64,000 bases of DNA. Origin: Hyphomicrobiales bacterium (GTDB lineage Bacteria > Pseudomonadota > Alphaproteobacteria > Rhizobiales > Rhizobiaceae). Positions within the stretch are counted from its first letter, which is position 1; each line of letters opens with the position of its first letter. Position numbers and translations under genes: made by a program. The DNA is taken from contig UCLB01000028.1 of NCBI GenBank assembly GCA_900473205.1, positions 1 through 64,000 of the forward strand. Direction: 5' to 3'. A model generated the notes under the pieces. It was given only the letters and a program-made list of their open reading frames with translations, was not told where the DNA came from and did not search any database. Of this stretch, positions 1-64,000 are shown one piece after another.

Positions 1-7
1 CGCTGGA

Positions 8-84
<77 letters not shown>

Positions 85-294
85 ACGAAACTTGTAACAG
101 CTTCCACTCGGGGATGCGTCCTCACACGCTCTTCGTCATAAGCCTTGAGTGGTTTGTGGAATGGCTGACATATTAGATTATTCGATCAACTTCTCCTAAA
201 ATCAAGTTTTTATCGATCGATAGCGTGCGCTATCAGGAAAGTGAGACGTGGTTTGCGTCTTACGCAATCGCCGTCCTGTTTAGGGGGAGATCGA

Positions 295-1748
295 ATGAAA
301 AAACTGTCCATATATTTGCTCGTCACATCTGCAGCTTTCAGCGCGGCGTGGACCACAGCAGATGCGCAATCGGCTCGCACGCGCACATGTCCGAAAAGTT
401 TTGTTTTTTGGACATGACCAAGGAATTACGCAACAAGATGACCGGGAACTAAACATCGGCACTTGCAGGTGATGTACTGATGCAAAAGCCAATGGGCAAT
501 CGTATGAGCCCGGAATTGAATCAGTTCTGCGCAATGCTCACACAACGATCGGCAACGCCGAGCTTTTCATCGTCGATCTTCGTTTCTGGGTTGGCACCAC
601 TGGCTATGTTAACAATTGGGCGCCAAGACATTGGCGGCTGATTGGGCCGATCTCGGCTTCGGCTTCATGGGCGCTGTGGACGCAGCAGACGGCGAGGTCG
701 GCATGATCTATATGCTCAAAATAATGGACGAGGCTGGCATCAGGTCGGGGGGGGGGGGGGGCCCAAACCTCACCGTAGTGCGCCAGCCGGTTTTCCAGAA
801 ACTGGAGCGGGTCCGAGTTGCCATGGTGTATGCACTGCCTGCTGGCCCGTAGCATCGCCTTCCGAGACGGTCCGCGACCGGAAGGGAAACGAGGGTGCCG
901 AGCAATGGAGACCGAATACTCTGAAGCTGACCCAGAGCATGACGGTGACCGCTGGCCAGTTTTCCCAGTTGAAATTGATCCGCGATTCTCTCGTCGCCCG
1001 CCGCACCGAAGCGCACGTGGCACGCCCGATCGACATTCCCAAGGACAGCCAGACCTCGGTCGAGCTGCAGGGCAGACGTATGTGCTGGGCGACATAGCCG
1101 GCTATTATTTCTACAATATGGACTCCAAGGATGAGCAGGTCCAGATGCTAGCGTTCGCGGCGCCAAGGGATATGCCGACTTCGCGATTTTCTCCATTCAC
1201 ATGCACGAGAACCGCTAGGCCTTTCAGGCCTGTTCACAGGATCCAACGGACTACGCGGTCCGCCTTGCCCATTGTCTATTAGACAATGGGCTCGACGTGT
1301 TTCATGGTCATGGTAATCACACCATGCGGGAATCGAGATCTACAAGGGGCAGCCGATTTTCTACAATCTCGGCAATCTCTTGGTTCATCGTTTTGGCACC
1401 GATGGCACACCGTATGACGGTGATGGTAAGACCTATATCGAGGATGCTAAAGTTGGCGAACAGTGACTGCAGCAGAAAATCAACGTGATGGCCTACATCG
1501 CTGAAGTCGATTACAAGGACGGTCACCTGACCCAGGTCGGCATCCACCCCGCCAACCTCGCATTGGGCAAGGACAGGCCCTGTCGCCCATGAACATTCCC
1601 ATGAGGTTATCGCGGGAAATGCGGAGCGAACCCAGCGTTCAAAGCCGTGGACCGATATGACCATCAAGATGGCGTTGGCTATATCGACGTGCCTGATGCC
1701 TCGACCGTTCCGGTTGGTACTGACATCCGGGCCAACTTCGACCGATAA
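295..1748 (+). pseudogene. decayed CapA-family (PGA_cap, calcineurin-like) secreted protein
   Basis: No single reading frame spans this stretch, but pieces of one CapA-type protein can be read in order in all three forward frames. The start at 295 follows a GGGGGA site and encodes a signal peptide (MKKLSIYLLVTSAAFSAAW...) that stops after about 40 codons. Then come GDVLMQKP near 475, TIGNAELFIVDL near 545, MYMLKIMDEAGI-like sequence near 705, NLTVVRQPVFQKLERVRVAMV-type sequence from 766, a YVLGD piece near 1078, FAIFSIHMHEN near 1183, and GIEIYKGQPIFYNLGNLL near 1330. That last string, preceded by GHGNHTM, is the typical C-terminal metallophosphatase-fold signature of CapA/PgsA proteins. The last homologous frame ends at a TAA at 1746-1748. 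At least five frameshifts and several stops make it non-functional. The family is linked to capsule or poly-gamma-glutamate synthesis; the original role here is unknown. Confidence 0.8.
747..761 (+). repeat. poly-G tract of 15 bases
   Basis: Fifteen consecutive G residues lie inside the CapA-like pseudogene, between codons for DEAGI and PNLTV. In the frame that continues the homology the tract encodes a run of glycines, where related proteins usually have a short Gly/Ala-rich turn, so the run itself does not break the local frame. Such a tract is prone to slippage and to sequencing error. Confidence 0.95.
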
Positions 1749-2019
1749 CGATGCGAACACCTACGGGACGGCCTATCTGCCGTCGCGCAGGTACAATTGA
1801 ATCTAGCGGTGCCTTTAGCTAGGTCTCCCGACAAGGCGGTATCGTGTTGTCGTATTCCGCACTCTTGACGAACACGTCAAACTGGGCGTTTAACGGAAAT
1901 CCCATACTTCAACGCTTCGTTCAGAAAGTCACGACTAAGAGCCATCTGCGTCTGCGTGATGAAAGGCCCTTACAATCATCGCTGAACCTGGCCGATTATT
2001 TATTTCCTCTGGAGAGATT

Positions 2020-3408
2020 ATGAGTGCGTCTGATATTCAGCTTCTTTTGACTGCCTTTGGCGGTGTGGTTTTTCTTGTGGTTTTGATCGTCTCTCGCATC
2101 AGACTGCATCCGCTCCTCGCACTCATCATCACCTCGATTACCGTCGGCCTGTTGACCGGTATGCCGACGGACAAGCTGATCAAGTCGATCGAGAGCGGCG
2201 CTGGTAATACATTGGGCGCCGTAGGACTGGTCGTGGCTCTCGGTGCCATGCTGGGAAAAATCCTGGCGGATGCCGGCGTGACGGAAAGTATTGCCGACAT
2301 CATCATCCGTAAGACATCGACGCGGATGCTACCCTGGGCGATGGCGGGTGCTGCCTTCGTTATCGGCATACCGATGTTTTTCGAGGTCGGTCTCGTCGTG
2401 CTGCTGCCGCTGATCTTCAGTGTTGCGCGCAAGCTTGAGGCCACATCGGCCGTCCGTGGCTCGGCCTATGTCTATGTCGGTGTTCCCGTCATCGCCGCAC
2501 TGGCCGCCATGCACGGCATGGTTCCGCCGCATCCCGGCCCCCTGACGGCGATCGCATCTTTGAACACCAACATAGGCGCGACGATGTTGTATGGCTTCAT
2601 CGCAGCCATCCCTGCGATCGTACTTGCTGGCCCATTGTACGGCGCCTTCATCGCCCCAAGGCTCACGGTGAAGCCGGACGATGCTTTGATCAATCAGTAT
2701 TCCCCGGCGGAAGTGGAGGGCCAAGCCGCTAAGACCCCACCGGGACTGGGCATCAGCCTCCTGACTGCATTGCTGCCCGCGGTGTTGATGCTCGTCAATG
2801 CGATCGCCGAATTGGTCTTCGCAAAGGATTCGGCCATTGTCCGTATCGCGGGCTTCTTGGGCGACCCGGTGATCGCGATGCTGATCGGTGTCTTGTTTGC
2901 CGCGTGGGTGCTCGTATTTGCGCGTGGCGGTGTTTCCGAAGATTTGCGCAAATCAATGTCCGCCAGCGTCAAGCCCATCGCCAATGTGCTGCTGATCATC
3001 GCGGGCGGGGGTGCCTTCCAGCATGTGCTCACAGATGCAAAAGTCGGTGACGCGATCGTCCACCTCAGCCAACAATTTGCGCTTTCGCCCCTGATTCTCG
3101 GCTGGATCATTTCGATGCTGCTCTCCGTTTCAACCGGCTCTGCCACGGTCGGCATTGTGGGGGCATCCGGTCTGCTTGCACCTCTTGCGGGAGGCGAAGC
3201 ATTGAACGTACCTCTGCTTGCCTTGTCGATTGGCTGCGGCTCACTCTTCTTCAATTATGCCAACCATGCCGGTTTCTGGCTAGTGAAGGAATCGTTCGGG
3301 ATGTCGATGGGCGAGGCCACCGCAACGATTTCCGTTATTCAATCGATCGTCTCGGTGGTTGGCCTGATCATGGTGCTGCTGATGAACCTTCTACCGCCGG
3401 TGATGTAG
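2020..3408 (+). CDS. GntP-family permease (gluconate/organic acid:H+ symporter type)
   Basis: This 462-residue, very hydrophobic protein has the length and layout of the GntP family: about 12 membrane segments, a Gly-rich GLVVALGAMLGKILADAGVTE segment near residue 75, an HGMVPPHPGP motif near residue 165 and an NYANHAGFWLVKE motif near residue 415. The start ATG is preceded by CTCTGGAGAG. GntP proteins take up gluconate, idonate, glycerate or related hydroxy acids with protons; the substrate cannot be read from the sequence. It lies upstream of a TctD/TctE-like two-component pair, the TctCBA transporter and a C-C lyase, all on the same strand, so a carboxylate substrate and regulation by that pair are likely. 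The 85-bp gap to the response regulator shows no obvious terminator. Confidence 0.9.
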   Translation: MSASDIQLLLTAFGGVVFLVVLIVSRIRLHPLLALIITSITVGLLTGMPTDKLIKSIESGAGNTLGAVGLVVALGAMLGKILADAGVTESIADIIIRKTSTRMLPWAMAGAAFVIGIPMFFEVGLVVLLPLIFSVARKLEATSAVRGSAYVYVGVPVIAALAAMHGMVPPHPGPLTAIASLNTNIGATMLYGFIAAIPAIVLAGPLYGAFIAPRLTVKPDDALINQYSPAEVEGQAAKTPPGLGISLLTALLPAVLMLVNAIAELVFAKDSAIVRIAGFLGDPVIAMLIGVLFAAWVLVFARGGVSEDLRKSMSASVKPIANVLLIIAGGGAFQHVLTDAKVGDAIVHLSQQFALSPLILGWIISMLLSVSTGSATVGIVGASGLLAPLAGGEALNVPLLALSIGCGSLFFNYANHAGFWLVKESFGMSMGEATATISVIQSIVSVVGLIMVLLMNLLPPVM

Positions 3409-3493
3409 TCGAAGTGAGAAGGATGCGCTCGCCTGAGATCAGTCGGGCAGCTCTCTTGACGGCGTCTGGCAAAGGCAATGGCGGAGCGATTTT

Positions 3494-4162
3494 ATGAAGA
3501 TATTGCTGATCGAAGACGACACAGAGCTTGCTGAATGGCTGATGAGAGCGCTCGCACGCTACAATTTCATGACGGAGTGGTCCGAGGATGGAGCCGTTGC
3601 GAACCAGCGCCTTCAGACGGAAGAATTCGACGCGGTCATTCTTGATTTAGGTCTCCCGGAAATGGACGGGCGATCATTGCTGTCAATCATGCGCGCGCGG
3701 GGAGATACAACGCCAACGCTTATCCTGACGGCCAGGGATTCGCTGGCAGAGCGTATTGAAAGCCTCCATCAGGGCGCCGACGACTTTCTTGCTAAGCCTT
3801 TCGCCATAGAGGAGCTGGAGGCACGGTTAGTCGCTCTGGTTCGCAGGGCTCATGGAAAAAATGCTGGAACCTTTTCCTCCGGCCCATTGAGCTACAATTC
3901 GTCAGAACAGCGTTTCTCACTCGATGGTGAAGTCATCGAATTGACGCCAAGGGAGCATTCGATGTTACGCATTCTGCTGCAACATGCAGGTGAACCGATG
4001 TCGAAACAGAAAATTATCGACCGGATGTTTTCCTATGACGTGGATATCCAGTTGGATGCGGTCGAGGTCATCGCACACCGCTTGCGCAAGAAACTCGGCA
4101 ATGCTGTCCATATCCGTACATTGAGAGGACTTGGATATGTGCTGGAAGTCGATTCTGCATGA
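3494..4162 (+). CDS. OmpR/TctD-like response regulator
   Basis: The 222-residue protein is a two-domain OmpR-family regulator. The receiver domain (about 1-115) has the acidic pair after IED at 8-9, the phosphorylatable Asp51 in ILDLGLPEMDG, Thr79 and Lys101. The winged-helix DNA-binding domain occupies about 125-220, with LTPREHSMLRILLQH and a RTLRGLGYVLE end. Its stop overlaps the start of the histidine kinase by four bases (ATGA), so the two are translationally coupled. Position between gntP and tctCBA is that of TctD, which controls tricarboxylate uptake in enteric bacteria; control of the neighbouring transport genes is an inference. Confidence 0.93.
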   Translation: MKILLIEDDTELAEWLMRALARYNFMTEWSEDGAVANQRLQTEEFDAVILDLGLPEMDGRSLLSIMRARGDTTPTLILTARDSLAERIESLHQGADDFLAKPFAIEELEARLVALVRRAHGKNAGTFSSGPLSYNSSEQRFSLDGEVIELTPREHSMLRILLQHAGEPMSKQKIIDRMFSYDVDIQLDAVEVIAHRLRKKLGNAVHIRTLRGLGYVLEVDSA

Positions 4163-5583
4163 GTGAAAACCGTCTGATGGACCGGCCCGGTCGTCGATTG
4201 ACCGCCACACTCGCACTTTGGACATTACCAGCACTGATCGTTGGTATGATGTCGACGCTGTGGTTCAGTGCCACGACCATCAACGAGTTGGCCGACAGCG
4301 CCTATGATCGATCTCTGGCCGGCGCCATCCGCGCAATTGATTCCAATATCTCGACGGAAAGCGGCGGGGTTGGTGTCGAACAACCCTATCAGCTGTTCAA
4401 GTTTTTCGAGCTGACAGCACAGGGTGCGGTGTATTTCAACGTCTACACCGACGACGGTCTGGTTCAGATCGGAGACGTCTTGCTGCCGCCCGCTCCGGAT
4501 ATCAACAGCGGGGAGTTGAGGTTTCAGGATGCGACCTACCTCGGGCAGACGATCCGCCTCGGGTCGCTGAAGCGGCCACTCTCACCCACTACCCCTGACG
4601 GGGCTCAGATCATCATTCAGGTGGCTGAGACAAAGAGATCCCGTATCGCATTTCAAAATGAACTGATCACCCGCGCGGTTCTTCGTGACATTCTGGTCAT
4701 CGTAGCGCTGTCGCTTCTGCTTGCCGCTGGCGTCTACGCCTCTGTAAAGCCGCTCAACCGCCTACGCGATGCGATCGACAAGAGACAATCGGACGATCTC
4801 ACCTCGATCGAGGTTGCCTCTCTGCCGCTGGAAGTCCGTCCGTTGGTTGAGGCGGTCAATCGGCTGATGCAGCGCAACGTCGAGCAGGCGAATCAACAAC
4901 GACGGTTTCTGGATGACGCTTCCCATCAGCTCAGGACGCCAATGGCAATCCTCAGAACACAAATCGACGTTGCCCTTCATCAGGGGGATCTGGACGATGT
5001 TCGCAAAACGCTGGCATCATCGCGTGACGTGCTCGACCGTTCCGTGCGCACGACGAACCAGCTTCTGGCCTTAGCAAGAGCGCGGACGTCACAAGGATAC
5101 GAAGCCTACCCGCTGGATCGACTTTCTCTTGAAGAGACCATTGCAGACACCGTCAGAATGTTATGGTCGCGTATTCGCAGCCGGCATATGGACTGTGTAT
5201 TCGAACCTCCTGAATACAAAGTGTCTGTGCGCGCAAATGAGGGGCTTTTGCAGGAAGCGCTTGTCAATATTATCGACAACGCGATTGCTTACGCTCCTTC
5301 GAAATCGGTCATATCTATTCGGCTTTTCATTGAAGGCAAACATGCCGTCATCGAAGTGATGGATGAAGGACCTGGTATGACGGAAAAAGAGATTTCGCAC
5401 GCCGGGTCGCGGTTTCGGCGCGGTTCCACAAAACGCTCCGTCGATGGCAGCGGCCTTGGTCTGGCGATTGCGTTGACGGTTTCCCGCGCTTCGGGCGGCA
5501 TGATGGAAGTGCGCAATCGCTCTGACAGAAGCGGGCTTGCCGTTCGCATTCTGCTGCCGATCCTCCAGGCAACTTCGGATTGA
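4159..5583 (+). CDS. TctE-like sensor histidine kinase
   Basis: This 474-residue membrane kinase has a first membrane segment near residues 17-38, a periplasmic sensing region to about 175, and a second segment near 176-195 followed by a HAMP-like linker. The dimerisation/phospho-acceptor box is FLDDASHQLRTPMAIL near residue 250. The ATPase domain shows NIIDNAIAYAP (N box), DEGPGM (G1) and GSGLGLAIA (G2). The periplasmic region fits the TctE group (2CSK_N-like), whose members sense tricarboxylates. It is coupled to the response regulator by ATGA overlap and precedes tctC. Confidence 0.92.
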   Translation: MSENRLMDRPGRRLTATLALWTLPALIVGMMSTLWFSATTINELADSAYDRSLAGAIRAIDSNISTESGGVGVEQPYQLFKFFELTAQGAVYFNVYTDDGLVQIGDVLLPPAPDINSGELRFQDATYLGQTIRLGSLKRPLSPTTPDGAQIIIQVAETKRSRIAFQNELITRAVLRDILVIVALSLLLAAGVYASVKPLNRLRDAIDKRQSDDLTSIEVASLPLEVRPLVEAVNRLMQRNVEQANQQRRFLDDASHQLRTPMAILRTQIDVALHQGDLDDVRKTLASSRDVLDRSVRTTNQLLALARARTSQGYEAYPLDRLSLEETIADTVRMLWSRIRSRHMDCVFEPPEYKVSVRANEGLLQEALVNIIDNAIAYAPSKSVISIRLFIEGKHAVIEVMDEGPGMTEKEISHAGSRFRRGSTKRSVDGSGLGLAIALTVSRASGGMMEVRNRSDRSGLAVRILLPILQATSD

Positions 5584-5665
5584 AAGCTGTTTGAAAGCTT
5601 CGGTCGGATATACCGAAATGGGTGCAGATGGAGGTCTGCAGTCAAAAGTCGTGGAGGAGATTTCT

Positions 5666-6654
5666 ATGAAATACAGCGTTTCCGCGCGTCTGCGGCCGTT
5701 TTCCTATGTGCAGTTTCCGGCGCGCCCGTAACCGCACTTGCAGAGCCAGCAAAACCCGAATGCATCGCACCGGCTCAGCCGGGTGGCGGCTTCGACATCA
5801 CCTGCAAGCTCGCCCAGGCATCCTTGCAGAAGTCCGGTGCACTCAAGACGCAGTTGCGCGTGTCTTATATGCCTGGCGGTATTGGGGCTGTCGCTTACAA
5901 TTCCATCGTCGGCCAGCGCCGCGCGGAGCCCGGCACCATCGTTGCCTTCTCTGCCGGTTCGCTTCTGAATATTGCCCAGGGTAAATTCGGCGCATATTCT
6001 GAGAAGGATGTTCGCTGGGTAGCCAATATCGGCACGGATTACGGTGCCGTTGTTGTGCAGCAAGATAGTCCCCACAAATCCCTCACCGACTTGATGGCCG
6101 CAATCAAGGCTGATCCGGCTTCTGTCATCATTGGTGCAGGTGGAACCATCGGGAGCCAGGACTGGATGAAGGCGGCAATGGCGGCACGGGCTGCTGGCGT
6201 CGATTACAAATCCATGCGGTTTGTCGCATTCGAAGGCGGCGGCGATTGCGCGACGGCTCTGCAGGGCGGCCATGTGCACGTCTGCATGAACGACGTTGGC
6301 GATAGCCATGCTGCAATCGATGGCGGCGCACCTTTGAAGCGTCTCGCCATATTCTCAGAGCAACGCCTTGCTGGAAAACTGGCCGATGTGCCCACGGCTG
6401 TCGAACAGGGCTTTGACATCAAATGGCCTATTGCGCGCGGATTCTACGTCAGTCCAGACGTCAGCGATGCGGACTACAAGTGGTGGGGCGAGGCTTTAGC
6501 GGCAACGATGACGTCGCCGGAATATGCCAAGCTGCTTCAGGAGCGCAATCTGTTTCCTATGCCGATGACGGCTGAGGAAACAACGGCGTTCGTGAACAAA
6601 CAGGTCGCAGCCTATAAGACACTTGCAGCCGACTTTGGCCTGACGACAAAGTAG
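5666..6654 (+). pseudogene. tctC: TctC-like tripartite tricarboxylate-binding protein, frameshifted in the signal peptide
   Basis: The body of the gene encodes a periplasmic binding protein of the TctC (Bug) family: after APAQPGGGFDITCKLAQ, it continues with VSYMPGGIGAVAYNSIVG and ends with FGLTTK, about 300 residues in all. A good start exists at 5666 (GTGGAGGAG then ATG) and gives MKYSVSAR, but that frame stops after about 21 codons. The hydrophobic core and cleavage region (ASAAVFLCAVSGAPVTALA) and the whole mature protein lie in another frame, which has no ATG, GTG or TTG between the in-frame stop at 5581 and TTG at 5824. One small indel around 5680-5695 would restore a normal signal peptide. 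Either the gene is inactive or there is a sequencing error; starting at 5824 would give a protein with no signal peptide. Confidence 0.8.
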
Positions 6655-6664
6655 GATTGCACTC

Positions 6665-7105
6665 ATGACACAAGATCGCTTCCTTGGCGTCGCAGCACTT
6701 GCTTTGGCCGCTGTCATGATAGCCTTCGGTTATAATCTTCAGGCGCCATTTGCTTACGAACCGGTAGGGACGAGAGCATTTCCGTTGATGGCCGCAGGTG
6801 CCATTGCGATTTGCGGATTGCTCCTCGTGCTGAAGCCAGGTCAAGCGAATACGACAGAAGGATCGGGCATCACTCGCCCGATCCTCATTCTCTCTGTTTG
6901 CCTCTTGGCATATGCTCTTCTCTTCCAATCCATCGGCTTCGTCATATCGACGGCGGTCATGATGATCCCGATTGCGATGGTGTTTGGTGCACTGTGGTGG
7001 CAGGGTGCGATAACAGGCGTCGTACTTGCCGTTTCATCTTATCTCCTCTTCGACACAGTTCTCGATGTTGTTTTGCCGGTTGGACCATTCGGGGGAATCA
7101 TCTGA
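6665..7105 (+). CDS. tctB: TctB-like small membrane subunit
   Basis: This 146-residue protein has four predicted membrane segments and the size of TctB subunits of tripartite tricarboxylate transporters. It sits in the standard order C-B-A, 10 bp after tctC, and its stop overlaps the tctA start (TGATG). The start ATG (6665) follows AGGATTGCACTC. TctB sequences are poorly conserved, so the call rests on size, topology and position. It would sit in the inner membrane with TctA and serve uptake of a carboxylate driven by an ion gradient. Confidence 0.85.
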   Translation: MTQDRFLGVAALALAAVMIAFGYNLQAPFAYEPVGTRAFPLMAAGAIAICGLLLVLKPGQANTTEGSGITRPILILSVCLLAYALLFQSIGFVISTAVMMIPIAMVFGALWWQGAITGVVLAVSSYLLFDTVLDVVLPVGPFGGII

Positions 7106-8634
7106 TGGAAACCCTGTCTTATCTCGGCCACGGCTTTGGTATCGCACTCCAGCCCAACAATCTTTTCCTGGCCGCGATTGGCGCGGTTGTCGGTACCATG
7201 GTTGGCGTATTGCCTGGACTTGGCCCGATCAACGCCGTTGCCATGTTGGTGCCTGTCGTCTTCGCACTCGGTCTCACACCGGAATCCTCGTTGATTCTGA
7301 TGGCGGCGATCTACATCGGATCTGAATATGGTGGCCGGATCAGCGCGATCCTTTTGAACGTTCCCGGCGAAGCATCCGCAGTCATGACCACCATCGAAGG
7401 ATATCCGCTAGCGCGACAGGGCAAAGCGGGCATCGCTCTGTCACTCTCCGCCTGGACATCCTTTGTCGGGTCGGCGATCGCGACCGTCGGCATCGTACTG
7501 GCAGCTCCGGTTCTGGCGAGTTGGGCCTTGGCATTTGGTCCTATCGAATATGTCTCTTTGATGGTCTTTGCCTTCGCCTGTCTGACCGGCCTTCTGACGG
7601 ACCAGCCGGTCAAGGCTCTGCTTGCCATCATGCTTGGCCTTGCCATTTCGACGGTGGGGATCGATGCCAATTTGGGCGTCTATCGCTACACGTTCGGATC
7701 GCCCAATCTCGTGGATGGTGTCCAGTTTGCCACCGTCGTCATCGGTCTCTTTGCTATCAGTGAATTGCTGATCATGCTCGAGAGCATGAAAGGTGGAGCC
7801 GCGCCGCGTATCGAGCAGCTTGGACGACCATTGTTCAACCGCGCTGAAATGAAATTCACCAATGCCGCGACGATGCGTGGTTCTCTGATCGGCTTTTTCG
7901 TGGGAATCCTTCCTGGTGCCGGAGGCACTGTCGCCTGCGCACTCGCCTACACCACCGAAAAGCGCGTGGTGGAGCGGAGCGATCCTGAAGGCAGCCGTTT
8001 CGGCCAGGGCGATATGCGTGGTCTCGCATCCGTGGAAGCGGCAAACAACAGCGCGTCGAACAGCAATTTCATACCCATGCTGACGCTCGGAATACCAAGT
8101 TCGGGAACGACGGCTATCATGCTGGGCGTGCTGACGCTGTATAATATAACACCAGGGCCTGCGCTTTTCCGCACGCAGCCTGACCTCGTCTGGGGCCTGA
8201 TTGCATCCTTGTTCATCGGCAACATCATTCTTCTGGCGATAAACATTCCCCTCGTTGGCCTGTTTGCCAAGATGCTGTCCGTTCCAGCCTGGGTCCTCGT
8301 ACCATTCATCGTGGTCGTCAGCGCAATCGGTGTCTATTCAGGCAAATCGACCACATTCGATCTGGTGCTTATGGTGGTGCTTGGCGTGGGAGCCTATTTC
8401 TTGCGGCGGTTCGGGGTTCCCACGGCACCTCTCATTCTCGGGCTCGTGCTTGGAAAAATCCTGGAGCAAAGCCTGAGACGGGCGCTTTCCCTTTCGGCTG
8501 GCGATGTGGCTATTCTCTGGTCGAGCCCGATCTCCATCGTCTTGTGGGTCATGGCCGTCGCTGTCCTGCTTGCGCCGATCCTTATGCCACGGTTCAGAAA
8601 GTGGCGTGAGAAGACCGTTATGGAAACTGACTGA
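7105..8634 (+). CDS. tctA: TctA-like large membrane subunit
   Basis: The ATG at 7105 overlaps the tctB stop and gives a 509-residue, highly hydrophobic protein. An open frame extends upstream to 6811, but that stretch is antiphase to tctB and has no TctA-like sequence. TctA hallmarks are clear: GTMVGVLPGLGPINAVAML near residue 30, YGGRISAILLNVPGEASAVMT near residue 75, and GILPGAGGTVACALAYTTEK near residue 270. SNFIPMLTLGIPSSGTTAIM follows near residue 320. It is the transport channel of the tripartite system that receives substrate from TctC. If the upstream tctC is really broken, this subunit would lack its cognate binding protein. Confidence 0.95.
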   Translation: METLSYLGHGFGIALQPNNLFLAAIGAVVGTMVGVLPGLGPINAVAMLVPVVFALGLTPESSLILMAAIYIGSEYGGRISAILLNVPGEASAVMTTIEGYPLARQGKAGIALSLSAWTSFVGSAIATVGIVLAAPVLASWALAFGPIEYVSLMVFAFACLTGLLTDQPVKALLAIMLGLAISTVGIDANLGVYRYTFGSPNLVDGVQFATVVIGLFAISELLIMLESMKGGAAPRIEQLGRPLFNRAEMKFTNAATMRGSLIGFFVGILPGAGGTVACALAYTTEKRVVERSDPEGSRFGQGDMRGLASVEAANNSASNSNFIPMLTLGIPSSGTTAIMLGVLTLYNITPGPALFRTQPDLVWGLIASLFIGNIILLAINIPLVGLFAKMLSVPAWVLVPFIVVVSAIGVYSGKSTTFDLVLMVVLGVGAYFLRRFGVPTAPLILGLVLGKILEQSLRRALSLSAGDVAILWSSPISIVLWVMAVAVLLAPILMPRFRKWREKTVMETD

Positions 8635-8642
8635 GGACGCCC

Positions 8643-9547
8643 ATGCCCTACCTCGTCGAAGCTGACACACAACGTCCCTCTGCCGGAGAGCAGTTGCGGC
8701 ACATGCTAGAAACCCCGGGTATCGTGCAGATGCCCGGCGCACATAACGGGTTGGCCGCTCTGCAAGCCAAGGCGGCCGGTTTAAGGCACTCTATCTCTCG
8801 GGCGCCGCTATGAGCGCGTCCATGGGATTGCCGGATCTGGGAATTCTCACTCTTGAGGACGGTCTGTTTTTTACCAGGCAAGTCGTCCGGGCCAGCGGGC
8901 TTCCTGTACTGGTGGATGTTGACACGGGTTTTGGTGAAGCCTTGAACGTGATGCACACGGTTCGCAGCCTTGAAGAAGCGGGCGCTGCGGCAGTGCAGAT
9001 CGAAGACCAGATTCTACCAAAAAAATGCGGCCATCTGAATGACAAAAAGCTTGCCACTGCCGATGATATGGCGGCAAAAATAGCAGCGGCAAGAAAGGCG
9101 CGGCGATCGCTCGTTATCGTGGCGCGCACCGATGCCGTGGCGAGCGAGGGTATTGAGAACGCGATCGACCGGGCCAGGCTCTACATCAAAGCTGGCGCGG
9201 ACGCCGTTTTTCCCGAAGCGCTGACAACAGAAGCAATGTTCCGCGAGTTTGCGGCGGCGATGGGAGCAAAGCCACTTCTGGCGAATATGACCGAGTTTGG
9301 CAAGTCGCCTGCCATGTCTGCGAAAGAGCTTGTATCCCTGAACTACAAAATGGTCATATGGCCAGTGTCTTCCCTGCGGATCGACAATCGCGCGCAGGAG
9401 GTTTTGTATCGCGAGCTTGCTGAACACGGCACCACTGCTAGCCTTATCGACAACATGCAGACCCGCGTGCAACTCTATGACCTGATCGACCTCGAAGGCT
9501 ATGAAGCGCTGGATTCAAGCATAATCGCCAGCCGTGTGCCACTGTAG
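8643..9547 (+). pseudogene. isocitrate lyase/PEP mutase family enzyme (methylisocitrate-lyase-like), frameshifted near 8779
   Basis: The natural start is the ATG at 8643, nine bases after the tctA stop. It encodes the expected N terminus (LRHMLETPGIVQMPGAHNGL, then LQAKAAG), after which this frame stops at 8813. From about 8780 the homologous sequence continues in another frame, KALYLSGAAMSASMGLPDLG, and runs to 9547. A single missing base in GGTTTAAGG (8776-8784) explains the break; one more base there would give GF-KALYLSG as in the family. The downstream part has VDVDTGFGE, the EDQILPKKCGH active-site loop and ARTDAVASEGI, placing it with PrpB-like lyases and oxaloacetate decarboxylases. 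It may have cleaved or decarboxylated the imported acid. A 245-residue product starting at 8810 would lack the first strands of the barrel. Confidence 0.82.
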
Positions 9548-9561
9548 GTGACAAGGTCAGC

Positions 9562-9595
9562 GCTTCCGATTCACAACGCCCTAATCGGAAGCTTT
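9562..9595 (+). terminator. stem-loop after the tct/lyase operon
   Basis: GCTTCCGATT at 9562-9571 pairs with AATCGGAAGC at 9583-9592, a perfect 10-bp stem with an 11-base loop, followed by TTT. It lies just past the lyase stop and before the convergent photolyase gene. The T run is short, so termination may be modest. Confidence 0.55.
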
Positions 9596-9645
9596 CATGT
9601 GAGGCTGTGAGACGAATTCTTGAAGGAAACGCTCGTCGTTTATCA

Positions 9646-11166
9646 TCAGAGTTGCGACAGGAACTTCGCAGCCTGTTGTCTGATTTCTCTCTGGATCCCG
9701 TCATCCATTCTGGACCATGTGGCATAGGGTTGAGCAAGGCGACGGTTTCCGGCCAGTTTTTCCTTGTTGCGTGCGAGGAAGTCCCAGTACAGCGCATTGA
9801 ATGGACATGCTCTGGGGCCGACCCGCTGTTTTGGATCGAAGTGGCAGGCCGAACAATAATCGGACATGCGGTTGATGTAATTGCCGCTCGCCGCGTAGGG
9901 TTTTGTGCCCAGAAATCCGCCATCGGCGAATTGGCTCATGCCGATCACATTGGGAAGCTCGACCCATTCGTACGCGTCGGCGTAGACCTCCAGATACCAG
10001 GTGTGGACTGCCTTCGGGTCTATCCCCGCGATGAGGGCGAAATTGCCCGTTATCATCAGCCGTTGAATATGATGGGCGTAGGCATGCTCGATTGTTTCGG
10101 TGATGACCGTCGCCAGACAGTTCATGTCAGTCTTACCCGACCAGTAAAAATCAGGGAGAGGTCGCGTATTGTCGAAAAAATTGCTGTCGACATAATCGGG
10201 GCCGGCCAACCAGTATATGCCGCGCATGTATTCTCGCCAGCCGATTATCTGGCGAATAAATCCTTCAACCGCATTGAGCGGTGCGGCGCCTTCTAAATAG
10301 GCTCGCTCTGCGGCTCGACATACTTCTAGCGCGTCCAGAAGGCCAATATTGATGTAGAATGACAGTAGCGAATGGTTGAGGTCGGGATCATCCTGCAGCA
10401 TCGCGTCCTGCGTTGCGCCAAAGTTGGGAAGAAAATCATCGATAAACGATTGCAGTACGCTTTCCGCCTGCGACCGCGTCACCGCAAAATCGAACGCGTC
10501 GAGCTTGCCGAAGTTGTCTGGAAATAACCGGGCGACCGTCTCGATCACGTCGCGGGTTATGACGTCTGGCGGGAAAGATAGATGTTTCGGGCGGAAGAGA
10601 TCCGGGCGGGCAGGGTTGCGATTTTCCGCGTCAAAGTTCCAGCGTCCTCCAACGGGATCCTCCCCGTTCATCAACAGGCCGGTCTTGCGGCGCATATCGC
10701 GATAGAAATATTCCATCGTTAAAGTCTTGTGGCCATCAGCCCAGTTCGCGAATTCATCGTGTGTGCAGAGAAATCTGTCGTCGGGTCGAACCTCGACGTC
10801 GATGTCAGGATCGGCTTTCCAGGACTCGATTTCTGTCCGAACACGCCATTCTCCCGGTTCGGTAATGCGAACCGAAGCTGGCTTTACACGCGCGACTGCC
10901 CGCTTGAGCTCGCCGGAAAATGAACCCGCATTATCTTTGTCGTCAATGCGCGTGTAGACAACCCGGTATCCGTCGGCTCGGAGCTCATCGGCGAAATGCC
11001 GCATTGCCGAAAATACGAAGGCCAGCTTTTGTTTATGATGACCGACATAAGTGGCCTCTGTCATCACTTCACAAAGGAAGACCGTATCCGCCGCTTTGTT
11101 AGCGTCAACAAGCGATGAGATGCGTGGCGACAACTGATCGCCAAGAATAAAGATCAATCTCGTCAT
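9646..11166 (-). CDS. phrB: Fe-S (6-4) photolyase, PhrB/FeS-BCP type
   Basis: The 506-residue protein starts at MTRLIFILGDQLSP; a longer frame begins 14 codons upstream but adds only a basic extension. Family features are ILGDQLSP at the start, LTMEYFYRDMRRKTGLLM near 155, a QDAMLQDDPDLNHSLLS segment near 265, and GWREYMRGIYWLAGPDY. Counting from the chosen start, Cys350, Cys438, Cys441 and Cys454 are present, the positions I recall for the 4Fe-4S ligands of Agrobacterium PhrB. Such enzymes bind FAD and a ribolumazine antenna and repair (6-4) photoproducts in DNA with blue light. It stands alone between convergent and co-directional neighbours, 44 bp downstream of the ABC exporter stop. Confidence 0.93.
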   Translation of the reverse strand: MTRLIFILGDQLSPRISSLVDANKAADTVFLCEVMTEATYVGHHKQKLAFVFSAMRHFADELRADGYRVVYTRIDDKDNAGSFSGELKRAVARVKPASVRITEPGEWRVRTEIESWKADPDIDVEVRPDDRFLCTHDEFANWADGHKTLTMEYFYRDMRRKTGLLMNGEDPVGGRWNFDAENRNPARPDLFRPKHLSFPPDVITRDVIETVARLFPDNFGKLDAFDFAVTRSQAESVLQSFIDDFLPNFGATQDAMLQDDPDLNHSLLSFYINIGLLDALEVCRAAERAYLEGAAPLNAVEGFIRQIIGWREYMRGIYWLAGPDYVDSNFFDNTRPLPDFYWSGKTDMNCLATVITETIEHAYAHHIQRLMITGNFALIAGIDPKAVHTWYLEVYADAYEWVELPNVIGMSQFADGGFLGTKPYAASGNYINRMSDYCSACHFDPKQRVGPRACPFNALYWDFLARNKEKLAGNRRLAQPYATWSRMDDGIQREIRQQAAKFLSQL

Positions 11167-11209
11167 CGAGGACTTTTCCCGACGCGATGGTTTGTAACGG
11201 CCCGGCACG

Positions 11210-13105
11210 TCACTGCGACCTCCCTGAATTCTTGCGGGAGCGTCCGCGTTTTATCAGACGCGACAAAGAATTGCCTTTTCGATTTTTCTGCATCAAACCG
11301 ACATCGCTGACGAGTTTGGCGCCACCTTCCCGTTTTTCCAGTGTGATCTTTCTGGTGTGAAACGCTTCGAGTTCTACACGATGGGCAACGCTCAGTACGG
11401 TCGCGTCTGGCAACTCTTCGATGAGCATTCCCATAATTTTGTCTTGCGTTTTTTCGTCGAGAGCAGACGTCGCTTCATCCAGGACGATAATATTCGGCTT
11501 GTGGAGCAACAGCCTTGCAAATGCGAGGCGCTGCTTCTCACCACCTGACAATGTGTGATCCCACGGTGCCTCCTCCTCGATTTTTTCGTTGAGCTGGTCT
11601 AAGCCTACCTTTTCAAGCGCGACGTGGATTTCCTGTTCCGTCCAACTGTCGGCGGGGCGGGGATAGGACACGGCACGGCGGAGTGTTCCCGTTGGAATGT
11701 AAGGCTTTTGCGGCAGCATGAACAATTGATGATCGGGATGGAAATTAACGCTGCCACCTCCCCATGGCCACAAACCAGCGATGGCACGCACCAGGGTGCT
11801 TTTCCCTGACCCGGACTCTCCAGCTACCAAAACGCGCTCTCCAGGTTCGATCTGAACCTCGGTTTCCTTAACCACGGCAGTACCATCGCCCAGAGAGACC
11901 GAGAGATCGTTCAGGCTAAGCATGGTGTTGCCCGTCGTTTCGCCGCGCTTGATCCGCCCGATCTCTTCGCTCTTCTCTGCATGTTCAAGCCCGTCCAGTG
12001 ACATCATCAGCGATGCCACGCGCCGCGCGCAAGCATTCCAGTCTGCAAGGCGAGGGTAGTTATCGACCAGCCATCCAAAGGCTCCCTGAACGATTGTGAA
12101 GGCAGACGCCGCCTGCATGACCTGACCCAGCGACATGCTGCCATCCAAAAACTTGGGAGCGCATAGCAAAACCGGAACGACTGGCGCAATCAGCATCGAA
12201 CTGTGAGAGACCAATGTGGTGCGCATATATTGGTTCGAGAGCAATCGCCATTGCTTTCGAACATTGGCAAATCTGCGGTCAAGATCTTCACGTTCTTCTT
12301 CTTCGCCCCCGAGCAGGGCGATGCTTTCACCGTTCTCGCGGACGCGTGTGAGGGTGTATCGAAACTCGGCTTCCACCTGGTTTTTTGTTTCCGAAACACG
12401 GACGAAGTTCCGTCCAATGAAGGCAATCGAACTCGACGTAATGGTCGCGTATATGACGGCCGCGATGACGAGAAACCCTGGGATCGTTATGACCGTTCCG
12501 GCAATCGGCAGGGTCAGTGCACCGCCGATTGTCCAAAGGACAACGATGAATGTCGAGGCCGAGACGAATGCAGAGATTACACCCGCTGTAAAATCCACGG
12601 GCGCCTCCGTGGCAATCCGCATATCCTCTGAAATTCGGGCTTCCGGGTTTTGGTGGTCACCCCCGATCAGGTTCAGCTGATAATATCGGCCGTTATCGAG
12701 CCAACGCCCGATCAGGCCTTTCGTAAGCCATGTGCGCCAGCGCCGCTGTATCCGCATGCGCACGTAAACCTGTGCGGTAACCAATGCTACGCTACCAAGA
12801 ACGAGTGGCGGGAAGAGAGAGCCAAGGTAATAAACATCGGATGCGTTGCGCTGCTCGATCGCGTCAAACAGGCCCCTGTTCCATACATTGATACCGTATT
12901 GAAACCCGACATTGATGCCGATCATAACCAGAAGGCCAAGTGAGGCTGCCCAGGCGAAGACATCTCCACCGCGACCCCAAAATCCTTTCGCGCTGAGCCA
13001 GAAACGTTTCAGAAGAAAGGCTTTGCGTGCGTCTTCAACCTCTTCAGGAGTGAGCCCATTATTGCCATTAGAATCCGCGGATGATGGCGCGAGCCCAGAA
13101 TCCAT
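11210..13105 (-). CDS. SbmA/YddA-like ABC transporter, fused membrane and ATPase domains
   Basis: The start at 13105 (ATG after GGGAGCAAAC) is preferred over the in-frame TTG four codons upstream. The 631-residue protein has an N-terminal membrane domain of the ABC_membrane_2 type (about 50-350, with GRNFVRVSETKNQVEAEFRY). A single nucleotide-binding domain follows: Walker A GESGSGKST near 430, LSGGEKQRLAFARLLL signature and IIVLDEATSALDE Walker B. This is the half-transporter architecture of YddA and Rv1819c, related to SbmA/BacA, which move peptides or corrinoids; it acts as a homodimer in the inner membrane. The C terminus is rich in Lys and Arg. The substrate is not predictable. BacA-like activity would matter in rhizobia, but this is not BacA itself, which lacks an ATPase domain. 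Confidence 0.88.
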   Translation of the reverse strand: MDSGLAPSSADSNGNNGLTPEEVEDARKAFLLKRFWLSAKGFWGRGGDVFAWAASLGLLVMIGINVGFQYGINVWNRGLFDAIEQRNASDVYYLGSLFPPLVLGSVALVTAQVYVRMRIQRRWRTWLTKGLIGRWLDNGRYYQLNLIGGDHQNPEARISEDMRIATEAPVDFTAGVISAFVSASTFIVVLWTIGGALTLPIAGTVITIPGFLVIAAVIYATITSSSIAFIGRNFVRVSETKNQVEAEFRYTLTRVRENGESIALLGGEEEEREDLDRRFANVRKQWRLLSNQYMRTTLVSHSSMLIAPVVPVLLCAPKFLDGSMSLGQVMQAASAFTIVQGAFGWLVDNYPRLADWNACARRVASLMMSLDGLEHAEKSEEIGRIKRGETTGNTMLSLNDLSVSLGDGTAVVKETEVQIEPGERVLVAGESGSGKSTLVRAIAGLWPWGGGSVNFHPDHQLFMLPQKPYIPTGTLRRAVSYPRPADSWTEQEIHVALEKVGLDQLNEKIEEEAPWDHTLSGGEKQRLAFARLLLHKPNIIVLDEATSALDEKTQDKIMGMLIEELPDATVLSVAHRVELEAFHTRKITLEKREGGAKLVSDVGLMQKNRKGNSLSRLIKRGRSRKNSGRSQ

Positions 13106-13258
13106 GTTTGCTCCCAATCATTTGTATGTCGAGCCTGTCGGCTGCGTCTGCGGTGTTACGTTGGCTGATCGATAGAATGGGCCAGCTGGAACTATCTGTT
13201 CTAATGGCAATACGAATGGAAGAGTGTTTTGGTTTCCTTTCCGAAGTGTCTGAAATAG

Positions 13259-13436
13259 AAAATCGGTGACCTTTTTGCCGCCCACGATATCGCTGCAGGG
13301 CGGCTTGTCGAGGTCATGCTGGCGTTTGCGCCGGCGAGGCTGCCAATTGGCGTCGTCTATGCTTCTTGCCGCAATCTGCTGCGGCTCCGAGCCGTTTTCG
13401 ACTTCTTGATCGATGCCGTTATGGGGTTAAACCTGT
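13259..13436 (+). pseudogene. remnant of a LysR-type regulator (C-terminal end only)
   Basis: Downstream of an in-frame stop at 13256 the forward strand reads DLFAAHDIAAGRLVEVMLAF, then PARLPIGVVYASCRNLLRLRAVFDFLIDA. This is the characteristic end of LysR effector domains (substrate-pocket strand, PI.vVY.s.r.l...vr.FidFl). There is no start, no HTH and no upstream domain in the preceding 150 bp. The frame then runs on antisense into the SDR gene. It is best read as a truncated gene end left by deletion, facing the intact SDR/LysR pair. Confidence 0.6.
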
Positions 13437-14182
13437 GCCTGGCCGCCGTCGGCGAAAAGTTCGGCGCCGTTGACGAAGCTCGCATCGTCGGAGGCGAGGA
13501 ACAGCGTCGCCTTGGCGATCTCCTCGGATTCTCCGACGCGGCCGAGCGGGATGCGCGAGGCGAGATGGTCGAGCAGCCCTTGCTGCTGTTCTTTGTCGTC
13601 ACCTGCGAGTTCGACAAGGCCGGGCGTGCGTGTCGCGCCGGGCGAGATAACGTTGACGCGGATACCGGTTCCCTTGAGATCGAGCGCCCAGGAACGAGCG
13701 AGGTTGCGGACCGCCGCCTTGGACGCCGAGTAGACGGAAAAGGCAGCCGTACCTTCTGTGCCAGCAGTCGAGCCGGTTAGGACGACCGACGAACCCTTTC
13801 CGAGCAGTGGAAGCGCTTTCTGTACGGTGAAGATGACGGCCTTGACGTTGCGGTCGAAGGTATCGTCGATCTGCTCTTCGGTGATCTGGCCAAGCGGAAG
13901 CATGCTGCCACCTCCAGCGTTGACGACGAGGGCGTCGATGCGACCTTGTTCCGCTTTTACCCGTGCAAACAGCTTGTCGAGGTCATCGTTGCTGGAGGAA
14001 TCGGCCTGTACGCCGACCGCGGCATTGCCAATCTCTGCGACCGCCTTGTCGAGTGCATCCTTGCGCCTGCCGGTGATGTAGACACGAGCGCCTTCGGCGG
14101 CGAAGAGCTTAGCGGTCGAAAGGCCGATGCCACTTGTTGCTCCGGTCACGACGGCGATCTTGTTTTCAAGTCTATTGGTCAT
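13427..14182 (-). CDS. SDR-family oxidoreductase
   Basis: A classical short-chain dehydrogenase/reductase of 251 residues. The cofactor-binding TGATSGIG is near residue 14, the NAG motif near 88, the catalytic Ser in VVLTGSTAG near 137, and YSASK near 150; PGATRTPG follows. An Arg after the first beta-strand turn (GRRKDAL) suggests NADPH preference. The ATG follows AGGAGAG. Enzymes of this group act on small alcohols or ketones; the substrate is unknown. The LysR gene lies 186 bp upstream on the same strand and probably controls it. Confidence 0.93.
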
Positions 14183-14347
14183 TTTACTCTCCTGATGCTG
14201 AACGCGCGCAAGGGTTCAGTCCGAATGCGCGGCCTGTTGAACTTCCGAAACTGTTTGGCAGGTGGCGTCGGCTGTTAGCCTGTCGTCGTCCGATGAGGAG
14301 AAGTTAGTTCGTTAGGTCGGCGGCGAGAAGCCGCTCAGGATGGAGAC

Positions 14348-14369
14348 ATTATCCATGTGGATGGATAAT
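14348..14369. promoter_or_regulatory. 22-bp perfect dyad between the LysR and SDR genes
   Basis: ATTATCCAT (14348-14356) and ATGGATAAT (14361-14369) form perfect 9-bp arms around GTGG, overlapping the final base of the LysR stop codon. There is no T run on the minus strand after it, so it is a poor intrinsic terminator. It lies upstream of the SDR start, so an operator role is possible. Confidence 0.45.
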
Positions 14370-15289
14370 CATGACGATAAATTACGTCGCGCGTCGACCA
14401 CTTCGAAAACCTTTGCCGCCCACTCCGTAAAGGCGCGCAGCCGCAGGTTCGGAAATCGATTGGCCGGATAAACGAGGTGTAGCGGATGATTGTCAGGCTT
14501 CCACTCAGGCAAAAGTTGCACCAGTGCGCCGCTTTCGAAATGAGGTCTTGCGAGGAAGCCGAAGCTCTGACCGATGCCCAGTCCCGATAGCAGCGCGTTC
14601 AGGTGTGCGGTGCTCTCGTTGACTGAAATGCCGATGGAGGCCGCGAGATATTCGCTTCGCTCATCGCCGCGCTGGAACCGCAGAGGAAACCTCTTTCCAG
14701 ATGACGCGGAAAAGTAGCTGACGATCCGATGAGCCTGTATATCTTCCGGCTGTTCTGGTAGTCGCAGTCCGTCCAGATAGGCAGGCGATGCGCAAATGAC
14801 GTAATCCAGTTCGCACAGCTTGCGCGCCTTCATAGACGAGTCGACCAGCGCCCCGCCGCGGATGACGCAATCGATCCCCTCACTGATGAGATCGGCAGGG
14901 CGATCGCTGACTCCGAGCATGAGCTCGATGTCCGGGTATTGGTGCTGGAAGTCTGAGAGCGCAGGAATGAGGATTTGATTTGCCAGTACGGAGCCGATGT
15001 CTACGCGCAGCTTTCCCTTGGGCGCGCTCCGTGAGCCGCTAACGGTGCCGTCCATGTCTTCAAGGTCGGCAAGGAGCTTCAGCGCTCGCTCATGATAGGA
15101 GACGCCCTCGGTGGTCATCGTGACAAACCGCGTGGTGCGCTCCACCAGCTTCGTCCCCAGATGCGCCTCGAGATCCTGTACTAGCTTGCTGACGGAGGAG
15201 CGGGGCAAGTTCATCATATCAGCCGCCTTGGCGAAAGAGCCAGCTTCTGCGACCCTGACGAAAGTACGTATGGCGAGAATTTGATCCAC
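14369..15289 (-). CDS. LysR-family transcriptional regulator
   Basis: The 306-residue protein has the N-terminal winged HTH (IRTFVRVAEAGSFAKAADMM, then PRSSVSKLVQDLEAHLG) and a type 2 periplasmic-binding-protein effector domain from about 90 to 295. The sequence resembles the CrgA/AaeR-like group that often controls an adjacent SDR or quinone reductase gene. It is transcribed toward the SDR gene. The 218-bp region upstream (15290-15507) contains two ACAAATTT copies and AT-rich sequence that could include its promoter. The inducer is unknown. Confidence 0.93.
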   Translation of the reverse strand: MDQILAIRTFVRVAEAGSFAKAADMMNLPRSSVSKLVQDLEAHLGTKLVERTTRFVTMTTEGVSYHERALKLLADLEDMDGTVSGSRSAPKGKLRVDIGSVLANQILIPALSDFQHQYPDIELMLGVSDRPADLISEGIDCVIRGGALVDSSMKARKLCELDYVICASPAYLDGLRLPEQPEDIQAHRIVSYFSASSGKRFPLRFQRGDERSEYLAASIGISVNESTAHLNALLSGLGIGQSFGFLARPHFESGALVQLLPEWKPDNHPLHLVYPANRFPNLRLRAFTEWAAKVFEVVDARRNLSS

Positions 15290-15507
15290 AGGAAACCCGG
15301 CAGGCAGTTGGAGGTAATTTCATCTATACCTGGTCAGGGAGGAGCAAATACAAATTTTTGCAAAAGGGGGACAAATTTGCACTACTCGATGGCACGTTGA
15401 AATCAACCAGCGATTTGCCTCTTTTCAACTACATGGCCACGATGGTTGCAACGCGCTAGGTTAATACGCCGTGGGTATAACACTCATGGAGCGCGCCACG
15501 GAATAGC

Positions 15508-16665
15508 TCAATAAAAAGTACGACTAAACGGCATCACTGCGGCGCCCATGGCTGGGGCGTCGCTGGAAATTTCGGAGATGATGAGTTTTGGGCTGGGGCG
15601 CTGAACGCCGTATCTAGGTCTATCGAAGATTTTTGTGCGTTCAATCATGAGTTCGGCCAGATCCCGGGGGATTTGACCACCAAAAACGATCGCTTGTGGA
15701 TCGACCGTGGCGCGGATTGCATTGACGAGACGATTATAAGCGGGCGTAATTTCCTCTACCCAATCGGCAACGCCTGGCCAGTTTCGATCAAAGTGTCGGC
15801 GCATATAGTGAATTGACGGCACGTTTATGCCGTTTCGGTTCAACCGTTTGATCAAATATTGCAAGGCTGGACGTCGTTCACTTTCGATGTCGTCAAACAT
15901 GCCAGAGAATTCGCCCGCGTTGCCTCCGCCACCCTGAAGCAGTTCACCATCGCTAATCACGCCGCCACCAAATCCATAGTTGAAGCTGAGATAAGCGAAA
16001 TGTCTCACAAACCGTCCAGCGCCAAACATCGATTCCGCAATCGCGCCGGATTTGCCTCCGTTTATGATCCAGGCTGGCCGGTCGAACAGAGTTGAGATGA
16101 TGGGACCAAGCTCGATAAGAGACCATTCATGGAGAGGAAGCGGTGCATTGTGGCGTGTCCCATCTATATGGTAACCGGCAATTGCAAATCCGACCCCGAA
16201 GAAATTCTCTTCTGACAGCCCGTTTTGTATTTGCAGATCGATAACCTGCTGCTTCACGATTTTCAGCGCTTCACGCATGGTGAGCTCGCGCAACGGAAAT
16301 TCACGCTCCCCGAAAATCTTGCCTGCCAGATTCATAACGCAGATGCCTATCACATCCGTATTGACCGAAATTCCACAGGCATAGGCGTGGTCTCCGTTTA
16401 GCCGCAACATGGGGCTGGGTTGACCGCGCCCCAAGCCGGGCTTTGCAATGCCGAGACCGATTATGCCGCGCTCTGCCAGCTGATCAAGAATGCGATGGAC
16501 CGACTGCTGCGTGAGATCGATATGTCCGGTGATCTCTGAGCGCGAGATGCCTGGGTTTCGCCAGATAAGCTGCAGCAGCTTCCTTTCGTTGGACGATACG
16601 ACAGTCGTTTCACCCTGGCGTCGGTATCGTTCAGGGATGAGAGATTCAGCGCTGTAGGCGTCCAT
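15508..16665 (-). CDS. ROK-family transcriptional repressor (NagC/XylR type)
   Basis: The 385-residue protein has an N-terminal winged HTH (about 28-85: LLQLIWRNPGISRSEITGHI and TQQSVHRILDQLAERGII) followed by a ROK sugar-kinase-like domain starting near ACGISVNTDVIGI. FNYGFGGGVISDGELLQGGG is the glycine-rich ROK segment, but the usual zinc-binding CxCGxxGC cluster is missing; where it is expected one finds GNAGEFSGMFDD. It is divergent from ugpB and is the obvious local regulator. The intergenic region has two small palindromes that may be its operators. ROK repressors usually respond to a sugar or sugar phosphate, so an inositol- or glycerol-phosphate-type inducer would fit. Confidence 0.9.
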   Translation of the reverse strand: MDAYSAESLIPERYRRQGETTVVSSNERKLLQLIWRNPGISRSEITGHIDLTQQSVHRILDQLAERGIIGLGIAKPGLGRGQPSPMLRLNGDHAYACGISVNTDVIGICVMNLAGKIFGEREFPLRELTMREALKIVKQQVIDLQIQNGLSEENFFGVGFAIAGYHIDGTRHNAPLPLHEWSLIELGPIISTLFDRPAWIINGGKSGAIAESMFGAGRFVRHFAYLSFNYGFGGGVISDGELLQGGGGNAGEFSGMFDDIESERRPALQYLIKRLNRNGINVPSIHYMRRHFDRNWPGVADWVEEITPAYNRLVNAIRATVDPQAIVFGGQIPRDLAELMIERTKIFDRPRYGVQRPSPKLIISEISSDAPAMGAAVMPFSRTFY

Positions 16666-16682
16666 TTCTTCAATGCCTCTAC

Positions 16683-16692
16683 CACTAAAGTG
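16683..16692. promoter_or_regulatory. possible ROK operator, regulator-proximal half
   Basis: CACTAAAGTG is a short palindrome (CACT/AGTG around AA) 18 bp upstream of the ROK start. It shares the core ACT-AA-AGTGT with the longer palindrome at 16780-16792 on the other side of the divergent region, about 97 bp away. Confidence 0.4.
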
Positions 16693-16779
16693 TATTTCTT
16701 CATTTTACGTATCTACGCGTGTCCACTCTCTAGAGGGAGTGCAGAGATTATTCAATCTAAAAACCGTCACGGATTTGTT

Positions 16780-16792
16780 ACACTTAAAGTGT
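16780..16792. promoter_or_regulatory. possible ROK operator upstream of ugpB
   Basis: ACACTTAAAGTGT has perfect 6-bp arms (ACACTT/AAGTGT) around one base and lies 58 bp before the ugpB start, in an AT-rich stretch. Size, symmetry and place fit an operator for the divergent ROK repressor; the paired copy at 16683-16692 supports this. Confidence 0.5.
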
Positions 16793-16849
16793 AGTAAAAC
16801 TTAGCACGAGCAAGCCGCTTGGCGGTTCCCAACAATCTGCGAGGACGTG

Positions 16850-18157
16850 ATGAGAAAGTTCACCTTGGCGGCCACGGCTGCAATTTTTGGCTTGGCCGGC
16901 GCGGCACAGGCTACCAATATCGAATTCTGGTATGGCAACACCGGCAATGTCGAGACCGCGATCAAGGCGCAGTGCGATGCTTTTAACGCAGCCCAGAGTG
17001 AGCATCACGTCAACTGTGTCGGCCAAGGCAGTTATGAAGTCTCCATGCAAAAGGCGATTGCGGCCTATAGGGCAAAGAACCACCCTGTTCTGATGCAATT
17101 CTTCGATGCTGGTACGCTCGACCTGATGCTGTCAGGCGCTGTCGAGCCTGTGCAGGACCTGATGCCTGACGTCAAATGGGACAAGTACATTGCCGGTGCC
17201 CGCGCCTATTACGAGACATCCAGCGGCAAGCTGTATGCGCAGCCCTACAACGCCTCGACGCTGCTGTTCTATACGAACAAGACCGAGCTTGAAAAAGCTG
17301 GCATCACCCAAACGCCGACGACCTGGGAAGAGGTCATTGATGCTGCTCGAAAACTGAAAGCCGCCGGTCATGCCTGCCCGTTCGTTACCGATGGCGATAC
17401 CTGGCGTGTGCTTGAGCAGTTCTCTGCGCGCCATGGCCTGCCAATAGCCACCAAACACAATGGCTACGACGGACTTGATGCAGAATATGTGATCAACACA
17501 ACTTTTGCTGCAAAGCATCTGACCAACCTCGTGGAGTGGCGCAAGGAAGGTTTGGTCCGGCTTGCAGCCGATACCAAGGCTGGCAACTATACCGCTGCGT
17601 TCAACGCTGGTGAATGTGCGATGATGGAGCAATCTTCCGGCGCCTATGCTGCCGCTTCAAAGGCGTTTGAAGGTAAGTATGAGCTGACCGTCAGCATGGC
17701 CCCGATGTACAAGGGTTATGAGCGCCACAATACATTTGTCGGCGGCGCGTCCATTTATGTCATGAAAGGCCATGCCAGGCCTGAGATAGATGCGGCCAAG
17801 GCTTTTCTCGACTTCTTGCGGCGTCCCGAACAGCAGATGTTCTTCACCGCCGCTACCGGTTACGTCCCCGTTACAACAGACGTTCTGGACGAAATTGCCA
17901 AAAGCCCTGACGCCAATTCCCCGAAATACGCCACCGCGAAGCTGGGTATTGAATCGATGAACCAGCCTGCCACACCTGATACCCGCGGTATCCGCCTTGG
18001 CTTCTATGTGCAGTTCCGGGATGTTTTTATGGAAGAGACCCAGAAGGCCTTCGCCGGGCAGCAGACCATGCAGGTCGCGCTCGATAATACCAAGAAGCGT
18101 GGAGACCAACTGCTGCGTCGCTTCGAACAGACTTACAAGGGCAAGACGCTTCCTTGA
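16850..18157 (+). CDS. ugpB: UgpB-like periplasmic binding protein
   Basis: The ATG at 16850 follows GAGG with normal spacing. The 435-residue protein has a signal peptide (MRKFTLAATAAIFGLAGAAQA) and then NIEFWYGNTGNVETAI, typical of UgpB, the binding protein for sn-glycerol 3-phosphate and its diesters. TTWEEVIDAARKLKAAGH and MMEQSSGAYAAASKA also match the family. Order B-A-E-C followed by phosphodiesterases is that of ugpBAECQ in enteric bacteria. Here the operon sits under a ROK regulator; I see no evident Pho box in the promoter, so the ligand may be a particular glycerophosphodiester rather than a phosphate-starvation substrate. Confidence 0.9.
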   Translation: MRKFTLAATAAIFGLAGAAQATNIEFWYGNTGNVETAIKAQCDAFNAAQSEHHVNCVGQGSYEVSMQKAIAAYRAKNHPVLMQFFDAGTLDLMLSGAVEPVQDLMPDVKWDKYIAGARAYYETSSGKLYAQPYNASTLLFYTNKTELEKAGITQTPTTWEEVIDAARKLKAAGHACPFVTDGDTWRVLEQFSARHGLPIATKHNGYDGLDAEYVINTTFAAKHLTNLVEWRKEGLVRLAADTKAGNYTAAFNAGECAMMEQSSGAYAAASKAFEGKYELTVSMAPMYKGYERHNTFVGGASIYVMKGHARPEIDAAKAFLDFLRRPEQQMFFTAATGYVPVTTDVLDEIAKSPDANSPKYATAKLGIESMNQPATPDTRGIRLGFYVQFRDVFMEETQKAFAGQQTMQVALDNTKKRGDQLLRRFEQTYKGKTLP

Positions 18158-18227
18158 TCTTGTCGATGTTCGAAGCCCAAGGGGTGGCTTGCTGCCCCTT
18201 GCTTATTCCCGCCACCGGAACCATCCC

Positions 18228-19118
18228 ATGACTTCTGAATCCACTCTCTTCAGCAATCGATGGCTGCCCATGCTTTTGGTGGCGCCGCTTATGCTGCTGA
18301 TCATGCTGTTTTTTTACGCGCCGGTCTTTCAGGCCTTCTACTGGTCGTTTTTCCTGGAGCAACCGTTTGGTGGTGGCTCAGAATTTGTCGGCCTCCAGAA
18401 TTTTGAACGCGTGCTGTCCGATCCGGAATTCTGGAATGCCAGCGCACGCACAGTGGTGTTCATGCTGACGGCATCTTCTCTTGCCGTGGCCGTGCCGCTG
18501 ATGCTGGCGATTGCTGCAGATCGCAAAATCCGTTTATCATTTCCGGCGCGCAACGTGTTGGTTTGGCCGAAGGGTATTGCAGGCGCTTCGATCGGTGTCG
18601 TCTTCGCCTTTATCTTCAATCCCTTCGTCGGTCTGTTGGCGCCACTCAACCAGATGTTTCCAGGTCTTTGGGCACCGGGCATCAACGGGACCGATGCCTT
18701 CATCACGCTGATCATGGCGCATGTCTGGAGCGGTATTCCCTTCAACTTCGTCATCTTGCTGGCTGGTCTGCGCTCAATTCCGCAGACCATGTATCAGGCT
18801 GCCGCCATGGACGGTGCCGGTCCCTGGAGGCGTATTCTCGACGTTCAACTGCCGCTGATCATGCCGCAGCTGTTCTTGACGCTCGTTCTCGAATTTACCG
18901 AAAGCATCACCTCTGCTTTCGCGCTGATCGATACCATCACTGGTGGCGGTCCTGGTGGCTCTACGACGCTGCTTGTCTATAAAATCTACGTCGATGGATT
19001 TCGCGGATACGATCTTTCTGGGGCCTCCACACAGACCGCCATCTTGATGGTCTTCGTCATTTTTCTTGCCGCCTGCCAGTTTGCCTTCATTGGCCGACGC
19101 ATCAATTACGAGCGCTGA
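18228..19118 (+). CDS. ugpA: UgpA-like ABC permease
   Basis: Starting from the ATG at 18228 the protein has 296 residues and six predicted membrane segments (first near 14-35). The EAA loop reads QAAAMDGAGPWRRILDVQLPLI near residue 200, the site that contacts the ATPase. The frame is open further upstream, but that part overlaps ugpB antiphase and has no family sequence. It is the first of two inner-membrane subunits; ugpE follows after two bases. Confidence 0.92.
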   Translation: MTSESTLFSNRWLPMLLVAPLMLLIMLFFYAPVFQAFYWSFFLEQPFGGGSEFVGLQNFERVLSDPEFWNASARTVVFMLTASSLAVAVPLMLAIAADRKIRLSFPARNVLVWPKGIAGASIGVVFAFIFNPFVGLLAPLNQMFPGLWAPGINGTDAFITLIMAHVWSGIPFNFVILLAGLRSIPQTMYQAAAMDGAGPWRRILDVQLPLIMPQLFLTLVLEFTESITSAFALIDTITGGGPGGSTTLLVYKIYVDGFRGYDLSGASTQTAILMVFVIFLAACQFAFIGRRINYER

Positions 19119-19120
19119 TC

Positions 19121-20038
19121 ATGATCGAAAACGCACGCTCCATTAATATCGCCGCTGGAGTCATACTTGCAATCGGCATCGTCTACATCGTAGGGCCGCT
19201 TTATCTGACGCTGTCCACTGCCTCGCACTCCTTCGAGGACATGCTGCGCAACGGCCTTGCCTGGTATCCCGGTGACCAGCTGTTCGTGAACATGGGCAAG
19301 ATATTTACACAGACACGCATTCCCATCCAGATGCTTAATAGTCTGATCGTCGCTTTCTCGAATGCCATTGCGACCTGCATATTGTCGCTGCTGTCGGCCT
19401 ATGCGATCGTCTATTTCCGGATCCGCTGGGCGGGCGTGGCTTTCGCGATGATTCTGGCAACGATCATGTTGCCTCTCGATATCCGCGTCATCACGACGTA
19501 TCAGGTGGCCGCGAATATCTTTTCGCCACTCAATGCACTGCTTGACGTGACCGGTATCAACAGCTTGATCGCGGCGATATTTGGCGCTGCGCTCCATCTC
19601 GAAGTCAGCGTACTCGACACGCATTTTGGCCTGGTCGCACCGTTGGTGGCGCATGGCACCGGCACATTCCTGTTTCGCCAGTTTTTCCTGACGCTACCAA
19701 AGGATTTGTTCAAGGCTGCGCGCATGGATGGGGCAGGGCCAATCCGTTTTCTGATCGATATTCTGCTGCCTTTGTCCCGTGCAAGCTTCGCCGCCCTCTT
19801 CGTGCTGACGTTTCTGAGTGGCTGGACACAATATCTGTGGCCACTGGTGGGTGCCTCTACGCCGGATATGCAGACCGCGGTCGTTGGGCTTGCCCGGCTC
19901 GTTCCTGATGCCGATGGCCAGGTGCCTGATTTCCCGATGATCATGGCTGGAGCCGTGCTCGTCTCCCTCGTGCCTCTAACGATGATTGCCCTTTTGCAGC
20001 GCTATCTCGTTCAGGGTCTCGTTCTATCGGAGAAATGA
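19121..20038 (+). CDS. ugpE: UgpE-like ABC permease
   Basis: A 305-residue membrane protein with six predicted segments and the EAA loop FKAARMDGAGPIRFLIDILL near residue 200. It begins two bases after ugpA and its stop overlaps the ATPase start (ATGA). It is somewhat longer than typical UgpE because of a middle insertion (about 135-170, including LDVTGINSLIAAIFGAALHL) between segments 3 and 4. It pairs with UgpA to form the transport channel. Confidence 0.92.
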   Translation: MIENARSINIAAGVILAIGIVYIVGPLYLTLSTASHSFEDMLRNGLAWYPGDQLFVNMGKIFTQTRIPIQMLNSLIVAFSNAIATCILSLLSAYAIVYFRIRWAGVAFAMILATIMLPLDIRVITTYQVAANIFSPLNALLDVTGINSLIAAIFGAALHLEVSVLDTHFGLVAPLVAHGTGTFLFRQFFLTLPKDLFKAARMDGAGPIRFLIDILLPLSRASFAALFVLTFLSGWTQYLWPLVGASTPDMQTAVVGLARLVPDADGQVPDFPMIMAGAVLVSLVPLTMIALLQRYLVQGLVLSEK

Positions 20039-21171
20039 CGATGACTATAAGCGACGCCCCTATTCGTGCAGTGGCTGCCGAAATCGAACTCTTGAATGTC
20101 TCAAAAGCCTACGACAGCAAAATGGTCGTCATTCCGCGAATGGATGTGGTGCTGAGACCTGGCGAATTTACCGTCATTCTCGGTCCATCCGGGTGTGGCA
20201 AGTCAACGCTTCTGCAGATGATCGCAGGCCTTGAGCGGGTGTCGGGTGGTAAAATCGTTATTGGCGGCCGTGAAGTGCAGGATATGGAGCCGAAACATCG
20301 CGGTTGCGCCATGGTCTTCCAGAATTACGCTCTCTATCCGCATATGACGGTTGCCGAGAATATGGCCTATAGCTTGAAGGTTTCAGGCATTTCCAAGATC
20401 AACCGTAAAGAGCGTGTCGCAGCAGTTGCGAAAATGCTCGGTCTTGCGGACTATCTTGACCGCAAGCCGGGTCAACTGTCTGGAGGACAACGGCAGCGCG
20501 TTGCCATTGGCCGCGCGATTATCCGCGAGCCTGGCGTGCTGCTGTTCGACGAGCCACTGTCAAACCTCGATGCTCAACTGCGCCACGATATGCGCGTTGA
20601 ACTGGCGGACCTACATCGCCGTATCGGTGCCACCAGTGTGTTTGTCACGCACGATCAGGTCGAGGCGATGACGCTGGCAGACCGCATCCTTATTCTCAAC
20701 AAGGGCAGCATCGAACAGTTCGATACACCGAAGGCCATCTATCACCATCCCGCGTCGATTTTTGTCGCCAAATTCATCGGCGCTCCGCCGATGAATATTC
20801 TGGATGTCACCGGCGACGGGACCGCACTGCGCACCGCTGACGGGCAAAAAGTTGCGAACTGCGCGCGAGCTGGCAAATTTCATCTTGGCATCCGTCCGGA
20901 AGACATCATCGTTGAATCCGGCGGTTCGATTACCGCGACCATTCGTTACCGAGAAGATCTCGGCTCGCATGAAATCCTTGAGACCGAACTTGCGGGTCAG
21001 ACATTACGGATCGCAACGCCTTTCGGTACCGAAATCGATGCCGTGTCGGCAATCTCCCTGTCGTTTCCGGAAGACCGTCTTCATCTGTTCGATCAAGAGA
21101 CTGGCAAAGCCATTGCCCAGGCATCCAACGGGAGACAGACGGTGCAGCGGCATGTGAGAGAATATCAGTGA
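20035..21171 (+). CDS. ugpC: UgpC-like ABC ATPase
   Basis: The 378-residue ATPase has Walker A GPSGCGKST near 50, Q-loop FQNYALYPHMT, signature LSGGQRQRVAIGRAI near 145, Walker B LLFDEPLSNLDA and the switch His in FVTHDQ. A C-terminal TOBE/MalK-like regulatory domain follows from about 250. It overlaps ugpE by four bases, and its stop overlaps the GTG start of the next gene, so the genes are translationally coupled. It energises glycerophosphodiester uptake. Confidence 0.93.
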   Translation: MTMTISDAPIRAVAAEIELLNVSKAYDSKMVVIPRMDVVLRPGEFTVILGPSGCGKSTLLQMIAGLERVSGGKIVIGGREVQDMEPKHRGCAMVFQNYALYPHMTVAENMAYSLKVSGISKINRKERVAAVAKMLGLADYLDRKPGQLSGGQRQRVAIGRAIIREPGVLLFDEPLSNLDAQLRHDMRVELADLHRRIGATSVFVTHDQVEAMTLADRILILNKGSIEQFDTPKAIYHHPASIFVAKFIGAPPMNILDVTGDGTALRTADGQKVANCARAGKFHLGIRPEDIIVESGGSITATIRYREDLGSHEILETELAGQTLRIATPFGTEIDAVSAISLSFPEDRLHLFDQETGKAIAQASNGRQTVQRHVREYQ

Positions 21172-21989
21172 ATTACCGAGAATTTATAACCGATAGGGAT
21201 CGCGAATGCGCGATCGTCGTCCATCGTGGTATCTGGAAAGATGCTCCCGAAAATAGCCTCTTGGCCATCGAGCAGGCGATCTCAGGCGGTTACAATATTG
21301 TTGAGATCGATATCAGGCGCAGTTCTGATGGCGCGCTTTTGCTACTGCATGATGACACGCTGGAGCGGATGACCGGCCGACACGAGCAACCGGAGTCGCT
21401 GACCTGGGACAAATTGTGCAGTCTCAACCTGCGTAACCGCGATGGCGGAAATGCCAACGCTTTCACGCAGGAGAAGCTGCCAAGTCTAGCTGAAGTGTTC
21501 GAACTGACGCGCGGCCGTGTTTTTCTGCACATAGACGTCAAAGACCGCTCCCTCATCCCTGAGGTAATCGCCTGTGCAAAAGCGATGGGCGTTGATGACG
21601 AAGTGGATTTCTGGGCCTCGCTTAAAGGCCCGAAAGATTTTGCTTGGATACAAGCAAATATTACACCGCACGATGTTTTGTTGGTGGCCAAGACCCGTCT
21701 TGATCTGTCCGATGCCGATCTTCGGATCGGAACTTTGTCTCAACTGTCTCCGTCGATCTGCGAAATCTACTTCAATGATCTGGCTCAGATCGCTGAACTC
21801 CGAAAACTGTTCTCGGGGGCGCTGTGGGTCAACACGCTCGACACCGTTTCCTGCGCTGGTTTCACCGACACTGCCGCCCTTGCCGGTCCCGAAGCGATTT
21901 GGGGACGTCTGATCGATGCGGGCATTTCCATCATTCAGACAGACGAGGCTGCCGCTCTCAAATCCTATCTCGCGGCGCGCCGCACCTGA
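21168..21989 (+). CDS. glycerophosphodiester phosphodiesterase, first copy
   Basis: This 273-residue protein starts with GTG overlapping the ugpC stop. The GDPD active-site set is present: HRG at 19-21, PENSL near 30, EIDIRR near 47 and LLHDDTLERMTG near 60. It lacks a signal peptide and is thus cytoplasmic, like UgpQ. GDPDs hydrolyse glycerophosphodiesters to glycerol 3-phosphate and an alcohol. It shares its layout and the ends WVNTLD / IWGRLIDAGISIIQTD with the next gene, so the two are tandem paralogues. The substrate split between them is unknown. Confidence 0.92.
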   Translation: MNYREFITDRDRECAIVVHRGIWKDAPENSLLAIEQAISGGYNIVEIDIRRSSDGALLLLHDDTLERMTGRHEQPESLTWDKLCSLNLRNRDGGNANAFTQEKLPSLAEVFELTRGRVFLHIDVKDRSLIPEVIACAKAMGVDDEVDFWASLKGPKDFAWIQANITPHDVLLVAKTRLDLSDADLRIGTLSQLSPSICEIYFNDLAQIAELRKLFSGALWVNTLDTVSCAGFTDTAALAGPEAIWGRLIDAGISIIQTDEAAALKSYLAARRT

Positions 21990-22008
21990 CACCACCAAGG
22001 AAAAGACT

Positions 22009-22839
22009 ATGACGCATTACAAAGACTACATCGCAGATCCAAAGCGCGATTGCGCAATTGTTGCGCACCGTGGCGCATGGCGCGGTGCGCCAGAAAACAG
22101 CCTTGCCGCTATCGAACGCGCGATTGCCGTCGGTGCCAACATCGTTGAACTCGATATTCGCAAGAGTGCTGATGGCGAACTGTTCATAATGCACGACGAT
22201 ACCCTGTTGCGCATGGCGGGGATTGATGTCGATGCCGAAACATTGACGATAGCGGAACTACAGGCAATTGCGCTGCGCGAAGACGATGGTGGAGAAGACC
22301 GGTCTTCGACCGATCAGCGTATACCAACCTTAAAGCAGGCACTGGAAATCATCCGAGGACGTATATTTGCCGACCTCGACCTCAAGGATCGTGGTCTTTT
22401 TTCCGAAGTCGCCGCCTGCGCTCGCGACATGGGCGCTGCGTCCTATGTCGACTTGAAGACACGCCTTATGACCCGCGAAGAGCTGGATTGGGTCCGTGCC
22501 CAGAACATAGAAGGTATTCCGTTTATGGCCATGGCCACATTCACAGCGGAAGGCCTCGAAGACACCATGGCTTTGCTATCCGAGATCAAACCGTTCATGT
22601 GTGAAATGCGTTTCGATCACGTCGATACGATTATCAACAATCGCGACCGTTTCCTTGCGGCCAATATGGCTTTGTGGATCAACACGCTCGATCAGGTTGG
22701 AAGCGGCGAGTGGCGCGACGACAAAGCAATAATCAATCCCGACAGCATTTGGGGCACGTTGATGGATGCCGGCATTAGCGTCTTTCAAACCGACAGACCG
22801 GAAGAGATGAAGGCTTACATCGAGGCCCGTCGCGCATGA
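22009..22839 (+). CDS. glycerophosphodiester phosphodiesterase, second copy
   Basis: The ATG at 22009 follows AAGGAAAAG; an upstream open frame overlaps the first copy and is not used. The 276-residue product again has HRG near 21, PENSL, ELDIRK, IMHDDTLLRMAG and LDLKDRG. It ends in a strand similar to copy one (WINTLDQ, IWGTLMDAGISVFQTDRPEEM). The stop overlaps the IMPase start by ATGA. No signal peptide. Duplication followed by divergence suggests two related diesters, or two steps, in the same pathway. Confidence 0.92.
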   Translation: MTHYKDYIADPKRDCAIVAHRGAWRGAPENSLAAIERAIAVGANIVELDIRKSADGELFIMHDDTLLRMAGIDVDAETLTIAELQAIALREDDGGEDRSSTDQRIPTLKQALEIIRGRIFADLDLKDRGLFSEVAACARDMGAASYVDLKTRLMTREELDWVRAQNIEGIPFMAMATFTAEGLEDTMALLSEIKPFMCEMRFDHVDTIINNRDRFLAANMALWINTLDQVGSGEWRDDKAIINPDSIWGTLMDAGISVFQTDRPEEMKAYIEARRA

Positions 22840-23660
22840 AAACGCTGAGCGATGATCTTTTGACCGCCCTCATGTCAGACATGCGGGCTGTGGCGCAGAC
22901 TGAAATATTACCGCGTTTTCGTTCCATCACCGCTGACACTATCCGGACAAAGACCGCAGCCGACGATATCGTCACGGACGCCGATATCGCAGCCGAAAAG
23001 GCGCTCAGCGAGAAACTTGTTGAGCGGTTCCCGGGCATTGCCATTGTTGGTGAGGAAGCGGTTTCAGACGATGCCTCGATCCTGGCGCGTCTTGCAGACG
23101 CAGAGTTGGCGGCCGTCATCGATCCGATCGACGGCACCTGGCATTTTGCTCACGGCGTGCCGATGTTCGGTAGCATTCTCGCGATCGTTTCGGGTGGCGA
23201 AACGATCGCTGGTATTATCCACTATCCGATTACGGGAGATTTCCTTGTTGCAGGCCGTGGCGAGGGTGCATGGCATGTCGCGGCTGACGGTACGCGGACG
23301 CGGCTTTCCGTTGCTGCCCCCACGCCGATTGACGAAATGCACGGTTTCATCCCGCTGCACATGTTTGAGCCAGACCTCCAGGTGAAACTCGCTCCCCGCG
23401 TTCTGCGCTTCCTTCGCACCACCACGTGGCGGTGCTCCGCATGGGAATACCGAATGCTTGCAACCGGTGCGATGAGTTTTTGCCTCAACGAAAGCCTGAA
23501 GCCATGGGATCATGCCGCTGGCGCGCTGATCCACATGGAAGCTGGCGGTTTTGGTGCAGTGACGACTGGCGAAACTTACAGACCGACCATGATTCATGGG
23601 CATCTTCTGCTCGCTCCAGACAGGGTGTCATGGGGTGCGATTAGAGAGGAATTGTCCTAG
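22836..23660 (+). CDS. inositol-monophosphatase-family enzyme
   Basis: The 274-residue protein has the metal-binding set of the IMPase/FBPase superfamily: TDADIAAEKAL near 50, VGEEAV near 70, DPIDGTWHFAHG near 95 and WDHAAGALIHMEAGG near 225. The second motif is usually DP(I/L)DGT.NF; here WHF replaces xNF. It is coupled by ATGA overlap to the second phosphodiesterase. Family members remove phosphate from inositol phosphates, histidinol phosphate, NADP or PAP. In this operon the simplest reading is that it dephosphorylates the alcohol phosphate from the imported diester, for example an inositol phosphate; histidinol-phosphatase activity cannot be excluded. Confidence 0.88.
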   Translation: MKTLSDDLLTALMSDMRAVAQTEILPRFRSITADTIRTKTAADDIVTDADIAAEKALSEKLVERFPGIAIVGEEAVSDDASILARLADAELAAVIDPIDGTWHFAHGVPMFGSILAIVSGGETIAGIIHYPITGDFLVAGRGEGAWHVAADGTRTRLSVAAPTPIDEMHGFIPLHMFEPDLQVKLAPRVLRFLRTTTWRCSAWEYRMLATGAMSFCLNESLKPWDHAAGALIHMEAGGFGAVTTGETYRPTMIHGHLLLAPDRVSWGAIREELS

Positions 23661-23880
23661 GCACCATGGAAAATTTGAGTTTTTTCCGATGCCGTTACAC
23701 AATTTAAACGGAGGCGCCCGCGATGCGTGGCACAGCAACGAGCATAGGCAGTTAGAACAAAAATCTGATGTCACTTATGCTTTATGAGCTGCACCAAGCC
23801 GCTTTTTTCAGAGATCGCATTTAAACGGGAACCGATGAGACGAAGGCGCATTTGCTGGGCTTAATAGGTAAAAGCTCAAA

Positions 23881-24516
23881 ATGCGTAACATCATCGCCGG
23901 CGTAGTCCTCACAGGCTGCATGTTGCCGTTCGCTGTAGGCTCTATGAAGGTAGCCAACGAGTTTACCAAAGTAACAGCGGCACATGAGTTTAGTGATCTG
24001 GATAGCCAGCCGCTCTGGACCCTGGACGCAAGAAGGGTAGACGTTACCAGCCAGAACTACGAACGTATTCCAGGAATAATCGTGCCTGAAAACATTGTTG
24101 CCAAGGCGGAGACTGGAGAATCAAAGATGTTGGGTTCAACAGCGGGTGACGTGACCGCCGAGGCTCAATCTGGCGACGTGCAGGTCCAGTTGGCAGTTCA
24201 GGCATGGTGCAGCGAACGGTATCGTTCATATGATCCGTCAGACAACAGCTATCAGCCTTATGGCGGTGCTGCCCGGAAACCATGCGTGGCTCCTGCCTCT
24301 GTCACTTCAGATATGCAGCAGGCGTCATTGGCGTCCGCATCCTCATTGACGGACGAACATGTGACGTGGTGCAGCAGTCGTTACAGTTCCTATCGCGTCG
24401 AGGACAATAGCTATCAACCTTTTTCGGGTGGACGTAAGCAGTGCAGCTCTCCAGTTGATCAGGCTGGCAGTGAAATTCTCAGCAGAGCGAGCGGCGTTAC
24501 GGCCTCCATCAATTAG
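23881..24516 (+). CDS. secreted protein with two BA14K repeats
   Basis: This 211-residue protein starts with a hydrophobic leader ([20 protein letters not shown]) and ends with two copies of the BA14K-type motif: [19 protein letters not shown] (about 109-127) and [19 protein letters not shown] (about 162-180), each closing with a Cys. BA14K proteins are envelope or secreted proteins of Rhizobiales, first known as Brucella antigens; their function is unclear. The Cys in the leader (TGC) resembles a lipobox weakly. It stands alone; 23661-23880 holds only two ATTTAAACGG copies and AT-rich sequence. Confidence 0.78.
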
Positions 24517-24596
24517 TCACCCCGCCCACCACTGTGTTAATCCTACTAAGGACGTTTGAGAGACCAGAGCTCTGACCATCGCGGATCACTTCAATT

Positions 24597-25211
24597 TCAC
24601 TTAATTGTCGCTTTCAGTTCAGCATTTTCCGCCTCCAATTGGGCCAGACGATCTCGTAAGGGCTTGATCGCCGCAACCACCTCATCTTCCGTAAATCGCG
24701 GCTTGATGTGCTGCTGGCAATTCCAGTCGAAGCTTTCGAGGCGCAATCGGAAGATGCGTTCGAGTTTGGCGCCGTATGCGCAGTCGGTGACCAGCGCTGT
24801 CAGTGCGGGGTCTTCTGAGGGTGCCAGCTTTTCTACATGCGCGTAGATTTTCAGGCGAGACCGGCTTGGGTAATCCATCAAAATCAGGCTGGCACGGTCA
24901 TTGGCTGCAAAATTGCCTGTGCTGATATATTGACGATTGCCACGGTAGTCGGCAAAGGCCAGCAATTGGTCGTCCAAGACCTTGAGAAAGCCACGTGGCC
25001 CGCCGCGATGCTGGACATAAGGCCAGCCGGTTTCCGAGACCGAGGCGATGTAGAAGCTGTCGCGCCCACTGATGAAGGCCTTCTCGTTGTCCGTGAACCG
25101 GTTGGATTCCCGATGTCCTCTGAAGTCCGACCAGATATGGTCAGCCCCCATCTCGGCCTGCGCGGCCCGGACACTTGGTGTTATCGCTATGTCAAGAAAC
25201 CCGTAAGCCAT
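24597..25211 (-). CDS. pyridoxamine-5'-phosphate-oxidase-like flavin protein
   Basis: The ATG at 25211 follows GGAGGGCACC and gives 204 residues; a longer frame to 25262 adds an unlikely extension. Residues about 30-150 form a PNPOx-like split barrel (FIASVSETGWPYVQHRGGPR-type pattern, then DYRGNRQYISTGN and LMDYPSRSRLKIYAHV), which binds FMN. The C terminus ends in a predicted coiled coil (about 180-204, PLRDRLAQLEAENAELKA). Such proteins are often general stress or heme/flavin oxidoreductases. The gene is followed by pobR on the same strand but no functional link is evident. Confidence 0.85.
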   Translation of the reverse strand: MAYGFLDIAITPSVRAAQAEMGADHIWSDFRGHRESNRFTDNEKAFISGRDSFYIASVSETGWPYVQHRGGPRGFLKVLDDQLLAFADYRGNRQYISTGNFAANDRASLILMDYPSRSRLKIYAHVEKLAPSEDPALTALVTDCAYGAKLERIFRLRLESFDWNCQQHIKPRFTEDEVVAAIKPLRDRLAQLEAENAELKATIK

Positions 25212-25294
25212 GGTGCCCTCCAGCATTGGTGCCGAGGTCAATGTAATCCTTTTCTCCGTCACGCTAAGTCATTTCGTAGCGACGGGTATGGCGT

Positions 25295-27464
<2,170 letters not shown>

Positions 27465-27566
27465 TGAAATGCCAACAGGGTGCGTATCTCGCGACATGCG
27501 TTTAAGACTATAAGTTGAAACGGTGCAAAGCCTGGGAGGTGCGCACCAAAAAGGGAGGACTAGATC

Positions 27567-28739
27567 ATGAGGAAAACCATTCTTGCCGCCATAGCGGCGC
27601 TCGCATTGAGCAGCACGGCTTATGCAGATGTCATCAAGGTTGGCGTCGTGGGGCCGTTTTCGGGTCCGTTCGCATTGCAGGGCAAAAACTTCAAGGCTGG
27701 CATCGATGCCTACATGGCGATCCATGGCAACAAGGTCGGCGATGACACGATAGAGATCATCTATCGCGACGTGCCGCAGGCCGATCCTGCCCAGTCCAAG
27801 GCGCTCGGACAGGAACTGGTCGTCAAGGAGAAGGTGCAGTATCTGGCTGGCTTCTACTTTACCCCGGATGCCATGGCTGTGACGCCGATCCTGAAACAGG
27901 CAAAGGTGCCTATGGTCATCATGAATGCCGCGACCTCAGCGATCATGAAGACCAGCCCGCTGGTGGTGCGCACGTCGTTCACTACCTGGCAGACGTCGAC
28001 CCCGATTGCGACGGTGGCCTTCGAGGCCGGCGTCAAGAAGATGATATCGGTGGTCAGTGATTACGGTCCGGGCGTCGATGCCGAAAATGCCTTCAAGGCG
28101 GCCTTCGTGAAGGCAGGCGGCGAAGTGGTGCAGTCGATCCGCATGCCGCTGACCACCAATGATTTCAGCCCCATCATGCAGCGTATCAAGGATTCCGGTG
28201 CAGACGGCGTCTTCGCCTTCCTTCCGTCCGGCCCGACCACGCTTGGCTTCGTCAAAGCCTATAACGACAACGGCCTGAAGGCGGCTGGCGTGAAGTTTTT
28301 CGCGCCCGGAGACCTGACGCAGGAGTCCGATCTGCCGGCGCTGGGCGATGCCGCGCTTGGCATACAGACCACATTCCACTATGCGGTTTCGCATGATTCG
28401 CCGGAAAACAAGGTATTCGTGGAAGCGGCCACCAAGGCAATCGGCAATAAGGCAGAACTTTCCTTTCCGGCAGTCGGGGCTTTCGACGGCATGCACGTCA
28501 TCTACAAGATGATCGAGGCGACCGGTGGCAAGCAGGACCCGGAAAAGGCTGTCGATGCCGTCAAGGGCCTGTCGTGGACCAGCCCGCGCGGACCTGTATC
28601 TATCGATCCGGAAAGCCGGCACATCACCCAGAACATCTACCTTCGCGAAGTCGTGAAGGCTGATGACGGCACCTATATCAACAAGGAAATCCGCACCTTC
28701 GAAAATCAGGGCGATCCAGGCCTCGCGGCTGCGAAATAA
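27567..28739 (+). CDS. LivK-like ABC binding protein (probably aromatic-acid ligand)
   Basis: A 390-residue periplasmic binding protein with signal peptide MRKTILAAIAALALSSTAYA and then VIKVGVVGPFSGPFALQGKN, the Peripla_BP_6 fold start. The ATG follows GGGAGGACTAGATC. Many members of this group in Rhizobiales bind benzoate derivatives or other aromatic acids rather than branched-chain amino acids. Location 103 bp after pobA and complete HAAP transporter genes downstream support uptake of 4-hydroxybenzoate or a precursor; that is inference. Confidence 0.88.
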   Translation: MRKTILAAIAALALSSTAYADVIKVGVVGPFSGPFALQGKNFKAGIDAYMAIHGNKVGDDTIEIIYRDVPQADPAQSKALGQELVVKEKVQYLAGFYFTPDAMAVTPILKQAKVPMVIMNAATSAIMKTSPLVVRTSFTTWQTSTPIATVAFEAGVKKMISVVSDYGPGVDAENAFKAAFVKAGGEVVQSIRMPLTTNDFSPIMQRIKDSGADGVFAFLPSGPTTLGFVKAYNDNGLKAAGVKFFAPGDLTQESDLPALGDAALGIQTTFHYAVSHDSPENKVFVEAATKAIGNKAELSFPAVGAFDGMHVIYKMIEATGGKQDPEKAVDAVKGLSWTSPRGPVSIDPESRHITQNIYLREVVKADDGTYINKEIRTFENQGDPGLAAAK

Positions 28740-28802
28740 GCCTCAAGAAGAACCTCGAAACATCGGTGGGTCCATGACCCGCCGATTTGAGCAGGATATT
28801 CC

Positions 28803-29666
28803 ATGCAGACAGTCTTCAGCATAGCCATTGATGCCCTTGCCTATGGCATGGTGCTCTTCGTCATTTCCATCGGCCTTTCGGTGACGATGGGGTTGATGCG
28901 GGTCGTCAATCTGGCCCATGGCGCCTTCGCCATGATCGGCGGCTACATCGCATCCTACGTGGCCCGCGATCTTGGGATGGGCTATTCGGTTGCCGTGATG
29001 GCGGCTGTCGTTCTGACGATCATCATCGCCATTCCAATTGAGAGGTTTCTTTATCGGCGCATCTACGGCGCCCCTGAACTGACACAGGTTCTGATGACGA
29101 TCGGCATCACCTTCTGTGTCATCGGTATCGCGAATTATGTGATGGGGCCGACGCTGAAGACGATCCCTCTGGCAGGCCCTCTTCAAGGTGCAGCCGATCT
29201 CGGCTTCCGCAGCATTTCGGTCCACCGCCTCTTTGCCATCGTCTGCGGTCTCGTTGTGGCACTCGGTCTCTGGTTTGCAATCGAAAGGACGAGTTTTGGC
29301 GTCAAGGTACGGGCGTCTGTGGATGATGCCGCCATGGCCGCCGCACTTGGCGTCCGCACCGAGGTCATTTACGCGATCAGCTTTGCCATCGCGGTCGGTC
29401 TTGCAGCATTCGGCGGTGTCGTCGGTGCGGAGCTTCTGCCGATCGAGCCCTATTACGCGCTTCGCTACATGGTGACGTTTCTCGTCGTTGTCTCAGTCGG
29501 TGGTGCGGGGTCCATTCCGGGCGCCCTTGCGGCCTGTCTGCTGCTCGGCGCAATCGATACGACCGGACGCTATCTGATGCCGGAATTTGGTGAATTCTTC
29601 TTCTACCTCGCGGTGATCGCGATCATCTGCGTGTTTCCGCGCGGCCTTGCCGGAAGAGCGAAATGA
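28803..29666 (+). CDS. LivH-like ABC permease
   Basis: The 287-residue membrane protein has about eight predicted segments and LivH signatures: LSVTMGLMRVVNLAHGAFAM near residue 25, the LTQVLMTIGI stretch near 95 and VRASVDDAAMAAALGVRTE near 165. It starts 63 bp after the binding-protein gene and its stop overlaps the next permease start by ATGA. It forms one half of the inner-membrane channel. Confidence 0.93.
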   Translation: MQTVFSIAIDALAYGMVLFVISIGLSVTMGLMRVVNLAHGAFAMIGGYIASYVARDLGMGYSVAVMAAVVLTIIIAIPIERFLYRRIYGAPELTQVLMTIGITFCVIGIANYVMGPTLKTIPLAGPLQGAADLGFRSISVHRLFAIVCGLVVALGLWFAIERTSFGVKVRASVDDAAMAAALGVRTEVIYAISFAIAVGLAAFGGVVGAELLPIEPYYALRYMVTFLVVVSVGGAGSIPGALAACLLLGAIDTTGRYLMPEFGEFFFYLAVIAIICVFPRGLAGRAK

Positions 29667-30685
29667 AGGAGACCGTGAAAGTGACCTCCAACGTGCAGAG
29701 CGACATTTCTCCCGGCACAAAACCGCGCAGCGCGCTGGCCCGTGACCTCATCGGCATCGCCGTAATCTTGGTTGCCGCCGTGATCGGCTATCTGCTGTTT
29801 CCCGACAATCTGGCGCTGCTGACGCGCATTCTCGCTATTGCTTTTCTCGTGCTGGCACTTGATCTCGTGACCGGATATTGCGGCGTTGCCACCCTTGGCC
29901 ATGCCGCATTGTTTGGGGCCGGTGCCTATGCGGCGGGCATTCTTTCGGCCCATTACGGCATTAATGATCCGCTGCTGATGACACTGGCGGGTCTCGTCGG
30001 CGGTGCGGTTTCCGGCCTGCTTTGCAGTGTGATCATGCTGCGCGCTCACGGGTTGCCACAGCTTGTCCTGTCGATTGCGCTCATCCACCTTTTTCACGAG
30101 CTAGCGAACAAAATGTCCTCCTGGACTGGCGGCAGCGATGGGCTTGCAGGCATCGCGCCGGACCCGGTCTTCGGCATTTTCGAGTTCGATCTTTACGGCC
30201 AGACAGCCTATGTTTTCGGCGTCGTTCTGCTGTTGATCGTGTTTGTTTTCCTGAGGATCCTCGTGCGCTCACCTTTCGGCATGCTGAGCCGGGGCGTTCG
30301 GCAGGATACGCTACGCATTCGCGCTATGGGCGCGTCGCCCAGTTCCGTGCTGGTCAGGATGTATGTGATCTCTGGCGCGGTGGCAGGTCTCGGCGGGGCA
30401 TTGAACGCCATCTCGACGCAGGTCGTTGCGCTTGACACGTTGTCCTTTACCCAGTCTGCCGAGGCGTTGGTCATGCTGGTGCTGGGCGGAACCGGCTCCC
30501 TGTTCGGCGCCTTGACCGGAACGCTGATCTTCATGCTGTTTGAGGATTACGTCTCAGCTGCCAATCCCTTTCACTGGCTGACGATGGTCGGCGCATTGCT
30601 GATCGCCGTCGTCCTCTTCGCTCCGAAAGGGATTTACGGAACGGCTGCCGATTACGTTTCGCGGCGCAGGGAGGCAAAGCGATGA
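29663..30685 (+). CDS. LivM-like ABC permease
   Basis: A 340-residue membrane protein overlapping livH by four bases. It has a longer N terminus than LivH, then DLVTGYCGVATLGHAALFGAGAYAA near residue 70, the typical LivM entry motif, and RQDTLRIRAMGASPSSVLVRMYVISG near 213, the ATPase-contact loop. LVMLVLGGTGSLFGALTGT lies near 270. Coupled by ATGA to the ATPase gene downstream. Confidence 0.93.
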   Translation: MKETVKVTSNVQSDISPGTKPRSALARDLIGIAVILVAAVIGYLLFPDNLALLTRILAIAFLVLALDLVTGYCGVATLGHAALFGAGAYAAGILSAHYGINDPLLMTLAGLVGGAVSGLLCSVIMLRAHGLPQLVLSIALIHLFHELANKMSSWTGGSDGLAGIAPDPVFGIFEFDLYGQTAYVFGVVLLLIVFVFLRILVRSPFGMLSRGVRQDTLRIRAMGASPSSVLVRMYVISGAVAGLGGALNAISTQVVALDTLSFTQSAEALVMLVLGGTGSLFGALTGTLIFMLFEDYVSAANPFHWLTMVGALLIAVVLFAPKGIYGTAADYVSRRREAKR

Positions 30686-31446
30686 GCGCGGTTTTCGAGG
30701 TCGACAATCTTAAAAAGACGTTCGGCGGTCTGACCGTCACCGACAACGTCTCGCTATCGCTGATGCCGGGCGACCGTGTCGCGCTCATCGGGCCGAACGG
30801 TGCGGGCAAGACCACCTTCGTCAACCTTGTCACCGGCAATCTCCAGCCCAATTCCGGAGACGTGCGCCTCAATGGAGAGACGGTCACGAAAATCGATGCC
30901 GCAGGCCGTGTCAGGCGCGGTCTCGTGCGTTCCTTTCAGGTCACCCGGCTTTTTCAAGACATGACGCCTGCCGAACATGTAGCACTGGCAATGCTGCAAC
31001 GGGATGGCCGTGCCACCCGACTGTTCGGCAATTTTCTGACGATGCCCGATGTCATGGCCGAAGTTACAGCGCTGCTCGGAAAGCTTGGTCTGGCCGAGCT
31101 TGCGCATCGCAGGGTCAGCGAGATCGCCTATGGCCAGCAGCGCCTGCTGGAACTTGCCATGGCGCTGGCGCTGAAGCCGAAGGTGCTGCTTCTGGACGAA
31201 CCGGCGGCAGGCGTGCCGCAAAGCGATACCGGGCTTATCGAAAACGCCCTTGCAAACCTGCCCGCCGATCTCGCGGTGCTGATGATCGAGCATGACATGG
31301 ATCTCGTTTTCCGTTTTGCAAAGCGCGTGATCGTGCTGGCGGCGGGCGCCGTCATTTTCGATGGCCTGCCCGCCGATGTCACCAAGGATGCCCGCGTGCG
31401 GGAAGCTTATCTGGGGAGCTATGCCGATGCCAGCCAAGTCGCTTGA
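30682..31446 (+). CDS. LivG-like ABC ATPase
   Basis: The 254-residue ATPase has Walker A GPNGAGKTT near 37, a Q-loop around RSFQVTRLFQDMT, and signature region EIAYGQQRLLELAMALAL, where IAYGQQR replaces the usual LSxGxQR, as often seen in LivG. Walker B is VLLLDEPAAG and the switch His lies in MIEHDMDLVF. It overlaps livM and its 3' end overlaps livF. Confidence 0.92.
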   Translation: MSAVFEVDNLKKTFGGLTVTDNVSLSLMPGDRVALIGPNGAGKTTFVNLVTGNLQPNSGDVRLNGETVTKIDAAGRVRRGLVRSFQVTRLFQDMTPAEHVALAMLQRDGRATRLFGNFLTMPDVMAEVTALLGKLGLAELAHRRVSEIAYGQQRLLELAMALALKPKVLLLDEPAAGVPQSDTGLIENALANLPADLAVLMIEHDMDLVFRFAKRVIVLAAGAVIFDGLPADVTKDARVREAYLGSYADASQVA

Positions 31447-32155
31447 GGTAGAAAATCTCTCTGCCGGATACGGTCAGACCAAAGTGCTGGAAGACGTTTC
31501 CTTTTCGGTACCGGCCTGCCAGCGCCTTGCCGTGCTTGGCCGAAACGGCATGGGCAAGACGACCTTGCTCGCCACCCTCGCGGGCCAGACCAGACGCTAC
31601 GAAGGACGCATCCGCTTGGGCGACACGGACATAACGAGTGCGCCAAGCGCTTCGCGCGCCCATGCGGGCCTCGGCTATGTGCCGCAGGCGCGTTGCGTGT
31701 TTCCAACGCTGACGGTGGAGGAAAACCTGTTCGTCGGTCTGAAAGGACGACCGAAATCGGCGCTGGAAGAAGCCTACCAGATGTTTCCGCGCCTTAAAGA
31801 ACGGCGCCGAAACCTCGGCAACCAGTTGTCCGGGGGCGAACAGCAGATGCTGTCCACCGCCCGATCCATTCTTGGCCGCCCGTCGGTTCTGCTGCTGGAC
31901 GAACCGCTGGAAGGGCTTGCCCCGGTGATCTGCGAGGAACTGATGCTGGCCTTCGCCGATCTTGCCAAGACAGGCGACATGACGATCCTTCTGGTCGAAC
32001 AACGCATCCAGAGCGCGCTCGACTTCGCCGAGCAGGTCATCATTCTCGAACGCGGCAGACTGGCCTGTAACGGAACACCACAGGCACTTGCCGCTGACCA
32101 TACCACAGTTGAACGCCTTCTCGGCGTCGGCGGCCTTTTGAGCGAAGAAGCCTAG
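31427..32155 (+). CDS. LivF-like ABC ATPase
   Basis: The ATG at 31427 lies inside the end of livG, nine bases after GGGGAG; an alternative ATG is at 31421. The roughly 242-residue protein has Walker A GRNGMGKTT, signature LSGGEQQMLSTARSI, Walker B VLLLDEPLEGLAP and the switch His position occupied by Gln in LVEQRIQ, as in many LivF proteins. It ends two bases from the end of the convergent acetyltransferase-fusion gene, with no terminator between. Confidence 0.92.
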   Translation: MPAKSLEVENLSAGYGQTKVLEDVSFSVPACQRLAVLGRNGMGKTTLLATLAGQTRRYEGRIRLGDTDITSAPSASRAHAGLGYVPQARCVFPTLTVEENLFVGLKGRPKSALEEAYQMFPRLKERRRNLGNQLSGGEQQMLSTARSILGRPSVLLLDEPLEGLAPVICEELMLAFADLAKTGDMTILLVEQRIQSALDFAEQVIILERGRLACNGTPQALAADHTTVERLLGVGGLLSEEA

Positions 32156-32156
32156 A

Positions 32157-33815
32157 CTATGTGGGTACTCGCCCGCCGACAATGTCCGCTGGTTCGAAGC
32201 GATGGATTCCCTTCGGCCGGAATGGCAGGTGTTCTTCTTCACCGAGTAGCTTTGCTGAAAGCCAGACAACCGACATCCACATTTCGGTACCCTGTAATCC
32301 GGGAGGGTGGCCCTCTGCAAAGGCAAATCCCCTGCCTTTTTGCCAGCGTCCTCTGATCCGTCTCAAAGTTTCGCGCGCAATCTCTCTCACTTCGTCTTGC
32401 CTGTGATCAGTCTGCTGCAGACACAGGAGGAGGGGATGGATCGTGTCGAGCAGGTTGCAGGCGTTATAATCTTTCCCATGAAACGTTTCAAAGGCGCGAT
32501 AATTGGCAATAACGGAATCGATTGCTGCCTGCGGATGGGGAACGGACAGACTGAACTGGGCATAGGAGCCTCGGGTGAGCCGGTAAAAGCCGTTGACCGG
32601 TTGCAACAGACCCTGTTCCGCTGTTGGTTCGCCCCAAAGCCCAGTGGTTTTATCGGCATTCAATACCAGCCAACCGAAGAGAACCGCTAGGTTTTTGCCG
32701 GATGTGAAATAGCGTCTGTTGAAATATAGCGCCGTGGCGATGGCATCTATGGTGGCACCGCAGTGCCATGCCCGGCTTTGCCAGGGCAAATTTTCTAGAA
32801 GATGAATGAGGTCGTTGGCAGACATATCCTCCACGAATGCAATTGGTGCTTTCGGGGCAGTACAGAAACATTCGAGCGCATATCCGACAGCCAGAATATT
32901 ATAGAGGACGTTGGGGTCTTGTTCCGGCGGCGAAACATAGGGGCGGCTGGCGTCGAAAAACAGCCCCGTTTTGCTGTCCTGCATTGCCTGAAGGTCAGCC
33001 ACGGTTTTTTCGGCGTCAAATTCAGTGACTTGCTCTCCGAAGGCTGCGGCGATTTCTATGGCGTCGCACAGATGCCTTACACTTTCGACGTCGTTCCCGG
33101 ATGCATCGGGTGAACGATAGACGCTGCCTTTTTCATAGGAGCGGATGACGGCTCGCCAGTCACCTGCGATCTTCTCGCCGATTTCACGCAGCAGGTTTTC
33201 GGTTTCCGTCGGTTTTACAGCCTGCGTCTGCTCACCGCGGTATTTCAAGACGCGGGCGGGAACGCCGGCTGCAATGGCCATGGCAGGAATGTCCTTTGCC
33301 ACCGCGGCACCTGCGGCAATAATCGCGCCGCGGCCTATTTTCACACCGTCCAGAACGACCGCATTGGCCCCGATCCAGACATCGTCGCCAATCTCGATGC
33401 CGAGCGAGGTCAACGGCTGTCGGTAGATGGGGGTGTCGATATCATCGAAACCATGGTTGAAACCGACAATGCTGACATGGGAGGCGATGCGTACGCCGTT
33501 GCGGATCCTGACCTTCCCGGAAATGCAGGCATAGGGGTTGATCGACACGTTTTCGCCGAGTTCGATATCACCGCGCACGATGGCGTAACCGGCAATCCAC
33601 GACTGCGCGCCCATCACCAATCTGTCCGTGTGGACCTCGGCTTTGGCGGCGATGTAGACGCCCAGCCCGAAATGAGCGTTGGCGGAGTGCTTCAAGCGGT
33701 TCAAACGCACCTGATGTTCGGGATTGTCGATATCCTCCTGTTTCCGTTCCCATGTAACGATATTCAGCCGATCCGACCTTTGGCACATCGTCGGCGCTTC
33801 GTCGGTCATCTGCAT
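32157..33815 (-). CDS. left-handed beta-helix acetyltransferase fused to a helical-repeat domain
   Basis: The 552-residue protein has two parts. Residues about 45-205 are a hexapeptide-repeat (LbH) acyltransferase: repeats such as [20 protein letters not shown], then [26 protein letters not shown] with a candidate catalytic His, [19 protein letters not shown] and a [11 protein letters not shown] end. Residues about 240-540 resemble none of the transferases: repeated Trp-rich helices ([47 protein letters not shown]) suggest an alpha/alpha toroid of the type found in glycosidases or lyases. Its ATG overlaps the DUF2264 stop by one base. It may acetylate an oligosaccharide intermediate or a surface glycan, but the role is unknown. 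Confidence 0.75.
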
Positions 33816-35680
33816 CAGCCTTCGCGATTTTCGTTGAGGGCAAAGGCCGGAACCCGCTGTGCTTCGCGCCGGAACAACTCTTCCAATTCAGACAAATCAG
33901 GAGCTACGGGCAATGTGGCCAATACAGCTTCTGCCGCCTTGTCGGCGGGAAGCGCCACGCAAGCTGTTACAAGAAGCGTCTCGCCTGTCGCAATGGTTCC
34001 TCGCAACTGCGGCACAAGGGTTCTGGCGTGTATGAGATTGGTGTTGGCGATTGCCTGATGGCAAAGCCCGGTCCGCCGGGTTCCAGTCGACAGATCGAGG
34101 ATAGCACTCGTGTCGGTCTGCCCATCGCAGACGGCGCGGCCTTCGCCCTCTTCTGTCCGGTCACGATTGAAGTCGGCTCGTTCTATGGCAAATCCGCCTT
34201 CGGATGTTTGCAGCGGACGCGGGGTGCGGATGCGATGCAGCCTGATGTGCCATGGATTTTGCGGCACGAGCCACGTCTCGATCTCGACATCCGCCCATGG
34301 CCTCCAGCGCGAATAGAGGCAGTCCTTGGCAATCAAAGCCTCTTCCATCGTCTCGCGGGTGCGAAAGTGAACGCCATCGTCGGATAACCCCAGCATCCCG
34401 TCGAAACTGGCTGCCGCAAAATGCCTGTCGTCTGCCTCGATGTTGAAGGCGTAGCGTGTCGAATAGACGAATTTCGAATATTTCTCCTGCGCACCGCGCA
34501 TCTTGTCATGCTGCTGGCCCGACGAAAGAATGACGACATTGCCGGGTGTGTGGAACGCGACCATGCCGGGTTTGGGCAAGGGCACTGGCGCTTCAAATGT
34601 CTCAGCCTCCGCCTCCGGCGCTGTCCAGAACGGATGGTCGCCAGGCAGTGCCAGGGGAAGGAAAAACTTCAGCGCCCAATAGGGTGAGCAGGGAGAGTTG
34701 TAACTCTCGCTCATCAACAGATTGGGGTATCCGTAACCGATAGATAACACGCCATCACGCTCACAGATCGGCAGCTTCCCCCACCATCTGATGTGGCGCA
34801 TATAATAACCTTTGACCTGAGACCACGGCAGCGCCTCAAGATCAGCAAAGGCGAGCCCACCCCAGAAGCCGCCTGCCGCGAAACGATAGCTCTGGCTGCG
34901 TCCGAAGGCGAGCGAAGCACCATCCGGCCCGAACCAGTGGCGGATATCGCTGGCAAAGCGTTTGGAGCGCTGAAGCAGCCGGGTTTTACGCGCGTCATCA
35001 CCTTTGGCCAGCACCGTATAAATCAGCCCATAGAAATGCATGGCGAAGGGTACGTAATGATCGACCCGCCGCACCGGTCCATCGCTATACCAGCCATCGC
35101 CAATGTCGAAGGCCTCAAGCTCATCGAGATAGGCATGCGTTTTGGATGTGTCGAATGCCACGCCCACCCGCTCGAGACCAAGATCGATGAGCACGCGGAA
35201 GAACTTCCAGTTATTGTCAACGAATTCCCGTTCGCGCGCGGCCAGCAGATAGGCGGCGACAATTTCTTTGTCGGCCTCGTCCAATGGCTCCCAGATGTGC
35301 TGCGGCACCATGGCCAGTGCAAAACCGATGGCGGCCAGTTCCACAAGCCGCTGGTTACGGTCGGAAACATTGCCCCAATATTCGGCGTGATCAGGGTTGG
35401 TACCATTCGCCAGGCCGCGCCGGTACAGGTCCCAATGCGGGAAGTCATACCCGCCAGCCGCCAGCGGGACGATGCCCCAAAGCGGCCTCGCAAATCCTTC
35501 CAGTTCCGCTGCCGGATAATCGAATATCGCACCCGTGGCACTCAGCCGCACACGCGCTCCACCTTCGGAGAAATACGGCAGAAGCGGGTTGAACAAATCC
35601 ATTACCGCTTTAGCAAGATCGTCTCTCGTCAGCAGCGGATTGTTGAAAAGCGGGTTGGCCTTGGCGCTATCGTGATGCAC
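33815..35680 (-). CDS. DUF2264-family protein, predicted glycan-active enzyme
   Basis: The 621-residue protein carries the DUF2264 region over about residues 10-370, with [31 protein letters not shown] and [38 protein letters not shown] and [12 protein letters not shown] follow. The helical first part and beta-rich remainder (about 390-600) recall the toroid-plus-sandwich build of heparinase-type lyases. There is no signal peptide, so it should act in the cytoplasm. It lies between the ABC binding-protein gene and the acetyltransferase fusion. Activity on an imported uronate-containing oligosaccharide is likely but unproved; no catalytic residues can be assigned with confidence. Confidence 0.82.
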
Positions 35681-35711
35681 GGCATGTCTTCCAAAAATAG
35701 ATCATAAAAAC

Positions 35712-35738
35712 GGCGGTCGCAAAAGACCCGCGACCGCC
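35712..35738 (-). terminator. intrinsic terminator after the binding-protein gene
   Basis: GGCGGTCGC (35712-35720) pairs with GCGACCGCC (35730-35738). Read on the minus strand the stem is followed by GTTTTTAT. It sits seven bases after the binding-protein stop and 32 bp before the DUF2264 start, so it probably reduces read-through into the two downstream genes and may raise binding-protein mRNA relative to them. Confidence 0.75.
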
Positions 35739-35744
35739 TGATGC

Positions 35745-37025
35745 TTACTTGATGGCTTTGACGCCGTCGTCCATATCCTTGATGCCGTCATCGATGGAGA
35801 TGTTGTCGGTCATCAGCGCATCATGGACGCGGTTCAGCACGACTTCGATCTTCGCGGCATTCGGGTTGACGGCCATTTCCAGATAGGCCTTGCCAGCCTT
35901 CAATGCATCCTTGCTGTTCTGGTCCTGCGGAAAGCCGGGAAGGGCTGCAATGGTCTGTGCAACCGTGTCCGATCTCAGCGCCGGGAATGTGCCGGTGGAG
36001 GCGACGATGGCTGCCCCTTCCGGGCCGGTCACGAACTTGATGAAATCAAGCGCCGCTTCCTTGTGCGCGGAATTGGAGTTGACCGACAGGCCGGAAATCT
36101 GCGCCGCCGTCGTGCCAGCCTCCACGCCCTCGGGATGCGGGAACTTCACGATGCCCCAATTGACGCTCTTGGATTCGCCCGACTTCACCTTGGCGATCTG
36201 CGTTCCCATGAACCATGTTCCCATCGGCAACATTCCGATGGTGCCATTGAAGAACAGCGCGGAATAATGGGTGTTGGAGGTTTTCAGCGATGCATAGGAG
36301 GGGATCGCACCACTCTTTTGCAGCGCCAGCGCGCGCTCATACCAGGGCTTCAGAAATTCGTATTTGCCATCGACCAACGTCTGCTTGCCGTCCTGAATAC
36401 CAGGCAGTTGCACGGTCGAGCGCCATGTGTGCAGCAGCGCGCCATAGGTGCGGTTCTGGCCCATGCCGCCCTTGAGCTTGGTGGCGATCTCATCGAACTG
36501 CGCCCATGTCATGTCATTGGTGGGGTAGGGGACACCGGCCTTGTCGAAGATGTCCTTGTTGTAATAGACGATCCAGAAATCGGAGCGGAACGGCAAGGCG
36601 TAAATCTTGCCATCTACCGTCAGTTCCTCGATCAGCCCGCCATAACCGGCCGGGTCGATCTTCTGGTCCTTCATATAGCTGCTGAGATCGGCAATGTTGC
36701 CGGCGCGCACAAGGTTGGCATAACCCGGCACATCCTTGATGGTGACGATGTCAATGTCCTTCGAGCCGCCGGTCAGTTGCGTCGAAATCATCTGCGTGTA
36801 GTCCTGCGAACCCAGATCGACAGGCTCGAAACTCACATTGGGGTGCTTGGCTTTATAGGCATCCATCAGCGGTTTGAAATAGGCCCCCTTGTCGAGATCC
36901 CACAGCGCCCATTTGAGAGTCACCGGCGCATCGCTCTGCGCAAAAGCCGCTCCTCCCATGCCCATGGCAAGGCTTATGCCTGCGGTGGCCAAGGCGAATG
37001 CTCGTCGTGTCGTGTTGAATTCCAT
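35745..37025 (-). CDS. sugar ABC transporter binding protein
   Basis: The 426-residue family-1 extracellular solute-binding protein begins with a leader containing twin Arg (NTTRRAFALATAGISLAMGMGG...FAQS), so Tat export is possible. The mature part begins VTLKWALWDLDKGAYFKPLM and has the YALPFRSDFWIVYYNKDIFDKAG motif typical of oligosaccharide-binding proteins. Neighbouring GH88 and lyase genes suggest an unsaturated or uronate-containing oligosaccharide as ligand. Confidence 0.9.
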   Translation of the reverse strand: MEFNTTRRAFALATAGISLAMGMGGAAFAQSDAPVTLKWALWDLDKGAYFKPLMDAYKAKHPNVSFEPVDLGSQDYTQMISTQLTGGSKDIDIVTIKDVPGYANLVRAGNIADLSSYMKDQKIDPAGYGGLIEELTVDGKIYALPFRSDFWIVYYNKDIFDKAGVPYPTNDMTWAQFDEIATKLKGGMGQNRTYGALLHTWRSTVQLPGIQDGKQTLVDGKYEFLKPWYERALALQKSGAIPSYASLKTSNTHYSALFFNGTIGMLPMGTWFMGTQIAKVKSGESKSVNWGIVKFPHPEGVEAGTTAAQISGLSVNSNSAHKEAALDFIKFVTGPEGAAIVASTGTFPALRSDTVAQTIAALPGFPQDQNSKDALKAGKAYLEMAVNPNAAKIEVVLNRVHDALMTDNISIDDGIKDMDDGVKAIK

Positions 37026-37050
37026 AGTCGGTTTCCTCCCGGACTGTTGC

Positions 37051-37752
37051 TTATTGATTGTGTCGGTCAGCGCGTCCCTTTGGGGTCAAAGGTCTCGATA
37101 TGCCGGCTGCAAAGCAGATGGCGAAGATGCCAAGCGAAAAATTGATGGTGGCAGGCATGAACACCGACACTGGGTAAAACAGGATATGTGCAAGCCAAAG
37201 CGCCGCTACGAAACCCAGTGCTGCCAGCATCGGAAGCGGCTTTACAAGTGCCAGTAACGCTGCTTGTCGAAACAGGCCCAGAAGCGGCAGGTCGCGTGTC
37301 ACCGTCAGCACGATGGCATAGGCGGATACGAGGCTGATAAACAGCGTCATGACGATGCTGATCGCCAAAGGCAGGCTGTAGATCAGCCCATCCGGTGCGG
37401 CTTTTGCATAGGTGATGACGGCGTAGGTGCTGGTACCCATCAGGGCCGCACAGGCCACGATCAGCACCGTGCCACGCAAAGCATAATGCCGAAACGCCTC
37501 GACAAAATCGCGCAGCAGATAGGTGTTTTCATCCGATACGATGGAGCGGGACACCCGCGCTGTTGCCAGCGTCGCCGCGGGCATGGTGACCAATGGCAGG
37601 CTGGCGATCAGGAACAGAAGATTGAGCTTCACCAACTCCCACCACTCGCGTTTCAGAATATCAAAGAACAGGGCAAGGCCGGTGGGACGCGGGGCATCCT
37701 TGTCGATCCCGGCTCCCTCCCTTGTCCACAGTCCTTCAAGCCATTGCATCAT
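37051..37752 (-). CDS. YesL-like (DUF624) membrane protein
   Basis: This 233-residue protein has five to six predicted membrane segments and the DUF624 pattern (LNLLFLIASLPLVTMPAATL near residue 45, then RDFVEAFRHYALRG). YesL proteins are common in Gram-positive bacteria next to sugar ABC transporters for pectin fragments, for example beside the rhamnogalacturonan genes of Bacillus. Here it lies between the ATPase and binding-protein genes. Its role, possibly as an accessory transporter subunit, is unknown. Confidence 0.85.
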   Translation of the reverse strand: MMQWLEGLWTREGAGIDKDAPRPTGLALFFDILKREWWELVKLNLLFLIASLPLVTMPAATLATARVSRSIVSDENTYLLRDFVEAFRHYALRGTVLIVACAALMGTSTYAVITYAKAAPDGLIYSLPLAISIVMTLFISLVSAYAIVLTVTRDLPLLGLFRQAALLALVKPLPMLAALGFVAALWLAHILFYPVSVFMPATINFSLGIFAICFAAGISRPLTPKGRADRHNQ

Positions 37753-37767
37753 ACGCCTCCCAGCGGG

Positions 37768-38877
37768 TTAGTAGAGAATGGAGCGCTCGGTTTCCGGGTC
37801 GAACAGCTGTGCCCCGGTCAAGTCGGCAATGAGGGTGATGTCATCACCTAGTCTGGCCTTGAAGCGTGGCGAGACGCGCGCGATCAGCGCCTTGCCGCTC
37901 GATACGAGATTGAGGTGAACCTCCGATCCCATGGGCTCGGCCAGTTCCAGCGTGGCGTTGAACGGCACGGTATTGGCCGCATCGATATCGGCGGGTGCAA
38001 ACTCGTGAAAATTCTCGGGCCGAATGCCGAGAATAACGTCCTTGTTTTCGTAAGCGCGCAGCCGCTCGGCATCGATGCTGGCAGGCAGAGGCATCGGCGT
38101 GCTATCGAATACGGCGACGAAACGCTCGCCGTCGCGCTTCAATGTCACCGGCAGCATGTTCATCTGCGGTGCGCCGATAAAACCGGCAACGAACATATTG
38201 ATGGGCCGGTCATAAAGCTGCTGCGGCGTGTCCACCTGCTGGATGTGGCCGTCCTTCATCACCACGATGCGGTCCGCCATCGTCATCGCTTCGATCTGGT
38301 CATGCGTCACATAGATGAAGGTCGCATCCAGCCGCTTGTGCAGCTTGCTGATTTCCGCCCGCATCGTGCCGCGCAGCTTGGCGTCGAGATTGGACAGCGG
38401 CTCATCGAGAAGGAAGACTTCGGGGTTGCGCACCATGGCACGGCCCAGCGCCACACGCTGCCGCTGCCCGCCGGAGAGCGCTTTCGGCTTGCGGTTCAAC
38501 AGATGGGTGATGTCGAGAATATTGGCGGCTTCCTTCACCTTTTCATCGATAAAGTCACGCGGCGCCTTTCTCAGTTGCAGACCAAAAGCCATGTTCTTGT
38601 AAACAGTCATATGCGGGTATAACGCATAGTTCTGAAACACCATTGCGATGTCGCGGTCCTTGGAGGGCACGTCATTCATCATGTCCTCGCCGATGCGAAG
38701 CTCGCCACCGGAGATTTCCTCCAGCCCGGCAATCATGCGCAACGTCGTGGATTTGCCACAGCCGGAAGGGCCGACCAGAATGATGAATTCCTTGTCGGCA
38801 ATCTCCAGATCGATATCGTGGACAACCTTGAGCGCACCGAAGGTCTTATTGAGTTTTTTCAGCGAAATGCTTGCCAT
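37768..38877 (-). CDS. sugar ABC transporter ATPase (MalK/UgpC type)
   Basis: A 369-residue ATPase with Walker A GPSGCGKST, Q-loop FQNYALYPHMT, signature LSGGQRQRVALGRAM, Walker B FLLDEPLSNLDA and THDQ switch. The C-terminal TOBE/OB domain is from about 235. It has the same architecture as the ugpC gene at 20035 but serves another transporter. It is 15 bp from each neighbour, consistent with one transcript. Confidence 0.94.
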   Translation of the reverse strand: MASISLKKLNKTFGALKVVHDIDLEIADKEFIILVGPSGCGKSTTLRMIAGLEEISGGELRIGEDMMNDVPSKDRDIAMVFQNYALYPHMTVYKNMAFGLQLRKAPRDFIDEKVKEAANILDITHLLNRKPKALSGGQRQRVALGRAMVRNPEVFLLDEPLSNLDAKLRGTMRAEISKLHKRLDATFIYVTHDQIEAMTMADRIVVMKDGHIQQVDTPQQLYDRPINMFVAGFIGAPQMNMLPVTLKRDGERFVAVFDSTPMPLPASIDAERLRAYENKDVILGIRPENFHEFAPADIDAANTVPFNATLELAEPMGSEVHLNLVSSGKALIARVSPRFKARLGDDITLIADLTGAQLFDPETERSILY

Positions 38878-38892
38878 ATCGTCCTCACGCGC

Positions 38893-40065
38893 TCACCAGT
38901 AGGAGGCCCAGTTGCGGGACAATCGCGTCAGGGCTTCCAGATAATAATAATCGCCCCAAGACACGCACTCATCGACGCCTTCGCCGCGGCAGGTGTTGTG
39001 CGGCGTTTTCTTCGAATAGGTGCCGTGCAGAAGCTGGCCGTTGGAGATGGCAGGGTCCTTGACCGAGTAGCTATCGACAAGGCTCTTCACCATGCGCCGG
39101 GCCAGATCCCGATACTGCTCGGCCTTGTCAGCCTCTTCCAGATCGGCCATTTCGAGCAGGCCGCAGGCAACGATGGCCGCTGCCGAACTGTCGCGGGGTT
39201 CGCCGTCTTTGTCCGTGAAGACGAGGTCCCAATAGGGCACGAGATCGGAGGGCAGGCGCTTCAGGTAAAAAGCCAGCAGCCGCTCGAAAGCATCACGGTA
39301 TGCGGGCAGCCGTTCATAGCGATAGGAGAACGCCATTCCGGCGATGCCCCAGGCCTGTCCGCGCGCCCAATAGCTCTCGTCGCTGTAACCCTGCTTCGTT
39401 ACGCCCCGCACCGGTGCGCCGGTGTCCGGGTCCATGTAGAAAGTGTGGTAGGTGGAATCGTCCGCACGTACAGAGTGGGCAAGCGTGGTGCGGGCATGCG
39501 CCAGCGCAACATCGCGGTAGTCCTCTCGACCCGTCTGCTCGGCGGCCCAATAGAGCAGCGGCAGGTTTAGCAGGCAGTCGATGATATAGCGATATTCATT
39601 CGGGTTGCCCTTGCGGCCCCAGGCCTGAATGAATTGCCCGATGGGTTGAAACCGCTCCATCAACTGGTCGGCTGCCATCAGGGCCGCGCGCTTGCCATCC
39701 TCATCCCCCACCAGCTTCCAGGCAGCGATGCAGGACGGCGAATAGAGAAAGCCCATATCGTGGTGATCGGTCTCGATGCGGTTTTCGATCCGGTGCAGAA
39801 AGCTCTGCACCTGTATCTGTGCGGCGTGCTGAAACACCTTGTCGCCCGTATGCTCGAAGGCCAGCCATATCTGCCCCGGCCAGAAACCGGCGGTCCACTG
39901 GTCATTGGCAACAGCGGGATAAAAATTGCCGACGCTGGAATGGTTTTGCGCCTTGTAAGTAAAGTCGGGCAGGTTGCGTCGTACCTGTTCTACGGCTGTT
40001 GCCATGGCCGCGTGGACCTCGGCTGAGGTGATCGGATCCGGTTGGGTGTTGGTAAAATTCAGCAT
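38893..40065 (-). CDS. GH88 unsaturated glucuronyl hydrolase
   Basis: The 390-residue protein matches GH88 enzymes along its length: NDQWTAGFWPGQIWLAFE near 55, DHHDMGFLYSPSCIAAWKL near 95 with the first catalytic Asp, YRYIIDCLLNLPLLYWA near 155 with the second Asp, RGQAWGIAGMAFSYRY near 235. These enzymes hydrate the C4-C5 double bond of the unsaturated uronic acid left by polysaccharide lyases, releasing it from the oligosaccharide. No signal peptide, so it acts inside the cell on imported fragments. It lies five bases from the permease gene upstream. Confidence 0.93.
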   Translation of the reverse strand: MLNFTNTQPDPITSAEVHAAMATAVEQVRRNLPDFTYKAQNHSSVGNFYPAVANDQWTAGFWPGQIWLAFEHTGDKVFQHAAQIQVQSFLHRIENRIETDHHDMGFLYSPSCIAAWKLVGDEDGKRAALMAADQLMERFQPIGQFIQAWGRKGNPNEYRYIIDCLLNLPLLYWAAEQTGREDYRDVALAHARTTLAHSVRADDSTYHTFYMDPDTGAPVRGVTKQGYSDESYWARGQAWGIAGMAFSYRYERLPAYRDAFERLLAFYLKRLPSDLVPYWDLVFTDKDGEPRDSSAAAIVACGLLEMADLEEADKAEQYRDLARRMVKSLVDSYSVKDPAISNGQLLHGTYSKKTPHNTCRGEGVDECVSWGDYYYLEALTRLSRNWASYW

Positions 40066-40069
40066 GATA

Positions 40070-40906
40070 TCAACCCTTGATCCCCGAGGAAGCGACGCCT
40101 TCGACGAAGAAGCGTTGCAGTGCCAGAAAAACGATGAGAACCGGGATCAGCGCCACCACGGAAGCCGCCATGATCAGCCCGTATTCCGCCGAATATTGCG
40201 AAATGAACATGCGAAGCCCGATCTGGATGGTCTTCAGCTCGGTCTTCGTCAGGTAGATCATTGGCCCCAGAAAGTCGTTCCAGGTCGTGACGAAGGTGAA
40301 GATCGTCAGAGTCGAGAGCGCAGGCTTGGAGAGCGGCAGCATGATCTTCGCCCAGATCTGGTATTCGTTCATGCCATCGATGCGCGCCGCTTCGCACAGC
40401 TCGTTGGGGATCGACATATAGAACTGCCGCATCAGAAACACGCCGAACGCGGTGAAGGCTTGCAACAGGATCAGCGCCAGATGGGTGTTGTTGAGCCCGA
40501 ATTCGCGCATCAGCAGGAACTGCGGCACCATATAGACCTGCCACGGCATGGCGATGGTGGCGATATAGCCTAAAAACAGCGTGTTCTTGTAGGGAAAATG
40601 CAGCTTGGCAAAGGCATAGGCCGCGAAGCTGGATGTCAGCAACTGCATGATCGTGACGATAATCGTCAGCTTCGACGTGTTGTAGATAAACAGAGCCAGC
40701 GGAATCTTCGTCCAGATTTCGGTATAGTTTTCCCAGCGTGGCTGCGCCGGTATCCACTCGATGGGAAAGGCAAAGACATCGCGGCTGAGCTTGAGCGATG
40801 CCGAGAGCATCCACGCAAACGGCAGCAGCATGACGATGGTGATCACGATGACCGTGGCGTAGACGGCAATCGTTCCAGCGGTGACTTTCCGGCCCATGAT
40901 CCGCAT
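40070..40906 (-). CDS. sugar ABC permease, MalG-like
   Basis: Starting at MRIMGRKVTAG (about 40906) the protein has 278 residues and six predicted membrane segments. The EAA loop is CEAARIDGMNEYQIWAKIML near residue 185, and the C terminus ends with ALQRFFVEGVASSGIKG, typical of this family. A longer frame from a TTG at 40981 overlaps the upstream permease and is unlikely. It pairs with the MalF-like subunit. Confidence 0.92.
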   Translation of the reverse strand: MRIMGRKVTAGTIAVYATVIVITIVMLLPFAWMLSASLKLSRDVFAFPIEWIPAQPRWENYTEIWTKIPLALFIYNTSKLTIIVTIMQLLTSSFAAYAFAKLHFPYKNTLFLGYIATIAMPWQVYMVPQFLLMREFGLNNTHLALILLQAFTAFGVFLMRQFYMSIPNELCEAARIDGMNEYQIWAKIMLPLSKPALSTLTIFTFVTTWNDFLGPMIYLTKTELKTIQIGLRMFISQYSAEYGLIMAASVVALIPVLIVFLALQRFFVEGVASSGIKG

Positions 40907-40910
40907 CGCC

Positions 40911-41855
40911 TCAGTCCTCCCGCTGCCGTTTAAACTGGACGACGGTGACGGCCAGCACGAGGAAGAACAGAACCAGCGCAATCATGCTCGAATAGCCGAG
41001 ATCCCAGGAGATGAAGGCTTCGTTGTAGATGTGATAGACCAGAACCAGCGTCGATGTGCCGGGTCCGCCCTGCGTGATCATGTAGACCTGATCGAACACC
41101 TTGAACGACTGGATCGTCAGCATCACGGTGACGAAGAAGGTTGTCGGCGCCAGTTGCGGCAGGGTGACGTGGATGAACTTCTGCCAGGCATTGGCCCCAT
41201 CCAGCCCCGCCGCCTCGTAGAGCTCGGAATTGATGCCCTGAAGCCCGGCGAGATAGATCACCATATAATAGCCCATGCTCTTCCAGATGCCGAAGAGAAT
41301 GACGGTGACCATCGCCCAGTGCCGGTCTGCCGCCCAGCCGGGCATATCTGCGGGGTCCATGCCCAGCGTGTAAAGCAGCATGTTGACCGGCCCCATTTCG
41401 GGGTTGAAAATCATGTTCCAGACGACAGCCACGGCCACCAGCGAGGCGACATAGGGAAAGAACATCGCGGTGCGGAAAAAGTCTCGACCGAGGATTTTCT
41501 GGTTGAGCAGAACCGCCAAGCCCAGCGCGCAGGCCAGCGTCGCAGGCACCGAGACGACGGTGTAGATGATCGTATTCCAGAAGGCGGCGATAAATGCCTT
41601 GTCTTCGAACAGGCGCCAGAAATTATCCAGCCCCGCAAAGCTCATCGCGTTGGAGCCATCCCAATGCATGAAGGCCAGCGCAAAGGCGAAGAGAATGGGG
41701 CCGAGCGTGAAGATGGCAAAGCCGAGAAAGTTCGGAGCAATAAAGGAATAGGCGATCAGCGCATTTTCGATCCGGCGCCGTCTCTTGGAAACGATCCGCA
41801 CCTTCTTCTTGCGGTATGGGGCCGCCTGTGTGTCGGACGCGGTCGCAATGGCCAC
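40911..41855 (-). CDS. sugar ABC permease, MalF-like
   Basis: The 314-residue protein begins with a basic N terminus (PYRKKKVRIVSKRRRRIENA), then six predicted membrane segments with the first near residue 35, and the EAA loop YEAAGLDGANAWQKFIHVTL near residue 220. It is the first gene of the leftward operon, divergent from the heparinase gene across 224 bp. Confidence 0.92.
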   Translation of the reverse strand: MAIATASDTQAAPYRKKKVRIVSKRRRRIENALIAYSFIAPNFLGFAIFTLGPILFAFALAFMHWDGSNAMSFAGLDNFWRLFEDKAFIAAFWNTIIYTVVSVPATLACALGLAVLLNQKILGRDFFRTAMFFPYVASLVAVAVVWNMIFNPEMGPVNMLLYTLGMDPADMPGWAADRHWAMVTVILFGIWKSMGYYMVIYLAGLQGINSELYEAAGLDGANAWQKFIHVTLPQLAPTTFFVTVMLTIQSFKVFDQVYMITQGGPGTSTLVLVYHIYNEAFISWDLGYSSMIALVLFFLVLAVTVVQFKRQRED

Positions 41856-42028
41856 GGCATTCCTCCCATTGTCGGTCAGCCGTCGTCATAATCGGCGCAG
41901 ACCGGCTGCAACATCTCCTGCAATCAGATTTTCACCTGACGCCTCCTGCCGTTTTGATAACACAAAATCCGCATTGGTCAAACAAGTTCGCATAACGTCA
42001 GACAAATTCTCTGGAGATTTGAAAAGAC

Positions 42029-42035
42029 GTATGAT
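42029..42035. promoter_or_regulatory. GTATGAT motif in the divergent promoter, possible GntR half-site
   Basis: GTATGAT at 42029-42035 lies 45 bp before the heparinase GTG start, in the 224-bp region between the leftward ABC operon and the rightward lyase genes. The same heptamer recurs at 45440-45446 and inverted at 45468-45474 just upstream of the GntR gene. A shared regulator site is therefore plausible but a 7-mer can recur by chance. Confidence 0.35.
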
Positions 42036-42079
42036 AGGAGCCTTGCTAACGAATATCGAACGCGCGGGAGGTTGAGGGC

Positions 42080-43858
42080 GTGTTTGCAGAGTTGATACCG
42101 CGCCTGCCGGATCGGCTGGGTGATTTTGCAGCCGATATCACGGCTGAACGCATCCGCCACTCAGCGTCACGGATCAGTCGCGCAGAGCTGATCGATGCCG
42201 CCGTGAAGGAGCTCAATGAGCCATGGTCCACCATCCTCGCCAGCGACTACATGGAGTATACCCAGAACGGCAATCGCTCGCGGTTCGAGGCCCTCTATTT
42301 CGCCCGCCGCCTGAAGCTGAACGCACTGGTTATGGGCGAATGTAACGAGGGCGAGGGGCGCTTTCTCGCTGAGATCATCAACGGCCTGTGGCTCATCTGC
42401 GAAGAAAGCGGCTGGCAGCTGCCCGCGCATAATTCGCATGTCCGTGGCGGTCCGCGTACTCCGCTGCCGGACCCACAAAACCCGGTTATCGATCTCTTTG
42501 CAGCCGAGACGGCGTCCAATCTGGCGCTGGTGTCGCGCCTGCTCGCCTCCCGACTGGACGCCACCCTTGTGGCGCGGATATCCAACGAAATCGACCAGCG
42601 CATCACAAGGCCATACCTGTTGCGCCACTTCTGGTGGATGGGCAATGGCAAGGAGCGGATGAACAACTGGACGGCGTGGATTACCCAGAACATCCTCTTT
42701 TCCACATTCCTGCGGCCGACCGATCAGCCCACCCGCCGCGCCGTTGTCGAGAAGGCCTTGAAAAGCCTCGATGCTTTTCAGAAAGACTATGCTGACGATG
42801 GCGCCTGCGAAGAAGGCGCGCTCTATTATGGCCACGCGACGCTGTGCCTGTTCACGAGCCTCGCGGTTCTGGAAGGTGCTGCCCCCGGCATCGCGGGCGC
42901 ACTTCTGCGCGAAGACAAGCTCCGCAACATGGCCGAGTTCATCCGGCATATGCATGTCGCCGATGATCAGTTCTTCAATTTCGCAGATGCCCCGGCGCGG
43001 TTTGAGACCAGCGGCGTGCGGGAGTATCTCGTCGGAAAAACCATCGCATCGCCATCGCTTCAGGCCTTCGCCATAGATCGTTGGCAGCGTTCGTCAAAGC
43101 GTCTGATGCAGGATGAGTGGAACCTCTGGTATCGCGTTCAGGCGGTTCTGGCAGAGCAGGAACTGGCTGAGGCGATCCCTCTGCCACCTCCAAAAGTCGA
43201 TATGGTCTATCCCGGCATAGAACTCGCCATCGCCCGCGATGCTGTCTTCGATCTGGCGGTCAAGGGCGGCAACAATGGCGAAAGCCATAACCACAACGAT
43301 GTCGGCAGCATCACGCTGTACAAGCATGGACGTCCCTTCCTCATCGATGTCGGCGTCGAAACCTACACTGCCAAAACCTTCTCGCCACAGCGTTACGACA
43401 TCTGGACCATGCAATCGGCCTTCCACAATCTGCCCAGCTTCGGTGGTGTCGTGCAGAGGGATGGCGAGGCTTTCGCGGCCCGCGATTTTCGCGTCGATTT
43501 CGCGGGAGACCGCGCCGAAATATCGCTGGACCTTGCTGCGGCCTATCCACCCGAGGCCGGTGTCCGCAGCTACACCAGAACCGTCAGGCTCATCCGTGGT
43601 CAGCACGTCGAAATTATCGACGACCATGAGGGCGAGCGCGATGCGGTCCTGTCACTGATGACGGTCGATAAGCCCAGAATTTCAGGTGAAACACTGGTTC
43701 TGGGTGATCTCGGATCGATTGAGATCGCAGGCGCGTGCGACCCCGCCATCGAGACGATCCAGATCGATGATCCGCGCCTGCGTCAGTCATGGCCAGACAT
43801 CCTGTACCGTACCCTCATTCCGCTCAAAGGCAAACGCCTTCGCCTCGTCATCCGCTAA
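42080..43858 (+). CDS. heparinase II/III-family polysaccharide lyase
   Basis: The gene starts with GTG at 42080 after GGGAGG and encodes 592 residues. The first part (about 60-360) is a helical toroid; the second carries the heparinase II/III motif GGNNGESHNHNDVGSITLYK near residue 395, with FLIDVGVETYTAKTFSP after it and a beta-sandwich to the end. The His and Asn of HNHND match family active-site positions. There is no signal peptide, which is unusual for lyases acting on polymers but fits a cytoplasmic enzyme working on imported oligosaccharides. With GH88 it would form a two-step degradation route: lyase, then unsaturated glucuronyl hydrolase. Confidence 0.88.
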   Translation: MFAELIPRLPDRLGDFAADITAERIRHSASRISRAELIDAAVKELNEPWSTILASDYMEYTQNGNRSRFEALYFARRLKLNALVMGECNEGEGRFLAEIINGLWLICEESGWQLPAHNSHVRGGPRTPLPDPQNPVIDLFAAETASNLALVSRLLASRLDATLVARISNEIDQRITRPYLLRHFWWMGNGKERMNNWTAWITQNILFSTFLRPTDQPTRRAVVEKALKSLDAFQKDYADDGACEEGALYYGHATLCLFTSLAVLEGAAPGIAGALLREDKLRNMAEFIRHMHVADDQFFNFADAPARFETSGVREYLVGKTIASPSLQAFAIDRWQRSSKRLMQDEWNLWYRVQAVLAEQELAEAIPLPPPKVDMVYPGIELAIARDAVFDLAVKGGNNGESHNHNDVGSITLYKHGRPFLIDVGVETYTAKTFSPQRYDIWTMQSAFHNLPSFGGVVQRDGEAFAARDFRVDFAGDRAEISLDLAAAYPPEAGVRSYTRTVRLIRGQHVEIIDDHEGERDAVLSLMTVDKPRISGETLVLGDLGSIEIAGACDPAIETIQIDDPRLRQSWPDILYRTLIPLKGKRLRLVIR

Positions 43859-43870
43859 GGGAGAATGCCG

Positions 43871-44659
43871 ATGAAGCTCACACTCAAGGTCGTCAACGCC
43901 GCTGGCGTCGTCCTGTCGCAATCCAGCCATGACGACGAAGTTTTTCTGGTCTATCGCAGCGAATATACCGAAGGTGACCGGATCGTTGTGGAGACGTCAG
44001 AGTCCGGCCATATCGACCTCAGTCTCGATGCTGGCATGCCGCCCGCGCGTGTCTTTCTGGCGGGGCGAGACTTCTCGCTGCCCGTCCCCTTCGGCCCGAC
44101 ACGCAAGACCTATCCGCCGCAGGCCTTCCTCGGAAATCTCCACCGCATCTCCGTCTGCCGCTTTCATCCTGCTGAGGCCTCGATACGTCGAAATCTCGCC
44201 TTCAATCCCTTCGATCATCACGACAACACGGCGCTCTTTCCGCACGCCAAAGCCAATGTGGAAACGCGCGGTGAGGCGGTCTTTGCGGCCCGCAATGCCA
44301 TCGATGGTGAAAAGGCCAATACCGATCACGGCTTCTGGCCCTATACCAGTTGGGGTATCAATCAGGACCCGGCGGCAACGCTCACTCTGGCATTCGGACG
44401 ACCCGTACTGGTTGATCAGGTCACGCTGTATCTCAGGGCAGATTTCCCCCACGATGCCTGGTGGAACGAGGCGAGCATGACATTCTCAGATGGCCATGTT
44501 CTGACCGTCCCCCTGGTCAAATCCGGTGCCGCCCAAACCTTCGCCATGCCGCCCCGCACGATGGAATGGGTGCGGCTGCACGATCTGAAAAAGGCTGACG
44601 ATCCATCTCCATTTCCGGCGCTCACGCAATTCGAGGTCTGGGGCGCGGACATATCTTAG
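43871..44659 (+). CDS. uncharacterised beta-sandwich (discoidin-like) protein
   Basis: The ATG at 43871 has AAGGGAG at good distance; another ATG two codons earlier is too close to it. The 262-residue product has no signal peptide and no membrane segment. Residues about 135-260 resemble an F5/8 type C or discoidin-like carbohydrate-binding fold (AARNAIDGEKANTDHGFWPY near 135, TLTLAFGRPVLVDQVTLYLR near 180). The first 100 residues are beta-rich. It immediately follows the lyase gene and ends overlapping the convergent GntR gene by four bases. Function unknown; it may bind or process the lyase product. Confidence 0.7.
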   Translation: MKLTLKVVNAAGVVLSQSSHDDEVFLVYRSEYTEGDRIVVETSESGHIDLSLDAGMPPARVFLAGRDFSLPVPFGPTRKTYPPQAFLGNLHRISVCRFHPAEASIRRNLAFNPFDHHDNTALFPHAKANVETRGEAVFAARNAIDGEKANTDHGFWPYTSWGINQDPAATLTLAFGRPVLVDQVTLYLRADFPHDAWWNEASMTFSDGHVLTVPLVKSGAAQTFAMPPRTMEWVRLHDLKKADDPSPFPALTQFEVWGADIS

Positions 44660-45402
44660 TTGGCGGCGATCCCGCGCAGATCGCGCATCATCTCGCGGTA
44701 GCGAAGCTGGCTGCCGCGCAGATGCTCCTGCATCGCAAGCTTTGCCGCCTGCTCGTTGCGATCTGAAATCGCAACGATGATCGCCTCATGCTCCCTGTGG
44801 ATTAGCTGTCGATAAGCCGTTTGATCGACCTCCTGCTGCTTTAGAGCGAAGCGGGATTGGGGAATGGCCGCCGGTCCGTGCAGCTCCAGAAATTGTGTGA
44901 ACAGAGGATTGTTGGTTGCCGCTGCAATCGCAAAATGCAGAGCGAGATCCGCCTGGCGGATGGACTGGTTGTTCTCGATACAGTCCAGCACCTTGGAATG
45001 GCAATCGAAGATCGCCTCTTCCTGCGAAGGCGACCTGCGAAGTGCTGCAAGCCCGGCCGCCTCGATCTCCAGCGGCGTGCGGATCTCCAGCACTTCGAGA
45101 TCCGAAGACAATCTCGCTTTGTCAATTTTCACCGGAGCGCCATCTTTCTCCTGCTTAAGAACGAAAATGCCAGCTCCCTGACGGACCTCCACCAATCCGT
45201 CGCAGCGCAAAGCTGTTACTGCTTCGCGAACGACGGTACGGCTGACGCTATGCGTCTCCGTCATCTGGATCTCACTGGGCAGACGGTCGCCGGGTCCGTA
45301 TCGGCCAGACGCAATCGCGTCTCTCAGACTCACGCTGACTTTGGTCACGAGAGACCCGGAAGATTTGCTGCGTTTTTGCTTTTCTGACACGTCGGTCACC
45401 AT
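44656..45402 (-). CDS. FadR-subfamily GntR regulator
   Basis: The ATG at 45402 gives 248 residues beginning MVTDVSEKQKRSK; a longer frame begins with TTG at 45465 inside a likely operator. The N-terminal winged HTH is at about 20-85 (LRDAIASGRYGPGDRLPSE, then SVSRTVVREAVTALRCDGLV). An all-helical FCD ligand domain follows (about 105-235) with an IRTPLEIEAAGLAA start. FadR-type regulators near uronate genes (UxuR, ExuR-like) respond to hexuronates or their metabolites. It is convergent with the lyase operon. Confidence 0.9.
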   Translation of the reverse strand: MVTDVSEKQKRSKSSGSLVTKVSVSLRDAIASGRYGPGDRLPSEIQMTETHSVSRTVVREAVTALRCDGLVEVRQGAGIFVLKQEKDGAPVKIDKARLSSDLEVLEIRTPLEIEAAGLAALRRSPSQEEAIFDCHSKVLDCIENNQSIRQADLALHFAIAAATNNPLFTQFLELHGPAAIPQSRFALKQQEVDQTAYRQLIHREHEAIIVAISDRNEQAAKLAMQEHLRGSQLRYREMMRDLRGIAAN

Positions 45403-45439
45403 AAGTTGAAGTCGAGCTAAGCGTGTGCTTGACAAATAT

Positions 45440-45474
45440 GTATGATGAATTTTGAAATAACTCAATGATCATAC
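45440..45474. promoter_or_regulatory. inverted repeat upstream of the GntR gene
   Basis: GTATGAT (45440-45446) and ATCATAC (45468-45474) are perfect inverted copies 21 bp apart, followed by CAATTTTT; CATACCAATTT resembles one half of the UxuR-type site TTGGTATACCAA. This lies 38 bp upstream of the GntR ATG, as expected for autoregulation. Confidence 0.45.
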
Positions 45475-45857
45475 CAATTTTTACCTCGACGGTTCGGCTT
45501 GTAGCGATGAAAGAGCGCGAACGGATGAAGGAGGGTATCGAGATGACCGATAGCCCCCTCTGATGGATATGAACACCAAGGGCGTTATCGAGGCGCGTGC
45601 TGCGGAAATCTATGCTGGTGCGCGGACGGATTCCATACTTATTGTGGCTGGCGTGGCTGGAATACGATGAGCGCGAAAGGAGGGGAATTGCTCTCCGACA
45701 ATGGCGCTGGACCTAATTGGAATGAATCATTTTTTCCTGGGGTTATCTACCGCAGGTGGGGTATCAGCGTCTACCTTGCGATTAGCGAGGGACCCAACTC
45801 CATGTCGATGATAATGCACCGCCACAACTCGTTGGAGTTCCAGCGGCGCAAATCAAT
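45475..45857. other. 383-bp stretch without a supportable gene
   Basis: Short reading frames exist (for example 45563-45670 and 45667-45861 on the plus strand) but none shows a recognisable family, and they break into different frames, which could mean an old gene relic. AAGGAGGGG at 45678-45686 resembles a ribosome-binding site with no convincing start after it. No hairpin of note. Confidence 0.5.
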
Positions 45858-46868
45858 TTAGCTGCCGTTACCATCCGCCACTGGCTGGAAGAAAACGTCC
45901 TGCCATTTCTCCAGCTTGGTTTTCAACAGGCCGGCTTCGTTCATGAAGTTCGCAAAAATCATCACGCCTTTTGGCTGAACACCCCATTCGCCTTTGACGT
46001 CTTCGAGCATTTTTTCGATCTGTTCGGCATTCAGAGAGGATTTCTCGGAGGCCAGAAAGATGCTGGCGGCTTCCTTGGGGTTGTTTTTGATGAACTCGTC
46101 AGCCTCTTCAATGGCTGCGACGATGGCAAGCGAGGCCTGCTTGCGGTCTTCGACAAATTTGGCAGTCGTTGCAAGCAATCCGCTCGTCACTTGCTGGCCC
46201 AGATAGTCGGAGAAGTTGAAGAGGTGATGGATTTTAGGATCGGCGGCCACGACGTCGCTATAGGGGTGGGGCGCGACATAGGCGCTGATCGTTCCTCCGG
46301 CCAAGAGACCACTGGTGGCATCCGGGTGCGGAAGTTGCACCATGGATGTATCGAGATGCTTTGCGTCGCCAAATGCTTTCTTCGCTGCCATCCGAACAAG
46401 AAGTCCCTGCTGGCCTGTGGTCGATGTTACGGCTATGCGGTCGCTCGGGCCTAGGTCTTTGAGTTCTTTGATGTCGGCTTTGTTGGTGTAAAGCCCGTTG
46501 TCGCCTGCCACCAAAGCCGCAAGCCCGCGGATTTTGATGGATGACTTGGTCTTTTCCGCTGCAATCAGCATTCCGGGCAGGCCATAGGCGCCGATATCGA
46601 CCGTGCCGCTGATCAAAGCGTCGTTGATGGCCGGTGCGCCGCTGATCTTCTTGATGTCGACTGTGGTCTTAACGCCTTTGGCGTCCAGTTGCTTGGCGAA
46701 AAAGCCTTTTTGCTCGGCGACCACAACCGGAAGATAGGCGTAACCGTACTGGATCGCGATTGATATCGGTTTTTCTTCGGCAGCGTGTGTTCCACTGGAT
46801 GCGACTACGAAAACCGACAGTGTGGTGAAGATGGCTATAGCGGCGCGACGGCTAAGTTTCTGTTGCAT
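45858..46868 (-). CDS. NitT/TauT-type ABC binding protein, first of two
   Basis: GGGAGGA precedes two adjacent ATG codons; the second (46868) has the better spacing. The 336-residue protein has a signal peptide (MQQKLSRRAAIAIFTTLSVF... THAAEE) and then ISIAIQYGYAYLPVVVAEQKGFF, the NMT1/SsuA-like start. It resembles the binding protein at 49838: both have SG.PAINDA, SDRIAVT and VQLPHPDAT, and both end in NGS. It has no ATPase or permease of its own nearby and may share those at 50851-52546. Confidence 0.88.
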   Translation of the reverse strand: MQQKLSRRAAIAIFTTLSVFVVASSGTHAAEEKPISIAIQYGYAYLPVVVAEQKGFFAKQLDAKGVKTTVDIKKISGAPAINDALISGTVDIGAYGLPGMLIAAEKTKSSIKIRGLAALVAGDNGLYTNKADIKELKDLGPSDRIAVTSTTGQQGLLVRMAAKKAFGDAKHLDTSMVQLPHPDATSGLLAGGTISAYVAPHPYSDVVAADPKIHHLFNFSDYLGQQVTSGLLATTAKFVEDRKQASLAIVAAIEEADEFIKNNPKEAASIFLASEKSSLNAEQIEKMLEDVKGEWGVQPKGVMIFANFMNEAGLLKTKLEKWQDVFFQPVADGNGS

Positions 46869-46889
46869 CATTCCTCCCGAAATGCTTTT

Positions 46890-46908
46890 TTTGAAACGTC
46901 GTTTCAAA
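46890..46908. promoter_or_regulatory. 19-bp palindrome, candidate IclR operator
   Basis: TTTGAAACGTCGTTTCAAA has perfect 9-bp arms around a central T. It lies 21 bp upstream of the leftward binding-protein gene and 89 bp before the rightward amidohydrolase gene. It closely resembles known IclR-family sites such as KdgR (core GAAAC...GTTTC). A degenerate copy occurs at 49735-49753. Confidence 0.7.
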
Positions 46909-46997
46909 ATAATGAGATCATCCCTTTCCTGTTGTCAACTGGAAGCTTGGGAATTCCTGATGTTTGGTTCTTTCGCCGGCGAATTTGAGGAGGATCG

Positions 46998-48047
46998 ATG
47001 GCACAAAACTCACCCCATATTGCTGTTCGCGAGGATTGGCTTGCGCAGGACAAGGAAGACCTTCTTTTCCCCGACATGCCGATTATCGATCCCCATCATC
47101 ATCTGTGGGATCGTCCCGGGCACCGATATCTTTTTGCTGAGCTTTTCGAAGATGTGCGCCAGGGTCACAAAGTCCAAGCCACGGTTTTTGTGCAAAGCCG
47201 ATCCATGTACAACGCCGACCAGGCGGAAGAGCTTCTGAAACCGGTCGGCGAGGTCGAGTTTGCCAATGGCGTGGCCGCGCAATCTGCGTCCGGGCTCTAT
47301 GGTGATTTCCGGGCTTGCGCTGGCATCGTCGGCTGTTGCGATCTTACGGCCGGCGATAAGGTCGAGGCCATTCTGGATGAAATGATTGCTGCGGGCGGTG
47401 GACGTTTTCGTGGTGTTCGCAATCAGACCGCCTGGCATGAAAACGCCGAGATTGCTTCCAATCCCGTGCCGCCGGTTCCGGGTTTGCTGGGGGGAAATGC
47501 TTTTCGGGCAGGCGTCCGGCGTCTTGGTCGGTCAGACCTGACACTCGATATCTGGGCCTACCATACGCAGTTAAGCGAGGTCGAAGCTCTTGCCCGCGCC
47601 TGCCCGGATACCAGCATTATTCTCGACCATCTTGGCGGACCACTGGGTGCGGGACCATATAAAGGCAAAGCCGACGAGGTTTTTGCCGAATGGGGCGCGT
47701 CCATGACGCGGATCGCCAAGTTGCCGAATGTGTCGGTCAAGCTTGGTGGGCTTGCAATGCGCGTGGGTGGGTTTGATTTCCATCTCAATGACGCGCCGCC
47801 GACATCAGAGGTTCTGGCAAAGGCCTGGGAGCCGTATTTCATCTCCGTCATCGAAAAATTCGGTGTGGAGCGGTGCATGTTCGAAAGCAACTTCCCCGTC
47901 GATAAGGGCATGGTTTCCTACCGCTCTCTCTGGAACGCCTATAAACGCATGACCGGCAGTTTCAGTGCGTCAGAAAAGCAGCAGCTGTTTTTTGCAACGG
48001 CCGCTCGCATTTACTACCTGCCCGTCCAACCAAAAGGACAATTTTGA
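46998..48047 (+). CDS. COG3618-type amidohydrolase/lactonase
   Basis: A 349-residue TIM-barrel hydrolase beginning after GGAGGATCG. The metal-binding DPHHHLWD motif is at about 31-38; a conserved central ILDHLGGPLGAG is near 210 and the C-terminal MFESNFPVDKG near 292 carries the last Asp. This is the pattern of 2-pyrone-4,6-dicarboxylate lactonase and L-fuconolactonase-like enzymes, which open lactones without obvious need for ATP. Its stop overlaps the SMP-30 gene start, and the pair of lactonases in one operon implies a lactone intermediate of sugar-acid or aromatic origin. Confidence 0.87.
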   Translation: MAQNSPHIAVREDWLAQDKEDLLFPDMPIIDPHHHLWDRPGHRYLFAELFEDVRQGHKVQATVFVQSRSMYNADQAEELLKPVGEVEFANGVAAQSASGLYGDFRACAGIVGCCDLTAGDKVEAILDEMIAAGGGRFRGVRNQTAWHENAEIASNPVPPVPGLLGGNAFRAGVRRLGRSDLTLDIWAYHTQLSEVEALARACPDTSIILDHLGGPLGAGPYKGKADEVFAEWGASMTRIAKLPNVSVKLGGLAMRVGGFDFHLNDAPPTSEVLAKAWEPYFISVIEKFGVERCMFESNFPVDKGMVSYRSLWNAYKRMTGSFSASEKQQLFFATAARIYYLPVQPKGQF

Positions 48048-48967
48048 TGTTCTTCGCGCCGCCCCCCAATGTTCAGACTGAAGTCTTCTCAAAGATGCCT
48101 GATCGTTTCAGACATCCTCGCCAGACCCGATGGGCAGACGTGAACCGCGCTGGCATGGCCATCGATTCATTTTTTGAAGGCCCATGTTTCGATAAGGACG
48201 GAAATCTTTACGTCACCGACATTCCGTTCGGTCGCATTTTCAAAATCACGCGGGATGGTGAGTGGGATCTGGTCTGTGAATATGACGGCTGGCCCAATGG
48301 CATGAAATTTCACAGTGACGGCAGGATCTATATTGCCGACTACAAGCACGGAATCATGCGGCTCGATGTCAACACGGGTGTGATCACCCCGGTGTTGCAA
48401 GAGTATTTTTCCGAAGGTTTCAAGGGGGTGAATGATCTCACCTTTGCCGCCAATGGTGATCTTTATTTTACAGATCAGGGGCAGAGCGGGCTGCACTCCC
48501 CAACGGGTCGGGTGTTTCGTTATTCCGCTGCTGGTAAGCTGGATTGCGTGATGTCCGGCATCCCGAGTCCCAATGGTATCGTCGTTGCGAAAGATATGAG
48601 CTATTTACTGGTCGCCGTTACCAGAGCCCAGCAAATCTGGCGCGCACCACTTCACGACGGAATTGCCACGAAAGTCGGCGTATTCTTGCAATTACACGGC
48701 GGTATGGGCGGCCCGGATGGTTTGGCTCTGTCCGAAGACGGGGAATTGCTGGTCGCGCACACCGGCTTCGGTTCGATCTGGCATGTGTCGCCTTATGCCG
48801 AGCCGCTTCATCGCATCGTCACATGCGCAGGCGTTTCCACTACGAATATGGCGTTTGACCCGCTTGACAGGCACAAGCTCTATATCACCGAGTCCCAGAC
48901 AGGCAGTATTCTGCGTGCGGAATTACCGGTCAGGGGTGCGATTGTGCATGGTGCACGGGTAGGCTAA
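48047..48967 (+). CDS. SMP-30/gluconolactonase-family lactonase
   Basis: The ATG at 48047 overlaps the upstream TGA by one base; a TTG one codon earlier is less likely. The 306-residue six-blade propeller shows FFEGPCFDKDGNLYVTDIPF near 43 with the metal-binding Glu, GVNDLTFAANGDLYFTDQG near 127, SPNGIVVAKD near 175 with the Asn, and GGPDGLALSEDG near 225 with the Asp. These are calcium- or zinc-dependent lactonases for sugar lactones. Its pairing with a second lactonase family in the same transcript is uncommon. Confidence 0.9.
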   Translation: MFFAPPPNVQTEVFSKMPDRFRHPRQTRWADVNRAGMAIDSFFEGPCFDKDGNLYVTDIPFGRIFKITRDGEWDLVCEYDGWPNGMKFHSDGRIYIADYKHGIMRLDVNTGVITPVLQEYFSEGFKGVNDLTFAANGDLYFTDQGQSGLHSPTGRVFRYSAAGKLDCVMSGIPSPNGIVVAKDMSYLLVAVTRAQQIWRAPLHDGIATKVGVFLQLHGGMGGPDGLALSEDGELLVAHTGFGSIWHVSPYAEPLHRIVTCAGVSTTNMAFDPLDRHKLYITESQTGSILRAELPVRGAIVHGARVG

Positions 48968-48995
48968 CCATGTTCCGAACAGGAATATTTGGAAA

Positions 48996-49709
48996 ATGCC
49001 ACATATGGATGACCACGAAGAGCAAGTGTTGCCCCAGGTGAAGGGCGTTGCGTCGGCTGATCGTTTGCTGACCGTATTGTCAGCATTTCAGCGTGGAGAT
49101 GATGCTCTGGAATTGGCAGAACTGGCGGAGCGCACCGGTCTCGTGAAGAGCACGATCATGCGGATGTGCGTGTCTCTTCAAAGTTTCGGTTTCATCGAGC
49201 GCATGAGGGACGGGCGCTATCGCCTGGGCACGGAGATCGCAAGGCTGGGATCCGTCTATCTGCAATCTTTCGCGCTGGAATCCGAGGTCGTTCCCGTCCT
49301 CCAGCGTCTGGTGTCGCTGTCGGGTGAGACGGCTTCATTCTACATCCGCCGCGGCGAGCAGCGGCTTTGCCTGTTTCGTCATGACTCGCCATCGCCTTTG
49401 CGCATGCATGTGCGTCCGGGGGATTTGAGGCCCATGGACAAATCCTCTGTCGCGCAGGTGCTGCGCCACTTCGAAAGTGGTGCAGGTCCTGCTGCCGATA
49501 TAAAATTGCCCATTTATTCCAACGGCGTCACGGACCCGCATGTCGCTTCCATGGCGACGCCGGTTTTTGGCGCAGGGCAGCAGCTTCTTGGCGCACTTGC
49601 CATAACAGGCCCCGCGTCCCGGCTGACTGCCGTAAAAGCCGCGGAAGTCGCAGAGCATCTTTTTGACCTTGCTGACAATCTGACGAAATCCCTCGGCGGT
49701 AAACATTAA
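48996..49709 (+). CDS. IclR-family transcriptional regulator
   Basis: The 237-residue protein has an N-terminal winged HTH (about 18-80: ADRLLTVLSAFQRGDDALEL, then TGLVKSTIMRMCVSLQSFGF) and an IclR effector domain (about 95-235). It lies 28 bp after the SMP-30 gene and upstream of the second binding-protein gene, so it is probably part of the lactonase transcript. Palindromes of the IclR kind on both sides mark it as the local regulator; the ligand is likely a sugar acid or aromatic catabolite. Confidence 0.92.
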   Translation: MPHMDDHEEQVLPQVKGVASADRLLTVLSAFQRGDDALELAELAERTGLVKSTIMRMCVSLQSFGFIERMRDGRYRLGTEIARLGSVYLQSFALESEVVPVLQRLVSLSGETASFYIRRGEQRLCLFRHDSPSPLRMHVRPGDLRPMDKSSVAQVLRHFESGAGPAADIKLPIYSNGVTDPHVASMATPVFGAGQQLLGALAITGPASRLTAVKAAEVAEHLFDLADNLTKSLGGKH

Positions 49710-49734
49710 AAACGCAACGCCGTTCTATTTTTTA

Positions 49735-49753
49735 TTTGCAACGCCATTTCAAA
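49735..49753. promoter_or_regulatory. degenerate copy of the IclR palindrome
   Basis: TTTGCAACGCCATTTCAAA differs from the 46890 palindrome at three of 19 positions (one at the centre). It lies 84 bp before the second binding-protein gene. A further partial match, AACGCAACGCCGTT, lies just upstream (49711-49724), so two sites may be present in tandem. Confidence 0.55.
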
Positions 49754-49837
49754 ATGATAATTGTTGGTTGCCTGTTGGAGGATGGGTGGCCGTTTACATT
49801 GCTGTATGTGCGGCCCATAAACACCGGAGGAAATTTC

Positions 49838-50851
49838 ATGGTGAATTTTACACGTCGCAATACGCTTTTTTTGGGCGCAGCAGGTGTGCTGGCTCCACTC
49901 GGAACGCCAGCCATTTTGCGCGCTCAGGAAAAGAAAACCGTCAAGGTGGCGATCCAATATGGAACGAGCCATTTGGCGACGACGATTGCAGACAATCTTT
50001 CTCTCTTCAAAAAACATGCCGAAAGCAACGGCATAGGTGATACGCAGTTTCAGATTCAACGCGTGAGCGGTTCGCCCGCGATCAATGACGGAATTTTTAG
50101 CGGCAGCCTCGATGTCGGCGCTTACGGTCCAACCGCCCTGATCGCGGCATGGGCAAAAACAAAGGGGTCCTATGACCTCAAAGGCATCGCAGCCTGCAAC
50201 GACGCGGTACTGACACTCTACACAAACGATCCGGCGATCAAATCCATCAAGGACATCAGCCCCACGGATCGCATTGCTGTTACGGCAACAACGGCACCCC
50301 AAGCCATTCTCCTGCAAATGGCGGCAGAAAAGGAATTCGGCAAGGGCGAGGCGGGCCGCTTCAATCAGCAGTTTGTTCAGTTGCCGCACCCGGATGCGAC
50401 CGTTGCCCTCATCTCAGGGACGGGGATCAGCCTGTATTTTGCAGCGCCACCTTTCATCAGCACGCTGGAGGCATCTGGCAAGTGCCATAAGGTGTTGGAT
50501 GGGCAGGACATCATGGGCTCCCCTTATTCGGGTGCATTGCTGGCATCGACCAAAGTCTTTGCCGATGCAAATCCCAAAGCCGTCACCGTCCTGGTCGATG
50601 GGCTCAAGGAAGCGATGGATTTGATCAAGGCCGATCCGGCCAAGGCTGCCGAAATCTACATGAGCGTCGAGAAGACGAACCTTTCGGCGAAAGACGTCGA
50701 GGCCGCCATTCGCTCACAGACATTCACTGTCGAGCCGCAGGGAATGCAGAGGTTCGCCAGTTTTCTGAAGGACAACGGCGTCATCAAGCAGGCACCAGCG
50801 GTTTGGAACGACATGTTCTTCGAACCAATCAGCAAGGGGAATGGTAGTTGA
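49838..50851 (+). CDS. NitT/TauT-type ABC binding protein, second of two
   Basis: The ATG at 49838 follows GGAGGAAATTTC; the frame is open 34 codons upstream but crosses the operator. The 337-residue protein has a Tat-like leader (TRRNTLFLGAAGVLAPLGTP, then AILRAQEK) and VKVAIQYGTSHLATTIADN. It is a paralogue of the protein at 45858 and is directly followed by its ATPase and permease. The ligand is probably an anionic organic compound, perhaps the lactone or acid handled by the nearby lactonases. Confidence 0.9.
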   Translation: MVNFTRRNTLFLGAAGVLAPLGTPAILRAQEKKTVKVAIQYGTSHLATTIADNLSLFKKHAESNGIGDTQFQIQRVSGSPAINDGIFSGSLDVGAYGPTALIAAWAKTKGSYDLKGIAACNDAVLTLYTNDPAIKSIKDISPTDRIAVTATTAPQAILLQMAAEKEFGKGEAGRFNQQFVQLPHPDATVALISGTGISLYFAAPPFISTLEASGKCHKVLDGQDIMGSPYSGALLASTKVFADANPKAVTVLVDGLKEAMDLIKADPAKAAEIYMSVEKTNLSAKDVEAAIRSQTFTVEPQGMQRFASFLKDNGVIKQAPAVWNDMFFEPISKGNGS

Positions 50852-51672
50852 TGGATATGAGCGCGCAATCCGCAACCGGCACGCAAGCCGCGCCTGCATC
50901 ATCACATCTTTTGTCCGTCAACGGTGTGACGCTGCAATATAAGACCGGTGCCGCAATCCTGACGGCGACTTACAAGGTCAGTTTTAACGTCGAGAAGAAT
51001 GACCGCTTTATTCTTCTCGGACCGTCCGGCTGTGGTAAATCCACCCTGTTGAAAAGTGTCGCCGGATTTCTTCCGCCGGTGGAGGGAGATATCACGCTGG
51101 CGGGCAAGCCCGTGCGAGGCCCCGGGCCTGACCGCATGATGGTGTTTCAGGAGTTCGATCAGCTTATGCCGTGGATGACGGTCATCGATAACGTCATGTT
51201 CCCGATGCGCCGATCTGGGCGTTTTCCAAAGTCTGAAATCCGTGACCGGGCGAGACGTGTCATCGCCAAGGTGGGGCTTTCCAAGTTCGAGAATTCCTAT
51301 CCTCACATGCTTTCCGGCGGTATGAAGCAACGCGTTGCAATTGCGCGTGCGCTTGCCATGGAGCCGCAAATGCTGCTGATGGACGAGCCTTTCGCAGCGC
51401 TCGATGCGCTGACGCGCAGGCGCATGCAGGAAGAGTTGCTGGAACTTTGGGACGATGTCCGTTTCACCTTGCTCTTCGTCACGCACTCGATCGAAGAAGC
51501 GATCATCGTCGGCTCGCGAATTCTCGTTCTTTCGCCGCATCCCGGACAGGTCCGGGCAGAGCTCGATGCCACAGCCTATGGTCATCAGCATCAGGGCGAT
51601 GCCGACTTTATGGCTTTCAATCGCAAGATCAACCAGATGCTCTTCGGAGATCAGGAGGTTGCCCATGACTGA
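50851..51672 (+). CDS. NitT/TauT-type ABC ATPase
   Basis: The ATG at 50851 overlaps the binding-protein stop (TGATG). The 273-residue ATPase has Walker A GPSGCGKST near 62, Q-loop FQEFDQLMPWMTV, signature LSGGMKQRVAIARAL, Walker B LLMDEPFAALDA and FVTHSIEEAI. It resembles SsuB/TauB. The permease start lies eight bases inside its 3' end. Confidence 0.93.
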   Translation: MDMSAQSATGTQAAPASSHLLSVNGVTLQYKTGAAILTATYKVSFNVEKNDRFILLGPSGCGKSTLLKSVAGFLPPVEGDITLAGKPVRGPGPDRMMVFQEFDQLMPWMTVIDNVMFPMRRSGRFPKSEIRDRARRVIAKVGLSKFENSYPHMLSGGMKQRVAIARALAMEPQMLLMDEPFAALDALTRRRMQEELLELWDDVRFTLLFVTHSIEEAIIVGSRILVLSPHPGQVRAELDATAYGHQHQGDADFMAFNRKINQMLFGDQEVAHD

Positions 51673-52546
51673 TATGACCTCGGCATTGAAGGCCCGGCCA
51701 GACCTGGAATATCAGACAGTTGATGTCGCCCATATCGGCAGCATCAAGCAGGACGTCGGCTTCGTTGAAAATCTCTTCAACAACACAGGGTTTCGCAGAG
51801 CGCTCGTCCTGATCGGCCTCTGCATTATATGGCAGCTTTACGCCAGCTACCTCGGCAATCCGCTGATGTTCCCGTCCTTTAGCGACACGGTCTCGACCCT
51901 GTGGGCGGACATGATGTCAGGCCGCTTGCCTGCTGCGGCAATGACGTCGTTGAAAGTCCTCGTCACCGGTTATGCCACGGCTATCGCTCTTGCGGCAGTC
52001 ATGACGACGCTGGCGATTTCGACCCGTTTCGGGACCGATTTGCTGGCTACGCTGACAGCCATGTTCAATCCGCTGCCTGCGATCGCGGTTCTGCCGCTCG
52101 CGCTCTTGTGGTTCGGGCTCGGCACCGGCAGTATCGTGTTTGTCATCGTGCATTCAGTTCTGTGGGCCGTTTCGCTCAACACATTTACGGGCTTCCTGTC
52201 AGTAAGCCAAACGCAGAAGATGGCAGGTCGCAATTACGGTCTCGGTGGCCTGAGAATGGTCTTTTTTATCCTCGTACCGGCAGCGTTCCCGTCCATTCTC
52301 TCCGGTCTGAAAATCGGCTGGGCATTCGCCTGGCGCACCCTGATCGCCGCCGAACTCGTATTCGGTGTCTCAGGAAATGCTGCTGGCCTCGGCTGGTATA
52401 TTTTCGAAGCTCGAAATGCTCTGGAAACATCAGGCGTCTTTGCCGGGCTTCTGACCGTTATTGTCATCGGTCTGGTTGTCGAAGGGCTTGTGTTCAGAAC
52501 GATCGAACTGCTGACCGTTCGCAAGTGGGGCACGCAGAACGGATAA
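51665..52546 (+). CDS. NitT/TauT-type ABC permease
   Basis: The ATG at 51665 overlaps the ATPase end. The 293-residue protein has about six membrane segments, the first near residue 45 (VLIGLCIIWQLYASYLG), and the typical AAFPSILSGLKIGWAFAWRT segment near 210 followed by the C-terminal GLVVEGLVFRTIE. A longer upstream frame overlaps the ATPase antiphase. It completes the transporter. Confidence 0.92.
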   Translation: MTDMTSALKARPDLEYQTVDVAHIGSIKQDVGFVENLFNNTGFRRALVLIGLCIIWQLYASYLGNPLMFPSFSDTVSTLWADMMSGRLPAAAMTSLKVLVTGYATAIALAAVMTTLAISTRFGTDLLATLTAMFNPLPAIAVLPLALLWFGLGTGSIVFVIVHSVLWAVSLNTFTGFLSVSQTQKMAGRNYGLGGLRMVFFILVPAAFPSILSGLKIGWAFAWRTLIAAELVFGVSGNAAGLGWYIFEARNALETSGVFAGLLTVIVIGLVVEGLVFRTIELLTVRKWGTQNG

Positions 52547-52884
52547 CGCGTGATTTGTGGCCATTCAGACGCCTCGCTGGTCGGCGGGGCCGATGATCCG
52601 TCAATGAGGGATCAAGATATTCCAGGCTCTTACAATGCTATTGCGCGGTTAAGCATCGAATGGTTGGAGGGATGGAGTTTTTGCGGACGATGCTGACGAC
52701 AGATGAGGATCGGCATCTTCGTCTTGTCTATTTGCGCAGCCGTAAGGGCAACGACGCAAGCGAGCGGTTTGAGCACTGGTTGATGGGACTAACACCGTAG
52801 ACTTCAAGGTCTGGGCTACAAAGTAAGTTGGCCAGAGAAGAGTTAGTCGAGACGGTCTTCCAGGGTGAGCTCAGCGAGATTGGT
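52547..52884. other. 338-bp region with one possible short ORF
   Basis: The only feature is a 42-codon frame at 52672-52800 on the plus strand (MEFLRTMLTTDEDRHLRLVY...) preceded by GGAGGG that nearly touches the ATG. No family is recognised and the spacing is poor, so I do not call it a gene. The region separates the permease from the convergent XRE-cupin gene; I see no clear terminator. Confidence 0.4.
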
Positions 52885-53484
52885 TCACGGGCATGCCACA
52901 ACCAAAATCCGCGCATCCTCTTCACCGGCGGAGGTATAGATATGTCCCATGCCGCTATCCAGATAGGCACTCTCTCCAGCGGAAAGTGTCACCGGAGCAT
53001 GGTGTTCGGTGTAGATGGTCAGTTGCCCTGACATGACAAGCACAAATTCCTGACCTGGGTGACGAATATAGTCGTCGAAGGACATTTTGCTGTGGGCTTT
53101 TACGACGCCTGTCATCGGTGTCATGGCCTTCTGCCAGATCTCCGGGAACAGGATTTCATAGGAATATTCCTCGGTTTCCTGTGGCTGAAACTCGCCGATA
53201 CGGGCTACGGCGAGGCTGTTTTTTTTGAAGCTGTCTCCCTCACGGCCAAAAAGAGCTGCTAGCTCCATTCCAAGCCCCGCCGCCAGGCTGCTCAGGCGGT
53301 CATATGTCAGCGCCATCAGTCCGCGCTCGACTTTCGACAGTGTCGATATGGCAAGACCGGTGAGTTCCGACATTTCCGCAAGCGTGAGGTTTCGGTCGCT
53401 GCGCATGTCGCGCAGACGGCGCCCGAATTCCAGTCGCTGCTCCTCGGCATTCTGTGCCGACGCTTTCGCGTTGATGATGTTCAT
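52885..53484 (-). CDS. XRE-cupin transcriptional regulator of the kyn genes
   Basis: The 199-residue protein has an N-terminal HTH_XRE domain (about 18-75: LRDMRSDRNLTLAEMSELTG and ISTLSKVERGLMALTYD) and a C-terminal cupin barrel (about 125-195: PGQEFVLVMSGQLTIYTEHH and AYLDSGMGHIYTS). This build is common in regulators of amino-acid catabolism. It is divergent from kynA with 270 bp between the starts, where a 36-bp dyad lies. The effector is likely tryptophan, kynurenine or anthranilate. Confidence 0.92.
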   Translation of the reverse strand: MNIINAKASAQNAEEQRLEFGRRLRDMRSDRNLTLAEMSELTGLAISTLSKVERGLMALTYDRLSSLAAGLGMELAALFGREGDSFKKNSLAVARIGEFQPQETEEYSYEILFPEIWQKAMTPMTGVVKAHSKMSFDDYIRHPGQEFVLVMSGQLTIYTEHHAPVTLSAGESAYLDSGMGHIYTSAGEEDARILVVACP

Positions 53485-53521
53485 TCCAAAACATTATCAA
53501 CTGCTGATAAGAAATGAAATG

Positions 53522-53557
53522 TTTTCGTATCGGAAAAAGTATTTTCCAATACGAAAA
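53522..53557. promoter_or_regulatory. 36-bp inverted repeat in the kyn divergent promoter
   Basis: TTTTCGTATCGGAAAA (53522-53537) and TTTTCCAATACGAAAA (53542-53557) are 16-base arms around AGTA with one mismatch. Adjacent on the regulator side lie AAAACATT (53488-53495) / AATGTTTT (53518-53525) and TTATCA (53494-53499) / TGATAA (53505-53510). Such a dense set in a divergent promoter is most simply an operator for the XRE-cupin protein. Confidence 0.65.
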
Positions 53558-53754
53558 ACGATGTTAGATAATGCTCGCATAAACCCGCATTTTCAATGGA
53601 CCCAAAAACGCCAGCTAGAGGGATGGAATAGCCGCCGCTCCGGGATTTTCGGCCTCGCTTCGAGGTTGGAGATGTCGTGGATTACATTATTTCCGCCTGG
53701 ACTGACGCGTTGCCTACGCTCAAGCGCAGCTCTTTGATAAAAGGTAAGAATTGT

Positions 53755-54594
53755 ATGGTTGAGAAAGTCTATGATCCGGGTACAGAGGGCGCAAAGATGT
53801 CGTTTGCGGACGCAATGTCCTATGGCGATTACCTCCATCTCGATGGAATTCTCGGCCAGCAACATCCGCTGAGCCAGGCCCATGACGAGATGCTGTTTAT
53901 CATCCAGCACCAGACCAGCGAACTCTGGATGAAGCTTGCCATTCATGAAATGGATGCTGCCCGACGCGCGCTGAAAGCCGGAGATACCTCCAATATGTTC
54001 AAGATGCTGGCCCGCGTCTCGCGCATTTTTGAACAGCTGAACAGCGCATGGGACGTTTTGCGCACCATGACACCTGCCGATTACACCAAGTTTCGCGCAG
54101 CGCTCGGTCCTTCCTCCGGTTTCCAGTCCTACCAGAACCGGATGATCGAATATATTCTTGGCAACAGAAACCCCAACCTGCTTAAGCCCCACGAACATCG
54201 CCCTCACATTCATCAAATGCTGGTGGATGAGCTGGATCGACCCAGTTTTTACGACGAGGTCATTACGCTTCTGTTCCGCACGGTCGATGGTACGGACGAG
54301 CATGTGCCGCCGCCCCAATTGCGGTCGCCCCATGCCGCAGTTCCTGAAATTCAGGCGCGCTGGAAGACGGTTTACGAGAATATCGATCAATACTGGATGA
54401 TGTACGAGCTTGGAGAAAAGCTGGTGGACATCGAGGATTATTTCCGCCGCTGGCGCTTCAACCACGTCACCACCGTGGAGCGCGTTATTGGTTTCAAACG
54501 CGGGACCGGCGGCACGGCCGGGGTCGAATATTTGCGAAAAATGTTGGGCGTCGAACTGTTTCCCGAACTTTGGCACCTGCGCGGAGAATTGTGA
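53755..54594 (+). CDS. kynA: tryptophan 2,3-dioxygenase
   Basis: The start at 53755 (MVEKVYDPGTEGAKMSFADAM) gives 279 residues, normal for bacterial TDO; an upstream frame adds 26 unlikely residues. Signatures are SYGDYLHLDGILGQQHPLS near 22, HDEMLFIIQHQTSELWMKLA near 45, FQSYQNRMIEY near 125, and the haem-ligand region FRRWRFNHVTTVERVIGFKR near 235 followed by GTGGTAGVEYL. It is a cytoplasmic haem enzyme that opens the tryptophan ring to N-formylkynurenine. kynU follows after two bases. Confidence 0.97.
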   Translation: MVEKVYDPGTEGAKMSFADAMSYGDYLHLDGILGQQHPLSQAHDEMLFIIQHQTSELWMKLAIHEMDAARRALKAGDTSNMFKMLARVSRIFEQLNSAWDVLRTMTPADYTKFRAALGPSSGFQSYQNRMIEYILGNRNPNLLKPHEHRPHIHQMLVDELDRPSFYDEVITLLFRTVDGTDEHVPPPQLRSPHAAVPEIQARWKTVYENIDQYWMMYELGEKLVDIEDYFRRWRFNHVTTVERVIGFKRGTGGTAGVEYLRKMLGVELFPELWHLRGEL

Positions 54595-54596
54595 TT

Positions 54597-55793
54597 ATGA
54601 CGATGAACACGGTTTTGAGAAAAGAGCTTTTCAATCTGCCGGAAGGCGTCATTTACCTCGATGGCAATTCGCTGGGTCCATTGCCCTCCAATGCTTTGGC
54701 CAGAGCCACCAAGACGATTGGCGAAGAGTGGGGGCAGGAACTGATCCGCGCGTGGAACAGTGCGGGCTGGATGGCGCTTCCCCAGCGGGTAGGCGACAAG
54801 ATTGCGCGGTTGATTGGCGCGCCTGCGGGTTCCGTGACGACAGGCGATACACTGTCCCTCAAGGTCTATCAGGCAGTTGCAGCAGCGCTGAAAATGCGGC
54901 CAGATCGTAAGGTGATCCTGTCGGATAGTGGCAATTTCCCCTCGGACCTTTATATGGTCGGCGGATTGATCGATACGATTTCCAGCGGCCACCGTCTTCT
55001 CACGCCATCTCCCGATCAGGTTGCCGATCACATCGATAAGACGGTTGCGGTGGTGATGTTGACGCAGGTCGATTATCGCACAGGACGATTGCACGACATG
55101 CACGCCATTACGCGCAAGGCGCAGGAAGCCGGCGCGGTGGTCATATGGGATCTGGCCCATAGCGCGGGTGCCGTGCCCCTTGATCTGACGGGTTGCGGCG
55201 CGGAATTTGCGGTGGGCTGCTCGTACAAATATCTGAACGGCGGCCCCGGCGCGCCAGCCTTTATTTATGTCCGTCCAGATGTGATCGAGAGCATCGAGCC
55301 TGCTCTGGCCGGATGGATGGGGCATGATGCGCCCTTCGGTATGGAACTGGCCTATCGCCCCGCCATGTCAATCGAGAGACTACGGGTCGGAACACCGGCC
55401 ATCGTGCAACTGTCGATTCTCGATGAGGCCCTTGAGGTATGGAATGGCGTCGAAATGAGCGACGTCAGAAAAGCGTCCATCACGCTCAGCGAAATGTTTA
55501 TTGCAGGTGTCGAGGCTCAATGCCCGGACATCAAGCTGGCGTCACCCCGACAAAGCGACATCCGGGGATCGCAGGTGTCCTTTGCTTTCGAGCATGGTTA
55601 CGCTGCCATTCAGGCACTGATCGATCACGGCGTCATCGGTGATTTCCGCGCCCCCGATATCATGCGCTTCGGCTTCTGCCCTCTCTATATTGGCGAAGAC
55701 GATGTCACCAACGCGGTCGAGATCGTGGCAAAGGTGATCAACGAAGGCCTTTGGGACGACCCGAAATACAAGAAGAAACTGGCCGTGACGTGA
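54597..55793 (+). CDS. kynU: kynureninase
   Basis: The ATG at 54597 (MTMNTVLRKELFNLPEGV) follows GGAGAATTG and gives 398 residues. PLP-enzyme features match kynureninase: YLDGNSLGPLP near 21, SGNFPSDLYM near 112, IWDLAHSAGAVPLDL near 190 with the PLP-binding Asp, and the PLP Lys in CSYKYLNGGPGAPAF near 215. It releases alanine from kynurenine to give anthranilate. The usual third gene, kynB formamidase, is not in the window. Confidence 0.97.
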   Translation: MTMNTVLRKELFNLPEGVIYLDGNSLGPLPSNALARATKTIGEEWGQELIRAWNSAGWMALPQRVGDKIARLIGAPAGSVTTGDTLSLKVYQAVAAALKMRPDRKVILSDSGNFPSDLYMVGGLIDTISSGHRLLTPSPDQVADHIDKTVAVVMLTQVDYRTGRLHDMHAITRKAQEAGAVVIWDLAHSAGAVPLDLTGCGAEFAVGCSYKYLNGGPGAPAFIYVRPDVIESIEPALAGWMGHDAPFGMELAYRPAMSIERLRVGTPAIVQLSILDEALEVWNGVEMSDVRKASITLSEMFIAGVEAQCPDIKLASPRQSDIRGSQVSFAFEHGYAAIQALIDHGVIGDFRAPDIMRFGFCPLYIGEDDVTNAVEIVAKVINEGLWDDPKYKKKLAVT

Positions 55794-56078
55794 GCCTTTT
55801 CAAAAGGATGGGTTCTGCAAGGAGGTCCAAGAGGCCGTCAGGGCTTTCGCCACATGGATGGCCATCTCCGTAAGGGCCTCTTCGCGCTTCGCCAGTTTTT
55901 GCGAGGGCAGGATAAGGAACCGAGCATCAGGTTCCATCGTCGCCGCACGCACAGGCGCAGCCAAGCGTTGTGTCGTGTGTCCACCGAAGACGGCATTAGT
56001 AGGCGAACCACTCACGGGCGTTGCTACGAGTCAACTCCATACCGGAAGTGGGCCGGCTTTTGCCTGCTCTAGAGCCAC
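55794..56078. other. 285-bp boundary region, possible gene relic
   Basis: On the minus strand, 55800-56015 reads about 71 codons ending VRAATMEPDARFLILPSQKL and AKREEALTEMAIHVAKALT, which looks like a protein C terminus, but I do not recognise it and it has no sensible start. It lies between the kyn genes and the conserved core block. Confidence 0.3.
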
Positions 56079-58763
56079 CTACTGAATGTCCAGCAAGCGC
56101 TCCAGATATCGGCGCTCGACTTCTCCGGGCGGATTGTTGCCGAGCTTTTCGCGGATGGCTTCCAGAATCTCGCGGGCGCGCTGGACATCGATTTCGTCGG
56201 GCACGCGGACCTGATTATCGCCGAAATCCGGGCCGCTGCTTTCGCGCGGGCGACCAAGCGGATCGCGGCCGTTCTGGCCGCCTTGGCCCATCATGCCCTC
56301 CTGACCCTGACCGGGTTGCTGGCCCTGCTGCCGCATGGCCTGCATGATCTGGCCCATCATGTCCTGAGCGCCCTGACGAAGTGCGTTGAGCGCGTTGCCC
56401 TGACCTTCGACGGCCTGTTCGCCCTGACTTTGACCGAGCGCCTGGCCAGCACCCTTCATTTCCTGCTCGGCCTTGCCGAAATTCTGGCCGGGCTCCATGC
56501 CGAGATCGCGCAGGCCTTTTTGCAGATCGCCGAGTTGCTTTCCAAGGCCATCCTGTTGCTGGCGCAGGTTTTTCAGTGCTTCGCGTAGCTGATCGGCTGT
56601 CATCTGGTCAGTCGGGTTCTGACCCTGACCATTCTGGTTTTGACCGTTCTGCCCTTGCTGCTGCTGGTCCTGCTGACCCGGTTGCAGGCCGTTCTGGCCC
56701 ATCTGCGGATCGCTGCCTTCTTCACCCTGCTGTGGGTCGCCGCGCTGCATGCGGTCACGAAGGGCCTGATCAAGCTTGAAAGTTTCATCCATCAGCTTTT
56801 GTTGCTGCTGCATGATTTCACCCAGCTTGTCGATTTGCTGGCGCAGCTGGCTGTTTTGCTGTTGCTGTTGTCCCTGTTGGCCGCGCTGTGGTCGTCCGGC
56901 CTGAAGATTGTTCATCATGCGCTGCAATTGCGAAAGCATTTCCTGCGCGGCATCGCGGTTGCCGGAGCGCGCGAGGTTTTCGATCTGGTTCATCATGTTT
57001 TCCAGATCGCGCTGCCGCAGCACATTCTGTGCCTGTTGGTTCATATTGGACTGCGGTGCGTTCTGCATGCGCTGGGCGAGTTCTTTCATGAGCTCGTTCA
57101 TCGCTTCACGAAGCTCCTGCATCAGCTTGGCGACTTCCTCGTCGGGCGCCTTACGCTCCAGCGCATCTGAGAGCGCATTCTGCGCGTCACGCAACCGCTG
57201 TTCGGCCTGAGAGAGATCACCATCTTCGATGCCGAGTGCAATTTGCCACAGATAATCTGCGGTGTCCTTGAGCATCTCTTCATTGTAGGCAAGCTTCATG
57301 CGCGTCTGTGCAGATTGCAGCAGAAGGTAATGGGTTTTGTTGGGAATGGTCTCTTCCGGACGCAGGCCAACAGCCTCGTTATAGGCGATTGCCTTCGGCA
57401 TCTGGCGGGTGTCGAGTGAGAAAATCTGGCGCTGTTCGACAATGGCTCCGGCCAACGGCTCGGAGAAATTGCGTCCGGGCAGTATCATCTCCTGGGAGGG
57501 GCTGCGACCCGTTTGGCCAGCACCATCAGTGGCGACAAGTGTGATGCGCACCCGTTTGCCCGCCATGGGATGTTCGGTCAGGTTCCGGCTGGTCACGCCT
57601 TTCATCTCACGCTGATTCTGGCGTGGCAGATCCAGCTTGAATTCCGGTGGCGGATAAAGCGGTGTCGCGCCTTCGGCCACGCCGATGGGTTCGATCACGG
57701 CGTGGGCTTCGCGGATACCATAGTCATCCTTGGCGGTGAAGCCGATTTCCAGCGCACCGTTGACTGCCCGGCGCGGCAGATTGTCGAAAGCAATCGTTGG
57801 CGCTTTATCGGGAATGACGTTGAACTGCCATTGCTGGCCATTGGCTTCAATGGTGCCGCTTTCCTTTATCTCCATCGCGAAGGTACGCGGCGCGAGCGGT
57901 GTCTCGGTCGTCTCCGCCACTTTCGCAGCGTCCTGTGCACCTGGCTTCTCAGCGCCCTCGGGTGTCAGTTTTTGCAGCTGACCGGCCTCTTGCGGCTCGA
58001 AGGTGACCTCTTCATTGCCTTCGCCACCCGTCATGCGGATGGTGAGTTTGGACGATTGCGGCAGAGAGACGGCCTCATGTCCAGCTGCATTGTTGCCGGT
58101 CAGGAAAATGGGTGCGCGACCGGTATAGGACGGCGGCGTGACCCATGCGTCGAGACGAATATCTGGGTTTGCCGGTCCGCTGGACGGGCGGTTGCGGAAG
58201 GCATCGGCAATATCGCCTGCGCCATTCGAAAAGGAAAAGCCGAAAGCGGCGACGAGAATGAGGGCCGGGATGGCGCGTAGCGCACTGCGGTCGTGGCTTG
58301 CGATGTCCGGCTGCGGCAGGCCGGCATCCAGTGCTGCAATCCGTTCGGCCATGCGCAACTGGTGTTCTTTCCACAGCGTGCGCGCGAAAGGCGTTTCGAA
58401 AGCGGGCTCGTCCTCCTGCACGCCAACGGGTTGGTGCGGCAGGCCGTTGCGGGTTTCCAAAAGGCGTGAAGCCTCATCTTTCGTCGGCCATCTTAACCGC
58501 GCAATGGGCAGCAGAGACGTGATGAAAAAAAAGATGAGCAGGAAGACAATGCCGAGGCGCAGGAAATCCGGCATCTGCCGGAAAAGGCCGAGCCAGGCCA
58601 GAGAGACAAACACGGCAGCGAGCGAAAGCGGAAGCAGGGTTTTGGGCGCAAGACGCTCGGCAAAGAGAACGAACTTGGCAAAAAAGCGCTTGCCTGCCAC
58701 GCGGCGTGCAAGGTCCGGCCTGTTTTCGAAAGCGCCTTTTCCGCCCTGCTTGGATGTGGTCAT
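56079..58763 (-). CDS. TIGR02302-family (DUF4175) membrane protein
   Basis: The ATG at 58763 follows GGGAGAACGGATTG, giving 894 residues. Two membrane segments lie near 40-75 (LLPLSLAAVFVSLAWLGLF, then FLLIFFFITSLLPIARL) and one near 165. A large extracytoplasmic part follows, with a coiled-coil region near 500-620. There is a long low-complexity stretch near 620-850, very rich in Gln, Gly, Asn and Met (QQGQQQQQNSQ, QQDQQQQGQNGQNQNGQGQN). This matches the alphaproteobacterial TIGR02302 family of unknown function, commonly next to lysA and argH in Rhizobiales. Confidence 0.9.
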   Translation of the reverse strand: MTTSKQGGKGAFENRPDLARRVAGKRFFAKFVLFAERLAPKTLLPLSLAAVFVSLAWLGLFRQMPDFLRLGIVFLLIFFFITSLLPIARLRWPTKDEASRLLETRNGLPHQPVGVQEDEPAFETPFARTLWKEHQLRMAERIAALDAGLPQPDIASHDRSALRAIPALILVAAFGFSFSNGAGDIADAFRNRPSSGPANPDIRLDAWVTPPSYTGRAPIFLTGNNAAGHEAVSLPQSSKLTIRMTGGEGNEEVTFEPQEAGQLQKLTPEGAEKPGAQDAAKVAETTETPLAPRTFAMEIKESGTIEANGQQWQFNVIPDKAPTIAFDNLPRRAVNGALEIGFTAKDDYGIREAHAVIEPIGVAEGATPLYPPPEFKLDLPRQNQREMKGVTSRNLTEHPMAGKRVRITLVATDGAGQTGRSPSQEMILPGRNFSEPLAGAIVEQRQIFSLDTRQMPKAIAYNEAVGLRPEETIPNKTHYLLLQSAQTRMKLAYNEEMLKDTADYLWQIALGIEDGDLSQAEQRLRDAQNALSDALERKAPDEEVAKLMQELREAMNELMKELAQRMQNAPQSNMNQQAQNVLRQRDLENMMNQIENLARSGNRDAAQEMLSQLQRMMNNLQAGRPQRGQQGQQQQQNSQLRQQIDKLGEIMQQQQKLMDETFKLDQALRDRMQRGDPQQGEEGSDPQMGQNGLQPGQQDQQQQGQNGQNQNGQGQNPTDQMTADQLREALKNLRQQQDGLGKQLGDLQKGLRDLGMEPGQNFGKAEQEMKGAGQALGQSQGEQAVEGQGNALNALRQGAQDMMGQIMQAMRQQGQQPGQGQEGMMGQGGQNGRDPLGRPRESSGPDFGDNQVRVPDEIDVQRAREILEAIREKLGNNPPGEVERRYLERLLDIQ

Positions 58764-58928
58764 CAATCCGTTCTCCCGGTTCTGGCCACCCGATTTCGCC
58801 ATTCCCAAACAGCGATTGAACTCAGTGCAACGGAAATGAAGATAACACTCTTTATGGCGAAGACGAGGGCAAGCCTGCGCTCACCCCCATTTTTCAGCCC
58901 TATTCGCTCAATTGTGATCGTTCAAAAC

Positions 58929-60197
58929 TCAATCGAGCCAGGTGGGGACCGAGTCGAGCGCAATCAACTCTTCATATGTACCGCGCGGGCGGATGACGTG
59001 GAACTGGTCACCCTTCACCAGGACTTCCGGCACCAGCAGGCGCGAATTGTAGGTTCCGGCCTGCACGGCACCATAGGCTCCGGCGGAGCTGACGGCGATC
59101 AGGTCACCCGGTTGGGGCGCTGCCATTTCACGGTCCAGTGCCAGATAATCGCCGGTTTCGCAGACCGGGCCAACGACATCCGCCTTGATGCGCGGGGCGT
59201 CAGCGGTTGACTGTACGACCGGGCGAATAGCGTGATAGGCCTCATACAGTGTCGGGCGAATGAGATCATTCATCGCCGCGTCCACAATCACGAATGTCTT
59301 GTCGCCGCCATCCTTCACATAAATGACTTCCGTCACCAAAATCCCGGCATTGCCGACGATCAGACGGCCCGGTTCTGTTATGATCTTGCAGTTGAGGCTC
59401 TGCAGCTCGTTCTTGACGATATAGGCATAGGCATCCGGCAAGGGCGGCGGATTGTTGTCTTCGCGGTAGGGAATGCCCAGCCCGCCGCCAATATCGACAT
59501 GGCTGATCGTGTGGCCATCTCCGCGCAGGGATTCTACAAGCTCGCGCAGCAACCGGAAGGCATCCTCGAAGGGCTGCAATTCGGTGATCTGGCTACCGAT
59601 ATGCATATCGATGCCGCTGACCTGAATGCCCGGCAGAGTGGCGGCATGGCTATAGATGGCGCGCGCCCGCTCATAGGAAATGCCGAACTTGTTTTCCTTC
59701 TTGCCGGTGGAAATTTTGGCATGGGTGCCCGCATCCACATCCGGATTGATGCGGAAGGACACATGGGCCTTCCTACCCGCCTTCACGGCGCGAAGGTTCA
59801 GAACTTCCAGTTCGGGTTCGGACTCTATGTTGAAGCAGTAGATACCGGCGTCCAGCGCAAAATCCATTTCGGCAACGGTCTTGCCGACGCCGGAAAACAT
59901 GATGCGGCTTGCGGGAACGCCTGCTGCCAGCGCACGGCGCAACTCTCCGCCGGAAACGACATCGATGCCAGCGCCGAGTTTTGCCAGTGTTCTCAGAACG
60001 GCCTGGTTGGAATTGGCCTTCATCGCATAGCACACCATGGAGTCTACATCGGCAAAAGCCTCTGAAAAGACCTTGTAATGTCGCTCCAGCGTGGCCGTGG
60101 AATAGACGTAGAACGGCGTTCCAACGGCCTTGGCGATTTCAGGCACAGGAACGTTTTCGGCGTGAAGCACGCCGTCGATATAGTGAAAATGGTTCAC
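58929..60197 (-). CDS. lysA: diaminopimelate decarboxylase
   Basis: The 422-residue PLP enzyme has YAMKANSN near 58 with the PLP Lys, VDVVSGGELRRAL, VDIGGGLGIPY near 238, EPGRLIVGNAG near 285 and CETGDYLALDR near 345 with the active-site Cys. It makes L-lysine from meso-diaminopimelate in the cytoplasm. It starts 12 bp after the small lipoprotein gene, in the order argH - lipoprotein - lysA found in many proteobacteria. Confidence 0.98.
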   Translation of the reverse strand: MNHFHYIDGVLHAENVPVPEIAKAVGTPFYVYSTATLERHYKVFSEAFADVDSMVCYAMKANSNQAVLRTLAKLGAGIDVVSGGELRRALAAGVPASRIMFSGVGKTVAEMDFALDAGIYCFNIESEPELEVLNLRAVKAGRKAHVSFRINPDVDAGTHAKISTGKKENKFGISYERARAIYSHAATLPGIQVSGIDMHIGSQITELQPFEDAFRLLRELVESLRGDGHTISHVDIGGGLGIPYREDNNPPPLPDAYAYIVKNELQSLNCKIITEPGRLIVGNAGILVTEVIYVKDGGDKTFVIVDAAMNDLIRPTLYEAYHAIRPVVQSTADAPRIKADVVGPVCETGDYLALDREMAAPQPGDLIAVSSAGAYGAVQAGTYNSRLLVPEVLVKGDQFHVIRPRGTYEELIALDSVPTWLD

Positions 60198-60208
60198 AGC
60201 GCTGGACC

Positions 60209-60406
60209 TTAAAGGAGCTTATCGAGAATGAAAGGCCGCTCTGGCGTCGGCTGCACCTTGGCTTTGTTGGAGCGAATATTACGCTGTTCCGTAGGCGTGC
60301 TCGGCGGATCGATGTCGCCTTTGCGGCCACAGCCTGCAAGAGCAAGGCTAACGGCAAGTGCCACGCCGACGGGAACGATGAAGGTACGCAAGGTTTTTGA
60401 AAGCAT
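60209..60406 (-). CDS. lptM: LptM/YifL-like small lipoprotein
   Basis: The start MLSKTLRTFIV (60406) gives 65 residues, with a leader and the lipobox LALAGC near residue 25, then GRKGDIDPP, the conserved start of the mature protein. These short lipoproteins are found between argH and lysA in many proteobacteria; in Escherichia coli LptM (YifL) binds the LptDE translocon and aids its disulfide maturation. The C terminus ends PFILDKLL. Transcribed with lysA. Confidence 0.85.
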   Translation of the reverse strand: MLSKTLRTFIVPVGVALAVSLALAGCGRKGDIDPPSTPTEQRNIRSNKAKVQPTPERPFILDKLL

Positions 60407-60446
60407 GGGCCTGTCCAAAGGAAATCTCTGCATTCCTGATAACGAA

Positions 60447-60472
60447 AAACAGGGCGCTTGTGCACCCTGTTT
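60447..60472 (-). terminator. hairpin after argH
   Basis: AAACAGGG (60447-60454) pairs with CCCTGTTT (60465-60472), 30 bp past the argH stop. On the minus strand the stem is followed by TTCGTT within GTTTTTCG, so intrinsic termination or attenuation before the lipoprotein gene is likely. Confidence 0.6.
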
Positions 60473-60501
60473 CTTGTGATGTTCATCGAACGCTGGATTG
60501 A

Positions 60502-61902
60502 TTAGTTTTTACCGCGCCACCAGGCGATCTGCTTGCGCACTTCAGACGGGGCGGTACCGCCGAAGCTGGTGCGGCTGGCAACCGATGCCTCGACCGACAG
60601 CACATCGAAGATGCCTGCGGTGATGGCGGGGTTGATGGCCTGCAATTCTTCCAGAGAGAGATCGGCGAGGTCGCAGCCTTTCTTTTCAGCCAGCGCAACG
60701 GCATGGCCGGTAGCGTGGTGGGCATCGCGGAAGGGCAGGCCCGCTTCACGCACCAGCCAGTCCGCCAGATCGGTCGCCGTAGAATAGCCGGAACCGGCAG
60801 CGGCGCGCATCTTGTCGGCGCGTACTTCCAGATCGCGCACCATGCCTGTCATGGCAGCAATGGCCAGTTCCAGGCTTTCGGCGGAATCGAAGACCTGTTC
60901 CTTGTCTTCCTGCATATCCTTGGAATAGGCGAGCGGCAGACCCTTCATGATGGTCAGAAGTGCGATCAGCGAACCGTTGATACGGCCCGTCTTGGCGCGC
61001 ACCAGTTCCGCCGCATCCGGGTTTTTCTTCTGCGGCATGATGGAAGAGCCGGTCGAAAACGCGTCTGACAGGCGGATAAAGCCGAATTGCGGGGTCGACC
61101 AGATGACGATCTCTTCGGCGAGGCGCGAAAGATGCGTGGCGCAGATGGACGCGATGGACAGGAATTCCAGCGCAAAGTCGCGGTCGGAGACCGTATCGAT
61201 GGAGTTGCGGGTCGGCTCACGGAAGCCGAGTGCCTTCGCCGTCATGTGGCGGTCAATGGGATAGCCGGTGCCGGCCAGTGCCGCTGCACCAATCGGGCTT
61301 TCATCCATGTGTTCGATGGCGTGACGAACACGCGCGCGGTCACGACCGAACATTTCCACATAGGCCATGCAATGGTGACCGAAGGTGACAGGCTGCGCCG
61401 TCTGCAAATGGGTAAAGCCCGGCATAACGGTGTCGGCATGCTCTTCGGCGCGGTCGAGGAAGGCAGCGATCAAAGCGGTCAGCATGCCCTCGGTCTTCTG
61501 AAGTTCTTCCTTGACCCAAAGGCGGAAATCGAGTGCCACCTGGTCATTGCGCGAACGGGCCGTGTGCAGACGACCGGCGGCAGGGCCGATGAGATTGGCA
61601 AGGCGCGCCTCGATATTCATGTGAATATCTTCAAGCTTGCGGGAGAATTCGAAGGTTCCGGCTTCGATCTCTGACAGGATCGTGTTCAGGCCGTGAATGA
61701 TCTTGTCTTTATCTTCATCCGAAATAATGGATTTTGCGGCCAGCATGGTGGCATGCGCTATTGAGCCGCGGATGTCCTGCGCATAAAGCTTCTTGTCGAA
61801 GCCGATGGAGGCATTTATCTCTTCCATAATGGCCGAAGGACCGGAAGCGAAACGTCCGCCCCACATCTGGTTGGAGGATTTTTGTTCGATGCCGTCAGCC
61901 AT
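60502..61902 (-). CDS. argH: argininosuccinate lyase
   Basis: The 466-residue protein has [20 protein letters not shown] near the start, [20 protein letters not shown] near 110, [15 protein letters not shown] near 160, and the fumarase/aspartase signature [12 protein letters not shown] near 285 with the catalytic Ser. It splits argininosuccinate to arginine and fumarate. It is divergent from tlpA with 24 bp between starts, so the promoters must overlap or lie within the genes. Confidence 0.98.
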
Positions 61903-61926
61903 TCTTTGCCTGCCCTGGAGTATTCA

Positions 61927-62595
61927 ATGACAGAAAAAAAGCCGCTCAGGCTTCCTTCCGCCAGACTTGTTGCAATTGCCGCTATCGCCGGTGTCGTCTG
62001 CGGCGCGGGTGTTGTGGCGTTCAGGCTTATTGGGTCTGAGGGTCAGGTTCAAGGGGCAGCAGTGGCGCAAGCCGGTTTATGTGAGGGGGCTGCCAAGCGT
62101 ATCGCCTCCCTCAAGCCGCTTCTGAACGGTCAGGTTGCCGCCATGTCGGCCAGCGAACGTCCACGGGTCATTCCACTGTCATTCAAGGGGGCGGATGGTG
62201 CTGCGATGACCGAAGCCGACTTCAAGGGCAAGACAGTGCTGCTGAATCTCTGGGCCACATGGTGCGTGCCCTGCCGTGAGGAGATGCCAGCGCTCAACGC
62301 TCTCGAAAAGGAAAAGGGCGCGGACAATTTCGAAGTCGTGACCGTCAATATCGATACGGGCGATGACGCGAAGCCGAAAAGCTTCATGAGCGAATACGGG
62401 ATCGATTCCCTCAAGCTCTACCGCGACAGTTCCATGGGCGTATTCAACGTGCTGAAAAAGGAAGGGCTTGCTTTCGGCCTTCCCGCGACGCTGTTGATCG
62501 ATGACCAGGGCTGCCTGATGGCATCCATGAATGGGCCGGCGGCCTGGGACAGCCAGGACGCCAAAACACTCGTGGAATTTGCGAAAGCAAAGTGA
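61927..62595 (+). CDS. tlpA: TlpA-like thiol:disulfide protein
   Basis: The ATG at 61927 gives 222 residues: a membrane anchor near 13-35 (LVAIAAIAGVVCGAGVVAF) and a periplasmic thioredoxin-like domain with WATWCVPCREEMP near 118. TlpA keeps apo-cytochrome oxidase subunits and copper chaperones reduced in Rhizobiales. An insertion between the anchor and domain (CEGAAKRIASLKPLLNG) is typical of the group. It is divergent from argH. Confidence 0.92.
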   Translation: MTEKKPLRLPSARLVAIAAIAGVVCGAGVVAFRLIGSEGQVQGAAVAQAGLCEGAAKRIASLKPLLNGQVAAMSASERPRVIPLSFKGADGAAMTEADFKGKTVLLNLWATWCVPCREEMPALNALEKEKGADNFEVVTVNIDTGDDAKPKSFMSEYGIDSLKLYRDSSMGVFNVLKKEGLAFGLPATLLIDDQGCLMASMNGPAAWDSQDAKTLVEFAKAK

Positions 62596-62604
62596 GCCGA
62601 GGAT

Positions 62605-63486
62605 TTACCGCGTCGGGACGGGTGTTTCGCCGCGGTAATCATAGAAGCCACGACCGGATTTGCGGCCAAGCCAACCGGCTTCGACATATTTGACCAGAAG
62701 CGGGCAAGGGCGATATTTGCTGTCTGCCAGACCATCATGCAGCACCTGCATGATCGACAGGCAGGTGTCGAGACCGATGAAGTCGGCCAGTTGCAAGGGC
62801 CCCATGGGATGGTTCGCGCCGAGTTTCATGGCGGTGTCGATGGCCTCGACAGAGCCGACGCCTTCGTAGAGCGTATAGATCGCCTCGTTGATCATCGGCA
62901 GAAGAATGCGGTTGACGATGAAGGCCGGGAAGTCTTCGGCAACCGTAATCGCCTTGTCCAGCGTGCGGACATATTCCTTGGCGCTTTCAAAGGTCGGTTC
63001 GTCGGTAGCGATACCGCGCACCAGTTCCACCAGCTTCATGACCGGCACCGGGTTCATGAAATGGATGCCCATGAACTGTTCCGGGCGGTCTGTTGCCGAA
63101 GCAAGGCGAGTGATGGAAAGCGAAGATGTGTTGGTGGCGAGAAGCGCTTCTGGTTTTAGAACCGGGCAGACTTGCGCGTAAATCTTGCGCTTGGTTTCCT
63201 CGTGCTCGGTCGCGGCCTCGATCACCAGATCCATTGCGGCAAGATCGTTGATATCCGAGGAGCCGCCAATGCGCGATAGTGCCGCCTTGCGGTCGTCATC
63301 GGCCATCTTGCCATTGCTGACCTGCCGGGCAAGATTGCCGTTGATGGTGGCAAGACCGGCTTCGATGCGATCCTTCGCGAGGTCGTAAATATGAACCTTG
63401 TAGCCCGCCAGTGCAGACACATGCGCAATACCGCAGCCCATCTGACCGGCTCCAATGATACCGATATTCTTGATTGGGGCGGCCAT
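62605..63486 (-). CDS. 3-hydroxybutyryl-CoA dehydrogenase
   Basis: The ATG at 63486 follows GGAGAGACACATC and gives 293 residues. The NAD-binding GAGQMGCGIAHVSALAGY near 12, TNTSSLSITRLA near 115, HFMNPVPVMKLVELV near 140 with the catalytic His, and GANHPMGPLQLADFIGLD near 230 define the short form (HbdA/PaaH-like). It oxidises 3-hydroxybutyryl-CoA to acetoacetyl-CoA. It lies downstream of etfA on the same strand, separated by a terminator. Confidence 0.95.
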   Translation of the reverse strand: MAAPIKNIGIIGAGQMGCGIAHVSALAGYKVHIYDLAKDRIEAGLATINGNLARQVSNGKMADDDRKAALSRIGGSSDINDLAAMDLVIEAATEHEETKRKIYAQVCPVLKPEALLATNTSSLSITRLASATDRPEQFMGIHFMNPVPVMKLVELVRGIATDEPTFESAKEYVRTLDKAITVAEDFPAFIVNRILLPMINEAIYTLYEGVGSVEAIDTAMKLGANHPMGPLQLADFIGLDTCLSIMQVLHDGLADSKYRPCPLLVKYVEAGWLGRKSGRGFYDYRGETPVPTR

Positions 63487-63560
63487 GATGTGTCTCTCCT
63501 GTGGGATGTGCTTGGTGCGCGTCATATTGCGCGGGATGTTACGCATATTACCGTAAAACA

Positions 63561-63592
63561 AAAGCGGCGCGTTTACAAAAACGCGCCGCTTT
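63561..63592 (-). terminator. intrinsic terminator after etfA
   Basis: AAAGCGGCGCG (63561-63571) pairs with CGCGCCGCTTT (63582-63592), an 11-bp stem, followed on the minus strand by TGTTTTACGG. It is 15 bp past the etfA stop, so etfA transcription mostly ends before the 3-hydroxybutyryl-CoA dehydrogenase gene. Confidence 0.8.
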
Positions 63593-63606
63593 CATGATTG
63601 TTATGA

Positions 63607-64000
63607 TCAAAGCGCTTTTTCGAGCTCTGGCAGGGCGTCGAACAGATCAGCCACGAGGCCGTAATCCGCAACCTGGAAGATCGGTGCTTCCTCATCCTTG
63701 TTGATGGCGACGATGACCTTCGAGTCCTTCATGCCAGCCAGATGCTGGATAGCGCCGGAAATGCCTGCCGCGATGTAAAGCTGCGGAGCAACGACCTTGC
63801 CGGTCTGGCCGACCTGCCAGTCGTTCGGAGCATAGCCGGCATCCACGGCCGCGCGCGATGCGCCAACGGCGGCACCCAGCTTGTCCGCGACAGGAAGCAG
63901 GACTTCCTTGAACTTTTCCGAAGAACCGAGCGCGCGGCCACCGGAAATGATGATCTTGGCAGACGTCAGTTCCGGGCGGTCGGACGATGCAAGAGCGTCC
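63607..64000 (-). CDS. etfA: electron transfer flavoprotein alpha subunit, 3' part only
   Basis: The frame is open from the stop at 63607 to the window edge and continues beyond it; about 130 C-terminal residues are visible. It contains the FAD-binding signature of EtfA ([16 protein letters not shown], then [39 protein letters not shown] and [20 protein letters not shown]). EtfA with EtfB carries electrons from acyl-CoA dehydrogenases to the quinone pool. The start and etfB lie outside the window. Confidence 0.97.

Follow-up and report, generated by a model that had tools for sequence, protein, structure and literature searches.

A conserved rhizobial gene cluster for the predicted import and cytoplasmic breakdown of glucuronate-containing oligosaccharides

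The locus occupies positions 32157–45465 of the window, the whole 64,000-nt stretch of DNA analysed here, and domain searches found every gene named in the original prediction where it had been placed. An ABC importer is encoded on the minus strand by genes for an extracellular family 1 solute-binding protein (SBP; 35745–37025, SBP_bac_1, 124 bits), a UgpC/MalK-type ATPase (37768–38877, PRK11650, 462 bits, above the cut-off) and two BPD_transp_1 permeases, permease 1 (40911–41855, 66 bits) and permease 2 (40070–40906, start placed by 278-aa homologues). Transport thus relies on an SBP, two permeases and an ATPase, and not on the SusC/SusD pair of a Bacteroidota-type PUL. On the same strand lies the gene of a DUF624/YesL/MusI-like membrane protein (37051–37752), which scored 31 bits against DUF624 (cut-off 24) and 62 bits against the MusI family, under that family's cut-off of 160. 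Three enzyme genes accompany the importer, coding for a heparinase II/III-fold lyase, a DUF2264 protein and a GH88 hydrolase, together with genes for an acyltransferase fusion, a discoidin-like protein and a FadR-type regulator.

All of these proteins had been described as apparently lacking signal peptides. A rough hydropathy scan of the protein starts agreed for the lyase, DUF2264, GH88 and acyltransferase proteins, none of which had a signal-peptide-like start, suggesting that the lyase, DUF2264 and GH88 proteins are cytoplasmic. The description did not hold for the SBP, which has an export-signal-like start with a hydrophobic N-terminus after RR (best 12-residue mean 1.84), and the fairly hydrophobic N-terminus of the discoidin-like protein (1.62) leaves its export uncertain.

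The lyase gene (42080–43858, plus strand) encodes a protein with a Pfam score of 30 bits that reached 291 bits against BcPL33HA (8r73) and 279 bits against BtPL33HA (8r75), both over residues 33–589, whereas its scores against PL35-type lyases were 50 (a PL35 chondroitinase), 42 and 38 bits. Assignment to PL12 or PL35 was rejected, with much lower scores or no match. N196, Y249 and H403 correspond to the invariant N238, Y291 and H444 of published PL33 enzymes, and Y429, F434, R66, H117, L139, W185 and W197 to Y470, F475, R103, H154, L174, W224 and W239. PL33 position 242 is Trp in PL33_1 and Val in PL33_2 (PMC11848413); the window protein has Trp there (W200) and was therefore placed in PL33_1. 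All 11 of these catalytic, subsite and clamp residues, as in BtPL33HA and BcPL33HA (PMC11848413), were invariant in 18 aligned sequences, comprising the window protein and 17 of the 18 locus sequences at hand (L043 was left out). The count excludes a twelfth residue, 301, which had no secure placement: His301 is reported to covary with Trp242 (PMC11848413), and if numbered with the offset valid for the other 11, the BtPL33HA chain itself has Asp there. We conclude that the heparinase II/III protein belongs to PL33, and beta-elimination on a glucuronate (GlcA) glycan is its predicted reaction. The characterised PL33 members act on glycosaminoglycans (GAGs) or gellan, and a term search found no word starting with "rhizobi" in the main text of PMC11848413.

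The DUF2264 gene (33815–35680, minus strand) encodes the two-domain form of the protein (PF10022, 416 bits; PF20938, DUF2264_C, 159 bits). The family called GH154 was proposed in 2025 to consist of beta-D-glucuronate dehydratases; BcGDH, which feeds GH88, and the family founder BT_3677 were both reported as dehydratases (PMC12269599). The window protein matched the dehydratase structure 9o4u with 107 bits in a phmmer search (E 5.9e-30) and 135 bits in a profile search (E 2.5e-38), at only ~25% identity to the characterised dehydratases across the toroid. Ten active-site residues of BcGDH gave inactive alanine mutants (PMC12269599), and all ten are matched here, by E61, R65, N156, N157, W158, F161, Y209, R261, Y265 and Y327. 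The authors warn that the substrate used in their assays was a poor one (PMC12269599), and mutant inactivity may therefore overstate the role of each residue. In an alignment of the window protein with 28 of 37 sequences, nine of the ten positions were kept in 29/29 and N156 in 27/29; N156 (N176 of BcGDH) was not kept in L038, one of the 15 PL33 loci considered below, in Halopiger L007 and in the actinobacterial L100 and L108.

A structural model of the DUF2264 protein (pLDDT 82; residues 200–208 and 306–332, near or in the active site, largely <50) adopted the alpha/alpha toroid fold of the GH154 family and matched 9nwf, 9o4u and 8oi4 with Z 25.4–28.5 over 342–344 residues, the next match reaching 15.9. 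The top match, 8oi4 (Z 28.5), was deposited as a GH154 beta-galactosidase, and the earliest GH154 reports described glycosidase activities (summarised in PMC12269599). The protein could accordingly be a true exo-glycosidase, a beta-glucuronidase or beta-galactosidase that trims neutral or uronic ends between the lyase and GH88. However, Alvarez et al. saw no glycosidase-like active site, hydrolase activity varied between preparations, and dehydratase activity was found for both BcGDH and BT_3677 (PMC12269599). With all ten dehydratase-site residues kept in the window protein as well, we regard a glycosidase as distinctly unlikely. DUF2264 is thus a predicted GH154-type beta-D-glucuronate dehydratase, by homology and modelled fold. 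The substrates of BcGDH and BT_3677 are not shared (PMC12269599), so the sugar used by the protein studied here may differ too.

The product of the GH88 gene (38893–40065, minus strand) aligned with the unsaturated glucuronyl hydrolase (UGL) of Streptococcus agalactiae at 379 bits (E 1.9e-112), and its D103 and D163 fall on D115 and D175 of that enzyme. D115 and D175 are the two catalytic aspartates of that UGL, and D175N is named in the structure entry 3ank. By homology, the protein is an unsaturated glucuronyl hydrolase. The genome also encodes KduI (414 bits) and KduD (396 bits), each above its cut-off, on other contigs (C21 and C34) outside the locus; kduI and kduD (or dhuI and dhuD) inside the cluster, as in a GAG cluster of the Streptobacillus/Streptococcus type, were not found.

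We next consider how far the neighbourhood is conserved. In the family, 247 genomes were sampled, and in all 15 PL33-bearing ones, the window's own included, the permeases, GH88, ATPase, YesL-like protein, SBP, PL33 and DUF2264 occurred together. The search for the same gene set in related genomes was therefore positive for this core, whose grouping goes beyond chance. The grouping in the original prediction was wider: within the fetched stretches, the discoidin-like gene adjoined in 13 of the 15 loci (one miss being a contig end) and the FadR gene in 12, and the acyltransferase fusion was present in only two, so it was rejected as a constant core member. DUF2264 also occurs in other settings. 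Ten of its 30 copies in the family stand beside a 2-hydroxyacid dehydrogenase with no GH88 in the fetched stretch, and DUF2264 is therefore not always partnered with GH88. Another five of the 30 loci have GH88 without PL33, and Phyllobacterium carries DUF2264, GH88 and an importer without PL33; such loci favour a dehydratase–GH88 pairing by itself.

The module extends to a second phylum. In the actinobacterial order (248 genomes, including the seed genome G249, which carries the set), DUF2264 lay within 6 kb of PL33 in 27 of 49 PL33-bearing genomes, 15 of which had GH88 there too. Ten of the 49 had no DUF2264 match, and in 12 more the two genes were apart or on different contigs. These genome counts are lower bounds, because not all first-look candidates were scored in many genomes, and eight genomes were picked since their loci already showed part of the set. 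The actinobacterial PL33 of L100 had no Pfam match, and in Cellulomonas L108 GH88 is directly followed by genes for a KduI-family protein and a short-chain dehydrogenase. Rhizobial plasmid records with a match numbered 264 for the DUF2264 gene and 141 for the heparinase gene, many of them from near-identical strains, and most named hosts were plant- or soil-associated.

Between the two divergent transcription units lies a conserved operator-like motif, TTGTTTGACCAAT (41973–41985, minus strand). It fits TNGTNNNACNA, which we take to be the operator pattern of the FadR subfamily, and the regulator gene of the locus belongs to that GntR subfamily (44656–45402 from an ATG, or to 45465 from a TTG, minus strand; FCD 68 bits, GntR 60 bits). 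The sequence TTGTTTGACCAMT was found once each in 21 of 139 loci, corresponding to 17 separate sites once overlapping loci are merged; it was exact in eight of the 15 family loci and not in seven. In the 10 intergenic stretches inspected, the motif lay between permease 1 and PL33. With up to two mismatches it would be expected by chance about once per window (64,000 nt), and the loci L002, L003 and L044 have the motif and no adjoining FadR gene. A FadR-type repressor probably acts at this conserved site.

The roles of the remaining two proteins in the pathway are conjectural. The acyltransferase fusion (32157–33815, minus strand; Hexapep, 58 bits) carries a hexapeptide, left-handed beta-helix domain. 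It was modelled with pLDDT 92.7, and its N-domain matched AntD with Z 23.6. The C-terminal domain (residues ~205–552) is mostly helical and unclassified. The window protein was aligned with 48 of 64 sequences and, in a smaller set, with 28 of those 48. Pfam gave no match for the C-terminal domain of the window protein, and across the 29 members of the smaller set no family was hit by more than one (best E 0.0034). A PDB profile search returned chance-like matches only (ferritin, E 0.48), comparing its profile with those of DUF2264 and PL33 revealed no similarity, and the listed Foldseek and VIA-align matches of the fusion all fell on the hexapeptide domain. The discoidin-like protein (43865–44659, plus strand; DUF7402, 32 bits; F5/8 type C, 22 bits, under the cut-off of 28) is a putative carbohydrate-binding protein whose C-terminal half is strongly conserved in 17 aligned sequences; a PDB sequence search at E 1 gave no match to it.

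The presence of an acyltransferase together with a putative sugar-binding protein might point to modification of self-made exopolysaccharide, or of its turnover products, instead of feeding on outside glycans, and rhizobial exopolysaccharides do contain GlcA. However, the acyltransferase is missing from 13 of the 15 family loci, and no glycosyltransferase or polymerase was seen among the genes scanned. An SBP importer with GH88 indicates catabolism, as do the KduI-family and short-chain dehydrogenase genes of the one actinobacterial version. Exopolysaccharide modification is highly improbable on this evidence.

Import and intracellular breakdown of uronate oligosaccharides, as originally predicted, is the best reading of the homology, the conserved active sites and the gene neighbourhood. 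We put the probability that the locus as a whole catabolises oligosaccharides carrying glucuronate at roughly three in four, given the gene identities, the active-site conservation, the modelled DUF2264 fold, the neighbourhood in two phyla and KduI and KduD in the genome. The enzyme activities along the proposed route are predictions. The ABC importer, with the YesL-like protein as an accessory, would bring oligosaccharides into the cytoplasm. PL33 would remove the sugar on O4 of GlcA by beta-elimination, and DUF2264 would dehydrate a non-reducing-end GlcA that carries no substituent, each leaving a delta-4,5 end. GH88 would release the unsaturated residue as 5-keto-4-deoxyuronate, making a conventional beta-glucuronidase unnecessary, and KduI and KduD, encoded elsewhere, would pass it towards central metabolism. 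The locus showed no glycosidase for neutral sugars, and the best-fitting substrates would therefore be short oligosaccharides with GlcA or X-(1,4)-GlcA at their end. Plant arabinogalactan-protein side chains and bacterial exopolysaccharide fragments are examples of such structures.

Similar gene sets are known from GAG utilisation. Among solved structures, those nearest to the lyase are hyaluronan lyases, and the one nearest to GH88 is a streptococcal GAG hydrolase. The Streptobacillus moniliformis cluster Smon0115-0128 shares the layout of an ABC importer with a heparinase II/III-type protein and GH88, both predicted cytoplasmic; unlike the present locus, it has PL8 and PL12 lyases, a sulfatase and kdu/kdg genes inside, and no dehydratase is listed (PMC5430744). 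Haloarchaeal GAG clusters, which combine GAG lyase, sulfatase, GH88, GH154 and an ABC disaccharide transporter, resemble the present locus in that they are plasmid-borne, have an ABC importer and have GH88 and GH154 predicted cytoplasmic (PMC13260240). They differ in having a lyase set beside PL8 genes and a sulfatase in the set (PMC13260240), whereas the locus here has PL33 without an apparent signal peptide and no sulfatase was found. The locus could be a GAG utilisation cluster of the hyaluronan/chondroitin type, resembling those of Streptobacillus or Bacteroides, that soil bacteria have acquired. However, the genes scanned include no sulfatase and no hexosaminidase, PL33 enzymes also cleave gellan and heparosan, and the named hosts are mostly plant- or soil-associated, so we consider a GAG cluster unlikely.

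The catabolic unit proposed here also resembles PUL25 of Bacteroides caccae, in which a lyase, GH88 and a DUF2264/GH154-type dehydratase occur together and saturated GlcA ends are made ready for GH88 by the dehydratase (PMC12269599). That system is a gut Bacteroides PUL with PL35 and a GH109 hexosaminidase (PMC12269599). In contrast, the present locus has PL33, an ABC importer with a YesL-like protein and enzymes without apparent signal peptides. No glycosidase for neutral sugars was seen in it, and its DUF2264 has the two-domain form described for BT_3677 (PMC12269599). To call the pathway distinct, as had been suggested, is too strong, since the dehydratase–GH88 cycle of B. caccae and the haloarchaeal lyase/GH88/GH154/ABC loci are already published (PMC12269599, PMC13260240). 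What is new is the PL33 enzyme without an apparent signal peptide, the rhizobial and actinobacterial module, and the unclassified fused domain. In the open-access literature, we found neither this gene combination nor DUF2264 by name, and no paper on these families together with Rhizobium. For expression of the R. johnstonii and R. etli copies, the open-access matches were to neighbours such as groES/groEL and to an R. etli transporter (RHE_PF00269), none tied to the locus.

A bolder version, which we hold to be possible rather than probable, is that a cytoplasmic "deglucuronidation" module made up of PL33, DUF2264 and GH88 suffices on its own. It would convert substituted and free beta-GlcA ends into one unsaturated form, which is then removed, and so replace beta-glucuronidase in plant- and soil-associated bacteria of two phyla. 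Its substrate would be a plant or rhizosphere glycan, either arabinogalactan-protein side chains or an acetylated bacterial exopolysaccharide, and the domain fused to the acyltransferase would add one more enzyme, so far undescribed, to the pathway.

The catabolic reading would give a concrete function to rhizobial genes, borne on many large plasmids, whose present annotation is DUF2264 or "heparinase". A second type of DUF2264 locus also comes to light, one whose product has to be processed with no GH88 gene nearby. These results suggest that glucuronate removal by a dehydratase plus GH88, as in gut Bacteroides and haloarchaea, may also be a regular feature of rhizobia and actinobacteria.

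Domain searches of the genes at 32157-45465 bore out the gene list and coordinates of the original prediction. The FadR regulator gene may start at ATG 45402, where the prediction had ended the locus, or at TTG 45465. The branched-chain-type ABC transporter upstream (27567-32155) does not look like a member of the gene set, and the downstream flank (45858-48967), encoding an NMT1-type binding protein, a divergent amidohydrolase and SMP-30/gluconolactonase-like proteins, apparently belongs to a separate pathway outside the set.

The DUF2264 protein (33815-35680) is predicted to be of the dehydratase type. Its solved relatives by sequence (E < 0.001) were two entries of the Bacteroides caccae beta-D-glucuronate dehydratase (BcGDH) and one GH154 'beta-galactosidase'. 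According to PMC12269599, BcGDH introduces a 4,5 double bond into terminal glucuronate (GlcA), after which GH88 acts, and the GH154 founder BT_3677 is likewise a dehydratase. Ten BcGDH alanine mutants had no activity there, although the authors warn that they assayed them on a poor substrate. The window protein keeps the residue at each of these ten positions (E61, R65, N156, N157, W158, F161, Y209, R261, Y265 and Y327). Nine of them were invariant in an alignment of 29 DUF2264 sequences, and N156 was present in 27, being absent in one of the 15 PL33 loci of the family (L038) and in the Halopiger locus L007; in a second alignment (n=14), it was also absent in the actinobacterial loci L100 and L108. 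The AlphaFold2 model (pLDDT 82, with some active-site loops below 50) matched the dehydratase/GH154 structures with Z scores of 25.4-28.5 over 342-344 residues, followed by other toroid enzymes at 15.9. The protein carries a second domain, DUF2264_C; BT_3677 is described in PMC12269599 as having a second domain too. A haloarchaeal DUF2264 on a Halopiger xanaduensis plasmid (L007, 195284-197137) was ~48% identical to the window protein; genes for GH28, GH78 and rhamnose mutarotase lay nearby, which points to a pectin-type substrate there.

The heparinase (42080-43858) had a weak Pfam match (30 bits) and aligned over most of its length with the PL33 lyases BcPL33HA (8r73, 291 bits) and BtPL33HA (8r75, 279 bits), compared with 50 bits for a PL35 lyase. 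Functionally important PL33 residues are named in PMC11848413, and a single constant offset for BtPL33HA placed 11 of the 12. Residue 301, for which the offset does not fit the BtPL33HA chain itself, was left out of the count. All 11 placed residues were kept in the window heparinase, with the same outcome when BcPL33HA was the reference, and were invariant across 18 aligned sequences, the window's included. As judged from sequence, Trp200 marks the protein as subfamily PL33_1. Since the +1 subsite of PL33 is described as GlcA-specific and the negative subsites as setting the polymer (PMC11848413), the window lyase is expected to need 4-substituted GlcA, the partner sugar not being predictable.

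The GH88 protein (38893-40065) scored 379 bits against the Streptococcus agalactiae unsaturated glucuronyl hydrolase, and its D103 and D163 aligned with D115 and D175 of that enzyme. In a hydropathy scan, the solute-binding protein had an export signal and the lyase, DUF2264, GH88 and acyltransferase fusion had none, indicating that import probably precedes cleavage. The prediction that all parts apparently lack signal peptides agrees with the scan for these four enzymes and is uncertain for the discoidin-like protein. In the proposed pathway, PL33 and DUF2264 would be two routes to one product, unsaturated GlcA at the non-reducing end: PL33 would act where GlcA O4 bears another sugar and DUF2264 where O4 is free. 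GH88 would then take off the unsaturated GlcA, and the released 5-keto-4-deoxyuronate would pass to KduI and KduD. Both scored above their cut-offs in the window genome (KduI 414 bits, cut-off 250; KduD 396 bits, cut-off 339), on contigs other than that of the locus; immediately after GH88 in Cellulomonas sp. URHE0023 (L108) come genes for a KduI-family protein and a short-chain dehydrogenase. No neutral-sugar glycosidase was found among the genes scanned, which argues for short substrates or for assistance by enzymes encoded elsewhere.

The gene set recurred in related genomes, as the original prediction required. Among 247 family genomes, the window genome included (PL33 threshold E 1e-20; positions compared by eye, then loci scanned), PL33 occurred in 15, from 7 of 109 genera, and all 15 had GH88 (> 650 bits) and DUF2264 nearby on the same contig. 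Plasmid records with a match numbered 141 for PL33 and 264 for DUF2264, and the same core order was annotated on R. johnstonii pRL12, R. etli p42f, A. ampelinum pAtS4e and A. vitis pAvF25a. Phyllobacterium sp. T1293 had the importer, GH88 and DUF2264 without PL33. DUF2264 was present in 30 copies in 26 family genomes, and all 30 places were inspected (the window and L026-L054, stretches of 15-19 kb): 15 had PL33 and GH88, 5 had GH88 without PL33, and 10 had a D-isomer 2-hydroxyacid dehydrogenase with neither, no mixed types being seen among the 30.

This second kind of DUF2264 locus is represented by L006 (S. meliloti 1021 pSymB, 549420-571213), L008, L026-L032 and L051-L053. Catalytic residues were identical in those DUF2264 proteins aligned, the dehydrogenase gene directly adjoins, GH88 is absent, and a TIM-barrel isomerase-like protein, or ThuA with the acyltransferase fusion, is often encoded. 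In second-kind loci of Devosia and Chelativorans and in related ones (L060, L062, L071, L072), weak similarity to heparinases (80-101 bits) was seen ~7 kb upstream of the DUF2264 gene, not far from where the stretch begins on its left side.

The set was also found in a second phylum. At the actinobacterial L100 and L108, DUF2264, solute-binding protein, permease, GH88 and PL33 genes lay beside the acyltransferase fusion, and a DUF624-like protein at L100 fell slightly below the Pfam cut-off. PL33 and DUF2264 lay together on one contig in 8/8 genomes (four rhizobial, four actinobacterial) picked because their loci already showed part of the set. At a threshold of E 1e-20, 49 of 248 genomes from the Cellulomonas order (the seed genome among them) had PL33, 56 had DUF2264 and 39 had both (hypergeometric P 7e-23, relatedness ignored). 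The two genes were ≤6 kb apart in 27 genomes, 15 of which had GH88 ≤12 kb from PL33. However, 10 of the 49 PL33 genomes had no DUF2264 match, and 12 genomes with both genes had them apart or on different contigs. PL33 matches at the weaker end (31-37% identity) may come from other lyase families.

A conserved TTGTTTGACCA site lies between the divergent transcription units in the window and in nine further loci read, and exact copies occurred at 17 distinct places among the examined loci, 8 of the 15 family PL33 loci having it and the other 7 lacking it. It fits the FadR-type pattern and is a putative operator, but three loci bear it with no adjoining FadR gene. In the ACYLTRANSFERASE fusion, a hexapeptide acyltransferase is joined to an unclassified helical domain of ~340 residues (32160-33203, minus strand). 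The fusion was detected at no fewer than 79 loci across genome contigs, and its full-length homologues, at least 64 in several phyla, were mostly from Rhizobiales, Actinobacteria and Paenibacillus, with a strongly conserved C-terminal domain (VNG-YR-R, AC-LD, GTEMW). Among the matches listed, DUF2264 lay in the same stretch at 13 of the 79 loci, representing both DUF2264 locus kinds, and was not seen at most actinobacterial ones; in R. etli, the fusion gene is elsewhere on the same plasmid, away from the locus.

The dehydratase/GH88 chemistry is already known (PMC12269599). A haloarchaeal cluster of ABC transporter, lyase, GH88 and GH154 is in print (PMC13260240), as is a simpler Streptobacillus cluster of ABC transporter, GH88 and heparinase (PMC5430744). 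What appears new here, not having been found in print in the open-access literature searched, is the PL33-dehydratase-GH88 set of rhizobia and actinobacteria, with a PL33 lyase that has no apparent signal peptide.
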